From: a virus
Length of the DNA stretch: 23,308 nt
Direction: 5' to 3' (one strand)
Virus record (IMG/VR): IMGVR_UViG_3300035698_002267
Span: 1-23,308 of that record
Notes under the pieces: model-generated
The model's database searches: none
Told to the model about the DNA's origin: nothing
The model's input: only the letters and a program-made list of their open reading frames with translations
Translations under genes and position numbers: made by a program
Shown here: piece after piece, positions 1-23,308 of the stretch
Numbering within the stretch: position 1 is the stretch's first letter
Layout of the letters: every line of letters starts with the position of its first letter

Positions 1-62
1 TAGGAAACGTTAAAGTAAAAGGAGATCTATTAGTAAATGGGTCTCTTTTGATGTTTGAATAA
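1..62 (+). CDS. C-terminal end of a fibre-like protein (partial)
   Basis: An open frame enters from the left edge (codons from base 3) and ends at TAA 60-62. It reads GNVKVKGDLLVNGSLLMFE. The pattern of alternating Val with Gly-Asp/Asn-Gly turns (VKVKGDLLVNG) is typical of beta-solenoid phage fibre repeats, and it resembles the start of the last gene of this window (TTVYGELQVNED). In P22-like phages the fibre end of the late operon often precedes the small terminase when the genome is read as a circle, which fits this position. Only 19 codons are visible, so the assignment rests on motif style and context. It could also be the tail of any beta-rich structural protein. Confidence 0.5.
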   Translation, partial: GNVKVKGDLLVNGSLLMFE

Positions 63-123
63 AACTTGAAATAAGAATAATTATTATTTGACTTATCCTA
101 AAAATTATATATATAATAAACAT

Positions 124-645
124 ATGGAAAATACAATTCACAAAAACAGTAAATATGATGATAAGTATATTAAATTAATTGATGATTACTTATTAGAAAT
201 AGATCTTAAGAATAAAGATCCAAATGAACCAATAACACTTCCTTCAGTTAATTCACTGTCGTTGATCTTTGGTTTGTCTCCGTCTACTTTGTATCTTTGG
301 GGTAGAATGGTAAATGAGAATGGTTCGTTGAAATATCCAATCTTCTCATCGACTTTAAATAAAGTGAAACAAAAACAATTAGAATTACTAATTAATAATG
401 GGTTGAGTGGAAGATATAATAGTGTAATCGCCAAGTTGATATTGTCATCGAATTATGGTTTTAGTGATAAGAGTGAAGTAAAGACCAATCATGTTATTGA
501 CATGTTTACTAAAGGTCATAAAGAACTAGAATCGAATAAGGTCAACGTTGTTGAAATAAACGACGAATCATTAGAAAGTAACAATAATAAAGAAATCAAA
601 TCAACCAATACAACAGACGATAACGTTAATGAGTCACTCCTATAA
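124..645 (+). CDS. Terminase small subunit, P22 gp3-like
   Basis: A 173-residue protein that should recognise the packaging site and hand phage DNA to the large terminase. An N-terminal helical stretch is followed at residues 39-61 by LPS...LSLIFGLSPSTLYLWGR, a helix-turn-helix-like DNA-binding segment. Residues 88-116 (LLINNGLSGRYNS, then IAKLILSSNYGFSDK) carry the signature of the gp3-type packaging family. The C-terminal 40 residues are polar, Asn/Glu-rich and probably disordered. The frame also opens at a TTG at 88, but the ATG at 124 follows an A-rich leader (ATAATAAACAT) and is preferred. The next firm gene is the large terminase, as expected. The DNA is much more AT-rich than the genes that follow: bases 121-180 hold 11 G/C in 60, against 28 in 60 at 1081-1140. 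Confidence 0.85.
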   Translation: MENTIHKNSKYDDKYIKLIDDYLLEIDLKNKDPNEPITLPSVNSLSLIFGLSPSTLYLWGRMVNENGSLKYPIFSSTLNKVKQKQLELLINNGLSGRYNSVIAKLILSSNYGFSDKSEVKTNHVIDMFTKGHKELESNKVNVVEINDESLESNNNKEIKSTNTTDDNVNESLL

Positions 646-653
646 CCTTTAAC

Positions 654-860
654 ATGAATAACGAATCAGTCACGCATAAGTCTAATACCCTATCGACGAG
701 TATCATCACCGTTGTTGTTATTTGTGTAGAGGTTTTAGTACGTTACTGGATTTATCTGAGAGAGATGGTAAAGGACTATTTGTTTGTTTTTGTTTTCGAG
801 TCCCACCCCATAGGGGAGGGTGTGATGGCAAGTGGCACCCAGTATAAAAACCCCATATAA
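654..860 (+). CDS. Doubtful small membrane protein
   Basis: A 68-codon frame opens with ATG after the leader ATAACCTTTAAC, which resembles the C-rich leaders of firm genes in this window. Residues 15-35 (STSIITVVVICVEVLVRYW and onward) would make one transmembrane helix, followed by a positive residue and a second hydrophobic patch (DYLFVFVF). I recognise no family. Against it: the frame runs through a G/C-rich hairpin at 802-820, and its stop falls just before a C10 tract, so it may be noncoding leader read by chance. If real, a single-helix membrane protein here could be a lysis or exclusion factor, but nothing in the sequence decides this. Confidence 0.3.
   Translation: MNNESVTHKSNTLSTSIITVVVICVEVLVRYWIYLREMVKDYLFVFVFESHPIGEGVMASGTQYKNPI
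802..820 (+). other. Hairpin in the gap before the large terminase
   Basis: CCCACCCC, the 3-nt loop ATA, then GGGGAGGG form a 4-bp plus 3-bp stem with one A/A mismatch. A competing stem pairs GGGTG (818-822) with CACCC (836-840). No T-run follows directly, so this does not look like a simple intrinsic terminator. It may be a structured leader of the terminase mRNA or part of a DNA site. Confidence 0.4.
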
Positions 861-867
861 ATTAAGG

Positions 868-877
868 CCCCCCCCCC
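868..877 (+). repeat. C10 homopolymer tract
   Basis: Ten consecutive C residues (after GG at 866-867), followed by a T7 run at 886-892, lie 43 nt upstream of the large terminase start. Such tracts vary in length by replication slippage and are also common places for sequencing error. The tract is outside any firm reading frame, so length change would alter spacing and not coding. Confidence 0.7.
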
Positions 878-920
878 AATCCATATTTTTTTAAACGGTC
901 CATTACCCTAATACAAATAA

Positions 921-2441
921 ATGACAACGATCAAACAAGCTGCGGAGTTCATAGGGAAATGCAAAAACCCCTTTTTTTTCATAGAGACTATGTGGGGATT
1001 AGAACCCCAACCATGTTATTCACAGTACCAGGAGTTACTAGAAGCCAGTGAACCGGAGGATTGGCAAGCTGAGTGGTTTGGCAAGAAGATGGAGGACGGA
1101 CAATGGAAATGGAAAGATTTCCGCTTAGGCAAGCACATCACGTGGCAACAGTGCGCGATCTTAGAGGGAATAAGGCGTGGAGTTGATGATTACGGTCACC
1201 AGACTAATAAAATCGCAGTAAAAACGGGGAACGGTATAGGGAAATCATGTTTAGCCGGATGGTTAATCCCGTGGTTCTTATTCGCGTTTCCAGACTCAGT
1301 AGTTCCGTGTACGGCACCTACAGCGTCACAATTAAACGATGTGTTATGGAAAGAGACAGCTAGTTGGATCCATAGGATGCCTGATATCTATAAGAGCTTA
1401 TATGACATCACAGCAGGGTATATACGAATGGTTCCTGAGCCAACAGCATGGTATGCACGAGCAAGAACGTCTAGGAAAGAGAATCCCGAAGCATTTTCCG
1501 GGATCCATGCACCACATGTAATGGCGGTAGCAGATGAGGCGTCGGGAGTACCGGACGTGATTTTCGAGTACGGTAAGGGTATTGCGACAAGTCCGTTCTG
1601 GTTATTCTTAATGTTTTCCAACCCAACGAGATTGGTAGGGCATTTCAAGAAATCTTTTAACGAGGGAACAGATTGGCGGAATTATACATTTGATTCAAGA
1701 CAGAGTCCGGTAGTGGACTGGAAATTCGTTATAGAGAAAACAGAGGACAGTGGTTTTGATTCCGATGATTTCCGGGTATTCGTAAAAGGAGAGTTCCCCA
1801 GTGCTGATTCAATGGACGATCAAGGGTATGTACCACTATTCAATCCTGTGGAACTGGAATCCGCACAGATCGGTGATGGGGATATCAAATACACAGCAAT
1901 GGGGGTTGATCCAGCCGGAGAAGGTGTGGATAAGTCTGCTTTCGTTGCGAGAAGCGCACATGTTGCGAAAATATTAGCAGAAGAGACTAAATCTACGCCT
2001 AAATCAGTGGCTGCGAGAGCTATTACGTTTTTAGCACATTTTAGGATAGAAGCAGGGAATGTGGTCGTGGATAATTTCGGAGAAGGGGCTAATGTCGCTG
2101 TAGAAATGGCGAAAGCGCGACAAAATGCGTATCCTTTAAATGTAGGAAAAGCTAGTCAGGATTCGAAGTATTTGAATATAAGAGCAGAGCTCTGTTGGAA
2201 GATGAGACAGTGGCTCAGGAGCGGTGGTCAATTGGTCCGAGATAAAAGATGGAATGAGCTGCTGAATATACGGTATAGGTATAACGAGTCAGGGAAGCTC
2301 CAGATTATGTCGAAGGAGAAAATGCGCCGGGAAGGGATACCATCACCTAACTGTTTCGATGCGTTCATGTTAACCTTTGCTGTAGATGAAAGCGTTAATT
2401 TAGACCCATTACCTACCGTGGATCCAGGAGACATTTGGTGA
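921..2441 (+). CDS. Terminase large subunit (packaging ATPase and nuclease)
   Basis: A 506-residue motor protein that cuts concatemeric phage DNA and pumps it through the portal. The N-terminal ATPase half shows Walker A KTGNGIGKS at residues 101-109, Walker B MAVADE at 201-206 and the coupling motif SNPT at 233-236. The C-terminal RNase H-like nuclease half shows the three expected acidic positions: D330 in GVDPAGEG, D384 in VVVDNFGEGA and D480 in NCFDAFMLTF. Length and motif order are normal for the family and no key residue is missing. The ATG at 921 follows an A-rich leader (TTACCCTAATACAAATAA) without a Shine-Dalgarno site. Early codons contain a C4T8 run (near 967-980) encoding Pro-Phe-Phe-Phe; the frame stays open through it. 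Confidence 0.95.
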   Translation: MTTIKQAAEFIGKCKNPFFFIETMWGLEPQPCYSQYQELLEASEPEDWQAEWFGKKMEDGQWKWKDFRLGKHITWQQCAILEGIRRGVDDYGHQTNKIAVKTGNGIGKSCLAGWLIPWFLFAFPDSVVPCTAPTASQLNDVLWKETASWIHRMPDIYKSLYDITAGYIRMVPEPTAWYARARTSRKENPEAFSGIHAPHVMAVADEASGVPDVIFEYGKGIATSPFWLFLMFSNPTRLVGHFKKSFNEGTDWRNYTFDSRQSPVVDWKFVIEKTEDSGFDSDDFRVFVKGEFPSADSMDDQGYVPLFNPVELESAQIGDGDIKYTAMGVDPAGEGVDKSAFVARSAHVAKILAEETKSTPKSVAARAITFLAHFRIEAGNVVVDNFGEGANVAVEMAKARQNAYPLNVGKASQDSKYLNIRAELCWKMRQWLRSGGQLVRDKRWNELLNIRYRYNESGKLQIMSKEKMRREGIPSPNCFDAFMLTFAVDESVNLDPLPTVDPGDIW

Positions 2442-2508
2442 AATAGGGTTTCCTTGTTGATAAAAAAAGATATATACTGTAAATGCAATTACGCAAACTT
2501 TTTCGATT

Positions 2509-4395
2509 ATGGCTAAACTATCAGATAAACAGCGCGCGAAAAATGTCGGGCTGAGTGAAAAGCAATATAAGAAACTAACGGACCAGGTAAAGAACGAGGT
2601 TACTACCTCGGCAGCTTTTATGTCACCTCAATGGACTCGTGATAATAAACGTATTAAGTTATTCAATAACCAGAAGAAAAAGTCTACCGCAGTAAGCGAC
2701 CCTATGTTGTTTACTCATTTTCAGACCGTTCTGGCTGCTTTGTATGAAGATAAATTGAAGGTTAATTTCTCTCCTCGCACGAGAGGTGATATAGCAAGAT
2801 CAGAAAACCTCAATCCTTTATACGAATTCGACGCAGTTGATATGGATAAGGCAAATATTGATTACAAATTAGACTGGAACGCGCTCTTCTTCGGCCGTTC
2901 TTTGTGTATTATGCAACAATGGGATTCAGAAAAACTTATCCCACGACCAGAAGTAGTTAATATGCTTGTTTGGCATAGAGACCCTAACGCGACAAGTGTG
3001 AATGGGGACTCAGACGGACGCGGGGCCATGCGGTTTGGCGGACGACCCATCTCAAAAACACTAAGCGATTTTGAAAAAGATACGAATTATAAAAACATAG
3101 GAGAACTTTCCGACTCAACCGACGCTATCTTGAAAGAAGCGCAGTATCAAGTGGATAATGCACAAGGATATGATAGCTTGGGAGATGTAGAAGGAGAGAA
3201 TAAGAATTATACGATTATGGAATGGTGGACTAAGTTCAGCATGAAGGATGAAAACGGTAAAGGTGTACAGAAACGCGTATTGGTGGGATACCAGAACGGG
3301 TTGATTGTTCGGTTAACCGTGTTAAAAGACCAAAAGGAATGGGCAATCATTGATAGAACGATCTATCCAGACTCCCTTTCTTGGGACGGAGTGAGTATTG
3401 CAGACCTTGTTGAAGACAAACAACGTGCCAATGCAAGAATATTGAATGCAACGTTGTTCAACGTAGACTCAAATACATATAGTATGGGATTCTATGATGC
3501 CACAAAGGTTACTAAAGCCTCACACCTAAACTTTGGCCACAACAAGCGAATACCTATTAATGGTCCTGTCGGAGACGTATATCAGCCAATGAAGAATGCC
3601 CAAATCGGACAAGAGGTGGGCTTCCTAATGGATAAACTTCGCGATTTAGCGCAACGTGCCACAGGAGCCACAGAGATACAACAGGGTGCTATGAGTAGCG
3701 CTAGACGAACAGCCACTGAAGTGGCTACAGTATCAGAGGGGGCGGATACACGATTTAGCTTATCGGCTAAGATCTTCGGATGGAGTGAGAAAGCCTTCGC
3801 TAGATATTGGTATAAGATGTACAAACTACATTACACCAAGGCAATAGATGAGAAGATAATGCGTGTTAACGGGCTTACAGGGTTTACCTGGAGACCACTT
3901 AAACGAGAAGACATCATAGGAGACGCAGATCCAGATGTAATGGTTGAGAGCAAGATAGTAAGCGAGGCAAGGCGGCTTAGGAAGCTTCAGAACTTCACAA
4001 ATGCTTATCCTATCCTCTCACAGGACCCAAACATCAATACCGAGTACTTAACGCGCGAATGGGCGCGGTTGAATGACTATTCCAGCATGGATATGATGCA
4101 ATTGTTCCGGGACAACCCCGATCGAATGATGGCGCGTGCAGAAAATGAAGCATGGATAGATAACAAAACATTCCCTGATCTAAAACCAGAGGATGACGAC
4201 TGGACACATATAGATGAGCATCAAAAAGAAGAAGGATTAGAGAAACACATAAAGGAACACATGAAATCGGTCATGGTTAAAGCCAAGAACCCTAATGTAC
4301 AAGAAGAAGCAGCAGCGCAGGCGCCAATGGCACCACCTGCGGTACCAATCGGAGATCAAAACTTTGATACTCCACAAACCCTTCAAGTAGCATGA
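2509..4395 (+). CDS. Portal protein, P22-like
   Basis: A 628-residue protein expected to form the dodecameric ring at one capsid vertex through which DNA enters and leaves. It begins 68 nt after the large terminase and is followed by capsid genes, the classic place for portal. It has an alpha/beta body, and around residues 398-420 the segment RRTATEVATVSEGADTRFS, the conserved helix seen in long podovirus portals (a TATEV-type motif before the wing/stem). The last 60 residues are Glu/Lys then Ala/Pro-rich (EEAAAQAPMAPPAVP) and probably flexible. The length suits the long P22-type portals more than the shorter HK97 type. The call rests on motif, length and context. Confidence 0.85.
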   Translation: MAKLSDKQRAKNVGLSEKQYKKLTDQVKNEVTTSAAFMSPQWTRDNKRIKLFNNQKKKSTAVSDPMLFTHFQTVLAALYEDKLKVNFSPRTRGDIARSENLNPLYEFDAVDMDKANIDYKLDWNALFFGRSLCIMQQWDSEKLIPRPEVVNMLVWHRDPNATSVNGDSDGRGAMRFGGRPISKTLSDFEKDTNYKNIGELSDSTDAILKEAQYQVDNAQGYDSLGDVEGENKNYTIMEWWTKFSMKDENGKGVQKRVLVGYQNGLIVRLTVLKDQKEWAIIDRTIYPDSLSWDGVSIADLVEDKQRANARILNATLFNVDSNTYSMGFYDATKVTKASHLNFGHNKRIPINGPVGDVYQPMKNAQIGQEVGFLMDKLRDLAQRATGATEIQQGAMSSARRTATEVATVSEGADTRFSLSAKIFGWSEKAFARYWYKMYKLHYTKAIDEKIMRVNGLTGFTWRPLKREDIIGDADPDVMVESKIVSEARRLRKLQNFTNAYPILSQDPNINTEYLTREWARLNDYSSMDMMQLFRDNPDRMMARAENEAWIDNKTFPDLKPEDDDWTHIDEHQKEEGLEKHIKEHMKSVMVKAKNPNVQEEAAAQAPMAPPAVPIGDQNFDTPQTLQVA

Positions 4396-4694
4396 TACCA
4401 ATTCCACAGGTCACGGAAGAACAAAAAGCTGAAATCAAGGAAGTGAAAACTATGCCTGGGTGGAAGCACATAATGGAACCCATAGTCATAGCAATAGACT
4501 TAAAAGAGAAGGCTTTGGTTAATTGGGTATTTGAGCGGGATACAGACGACCAGATAACAAGGCGGTCTGTAGGTAGATACGAAAAAACACAAATAGAGCT
4601 CGTGCTATTAAAAGAGTTTCGGGCTTTTATACAAGAGGGAGGAGTGATATTCGAAGAGGAAGACATGGAAGTATTCGAGGACACATCTAAATAG
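4392..4694 (+). CDS. Small acidic protein between portal and scaffold, unknown function
   Basis: A 100-residue protein whose ATG overlaps the portal stop by four bases (ATGA), so it is probably translated by coupling to portal. The centre (MPGWKHIMEPIVIAIDLKEK, then LVNWVFERDTDDQITRR) looks like a compact alpha/beta fold. The C-terminus is strongly acidic (FEEEDMEVFEDTSK). No family is recognised. Small genes in this slot of phage genomes often assist head assembly, but nothing here shows a mechanism. Confidence 0.75.
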   Translation: MIPIPQVTEEQKAEIKEVKTMPGWKHIMEPIVIAIDLKEKALVNWVFERDTDDQITRRSVGRYEKTQIELVLLKEFRAFIQEGGVIFEEEDMEVFEDTSK

Positions 4695-4799
4695 ATCTTT
4701 TACATATCGTGCCGAACTGAAGGCTTTACCCAGTCTCTATAGTACCTTTTCGTGATTGTAGGTGTTGTAGGAACTGGATTAAGCTTTCATGCTTATTTC

Positions 4800-4826
4800 C
4801 AATCTTTTAAAGTAGAAAAAAGATTG
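4800..4826 (+). other. Perfect 9-bp inverted repeat upstream of scaffold
   Basis: CAATCTTTT (4800-4808) and AAAAGATTG (4818-4826) are exact reverse complements separated by a 9-nt loop. It sits in the 172-nt gap between the small protein and the scaffold gene, just before a second hairpin. It could be an RNA stability or processing element of the capsid mRNA, or a protein-binding palindrome. Confidence 0.5.
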
Positions 4827-4828
4827 CG

Positions 4829-4854
4829 CAGGGGTCGCTCCCTGGATATTTTTT
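4829..4854 (+). terminator. Terminator-like hairpin before the scaffold/capsid genes
   Basis: CAGGG (4829-4833) pairs with CCCTG (4840-4844) across a 6-nt loop, then GATA and a T6 run (4849-4854). The stem is short, so termination would be partial at best. Because the scaffold gene begins 13 nt after the T-run, read-through or a downstream promoter must serve the capsid block. A role as a 5' stabilising hairpin for the capsid mRNA is an equal alternative. Confidence 0.4.
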
Positions 4855-4866
4855 AACCCATACAAA

Positions 4867-5415
4867 ATGGATACATCAAAAACAGCAGACAAAACTACTG
4901 GCGAAGCCTCAACACCAGAGGAAATAGCCGCTCAAGAAGCAGAGCAAAAAAATCAAAATCAGGAAGAAGCCTTTAAACGCATCACTGAAGAGAATAAAAA
5001 ACTCAAGGAGGATGCAAAGGCAAAGAAAGAAGGAAAATCTTCGACGGAAGAGAAACCTAAAACTGAGACGCCTGATGTCCGCGAATTAATTCGAGAGGAA
5101 TTAACCGCAAAGACTGAAATGGAGACCAAGGTGGGCGAAGCTCTAACAAAGTACCCTGAACTCAAAGAGCATGAGTCGAAAATCCGGGAGTATCTCAACG
5201 ATGATAGTAGGAAAAATATTCCTATTGACGAAGTCGTGGCGGGTGCAGTCGGGATGGAGAAATTATTGCAGATGGGTGCAGCGATGGGAGCAGAGCGAAC
5301 CAGGGCCACTGTAGAAAGTAGCGCAGGTGGTGATGGCGCAAAAGTTACAACTCAAACAGAAGAGGAGAAAACTGAAGCACAGCACATGGAATCTCTTCCC
5401 GATGAGTTTAAATAA
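4867..5415 (+). CDS. Scaffolding protein (putative)
   Basis: A 182-residue, highly charged protein, probably the internal scaffold that shapes the procapsid and then leaves. It is Glu/Lys-rich and predicted largely helical, with coiled-coil character at residues 15-55 (EEIAAQEAEQKNQ, then EEAFKRITEENKKLKE). A second helical block (VRELIREELTAKTEMETKVG) precedes a Gly-rich patch and a charged C-terminus ending LPDEFK. Low-complexity charged composition and position directly before the capsid genes are how scaffolds are usually recognised, since their sequences diverge fast. The start follows TTTTTTAACCCATACAAA, a C-rich leader shared with its neighbours. No protease is visible in this window. 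Confidence 0.7.
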   Translation: MDTSKTADKTTGEASTPEEIAAQEAEQKNQNQEEAFKRITEENKKLKEDAKAKKEGKSSTEEKPKTETPDVRELIREELTAKTEMETKVGEALTKYPELKEHESKIREYLNDDSRKNIPIDEVVAGAVGMEKLLQMGAAMGAERTRATVESSAGGDGAKVTTQTEEEKTEAQHMESLPDEFK

Positions 5416-5430
5416 TTTAACCCCATAAAA

Positions 5431-5835
5431 ATGGCAGCAGATTTTAAAGCTATTTCGGAGTTCACAACAATACAAGCAACTATTGCATCAGCAACTGTTG
5501 TTGAAGCGGGAGACCTTGTCGAATTAGACACAGGACTTATCGTGAAAGCAACAGCCACTGGTACACAGCTTGCATTCGCCCCCCAAGGATCAGCAGATGG
5601 TGAGACTATCATCGAGATCACAAAAGGGCACGTTGAACTACTTGGAACAACAGACGCGGACTTCGCGGTTACTGATAAGATGCTTGATTGCGATCTTGTC
5701 GGTACAACCACGCAGCTCATAGACATTGGAACATCTTCAACAAATGTTTTAATGGTCGCAGCAGACACAGAAGCAGGTACTGTAGGCTCAAAACTTAACG
5801 TTAAAGTCTTCATCAACAAACCAATCACTTTCTAA
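5431..5835 (+). CDS. Capsid decoration-type protein (putative)
   Basis: A 134-residue beta-rich protein 15 nt after the scaffold and 12 nt before the capsid gene. The stretch VEAGDLVELDTGLIVKATAT resembles the small beta-barrel of head-stabilising or decoration proteins of the gpD/DUF2190 type, in which a Gly-Asp-Leu-Val turn is followed by repeated short strands. Ala, Thr and Val dominate and there is no cysteine-rich or catalytic motif. In many phages such a protein sits beside the capsid gene and binds the expanded shell. The leader TTTAACCCCATAAAA is the clearest copy of the C-rich start motif. The family assignment is by style and position only. Confidence 0.6.
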   Translation: MAADFKAISEFTTIQATIASATVVEAGDLVELDTGLIVKATATGTQLAFAPQGSADGETIIEITKGHVELLGTTDADFAVTDKMLDCDLVGTTTQLIDIGTSSTNVLMVAADTEAGTVGSKLNVKVFINKPITF

Positions 5836-5847
5836 CCCCTTAATACA

Positions 5848-6780
5848 ATGGCTACAGCAGACTTTGTTCAACAGACACAAAAAGGGCTTAAGAAATCCTT
5901 TGATAACGGTGCCAAAAACGCACTTGATAAATGGATCAATCTTCCGATCTTTAATGTACAAAACAATGACGAGTGGGCATCAATCTTTACTTCTACTGAA
6001 GCATTCAGTGGAACAAAAAAATTGACTGAACACGAAACACCGCCACTAAACTCTCTAGGAGATGGTTACTCAATGACTATTGAAAAAGAGCGTTTCGGTA
6101 ACGGATACGAAATCACAGAAGACGATCAACAGAAAATGGGCGACGGATCTACTAAAGTTAGCGCGTACTTAACACGACAACGAAACCGATGTCTACGAGA
6201 CACTAAGAGCTACTTTGTAACAGAGATCCACAAATTCTTGAACTACGCATTTGCTACAACTTATTTTGCAGCACCGGATGACGCAGCTCTTTGTGCTGAT
6301 ACTCACACATGGAAAACAGGAGAGACATTCGACAACTATATGACATCAGCTTTTAGCATGACAGCAGTTGACGAGGCTCTTGAGCAAGGATCACAGATCG
6401 CAGACGCAGTTGGAGAAGAGATGCAGATTGATTACGATACAATCGTTGTACGTAAAAATACTGAAGCTCACCGAGACGCAATTCGTCTCTTTGCAGAAGG
6501 TGTTACACCGACCGCCGTTGACGATGTAAATATATATGAAGGAACAATGAAAATTGTTGCTGATCCACATATTACATACGCTAACAAAAATTACTGGTTC
6601 TTGTTTGATACCAAAATACGAGAGGAAAACCCTCTATATGTAGGTATTGGAAAATACCCAGCATTTACGTCACCCAAAATACAGGACAACGAATCAGTTC
6701 GTCAGAATGTTACTGGTTACTTCATGCAAGGTATCATAAACATGCCATGGCAAATCTTGGGTAGTCCAGGTACTACTTAA
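5848..6780 (+). CDS. Major capsid protein (HK97 fold, Mu gpT-like style)
   Basis: A 310-residue protein that should form the icosahedral shell. Position after scaffold and decoration gene, size, and composition all fit. Residues 71-93 (GDGYSMTIEKERFGNGYEI, then TEDD) match the E-loop/strand region seen in Mu gpT-type capsid proteins, and the segment VDEALEQGSQIADAVGEEM marks the long spine-helix region. The C-terminal half (IVVRKNTEAHRDAIRLF, then MKIVADPHITYANKNYWFLF) has the P-domain/A-domain pattern of a value-reading strand followed by the K/N-rich turn. No N-terminal prohead protease target is obvious. Codon use is rich in GCA, ACA and CGA, as expected for a strongly expressed gene in this genome. 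Confidence 0.85.
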   Translation: MATADFVQQTQKGLKKSFDNGAKNALDKWINLPIFNVQNNDEWASIFTSTEAFSGTKKLTEHETPPLNSLGDGYSMTIEKERFGNGYEITEDDQQKMGDGSTKVSAYLTRQRNRCLRDTKSYFVTEIHKFLNYAFATTYFAAPDDAALCADTHTWKTGETFDNYMTSAFSMTAVDEALEQGSQIADAVGEEMQIDYDTIVVRKNTEAHRDAIRLFAEGVTPTAVDDVNIYEGTMKIVADPHITYANKNYWFLFDTKIREENPLYVGIGKYPAFTSPKIQDNESVRQNVTGYFMQGIINMPWQILGSPGTT

Positions 6781-6820
6781 AAACCAATTGCATAATGTAC
6801 TGGTGAGACTCCAGGCTACT

Positions 6821-6842
6821 GGGGAGGCGTAATTCCTTCCCC
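6821..6842 (+). other. Hairpin after the major capsid gene
   Basis: GGGGAGG (6821-6827) pairs with CCTTCCCC (6835-6842) with one G/U pair. An alternative, mutually exclusive stem CCAG-GCTA-CTGG covers 6811-6822. There is no T-run after either, so this is more like an mRNA 3'-end stabiliser or processing site than a terminator. It fills most of the 82-nt gap before the beta-helix gene. Confidence 0.4.
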
Positions 6843-6862
6843 CAACTTAAAACAACTTTAAA

Positions 6863-7783
6863 ATGGCAACAAAAAATTCATACCACGTTTCTAATGGAGG
6901 TGACCCAATAGAGGTTATTGACAAAGACGGAAACATACGAGGACAAGGAACATCTGGAACTACATATTATGTAGATGGAAACTCCGGTTCAGATGGGAAT
7001 AAGGGTAAAAGCTGGAGCAGAGCATTTAAAACGCTAGCTTATGCATTTGCAGCAAGTCACGCAGATATTGCCAGTGGTTCAAACCGTCGGGCACGCCGAA
7101 ACCGAATCTATATCGCTGGAGACAGCTTTATTGAAACACTAATAATCTTCCCACAGAAAACGGACGTTATTGGTGTAGGTTCAATGAACGGGTTTACGAA
7201 AACATCTATTGAAGGTAATCACGCACCAGTTAATGCTGGTATAGGATGCCGATTTTACAATATTCAATTTGAGCCAACAACAGCAGCAGACCTTATGACA
7301 CTTACGGGTGCTTGTTGGGGAGCAGAGTTTCACAACTGTGATTTCTTGGCTTACGGTTCAACTTCAACACTGACAGCTACTGGTGGTATTAAAACTACTG
7401 GCTGTAGAATGTTAACGGTTCAAGATTGCGAATTTTTAGGTACTTTTGCAAACGAATATATTGATATTGCAGCAGGAGCTATTGATGGAATGACAATCGT
7501 AGGAAACACAATGACTGGTGGTGCTGATAACGGTATCATGGTTTCTGGAACAGGAACTATAGTCACTGGACGAAGAGGAGTAATTGCGAACAACATGATT
7601 CAATGTGCTGACATCTTTATTGATGTTAACTCAACGAGTGTGTTTAACGTAATGAACAACACATGTATTAGTGGAGAAGCATTGGGGTCAGGCTCTTATG
7701 TTATCGACCTTACATTTGCTTGTAACAACGTAGTAACCGGAAACGATGTAAGTGCAACTATTCCAGTTGGGTCTTCATCATAA
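6863..7783 (+). CDS. Right-handed beta-helix protein in the head module
   Basis: A 306-residue protein of the pectate-lyase-like parallel beta-helix class. Residues 35-60 (YYVDGNSGSDGNKGKSWSRA, then FKTLAYA) match the common entry sequence of these helices (YYVD.N.GSD.N.G.SW..AF.TL..A). The rest shows rung-like repeats rich in Asn, Thr, Gly and Val (GMTIVGNTMTGGADNGIMV; GVIANNMIQCADIFIDVNST; FNVMNNTC). The first 32 residues (a VSNGGDPIEVIDKDGNIRGQ segment) precede the helix and may attach it to the virion. I see no convincing catalytic cluster, so binding or capsid dressing is more likely than polysaccharide cleavage. It lies directly downstream of the capsid gene, far from the fibre genes, which suggests a head-associated role. 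Confidence 0.7.
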   Translation: MATKNSYHVSNGGDPIEVIDKDGNIRGQGTSGTTYYVDGNSGSDGNKGKSWSRAFKTLAYAFAASHADIASGSNRRARRNRIYIAGDSFIETLIIFPQKTDVIGVGSMNGFTKTSIEGNHAPVNAGIGCRFYNIQFEPTTAADLMTLTGACWGAEFHNCDFLAYGSTSTLTATGGIKTTGCRMLTVQDCEFLGTFANEYIDIAAGAIDGMTIVGNTMTGGADNGIMVSGTGTIVTGRRGVIANNMIQCADIFIDVNSTSVFNVMNNTCISGEALGSGSYVIDLTFACNNVVTGNDVSATIPVGSSS

Positions 7784-7799
7784 TTTTAACCCCTAAACA

Positions 7800-8141
7800 A
7801 TGACAGACTTTACACAACAACTCACCAACTACTTAGGAGAACCATCAACACAAGGAGAGGTATCCATGGACGAGAAAGGAAAGAAGAAAGTAAAAAAACT
7901 CCCGGTCACCATCCGACGATGTGCTTACTTCGCACTACTGGATATAGCAGATCTACCAATGGGGCTTGAGAACAAGCTCAATAACGCGGAGTCACATCAA
8001 AAACGATACCATCTTATGAAAAAGATAGACGCAGACCCCGAAAATGTTGACTTAACTCCAGAAGAAAAGGAATTACTAATCACGCTTCTACCGTTACGGT
8101 TTGATGTTGTGATCGTAGGACAAATAATGGATTTACTATGA
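7800..8141 (+). CDS. Small phage protein, possible assembly factor
   Basis: A 113-residue protein between the beta-helix and neck genes, with the leader TTTTAACCCCTAAACA. The C-terminal half (RYHLMKKIDADPENVDLTPE, then EKELLITLLPLRFDVVIVGQ) follows a pattern I associate with small phage head/tail assembly proteins: a K-R-Y...KI helix, a D-L-T-x-E-E turn, then a VVGQ...LL ending. No named family can be given with certainty. Its stop overlaps the next start (ATGA), suggesting co-translation with the neck protein. Confidence 0.65.
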   Translation: MTDFTQQLTNYLGEPSTQGEVSMDEKGKKKVKKLPVTIRRCAYFALLDIADLPMGLENKLNNAESHQKRYHLMKKIDADPENVDLTPEEKELLITLLPLRFDVVIVGQIMDLL

Positions 8142-8914
8142 AATATACAGCCTTCGCACAACTTTTCAGAGAAAAAGCACTAGGTCAAAATGACACCACT
8201 GCTATTTCAACCGCAACCATCTCGGCGTATGCTAATCTTGCAAAAGATAGACTCGCTAGAGAGATAGTTACACACGCCAGTAATGGAGCAGGATACTTCT
8301 CGTTCGACCTAACCACCGATTTAGTGGAAGATCAGAGGGAGTATGCCTTCCCGGGTGATGTGGTGAAAAACTTGATAATGGTGCAGGCTTATATTGACAG
8401 CAAATGGCGCCGAGTATATCCATTTGATGTAAATACCTACCGCGTGGCTGGTAACACGGATAAGCCTTATTACGGTTTTCAGCCAACGGAGTCCTTTTCG
8501 GGCGCCACAACGGATGAGACAACTATCACGGAGCAATTCTCTGATACATATCCCCAGTTCTTTGAAGATGGGAGAACAATTACAATTTACTCAGAAACGA
8601 TTGATGCTGTAACGGCGGGGCTAAAGCTAAAAGCATTAATCTATCCAAAAGATTACGAAGACACAGACTGGAGCCTTACGGATGATATGTCTGCTCGCTC
8701 TACCACAACAAGCACAGCGATGCCTAGGCAGTCACACGATGTCCTTCTGACAAAGGCAGTCATAGATTACAAGGAAACCAAAGGAATAGCCTTGACTGCT
8801 TTTGAGATGACTTATAACGACCAGCTGAGGGAGTTGTTTAGCTCACTTAGTGATATAAACGACGACGAGGCAATCACAGCCGTGACTCCGCTGGAGGACG
8901 GATATAATTTTTAA
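8138..8914 (+). CDS. Head-tail adaptor (neck) protein
   Basis: A 258-residue protein, likely the ring that binds under the portal and closes the head. The N-terminal helices (TISAYANLAKDRLAREIVTH) are followed by LVEDQREYAFPGDVVKNLIM, the D/Q-R-x-Y-x-x-P-x-D-V pattern found in many phage neck adaptors. A beta-rich insert and the late helix RQSHDVLLTKAVIDYKETKG complete that architecture. Its rank after the capsid gene corresponds to gp4 of P22-like phages. The four-base overlap with the preceding gene supports an operon. The name rests on pattern and position; another neck component cannot be excluded. Confidence 0.6.
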   Translation: MKYTAFAQLFREKALGQNDTTAISTATISAYANLAKDRLAREIVTHASNGAGYFSFDLTTDLVEDQREYAFPGDVVKNLIMVQAYIDSKWRRVYPFDVNTYRVAGNTDKPYYGFQPTESFSGATTDETTITEQFSDTYPQFFEDGRTITIYSETIDAVTAGLKLKALIYPKDYEDTDWSLTDDMSARSTTTSTAMPRQSHDVLLTKAVIDYKETKGIALTAFEMTYNDQLRELFSSLSDINDDEAITAVTPLEDGYNF

Positions 8915-8923
8915 TCATTAAAG

Positions 8924-9472
8924 ATGAAAGCAAAACTATCAACTAGAGACAATGTCCGGATTGTCCACCTCAGAAATGGACACAAGCAGGAAGTCTTCCA
9001 ACATAACTGGTTGGGGCGATTATTCATGCGTGCAGGAATAGATAATAAATCATCACTATTTGGAAAACCTGTTCTTGAGATGAATATCTGGAACCAAATA
9101 ACAACCGCGGGGAAAGCAGCGGCACCAGACAGGCTTTCAGGCATCACAGCGATGGCAGCATTTACATATGTTGCGGTGGGGACAGGGACCACACCAGTTG
9201 ATCCCGCAGACACAACATTGACGGCAGAAATAGAAGACAGCGGTCTTGTTAGAACAACGGGAACTGTTTCAGCTGAAACAACAACTACCACTGATGATAC
9301 AGCACAGGTGTTATATAAATGGGAATCAATCACCGACACAAAAGCTGTTACAGAAGCAGGATTATTCAACGCCTCTTCTGCGGGAACAATGGTTGCTAAC
9401 CAGGTTTTTTCTGCAATCAACGTAGTAAGCGGGGACACATTACAGATTACGTGGAAAATTGATTTTAGCTAA
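8924..9472 (+). CDS. Virion structural protein, beta-rich
   Basis: A 182-residue protein of a type I recognise from many phage late regions but without a settled function. Residues 81-182 run TYVAVGTGTTPVDPADTTL, a Thr-rich stretch, AVTEAGLFNASSAGTMVANQ, then VFSAINVVSGDTLQITWKID. The block GTGTT...TEAGLFNA...FSAINVVSGD.LQITW is the family signature. It is probably a tail or surface beta-sandwich. The N-terminal 60 residues contain basic and aromatic residues (HNWLGRLFMRAG) and could be the virion attachment part. The gene is 2 nt from the next, a jelly-roll/stalk protein, so the two are likely made together. Confidence 0.65.
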   Translation: MKAKLSTRDNVRIVHLRNGHKQEVFQHNWLGRLFMRAGIDNKSSLFGKPVLEMNIWNQITTAGKAAAPDRLSGITAMAAFTYVAVGTGTTPVDPADTTLTAEIEDSGLVRTTGTVSAETTTTTDDTAQVLYKWESITDTKAVTEAGLFNASSAGTMVANQVFSAINVVSGDTLQITWKIDFS

Positions 9473-9474
9473 TC

Positions 9475-10467
9475 ATGACAACAACCAGCTTCTCAAAATC
9501 AGCTTCATACTATGGCTATGCCCAGCGCGCAGAGACCTGGCATGAGGTGCCAAATGTTCCAGAAGATAACTGGGACCGCTTGCGTAGCAATGATGGTACG
9601 AGCAGCTCTACATCAGTCTTCAGGGCTGGGTGGTATGAAGGAGATTCATATGACAGATGGATGAATAGGGCGTTTGTGGCTTTTGACACATCAGCACTAC
9701 CAGACGGAGCAGTGATAAGCGCTGCCTACGTAAGAGTATCTGGAACCTGTACCGCACAAAACGAAGCCGGTGATTTCTGTATTTGCTCAGGAACTCAACC
9801 GAGCACTGTTATCACGGCAAATTACCAAGGACACGTTACAACAACAAAGTATGGTACCTGGGATGGGAGTGCCGGTGCACAAGTTATGACAAATGATGAC
9901 TTCACGCTTGATGCAACGGGTCGGGCGGCAATAAGCAAAACGGGTTATACGAAATTTTGTTTTAGACACGAAGACGACCAGGATGATGACTACACACACA
10001 TGAGTGCTGATGATCATAACTACATAACACTAACCTCATTAACATTGTATGTCACCTATCATGCCGCAGAGACAAAATCCCTCACAGAATCGATGTCTAT
10101 GGGTGATTCTATTTCGAAGGCCATTGCCATTATTAAAGAAGAGTCAATAAGCCTCACTGCTTGGATAGTGGGACACGGGGATAATTACGCAAAAGAATTA
10201 ACAGGATCACTAACTATCGCTGCGACCCTTATAACAAGCCATCTTAGGAATTTTAGCAAGATCCTAACAGAGTCGTTGATAATGGGTGTTGGTATTAAAA
10301 AGTGGGTAAACGGGATACTTGCAGATATTTGGGCAAAGGTCGCCAAGACAACCGCGTCCTGGGTCAAAGGTGCAATGACCAGTGCAACCTGGACTAAAAC
10401 CGCAACGACAGAAGCAACCTGGTCTAAAGAAGAGAAACCTCTGGCAGACGATCCAGAGTGGAGTTAA
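9475..10467 (+). CDS. Two-part display protein: jelly-roll-like head on a repetitive stalk
   Basis: A 330-residue protein. Residues 1-197 form a beta-rich head: the segment RAFVAFDTSALPDGAVISAA and the closing strands YITLTSLTLYVTYH resemble DNRLRE/CBM-type jelly-roll domains that often bind sugars. Residues 199-275 switch to a repeat built on L-T-E-S (ETKSLTESMSMGDSISK at 199-215; ILTESLIMGVGIKKW at 263-277). The end (279-320) carries W-x-K units about ten residues apart (IWAKV, SWVKG, TWTKT, TWSKE). The same C-terminal plan occurs in the propeller protein two genes downstream, whose head is unrelated. Likely a virion surface or adhesion protein, with the head for binding and the stalk for attachment. 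Binding target unknown. Confidence 0.65.
   Translation: MTTTSFSKSASYYGYAQRAETWHEVPNVPEDNWDRLRSNDGTSSSTSVFRAGWYEGDSYDRWMNRAFVAFDTSALPDGAVISAAYVRVSGTCTAQNEAGDFCICSGTQPSTVITANYQGHVTTTKYGTWDGSAGAQVMTNDDFTLDATGRAAISKTGYTKFCFRHEDDQDDDYTHMSADDHNYITLTSLTLYVTYHAAETKSLTESMSMGDSISKAIAIIKEESISLTAWIVGHGDNYAKELTGSLTIAATLITSHLRNFSKILTESLIMGVGIKKWVNGILADIWAKVAKTTASWVKGAMTSATWTKTATTEATWSKEEKPLADDPEWS
10069..10425 (+). repeat. LTES/W-K stalk region, copy A (coding repeat)
   Basis: The C-terminal part of the jelly-roll display protein. LTES-like units occur at residues 203-206, 222-225 (KEES), 242-245 (LTGS) and 264-267, about 20 residues apart, then four W-x-K units. It aligns by eye with copy B (11995-12411), both at the opening ETK-LTES-S-GDSI-K and at the closing ILTE...MG...IW-K...TTAS-W-K. 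Confidence 0.65.
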
Positions 10468-10481
10468 TTAACAACCACATA

Positions 10482-11195
10482 ATGAATAAATTAAAAAAAG
10501 GCGAATACGGCGCACAGCCATTCAACATCATACAGGAGTCAGAGATACTGTCTAAAGCAGACATTGACTCATTATTACCTTTAACAGAGGAACTTCAAGA
10601 GACTTTTAAGAAGTCACAAGTGTTTAGAACAAGAACAGAGATGGAGGTTTCTGTGTTAAACGATATAAAACACCCTACACATGCTTCTAAGTATTGGCAA
10701 GCAGTACGAGAACAGAATGTAATGTTTACGGAGATGGTTATGCTGTCTTATGAATACAGGAAAAACGCAATCGAGATAAAGAAGCTACAAAGAGACATAC
10801 AAGCAGAGCAAGATGATTTAGAACGAGAATTAACACAAATAGAGATAGAGAAGAAGTTGTTTATACAGAAGGGACAAGAAAAAGTAGCAAAAGACAGAAT
10901 TAGAGAAATTAATGAATGGTCTGATATAAAAGCAAGGGAAGCAAAACACATGACGGCTACCGAGTTAGGTAGCGTTGACAATCATCAGTTAGTGAGTTAC
11001 ACAAAACGATGGTTGCGTCAAGCAGCTACAGCAGGGAACAGTGGTTCTCCGTCTGAGAATCAAAACCTAAGGGGACAGCTTAACGCCGGGCTAATGGCAT
11101 GTAGGGAACAAGGAATACTAGAGGAGGTGTTAAAGGATGCACCAGAGAAGATAAAAGCCGAAGTAGAAAAACAATATTTACAACTAAAAGACTAA
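10482..11195 (+). CDS. Helical coiled-coil protein between the two display genes
   Basis: A 237-residue protein, mostly helical. The frame also opens at a GTG at 10458 inside the previous gene, but the ATG at 10482 follows TTAATTAACAACCACATA, the usual start context here, so it is preferred. The central segment (EIKKLQRDIQAEQDDLEREL and on to about residue 140) is a strong heptad-type coiled coil, followed by a mixed charged region and a helical C-terminus ending KAEVEKQYLQLKD. I recognise no family. Sitting between two genes that share a stalk, and 1 nt before the second, it may bind that stalk or help it trimerise, but this is inference from position only. Confidence 0.75.
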   Translation: MNKLKKGEYGAQPFNIIQESEILSKADIDSLLPLTEELQETFKKSQVFRTRTEMEVSVLNDIKHPTHASKYWQAVREQNVMFTEMVMLSYEYRKNAIEIKKLQRDIQAEQDDLERELTQIEIEKKLFIQKGQEKVAKDRIREINEWSDIKAREAKHMTATELGSVDNHQLVSYTKRWLRQAATAGNSGSPSENQNLRGQLNAGLMACREQGILEEVLKDAPEKIKAEVEKQYLQLKD

Positions 11196-11196
11196 C

Positions 11197-12414
11197 ATGG
11201 CAGGTACATGGTCCTCTGGCGGAAACTTAGCTACAGCGAGATATGGTCTCGGTGGCTGTGGAACCCAAACCGCAGGATTATCATTTGGTGGTTATGCGGG
11301 GTCTGACTCAGCAGTAACGGAGGAATATAATGGTTCTTCGTGGTCGGCTGGGGGAAATTTATCAACAGCGAGACGGTTCTTATCTGGCGCGGGAACCCAA
11401 ACTGCCGGGTTATCATTTGGTGGTTATGCTGGTGATAGATTCGTAACAGAAGAATACGACGGAAGTAGTTGGAGTGCTGGAGGAAATTTAGCAGATGGTA
11501 GGTCTTATACTGGTGGATGCGGAACTCAAACCGCTGGGTTATCATTTGGTGGAACCGTTGGAGCTGTATCTAATAAAACAGAAGAATATAACGGAACAGC
11601 ATGGTCTGCTGGAGGTAATTTAGCTACAGCAAGGTCTGATCTAGCTGGGGCAGGAACCCAAACAGCTGGGTTATCAATCGGTGGATACACTACGGCAAAT
11701 ACTAATAAAACAGAAGAATATAATGGAACAGCTTGGTCGAGTGGCGGAAACTTAGCCACATCAAGAAAACAATTAGCTGGAGCTGGAACCCAAACCGCTG
11801 GGTTATCATTCGGTGGAAGGGTGGTATCAGCGGTAGCCACAACAGAAGAATATAACGGAACAGCGTGGTCTGCGGGGGGAGCGTTGTCTACGGCTAGATA
11901 CGCTATGGGTGGTGCCGGAACTCAGGCGGCTGGGTTATCGTTTGGTGGTGTTATTTCTACCACATCAGCTATAACAGAAGAATATTCACAAGGAGAAACA
12001 AAAACATTAACAGAATCCTTTTCATTGGGGGATAGTATATATAAGGGGGCAGCCGTGATAAAAACAGAATCACTAACAATGGGGGCAACATTTAGCGGCC
12101 TTTTAATATTCTTAAAGGTATTAACAGAATCTATTACAATCTTTGATAGTGTGATAAAGTCCGCCGGGTTTAACAGGATTCTAACAGAAGCTATTTCGAT
12201 GGCAGGGAATGTGTATAAAGGGGCTGGGAAAGCCTTATCAGGCGCTATTACAATGGCAGCCAATGCGGTGGCGGGTCTTGAATACTCAAGGATCCTTACA
12301 GAGACTATTACAATGGGAAACAAGCTAGGGAGAAAAATAAATGGGCAGCTACAAAGTATATGGACTAAGATAACGACAACAGCGTCTATTTGGACTAAAA
12401 CACCTAAAACATGA
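11197..12414 (+). CDS. Six-repeat kelch-like propeller on a repetitive stalk
   Basis: A 405-residue protein. Residues 1-264 are six copies of a unit of about 44 residues with the consensus W-S-A-G-G-N-L-x-T-A-R, G-A-G-T-Q-T-A-G-L-S-F-G-G, a variable stretch of 5-9 residues, then T-E-E-Y-N-G. Kelch-like repeats with this consensus form beta-propeller blades, and six is a complete ring. Residues 267-405 are the LTES-type stalk (LTES or variants near 271, 289, 309, 329, 347 and 367), ending in IWTK and ASIWTK. The stalk is homologous to that of the jelly-roll protein two genes upstream. The start follows directly on the coiled-coil gene (GACTAACATG), and the stop overlaps the next gene by four bases. 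Likely a receptor- or glycan-binding virion protein; the ligand is unknown. Confidence 0.75.
   Translation: MAGTWSSGGNLATARYGLGGCGTQTAGLSFGGYAGSDSAVTEEYNGSSWSAGGNLSTARRFLSGAGTQTAGLSFGGYAGDRFVTEEYDGSSWSAGGNLADGRSYTGGCGTQTAGLSFGGTVGAVSNKTEEYNGTAWSAGGNLATARSDLAGAGTQTAGLSIGGYTTANTNKTEEYNGTAWSSGGNLATSRKQLAGAGTQTAGLSFGGRVVSAVATTEEYNGTAWSAGGALSTARYAMGGAGTQAAGLSFGGVISTTSAITEEYSQGETKTLTESFSLGDSIYKGAAVIKTESLTMGATFSGLLIFLKVLTESITIFDSVIKSAGFNRILTEAISMAGNVYKGAGKALSGAITMAANAVAGLEYSRILTETITMGNKLGRKINGQLQSIWTKITTTASIWTKTPKT
11209..11985 (+). repeat. Six tandem kelch-type coding repeats (about 135 bp each)
   Basis: Near-identical DNA blocks such as GGGTTATCATTTGGTGG and GAAGAATATAA recur at about 135-bp spacing within the propeller gene. 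Identity is high enough at the DNA level for recombination between blades. The stretches between the GLSFGG and TEEY blocks differ in every copy. Confidence 0.85.
11995..12411 (+). repeat. LTES/W-K stalk region, copy B (coding repeat)
   Basis: The C-terminal stalk of the propeller protein. It has six LTES-like units about 18-20 residues apart, against four in copy A, and fewer W-K units at the end (two, against four). The difference in unit number suggests that stalk length changes by gain or loss of units. Confidence 0.65.
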
Positions 12415-14039
12415 GAAACTGGAATCTAGGCGGTATCGGGGCCAGTAAAAGACAAGGGAGTGATAATGCAAGCTACACTCTCATTAATTGCGATATACAT
12501 GGTGATCCGGGGGTGTTAAAATGCCACCCCACAGTGGAGACAGATGGATCAAGCGGTGATCCGCCGGACGAAGCGATTGTGTCCATAGTAGAGGTAACAG
12601 AGGGGGATACAGACATCCCTGCTTCATACCACTTCGGTATTGGGGGAACTGTTTGGAAACGAACCAGGGCAGATGTATGGTCTGAGTTAGGAACCATATC
12701 GGAAGGGACTGAGTATGGGGCAATAAATGACGCGAAACTATTTGATGGAGATATTTATTATTCAATGCAAAGGAGGATCGGTAAGTATACACCAAACACT
12801 ACCTGGGCGTCAGCAAGAGATGACGACTTTGCTGCTATAGAGTTCGACTTAGAACATCCTTTACTGGTTGTGCAAAACGATTTATATGCAGGTCACACCA
12901 ATCATATAGGAAAGATAACCCCGTCGTGGCAAGCTGCTACAACAGGATTTCTTGATACTGATGATGCAGCCGATCAAGAGGGAACACCCAATATAGTACG
13001 AATCCCTGCAACAGGGCATGGCCTGGTTGCTGGAGACAGTATAATCATAACGCTAACGACTAACTATAACGGAAACTTTGTTGTTAAAAACGTATCAGAC
13101 CTAGATCACTTTGACATAGAGTCTGCTTTTGAGACAGAGACATTTGCAGACACTGATGTATTCACTGTCCAAATGCCAAACGCCTTATTATTTGAAGACG
13201 GATATGTGGTGGAGTCGTTAGGACAAATGAGTCGCTACTTAATAGTGGGCGCTCATAAGATGGGAGCACCCGTAAATTCTATTATAGGATTTGCAAAGAT
13301 CTTTAAGTGGGATCTAGTGAGTAATACCTATTCATCAGAACAAGAACTAAAAGACACAGGGATCAGCGCCATGATTGAGTACAATGGAGGGCTGCTTCTG
13401 AGTGTGGGCTTAGACGGAGACCTGTATAGCTATGACGGGAACTTCGCCACTAAGTTTAAAAAAATACCAAACACAACTGCTGGGGCTACAAAGATCAGAA
13501 AGAATGCCTGGAGCGCGTGGAAGGGACAGACATTATTAGGGGTAGGCGGAACCAAGGGGATATATTCCCTCGGGTCTTTTGATGCAGGATATCCCGAGGT
13601 ATTAAGCCGCCCGATAACACTGGGGTCAGCAATTGCTAATTCCGATATATACAGTATATCACGGGTGTCAGGCGAGGCGGAAGGTGTTTACTCAGAATCA
13701 CTCCTAATGTCCTATAAGATAGGTGTTGGAGACTATTTCAAGAAACTATCAACCGACCTAGGCACAGCAGAGACTGAATCAATGCTTATGCCGCTCGTGG
13801 ATAGCAAGGGTCGCAAGGTCACGCCGAGCCCGCGGGTGGAATACGAGAGTTATCCGTCAGGAACGACGATAGCACTCTATGCATCCATAAACAGGGGCGC
13901 ATATGCTGCGCTTACACTCGAAAAAACAGTGGAGAACGTGCTAACTAGCAGAACCATAACAAACGCGCGAGAGATCCAGTATAAACTCGTTTTAACGCCT
14001 AATGGCGCAAGTACTCCTATAATTGAATTCTATGGATAA
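12411..14039 (+). CDS. Tail hub-like structural protein
   Basis: A 542-residue beta-rich protein whose ATG overlaps the propeller gene's stop (ATGA). The N-terminus (GGIGASKRQGSDNASYTLIN) and the repeated short strands across residues 70-190 resemble podovirus hub or stabilisation proteins that fold as propellers. Residues around 192-248 (RIPATGHGLVAGDSIIITL, then TNYNGNFVVKNVSDLDHFDI) match a small beta domain that recurs in phage tail proteins: GHGL-GD-I-NYNG-F-V-D-FDI. The C-terminal part is a beta-sandwich-like region ending IIEFYG. By rank it corresponds to the gp10-type hub of P22. No enzymatic motif is seen. Identity as hub against another tail component is uncertain. Confidence 0.55.
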   Translation: MRNWNLGGIGASKRQGSDNASYTLINCDIHGDPGVLKCHPTVETDGSSGDPPDEAIVSIVEVTEGDTDIPASYHFGIGGTVWKRTRADVWSELGTISEGTEYGAINDAKLFDGDIYYSMQRRIGKYTPNTTWASARDDDFAAIEFDLEHPLLVVQNDLYAGHTNHIGKITPSWQAATTGFLDTDDAADQEGTPNIVRIPATGHGLVAGDSIIITLTTNYNGNFVVKNVSDLDHFDIESAFETETFADTDVFTVQMPNALLFEDGYVVESLGQMSRYLIVGAHKMGAPVNSIIGFAKIFKWDLVSNTYSSEQELKDTGISAMIEYNGGLLLSVGLDGDLYSYDGNFATKFKKIPNTTAGATKIRKNAWSAWKGQTLLGVGGTKGIYSLGSFDAGYPEVLSRPITLGSAIANSDIYSISRVSGEAEGVYSESLLMSYKIGVGDYFKKLSTDLGTAETESMLMPLVDSKGRKVTPSPRVEYESYPSGTTIALYASINRGAYAALTLEKTVENVLTSRTITNAREIQYKLVLTPNGASTPIIEFYG

Positions 14040-14367
14040 CTTATTCCCGCAACCGCAGCCAGATGGAGGCCTTAATGTTCGCTCGGTACAGATAACTGAG
14101 CCAGATGGTGTACGAGAACAGGTGTCTGTAGTAACGGGCGACTATCAAATGATTAGAAATGATAGATATATAGTGTGTAACACCGCTGCAGTTGCAACGG
14201 TTACACTCGCAGATGTAGATATAGGAAAAGCAGTCACAATAACGAGCAAGAATAGTGATACGATCACTATAGCCGGGGGAAATCACTTAATAGACGGCGC
14301 AGCAAGTACTTCAACCACGACCGCTAAGAGTTTTTTCTTCGCGAGCAACCAGTGGAATGAAATATAA
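14032..14367 (+). CDS. Small fibre-tip-like structural protein
   Basis: A 111-residue protein starting at an ATG that overlaps the hub gene by 8 nt; an upstream TTG at 14023 in the same frame is less likely. The second half (YIVCNTAAVATVTLADVDIG, KAVTITSKNSDTITIAGGNH, LIDGA) is a small beta-domain typical of fibre C-terminal tips: a D/N-x-Y-x-V-x-C-T strand, a G-K-x-x-T-I-x-x-K hairpin, and an x-I-D-G turn. The last gene of the window reaches the first strand of the same kind of domain (DYQVECTA) as it is cut off. A short tail-tip or plug role is possible. Confidence 0.6.
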   Translation: MDNLFPQPQPDGGLNVRSVQITEPDGVREQVSVVTGDYQMIRNDRYIVCNTAAVATVTLADVDIGKAVTITSKNSDTITIAGGNHLIDGAASTSTTTAKSFFFASNQWNEI

Positions 14368-14411
14368 AAACGTAGTATTATACAATTACGAGCTGAAATA
14401 AACCATTAACA

Positions 14412-17264
14412 ATGCCAGATATAACAGGAGAAGCATTCAGAAAGCTCACGCCAGATCAGCAAAAGGCTGAAAGGGCTCGGGTAGCCACGCAGCCACCGAC
14501 TGCAAGTCCTACAAACGGGGCACCAGCTTTAGCAAATGTTCCAGCTGGACCACAGGGTGCAAATGGAGGGCTTCCAAACGTTGCCTACGGACCACAACCG
14601 AAAGGGAAAAGAAGTCCCGATTATGGATTCAGAGAGACACAAGTGAGCGGAGCTGCTCCATTCTTTGATCCACGTAAGCGTGGTGGATGGGGATTAGCAG
14701 GGCCAGCGGGGTCTCAAACAAAGCCAACGCCTTTTACAGCTAATACGCTAGAAGAGGCCACTGATTTGATTAAAGGAGAGACTGCGACCGATCCAACTGT
14801 TCCTGTGAGAGATGGCGAAACGCCTCCAACACCAGGAGTGGAGCCGATACCTACGGCAGGGGATGATATCTCGGCGATAAACAAGCTCGCACAAGAGAAA
14901 ATAGATGCTATCAAGCAAGAACCTACACTTTTAGCTGTACAGCAAGCAGAGATCGCGCAGATCAGCGCTCAAGCAGCGAGTGAGGTAAAAGCCATTGAGG
15001 CAGAAGAGAAAATGAAAGCTGATGCTAAGAAAAAGCTCGGCGATGATTATAATGAAGATAAGTTGCAGGAAAAAATTACAGCTGTAAGGGGTATAGCTGA
15101 AGAGCAGGGCGTTAGTTTGCAGATAGCTGAGGGCATTTGGACTAGACAGAATAAGGAGCGGGCCTCTTTGGATTCTGGTGATACTGCTATATACGACAGA
15201 ATAGTAGACCAATTTGCAACCCAGGGCTTTGATCCTAACCAGGCTTTTAATGTAGCCGTTAAGGAATATGAGCAAGACGGGTTTGATGAAGATGATCTAG
15301 AGAAAGCAAAAGCAGCGGTTGCTAGTCGCTTTGGCGACAACGCAGCGGATTACATGGAAGACGAGTTTATGATCAATACACGAGGGATAGATAGAAATGT
15401 TCAAGAAGGACGACGAGATTTATTAGATGCAGAGAAATTGGGAGCCACTGTTCGGGCTGGAAAAGGAGGGAAAGCTGTTACAGAGGCCTATCTAACACAA
15501 GTAATGAATGCAGATCCTTCATTAATTCCGGACGCATTACAAAAAATCTTTGCAAGCGATGCTACAGACGACGCCATGGAGATAGCAGGTGCATTTGCAG
15601 CTGACTTCTATGGTAATGTTGACTCTGAGATAGGGGACGCAGATGAAATGATGACTGCGGCACGATATATAGGAGGAGAAGGGACAACGGCAGAGAGAGA
15701 TGCCTTTATTAAGAACAAACTCTCGTATGACGCGCTAACCGGCGATGATAAGACAGCAGACTGGTTATATAAGAACGGAAAGATGACTCCTGAAGAGGAA
15801 ACAGCATACTTAACGAGAATGGGACAACTAGCCGCGGCAGGAAGAAAGGGAGCAGCGGTGAGTGGAACAGGTCCTGTTGATGTTGGTGCAGGAACAGCTT
15901 ATCCAAACGTTACAACGGCAGATGTGAGGGCTGCTAAGAAATTCCTGGTTGATGAGTTTGGATCACGATATTTATCGCAGAATCCTGACACACTAGGAGA
16001 GTTCCTGGAAGGAATAGATGCAGGAGAAACCCTGGATTCCATGGGTGATGAGTTCCGTGCAAGACAGTTGTCGGAGGCAACCCAGCGAAATGAGATGTAT
16101 CGACAATCATTTAAAAACGTGGGGCTAAAGATGAACGGGGAAGCAAATAGAAAAGACTTTATAGATGAGGCTGATCGGCGTTTCGAGCGAGGGGACATCA
16201 AGGGGACGCGGGAATGGCTAAAAGATGGAGCCAGGTCTTCTGCGGGTGTTGCAAAGAAAAACGAAATAATTGGAGCAGAGTATACGGTTAAGTTCCTGGG
16301 AGACATCCAAAGCGAAATGGAGGCATACGAGAAAGCAGGGGGTAAGTTAAATATCTTCGATGGAACAAAGGAGCAAATAGCCTCTAAGGTTGGTATGGTT
16401 GTTGACGCGGACCGAAGACGAATAGCAACCAAGATCCAGGCAGCGATCCAAGGATATAGACGGTCTATGTCCGGTGTTGCGTTCAGCGTACCAGAGTCCG
16501 AGGAATACAAAGCAATGTTCCCTGACATCACAAAGAATATGGACCTGAATAACGCAAATATAGATGCCCTAACAGAGGTAATGGGCTTACAGCTAGATAA
16601 CTTCTATTCATTATCAATAGGAACAACCCCCTATGATATAATCTTCAATGGAGGAGCAAATCAGAGCGTTTCTACCGAAATGGAATCAGATCCAAATGCG
16701 GGTCCTAGCGATGAAGACATACAATCAATGAACTTTGGTGAAGCAAACAAAATACTGTCATCATCAGACCGTTCGGGTTATAGTGATGCGGTATTAGAGC
16801 GTGCAATAGCTGTTTTAGAGGGAGTCCCTCAGCAATCAGATGAATTCGCACAAGCCGGATACACAGGAACTCCGCTTGGGACACAGTCTGAATACGAGAT
16901 GAAAACAGCTGAAAGGATATTGCGAGATGGACCACCACGAGAGGGTCGTAAACAGTGCGGAGAGTATGTTAACGATAAGCTCGGATTAAGTGGTGCAGAA
17001 AGAATGGGCGATGATCTCCCTAGCAAACAAGACGGGCCTAATTACGTATCTATAGCAGACGGAGGACAGCCTGCAGTGGGTGGTTACTTCGTAATGGACA
17101 CAGGAAGCGAGGCTGGACACGCGGGACTTATTACAGGGGTAACAAAGGATGGTATCTATATAGCGGATAGTAATTATGATGACGCAGAAGGATATAGACC
17201 AAACACTTTTATCTCAAAGAAAGACCCTCAATACAAGAAAATCACAGGATTCGGAATAGCTTAA
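14412..17264 (+). CDS. Internal/ejection protein with C-terminal CHAP-like cell-wall hydrolase
   Basis: A 950-residue protein. Residues 1-150 are Pro/Gly/Ala-rich and probably disordered; residues 150-800 are charged and helical, with a coiled-coil-like patch near 195-225 (EEKMKADAKKKLGDDYNEDK). The last 110 residues look like a CHAP or NlpC/P60-type papain-fold domain: catalytic Cys849 in RKQCGEYVND, His903 in SEAGHAGLITGV and Asn921 (or Asp919) in IADSNYDD, in the right order and spacing. Such domains cut peptidoglycan peptide bonds. In a long late-region protein this suggests a virion-borne enzyme that opens the wall as DNA is injected, and not a free lysis enzyme. Equivalent in rank to the ejection proteins of P22. 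The start follows AAACCATTAACA. Confidence 0.75.
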   Translation: MPDITGEAFRKLTPDQQKAERARVATQPPTASPTNGAPALANVPAGPQGANGGLPNVAYGPQPKGKRSPDYGFRETQVSGAAPFFDPRKRGGWGLAGPAGSQTKPTPFTANTLEEATDLIKGETATDPTVPVRDGETPPTPGVEPIPTAGDDISAINKLAQEKIDAIKQEPTLLAVQQAEIAQISAQAASEVKAIEAEEKMKADAKKKLGDDYNEDKLQEKITAVRGIAEEQGVSLQIAEGIWTRQNKERASLDSGDTAIYDRIVDQFATQGFDPNQAFNVAVKEYEQDGFDEDDLEKAKAAVASRFGDNAADYMEDEFMINTRGIDRNVQEGRRDLLDAEKLGATVRAGKGGKAVTEAYLTQVMNADPSLIPDALQKIFASDATDDAMEIAGAFAADFYGNVDSEIGDADEMMTAARYIGGEGTTAERDAFIKNKLSYDALTGDDKTADWLYKNGKMTPEEETAYLTRMGQLAAAGRKGAAVSGTGPVDVGAGTAYPNVTTADVRAAKKFLVDEFGSRYLSQNPDTLGEFLEGIDAGETLDSMGDEFRARQLSEATQRNEMYRQSFKNVGLKMNGEANRKDFIDEADRRFERGDIKGTREWLKDGARSSAGVAKKNEIIGAEYTVKFLGDIQSEMEAYEKAGGKLNIFDGTKEQIASKVGMVVDADRRRIATKIQAAIQGYRRSMSGVAFSVPESEEYKAMFPDITKNMDLNNANIDALTEVMGLQLDNFYSLSIGTTPYDIIFNGGANQSVSTEMESDPNAGPSDEDIQSMNFGEANKILSSSDRSGYSDAVLERAIAVLEGVPQQSDEFAQAGYTGTPLGTQSEYEMKTAERILRDGPPREGRKQCGEYVNDKLGLSGAERMGDDLPSKQDGPNYVSIADGGQPAVGGYFVMDTGSEAGHAGLITGVTKDGIYIADSNYDDAEGYRPNTFISKKDPQYKKITGFGIA

Positions 17265-17277
17265 TAACTTTAATAAA

Positions 17278-19077
17278 ATGTCAACACTAGCAGAATTAAA
17301 AGCAGAACTGGCAGCACGGAAGGAGACTGCGCAGAGCCCGGAGGCCATAACCCCAGCTGCTGCAGTTCCTACACCAACAGCTACGCCAATAGCAACACCT
17401 GCTCCTAGCGGGGTAGATGTTAGTCGATTCCAGACAACAACACCTCCTCCACCACCTCAGGGAGAGGGAGAGGAGCCTGATGTGTTTAGTAAATTCGGAT
17501 CATCTGGTGCGAAGGCAAGTAAGGCAGAGAAAGGGGCTCAGACGGCCGACTTACACCAGAAAGGCGCATTAATGGGGCTAGAGCCTGAGGATATGACAAC
17601 TGGCAACGCCCAGTTCAAGGCCGCATTGCAAGACCGAATACCACCAAAGCCAACGGTTTGGGGCGGAATAAAAAAGCATGCTAAGGCGGCTTTAGGCGGT
17701 ATTAAAGAAGGAGCCCAATCAGTACATGATTCAACTATCTTCGCGGGGAAGGCGATAGGAGACTTTGTTGGAGGAGCATCTTATGATTTTAGAGCCACGA
17801 AAGACGTTAATGATAGATTCGATAAACAAAAAGAGATATTAACTAAAGCTGGTGGTCCGTCTATAGAAATGGACTTACTGGTTCTGGAACAGGATAGACA
17901 GAAAGCCCTAGAGGGAGCTATGATGGAAGTATCAGACGATGATGCCAAGGCTATCGCAGCGGATTTAGGGCGGGCAGTTGTACAAGTAGGAACGGCAATA
18001 GCTGGTCCTATGTTAAAAGCTCCTGCAGCGGTGGAAGCACTGGGGCCTGTGGCTAAGTTCCTAGCAGCTCGCGGGTTATCTGCGGCAGAAGCAGGAACGG
18101 CTGGGTTTACAGAAGAATCATTACGTGTAATAGCTAATGGGGGGACTAAGGCAGAGGCATTGAAGGCAGGAATGACAGGTGCCTTATGGGGAGCCGTATT
18201 CGGAGCCGTGCTAGGAGGAGCTCCGGGAAAAAAGGGGAAATCAATTAGGAGCGCAAAAAAAGCACAAGGCATCGCCTCGGAATCAGCCACTTCGTTGAAG
18301 AGTCTCCGGAAAGGGGTTGCAGAGGGGGCTGGCATAGAGATAGATACCCCTGGTAAATGGAAGGAATTCTTTTTCGGGAAAAAGGCGCCCTCGAGACCAG
18401 CAAGCGACGCGGTTAAACGCGGGATAAGCGATTTGGCAGAAGGGGCGCAAGAGGTTCCTACGAATCCGGTTAAATTACATGACGCAGCTAAGGCGCGGGG
18501 TATAAAGGTTGGTAAAGAGCTGAGACCCGAGATGGCAGATGTCGGGCTTGACACAAAGATAAGACCGGGTGGCATTGGCTCCAACAAGGGTAAGCTAAAA
18601 GAGGTAGCTGATTCTATTAGGAAAGATATTTTAGAACAACCCTCGCTACTCATGAAAGAGGCTGATAAAAAGAAGCTAGGAAAGATCTTAGACAAGATAG
18701 ACAATGCGACAACCTTAGATGAGGTTTGGGATGCAAGGATAGAATGGGATGGGTTACAGACAAATGGAATAAAACAAGCCACCAGTCTATCGGATAGCAT
18801 TACTCAGCACAGGAATGATATCTGGACCACGACGCGGGATATTATGAATAATATAATGGATGAGGTAGCAGAACAGGCCGGGAAGCCGGGTGTTGCTAAG
18901 AAATTCCAGCAAATGAGAGACTTATTCGAAATACAAGAGAACATTATCGCACGAATAGGTGAGTACGCGAAGCAAACAAAGGGAATCCTTAAATCCAAGG
19001 CAGCAGCGGCAACAGTCGTAGGGGTGAGCGCAGCAAGCTATGTAGGAAAGAAGATCAAGGATGTTGTAAAACCCTAA
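17278..19077 (+). CDS. Internal/ejection protein with membrane-active segments
   Basis: A 599-residue protein, 13 nt after the CHAP protein. The N-terminus to about residue 65 is Ala/Pro/Thr-rich with a PPPPP run. Glycine/alanine-rich hydrophobic segments lie near residues 229-270 (GRAVVQVGTAIAGPMLKAPA), 296-316 (AGMTGALWGAVFGAVLGGAP) and at the C-terminus near 574-599 (AAAATVVGVSAASYVGKKI). The remaining regions are charged helices (EMDLLVLEQDRQKALEG; RDLFEIQENIIARIGEY). This mix of amphipathic helices and small-residue hydrophobic patches is typical of podovirus ejection proteins that line a channel across the host envelope. No enzymatic motif is seen. It probably acts together with its upstream partner, being packaged in the head and ejected first. 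Confidence 0.65.
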   Translation: MSTLAELKAELAARKETAQSPEAITPAAAVPTPTATPIATPAPSGVDVSRFQTTTPPPPPQGEGEEPDVFSKFGSSGAKASKAEKGAQTADLHQKGALMGLEPEDMTTGNAQFKAALQDRIPPKPTVWGGIKKHAKAALGGIKEGAQSVHDSTIFAGKAIGDFVGGASYDFRATKDVNDRFDKQKEILTKAGGPSIEMDLLVLEQDRQKALEGAMMEVSDDDAKAIAADLGRAVVQVGTAIAGPMLKAPAAVEALGPVAKFLAARGLSAAEAGTAGFTEESLRVIANGGTKAEALKAGMTGALWGAVFGAVLGGAPGKKGKSIRSAKKAQGIASESATSLKSLRKGVAEGAGIEIDTPGKWKEFFFGKKAPSRPASDAVKRGISDLAEGAQEVPTNPVKLHDAAKARGIKVGKELRPEMADVGLDTKIRPGGIGSNKGKLKEVADSIRKDILEQPSLLMKEADKKKLGKILDKIDNATTLDEVWDARIEWDGLQTNGIKQATSLSDSITQHRNDIWTTTRDIMNNIMDEVAEQAGKPGVAKKFQQMRDLFEIQENIIARIGEYAKQTKGILKSKAAAATVVGVSAASYVGKKIKDVVKP

Positions 19078-19109
19078 AACAGTGCAGAAAAAGCAACCTT
19101 TACTTAACA

Positions 19110-19115
19110 TATAAT
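19110..19115 (+). promoter_or_regulatory. Possible -10 element (TATAAT)
   Basis: An exact TATAAT lies in the 55-nt gap before the 75-residue gene. The bases 17 nt upstream (near GAAAAA) do not resemble TTGACA, so any promoter would be weak or need a phage factor. In AT-rich leader sequence this hexamer can also occur by chance. Confidence 0.2.
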
Positions 19116-19132
19116 TATTAACCACCACACAA

Positions 19133-19360
19133 ATGGCAGTACAAAAATTCAAACGAGGCGGTAAATGGGTAACACTGGAGAAAGCACAAGCGCTTAGGAA
19201 CCCAGTAGAGCCAGAGCCGATTGTAGTAAGCAAGGGACCGGTGATCAACGAAGAGCTAGAAACGCTGAAAAGGGAATGTGATGAAAAAGGGATCAAGTAT
19301 CATCACGCAAGTGGTGTGAAGAAGCTTCAAGAGCTTTTAGCAAGCCCCCCTATAATTTAA
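19133..19360 (+). CDS. Small protein with HeH/SAP-like C-terminal motif
   Basis: A 75-residue protein that starts at ATG after ATTAACCACCACACAA. The first 20 residues are basic and aromatic (AVQKFKRGGKWVTLEKAQAL). Residues 41-70 (EELETLKRECDEKGIKYHHA, then SGVKKLQELL) follow the helix-extended-loop-helix pattern seen in HeH/SAP-like modules of phage proteins. These modules often bind nucleic acid or cap other domains. Function unassigned. It opens a run of five small genes before the fibres. Confidence 0.6.
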   Translation: MAVQKFKRGGKWVTLEKAQALRNPVEPEPIVVSKGPVINEELETLKRECDEKGIKYHHASGVKKLQELLASPPII

Positions 19361-19370
19361 ACCCAAAAAG

Positions 19371-19766
19371 ATGACACGATATATCAAGCACCTCGAAGCC
19401 ATCCCTGCTATCGGAGCCCTAAATGCTATAACAGCAGGACTCAGAGTAGCGGATTACGATGACGTTAGTTTCGCCCTAGCAGGAGATACTACGGCGGTAT
19501 TCACGGTAACGGTCTTCGGATCGATCAGTAAAGCATGTCCAGACTTCACGGCGGCAAAATCTGCCACAAACGTATATGACGCGATTGTTTGTCAGGACTA
19601 TGAAGACGATGCAGCAAAGGCGGGGGATACAGGTATTCCTTTTACAGAAAACGACGTAATGCAGTTTTCAGCCAGTGTCTCAGGACTAAGCTGGATCGCA
19701 TTTAAAGTAACGGCCTACACAAGTGGTCAGGTTACACCGAGTCTAACTGGTTACAACAACGCATAA
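19371..19766 (+). CDS. Small beta-sandwich structural protein
   Basis: A 131-residue, Thr/Ala/Val-rich protein with a regular strand pattern (DDVSFALAGDTTAVFTVTVF; DVMQFSASVSGLSWIAFKVT) and two cysteines (in KACPDF and IVCQDY). The pattern suits a virion surface or tail-tip domain. No family name is certain. The leader TTTAAACCCAAAAAG is another copy of the C-rich start motif. The stop and next start overlap by one base (TAATG). Confidence 0.6.
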   Translation: MTRYIKHLEAIPAIGALNAITAGLRVADYDDVSFALAGDTTAVFTVTVFGSISKACPDFTAAKSATNVYDAIVCQDYEDDAAKAGDTGIPFTENDVMQFSASVSGLSWIAFKVTAYTSGQVTPSLTGYNNA

Positions 19767-20194
19767 TGGATAAACTACAAACCGAGATCGATAAACTAAA
19801 GAAGCAGCAAAGCGCGCTTTCAACCTCTGTAAACAATTACACGGCCGCCGAAGAGGTGACTAAAAGAGAACTGAAAGACGCACAGGAGTTTCTCGCTGCG
19901 GTAGAGACCCAAATCGTAGACGCCAAAAAAGAGCGCTCTCGACAAATTTATAATAAGAAAAAAGCAGAAGAAGAGACTGCTGCCTGGGTCAAGAAGGAGC
20001 GGGAGGTCCAGCGAGGCCTTCGCAACATAAGCCTCCTTATTGAAGAGAAACGAGGAGTGTTAAAAACCATTAACGAGTCTATTGCCAGCGGGCAAGCGAT
20101 TTTAGAGGGCCTAAACAAGAGCTTCGTTGATAAGGCGAAAACAATAAGCGATATAGACAATCTCTGTAAGCAGCTTAATACTCTTTTAAAATAA
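19766..20194 (+). CDS. Coiled-coil protein
   Basis: A 142-residue protein that is nearly all helix, Lys/Glu/Gln-rich, with heptads throughout (DKLQTEIDKLKKQQSALS; NKKKAEEETAAWVKKEREVQ; IDNLCKQLNTLLK). It has no hydrophobic membrane segment. In this setting it may be a trimeric spacer or chaperone for the adjoining beta proteins, or a component related to spanin-like lysis factors. Nothing in the sequence decides between these. It starts inside the previous stop (TAATG) and ends exactly at the next start. Confidence 0.65.
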   Translation: MDKLQTEIDKLKKQQSALSTSVNNYTAAEEVTKRELKDAQEFLAAVETQIVDAKKERSRQIYNKKKAEEETAAWVKKEREVQRGLRNISLLIEEKRGVLKTINESIASGQAILEGLNKSFVDKAKTISDIDNLCKQLNTLLK

Positions 20195-20497
20195 ATGGCA
20201 AAAGGTGCAACCAAGGTTGTGACCAATACAACGGACACAACAACGGCGACCAATGCTGCTGTGACGGTAGGCTCTAGTTCTACCACAGTCCTGGCGGCGA
20301 ATACGGGGCGCAAAGGATTCAGTCTTGTGAACGATTCCGATGAAACCATCTATGTTAGTTTCAGTGGAACTGCAGTTTCGGGGGAGGGGATACGGCTTAA
20401 CGAGAAAGGAGGCTCTGTGACAGATGATGTATATCAGGGTGTTATAACAGCTATATGTGCCAGCGGGGGGAAGAACTTAACCGTAATAGAACTCTGA
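20195..20497 (+). CDS. Small virion structural protein
   Basis: A 100-residue beta-rich protein beginning right after the previous stop (TAAATG). The block VGSSSTTVLAANTGRKGFSL, then VNDSDETIYVSFSGTAVSGE and GIRLNEKGG...VITAICASGGKNLTVIEL is a pattern common in phage late genes (a T-T-V-L-A-A-N-x-x-R-K-G strand, N-D-S-D-x-x-I-Y, and a closing G-x-I-x-A-I-x-A-S-G-x-x-x-L-x-V-x-E). It is probably a small structural or tail protein. Precise role unknown. Confidence 0.65.
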   Translation: MAKGATKVVTNTTDTTTATNAAVTVGSSSTTVLAANTGRKGFSLVNDSDETIYVSFSGTAVSGEGIRLNEKGGSVTDDVYQGVITAICASGGKNLTVIEL

Positions 20498-20667
20498 TGA
20501 AAATAGATAATCCCGCTGACTTATCAGGATGCGTTCCTTATGATGGTGCAACTGCTGATTTGAACATGGGGGCTTTTGACGTACAGGCAACCGAGTTTCG
20601 TATGGGAACAGATGCTACAATAGTTTTTAACTCAGGCGAGAGCAGTATTGATTTCGTAATAAATTGA
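20497..20667 (+). CDS. Short fibre N-terminal piece, possibly truncated
   Basis: A 56-residue protein. ATG at 20497 overlaps the previous stop (TGATG); an in-frame GTG at 20455 is an unlikely start. SGCVPYDGATADLNMGAFDV, then the ATIVFNSGESSIDFVIN ending is the standard opening of many phage tail fibres (VPYTGAT...LG, followed by I.F.....L.I.). In full-length fibres this segment normally continues into repeats; here it stops at TGA and a different protein starts two bases later in another frame. It may be a genuine small adaptor or the remnant of a fibre cut off by module exchange. Confidence 0.55.
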   Translation: MKIDNPADLSGCVPYDGATADLNMGAFDVQATEFRMGTDATIVFNSGESSIDFVIN

Positions 20668-20668
20668 T

Positions 20669-22084
20669 ATGGTACATACTAATAGACTGACTGACACAGG
20701 AGACCTCAAGAGTCCTGACTCTATGGATATGGATGAGTTGTCTTATGCTGGTACTGGAGATGGTTCTACTATTGAAATTGATACAGGAGTGTCTATACAA
20801 GATATAGATGTATTTGAGATACAATTCAGGATACCAGTAAAAGCAGACCAAAATGCTTATGGATGTTTGTTTGGAGGACTTACGACAGTAGATGATAGAT
20901 ATTTATTGTACATGGGAACAACCTATTTCGGGAAACTAGGAATAGGAAATAGTGTGAGTACATTTGATTTCGAGGATGTAGTTCGAGAAGGACAGATTTA
21001 TACATTAAAACTCACAAAGAATAGTGCTACGAATTATACATGTTTAATAAATGAGTATGGTGGAAAAGAAGTTTATGACGAGACAGAGGACACAGTTGCA
21101 GTTGGAGATGTGAGTTGTTATGTGTATAACAGGAATTTTGGGTCAAGTTATCCCTCTAAAGCAGAGATATTTTGGTTCAAGATTAACGCAGAAACATTTG
21201 TAATAAACAACGGAGAAGGTTCAACCATTACAGGAGACAATGCAACCGAATTAACAGTAGATGGAACTCTGACTAATTTCTGGACAAGAGATGGAGTCAA
21301 TGAAGCGGTGGAGATACCGATTAAGATGCAAGCTGATGGAACAATCAAAGCAAGAGAGTTTGATGAATATACTTCTATTGATACGAATATGCGTTCAACA
21401 GTAGATGCTTTATATGTAGATGGACAATTTATAGAACCAATACTTGCTGGTGGACTCGCTGGACTTGGAAATGGTACAAATAACTATATCAGCACCGTAA
21501 CTCAAGCAAGGGCATCTGGTTGGTTTATGGAAATAACATTCAAGTATGATGCTAGTCTTAGTTCTAGTTGTATTTGGGGATTGCATTACAGATATAGAGA
21601 CCCACGAATAATGGGGCGGTACAGGCACTACTACATGAAGCTGACGAACAGCACAAACTCATTGGTTTTCCAGTACCTATATTCTACTGGTGGCTCTGGA
21701 TTGCCGATACCAAATAGCATAAACCTTTCTAGCTATGTCACAAACAATGGAATTTATACAATGAAATGGGATGGAACAACTCTTACGTTAAGGAATGGTA
21801 GAACAGGAGCATTGATTCATTCTGCTTCTGCATCAGTAGCAGCAAGACCACCATATCAACCTTATGTATATGCTTTTGTTAGGATTTACGCTGCTTCTGG
21901 AAGCATACCAGCAAGATTTATTTCTTATTACTCGGACAACGTAATATACAAGTACACGATTGGTGGTTTAACTGATGAAGAATTCCTTATAAATAGCGGA
22001 ACAAGTACGATTACTGGAGACAATGGTTCAGTGCGAAACATAGCGGGAGACTTAACTAATTTCTGGATAGACTCAGACTTATAA
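20669..22084 (+). CDS. Receptor-binding/fibre protein with two lectin-like domains
   Basis: A 471-residue protein starting 1 nt after the previous stop. It contains two tandem domains of jelly-roll (LamG/concanavalin-like) style: residues about 25-205 and 260-466. Each has the strands F-x-I-x-F-x-x-x and Y-T-x-K-x-x, and closes with a similar block: FVINNGEGSTITGDN then TLTNFW at residues 177-205, and FLINSGTSTITGDN then DLTNFW at 439-466. The linker at 215-255 (IPIKMQADGTIKAREFDEYT, then ALYVDGQF) is fibre-like. Such domains commonly bind sugars on the cell surface. The DNA is AT-richer than upstream genes (20941-21000 has 21 G/C in 60, against 34 in 60 at 18001-18060). Confidence 0.7.
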   Translation: MVHTNRLTDTGDLKSPDSMDMDELSYAGTGDGSTIEIDTGVSIQDIDVFEIQFRIPVKADQNAYGCLFGGLTTVDDRYLLYMGTTYFGKLGIGNSVSTFDFEDVVREGQIYTLKLTKNSATNYTCLINEYGGKEVYDETEDTVAVGDVSCYVYNRNFGSSYPSKAEIFWFKINAETFVINNGEGSTITGDNATELTVDGTLTNFWTRDGVNEAVEIPIKMQADGTIKAREFDEYTSIDTNMRSTVDALYVDGQFIEPILAGGLAGLGNGTNNYISTVTQARASGWFMEITFKYDASLSSSCIWGLHYRYRDPRIMGRYRHYYMKLTNSTNSLVFQYLYSTGGSGLPIPNSINLSSYVTNNGIYTMKWDGTTLTLRNGRTGALIHSASASVAARPPYQPYVYAFVRIYAASGSIPARFISYYSDNVIYKYTIGGLTDEEFLINSGTSTITGDNGSVRNIAGDLTNFWIDSDL

Positions 22085-22085
22085 A

Positions 22086-23308
22086 ATGGCTAAATTAAAA
22101 AACACAACGGTCTACGGAGAACTTCAAGTAAATGAGGATATTACTTGTGATACTACTGTAAATACTAATGCGGTAGAATCAGCTAGTTGGTTAAACGCTG
22201 GTGACCCAGCATATATTGACCCGTATTTCTATATGGAAGGAGCATACGCAGAGATTTATAGTAATAGTGGGAATATCCAACTGGACTTCTACAACAACAA
22301 GTCTATGGACAATGTTATTGGGGTAAGATACGCTGATGACCTTTTGACCTTTGGTTCTCCTTATGGATTATCGGGAGATGGTGCATTATGGATGAATACA
22401 TCTTTGGAGTTTGGAATAGGACAAGTACCAACATCAGGATACAAACTGGCTGTAACAGGAAACACGTTATTCACAGGTTCTCTTGGTGTTACTGGTGGAT
22501 ATACAATGTCTGGTGGAGATATGGTATTTGCTAATGCAACAAATCCTTATGGGTTTTCTTTTCAGGCTACTAATGATGGTGCTTCATTAAACGAGGTACT
22601 TAATTTAGATGCTTTGACTGCTGATTTTCATGGATTAAAAATAACAACTACTGGTGATATAGAATGTAGAGACTTAGATGCGACAGGAGATATTTCTGGG
22701 GCAGCAGGTACTTTTACAGGACAGGTAAATATAGGTACTACGCCTGACACAACACACCAAGTAAACATAGATGGCTCACTTAATGTGGGAACAGCATTGA
22801 ATTATACGCCAAGTGGAACAACTGATTTAGTGGTTTCGTCAGCATCAAACAACGCAAGATGTTTATTTGGACAAAGTAATTCATATTACGGAGGGATGCA
22901 GTGGAACTATAACGCAACTGGAACTCTTGGGTATCTGAGTCTTGGTAATATGGGCGGAATAAACACAAAGGGATTTAATATCTTACAATCAGGATACGTT
23001 GGACTTGGATTGATTGACCCTGATAGAGAATTTGAGATGGTAGGAGATTTTAAGTCTTCTGGATATATAGAATGTGGAGGAACAAGTGCAGGACAATCTA
23101 CGATCGCTTCTGGTTTAGTTGTAAATAATTTAAGCGGGGCAACTGCTGATGATGATTTCTTGGTAAAATCAGATACACAATCTGCAATCTTTGTAGATGC
23201 AAGTACAAACGAATTAAAATTTGGAACAAGCGTAGCTATGCCTTATGTAGCTAAAACTGCTACTTATACACTTACGGTTGTGGATTACCAAGTAGAGTGT
23301 ACAGCTAA
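22086..23308 (+). CDS. Tail fibre protein (partial, runs off the window)
   Basis: An open frame of 407 codons from ATG 22086 to the right edge with no stop. The N-terminus (AKLKNTTVYGELQVNEDITC) and repeated L-x-V-x-G units (YKLAVTGNTLFTGSLGVTGG; VNIDGSLNVGTALNY) are typical of beta-solenoid shafts. The segment VGLGLIDPDREFEMVGDFKS follows the V-G-I-G-x-x-x-P-x-x-x-L-x-V-x-G-D motif of fibre repeats. The visible end (YTLTVVDYQVECTA) is the first strand of a tip domain. The C-terminus, and any intramolecular chaperone of the S74 type, would lie outside the window. It starts 1 nt after the previous stop, so both fibres share one transcript. Confidence 0.75.
   Translation, partial: MAKLKNTTVYGELQVNEDITCDTTVNTNAVESASWLNAGDPAYIDPYFYMEGAYAEIYSNSGNIQLDFYNNKSMDNVIGVRYADDLLTFGSPYGLSGDGALWMNTSLEFGIGQVPTSGYKLAVTGNTLFTGSLGVTGGYTMSGGDMVFANATNPYGFSFQATNDGASLNEVLNLDALTADFHGLKITTTGDIECRDLDATGDISGAAGTFTGQVNIGTTPDTTHQVNIDGSLNVGTALNYTPSGTTDLVVSSASNNARCLFGQSNSYYGGMQWNYNATGTLGYLSLGNMGGINTKGFNILQSGYVGLGLIDPDREFEMVGDFKSSGYIECGGTSAGQSTIASGLVVNNLSGATADDDFLVKSDTQSAIFVDASTNELKFGTSVAMPYVAKTATYTLTVVDYQVECTA

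Follow-up and report, generated by a model that had tools for sequence, protein, structure and literature searches.

Two proteins encoded in a stretch of virus DNA, A and B, carry unrelated N-terminal heads on homologous repetitive stalks. The stretch analysed, referred to throughout as the window, is 23,308 nucleotides long (IMG/VR record IMGVR_UViG_3300035698_002267). The genes of A and B occupy a slot shared with other phages, heads of both kinds are found elsewhere on other stalks, and the stalk occurs together with a gene for a gp80-like protein. A and B are probably adhesin fibres, each consisting of an exchangeable N-terminal head, a stalk working with the gp80-like protein, and a C-terminal anchor on the tail. 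As fibre proteins that bind receptors, in a tailed phage whose gene order is like that of short-tailed ones, they would be oriented with the C-terminus towards the virion, the conserved anchor docking on the tail near the adaptor and the nozzle. The stalk would be more than a spacer, probably a rope stringing gp80-like subunits in the manner of the GP4 chain fibre. With two different heads on the same kind of stalk, a single virion could show two binding specificities; recombination within the slot would replace, as modules, either the heads or the stalk with its partner. Such a fibre would thus combine reversed polarity with two layers of exchange, one of heads alone and the other of stalk plus partner.

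Heads, stalks and anchors of the two proteins

The window contains terminase-, portal- and capsid-like genes, an adaptor-like gene, the region of A and B, a nozzle-like gene and genes for internal-virion-type proteins. On the plus strand, an adaptor-like neck protein of 258 aa (8138..8914; phmmer matches in relatives, role assigned from position) is followed by the gp80-like protein of 182 aa (8924..9472) and then by A (9475-10467) and B (11197-12414), open reading frames whose coordinates are exactly those given in an earlier reading of the DNA without database searches (the sequence-only reading). That reading had the pair side by side. Both genes are present, and another record (L054) has two stalk-anchor proteins side by side, so that such a pair is not unique to this stretch. 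However, A and B are not adjacent: a 245-residue protein (10458..11195, plus strand), whose GTG start overlaps the end of A, lies between them. The downstream border is formed by the gene of a propeller-like 'nozzle' protein of 542 aa (12411..14039, plus strand), a role likewise assigned from position.

In A, the head comprises residues 1-198 (9475..10068), the stalk spans 10069..10302 and the C-terminal anchor 10303..10467; in B, head, stalk and anchor span 11197..11994, 11995..12336 and 12337..12414, respectively. The stalks consist of units of ~20 residues. Four are counted in A (at residues 203, 221, 242 and 264, two of them degenerate) and six in B (at residues 271, 289, 309, 329, 347 and 367), matching the earlier estimate of about four against six. 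The homology claimed for the stalks is confirmed by a local alignment score of 159 (mean 36, sd 6.7 and maximum 75 in 2000 shuffles) and by a translated search with A, which retrieves the stalk of B (E=1.3e-11). These short units abound in S, T, L and I, and shuffling leaves the repeat structure uncontrolled, as would suit a resemblance between low-complexity repeats without common origin. Such a resemblance is hardly credible, given the distance of the score from the shuffle maximum, a non-repeating NG-x4-IW.K motif that comes after the stalk at the same place in 13 of 13 stalk proteins, and the pairing of the A and B stalks in a tree (support 92/89). The pairing fits a stalk duplication within the lineage, followed by head replacement.

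The homology of A and B runs past the stalk and takes in a distinct anchor of W-repeats at the C-terminus, which is better conserved than any other portion of the protein. The anchor consensus is NG-x4-IW-x-K (or, more narrowly, NG-x4-IW[T/S]K), followed by 10-residue W-x-K (W-T-K) repeats; the N, G, W and K are invariant in an alignment of 13 stalk proteins. A has VNGILADIWAK and then the 10-residue W-x-K repeats, and B has INGQLQSIWTK..IWTK. Stalk units are spaced 18 or 20 residues apart in 58 of 63 cases, with hydrophobic or charged residues at odd positions and Ser or Thr at even ones, suggesting an extended strand with one contact face. The pattern reads as the signature of a strand that would tolerate insertions of two residues and not of one. 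A PDB profile search with the stalk gave chance matches only, and a monomer structure model of B was too poor for use (pLDDT 42).

The heads, described earlier as unrelated, score 43 against each other, compared with a shuffle mean of 42.7. The jelly-roll-like fold given for head A in the sequence-only reading is not confirmed: this head has no match in Pfam, PHROG or PDB, and its structure model is unusable (pLDDT 39). The six-repeat propeller proposed for head B is borne out by six kelch-like repeats of ~44 residues, also visible in the DNA at a spacing of 129-132 nt, and by matches to phrog_27227 (1.5e-54) and, in PDB, to the designed six-bladed propeller SAKe6FR (E=0.0045); there is no Pfam Kelch match at E<=1. 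Homologues of head A are present in L060 (5484-7274, E=5e-10), on another, ATFSIP-type stalk, and in L054 (5004-6098, 1.4e-8), and a homologue of head B in L066 (2.9e-20) is likewise borne by an ATFSIP-type stalk. As both heads are found on a different stalk type elsewhere, they have really been exchanged. The only relative found of the 245-residue protein (L066 3785-4549, E=4.2e-17) lies just upstream of the kelch-headed fibre gene, and thus this protein may travel with kelch heads.

A gene slot shared by related phages

Scans of viral contigs with single sequences, namely A and each of the stalks, returned no relatives. Relatives were reached by synteny, using a portal-profile scan (ten loci) and a nozzle-profile scan (31 loci, 30 unique records) of IMG/VR. 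L004 was reached through the capsid gene; its portal shares 66% and its nozzle-like protein 47% identity with those of the window. Relatives of the nozzle-like protein are present in 30 records, one of them annotated as 'putative isomerase ybhE'. The slot is bounded by adaptor-like (5') and nozzle-like (3') genes in 30 other IMG/VR phage records, the adaptor-like gene being kept directly upstream in nearly all related records. One or more anchor-ended proteins are encoded just before the nozzle gene in 22 of the 30 unique records, a count that takes in L048 and four already known records.

The single protein in the slot of L004 combines the same stalk and anchor with a third type of head, unrelated to those of A and B. 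Besides this type, the N-terminal parts found in the slot are LamG (L045, L053, L062, L011 and L063, in the last of which the LamG domains sit one ORF ahead of the anchor-bearing ORF), glycine-rich (Gly_rich_2; L046, L050, L061), kelch (L066) and A-type (L060). Six headless records keep the C-terminus with only a short Tyr/Gly tag (L010, at 19663; L022, at 9813; L056; L057; L068; L069). The stalk is found with several unrelated heads or with none, and not always with one kind. Together with the occurrence of both heads of the window on a different stalk elsewhere, this supports the head exchange that had originally been inferred from the two proteins. Profile comparison shows that both stalk types have matching anchors (82%, E=1.1e-5; four controls 0.1-0.2%). 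The notion of the shared stalk as a platform needs modification: a common exchange platform does exist, but its constant part is the anchor plus the slot, because the stalk type is itself replaced together with a partner gene.

A scan with the W-motif as a DNA pattern found only the L004 contig and L022 as real members, and the same pattern gave chance matches only in bacterial and archaeal genomes. The only one of these that fits the W-motif at the protein level, in L032, was rejected as a short minus-strand ORF lacking a stalk. Relatives of the stalk or of head A were not detectable among cultured phages.

Mini-proteins of 58-60 residues in L047 (6055-6231) and L067 (6770-6952) consist largely of anchor-like W/Y-T-K repeats. 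In L063, an ORF with three LamG domains (4690-6894) terminates in FPKRTFLESVSIVEA and the following ORF (6921-7997) opens with MAKFPKRTFLESVSIVD; the two appear to be a split or duplicated stalk gene. The 1161-residue product of L045 4446-7931 has a long SASPSES repeat together with LamG and a propeller-like domain (5.6e-11), shares the W-repeat anchor, and seems to represent a further stalk type. The tag that opens the headless stalk proteins, YGGxxYGSxxYGG, has a similar counterpart (L081 6036-6926) at the end of the repeat protein adjoining the gp80-like gene of Aeromonas phage phiA008. Between the fibre and nozzle genes of L011, L046, L048, L053 and L072, mostly records with the second stalk type, lies a small protein (~90-160 residues) in which a membrane segment and a coiled coil are likely.

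The stalk and its proposed gp80-like partner

The gp80-like protein matches phrog_5417 (2.4e-16) and, below the curated Pfam cut-off of 27 bits, PF23140 (E=4.1e-5; best among relatives 6.5e-6), which is matched by eight of its 14 relatives. PF23140 is gp80, a protein of fibre I of the Ralstonia podophage GP4. Among 31 records, the LTES-type stalk and the gp80-like gene coincide perfectly, with both in 13, neither in 18 and no exceptions; the chance of this is 1/C(31,13)=4.8e-9, uncorrected for kinship. The nozzle tree requires the LTES-plus-gp80 label to change seven times, and well-supported branches force at least six of these changes, so that kinship alone does not account for the pairing. 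The second, ATFSIP-type stalk goes with a 140-residue gene in 7/7 records; this gene is also present in L050, where the stalk is assigned to neither type. Comparison of the gp80-like and 140-residue partner proteins revealed no sequence relation, and PDB profile searches with the gp80-like, adaptor-like and nozzle-like proteins gave chance matches only. The stalk and its gp80-like partner appear to form a second exchangeable unit beside the heads. Among the repeat proteins encoded upstream of gp80-like genes in cultured phages, the repeat-profile match is significant only in phage Simon (E=0.0017); in CF418P1, EBPR siphovirus 1, ewii_LB8 and phiA008, the repeats next to the gp80-like gene are similar by eye, without significance.

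As gp80 is the chain-fibre protein of GP4, the stalk probably forms a beta-strand 'rope' that functions together with gp80-like subunits, and the pairing of stalk and gp80-like gene together with the strand-like spacing suggests that the rope seats these subunits. A more specific model is put forward tentatively, as possible rather than probable: each unit of the rope would seat one gp80-like bead, and rope and bead would be swapped as a matched pair and the N-terminal adhesins independently of them. One virion could then carry a single kind of bead on two ropes that differ in their tips. In this model, the second stalk type and the 140-residue protein would make up another rope-bead system, parallel to and independent of the first, on tails of the same kind.

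The stalk might instead be an ordinary self-standing shaft, for example a trimeric one, and the gp80-like gene a mere non-binding neighbour in the exchanged cassette. Phage fibres usually have trimeric shafts, and close linkage within one slot can alone make two genes travel together. However, stalk type and gp80-like gene changed jointly at least six times, without exception, whereas the heads in the same slot vary freely; the second stalk type has its own neighbour gene in every one of its seven records; and Alishewanella phage LSH1 bears an analogous module of adhesin and gp80-like protein (PMC13243795). An ordinary shaft is therefore rather unlikely, and a rope that works with gp80-like subunits is the reading preferred here.

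Orientation and comparison with known fibres

Tail fibres of the T4, T7 and lambda type have a conserved virion-binding end and an exchangeable receptor-binding end. Compared with these canonical fibres, the ends are reversed here: the 13 stalk proteins show not the pattern of N-terminal attachment (conserved N-terminus, variable C-terminus) but its reverse, apparently a new variation on known modular fibres. The W-repeat anchor most likely docks on the tail, since it is the most conserved part, is common to both stalk types and is kept without a head. With the opposite polarity, the variable N-terminal domain would sit on the virion and the W-repeat C-terminus would be a free tip touching the cell. 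Most phage fibres do attach by the N-terminus, and tryptophan-rich repeats could contact membrane or sugar. This orientation is improbable, however, as the conserved C-terminus is common to phages with unrelated heads and persists in the six headless records, and as LamG and kelch are head kinds usual for ligand binding. It also seems quite improbable that A and B decorate the capsid as head fibres. Phage capsids bear adhesins too, and the two genes lie among structural genes, but adaptor-like and nozzle-like genes flank the slot across related records, and the GP4 relative of the neighbouring gp80-like protein is a tail fibre protein. C-terminal docking of A and B on the tail remains the favoured arrangement.

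In GP4, gp80 dimers are reportedly linked by a rope protein, and fibres of this type are said to be chains of gp80 dimers attached to a 15-fold collar. In common with GP4 fibre I, a gp80-like gene lies here next to the stalk gene and accompanies the stalk in every case. Unlike in GP4, the repeats here form one protein with an exchangeable head and a W-repeat anchor. According to PMC13243795, the GP4 protein is a fibril that links an adhesin to the tail nozzle collar. In LSH1, gp34 consists of an N-terminal adhesin domain and a poorly predicted, possibly repetitive C-terminal region, and gp35 beside it is a dimer of the GP4-fibril type (PMC13243795). By description, gp34-gp35-gp36 resembles A or B with the gp80-like gene, an adhesin with a possibly repetitive tail beside a gp80-type protein. 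However, LSH1 is a siphovirus whose module lies downstream of the lysis genes and includes a beta-helix head and an Ig-fold protein (PMC13243795). Head B is homologous to kelch-domain tail proteins, including QHZ54126 of Paenibacillus phage phiERICV (28% identity), in which the kelch repeats come after a tail-collar-like N-terminal part, whereas here they are N-terminal on a repetitive stalk. The present architecture may explain the badly predicted repeat region of LSH1 gp34 and suggests a function for many unannotated repeat proteins of environmental phages, and the strict association of each stalk type with its partner gene offers a testable rule for which parts assemble.

Outside the slot, the protein of the window at 6863-7783 and that of L004 at 10994-11683, after the capsid genes, have only their first 23 residues in common (MATKxxYxxxNGGxPxxVI). 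Their bodies are unrelated, with a whole-length score of 64 not above the 70 obtained in shuffles, and the locus may be another slot for exchange, in this case with attachment by the N-terminus, as is usual. The large internal-virion-type protein at 14412-17264 has a weak C-terminal CHAP match (2.1e-4) where its L004 counterpart (17037-19682) has, by eye, a transglycosylase-like stretch, possibly an exchanged lytic domain. The product of 20669-22084 has two homologous halves (score 102, shuffle maximum 64), each with a terminal ITGDN...LTNFW, and appears to be an internal duplication. A small protein encoded once in the window (5431-5835) has tandem copies in L004 (9173-9574 and 9587-9988).
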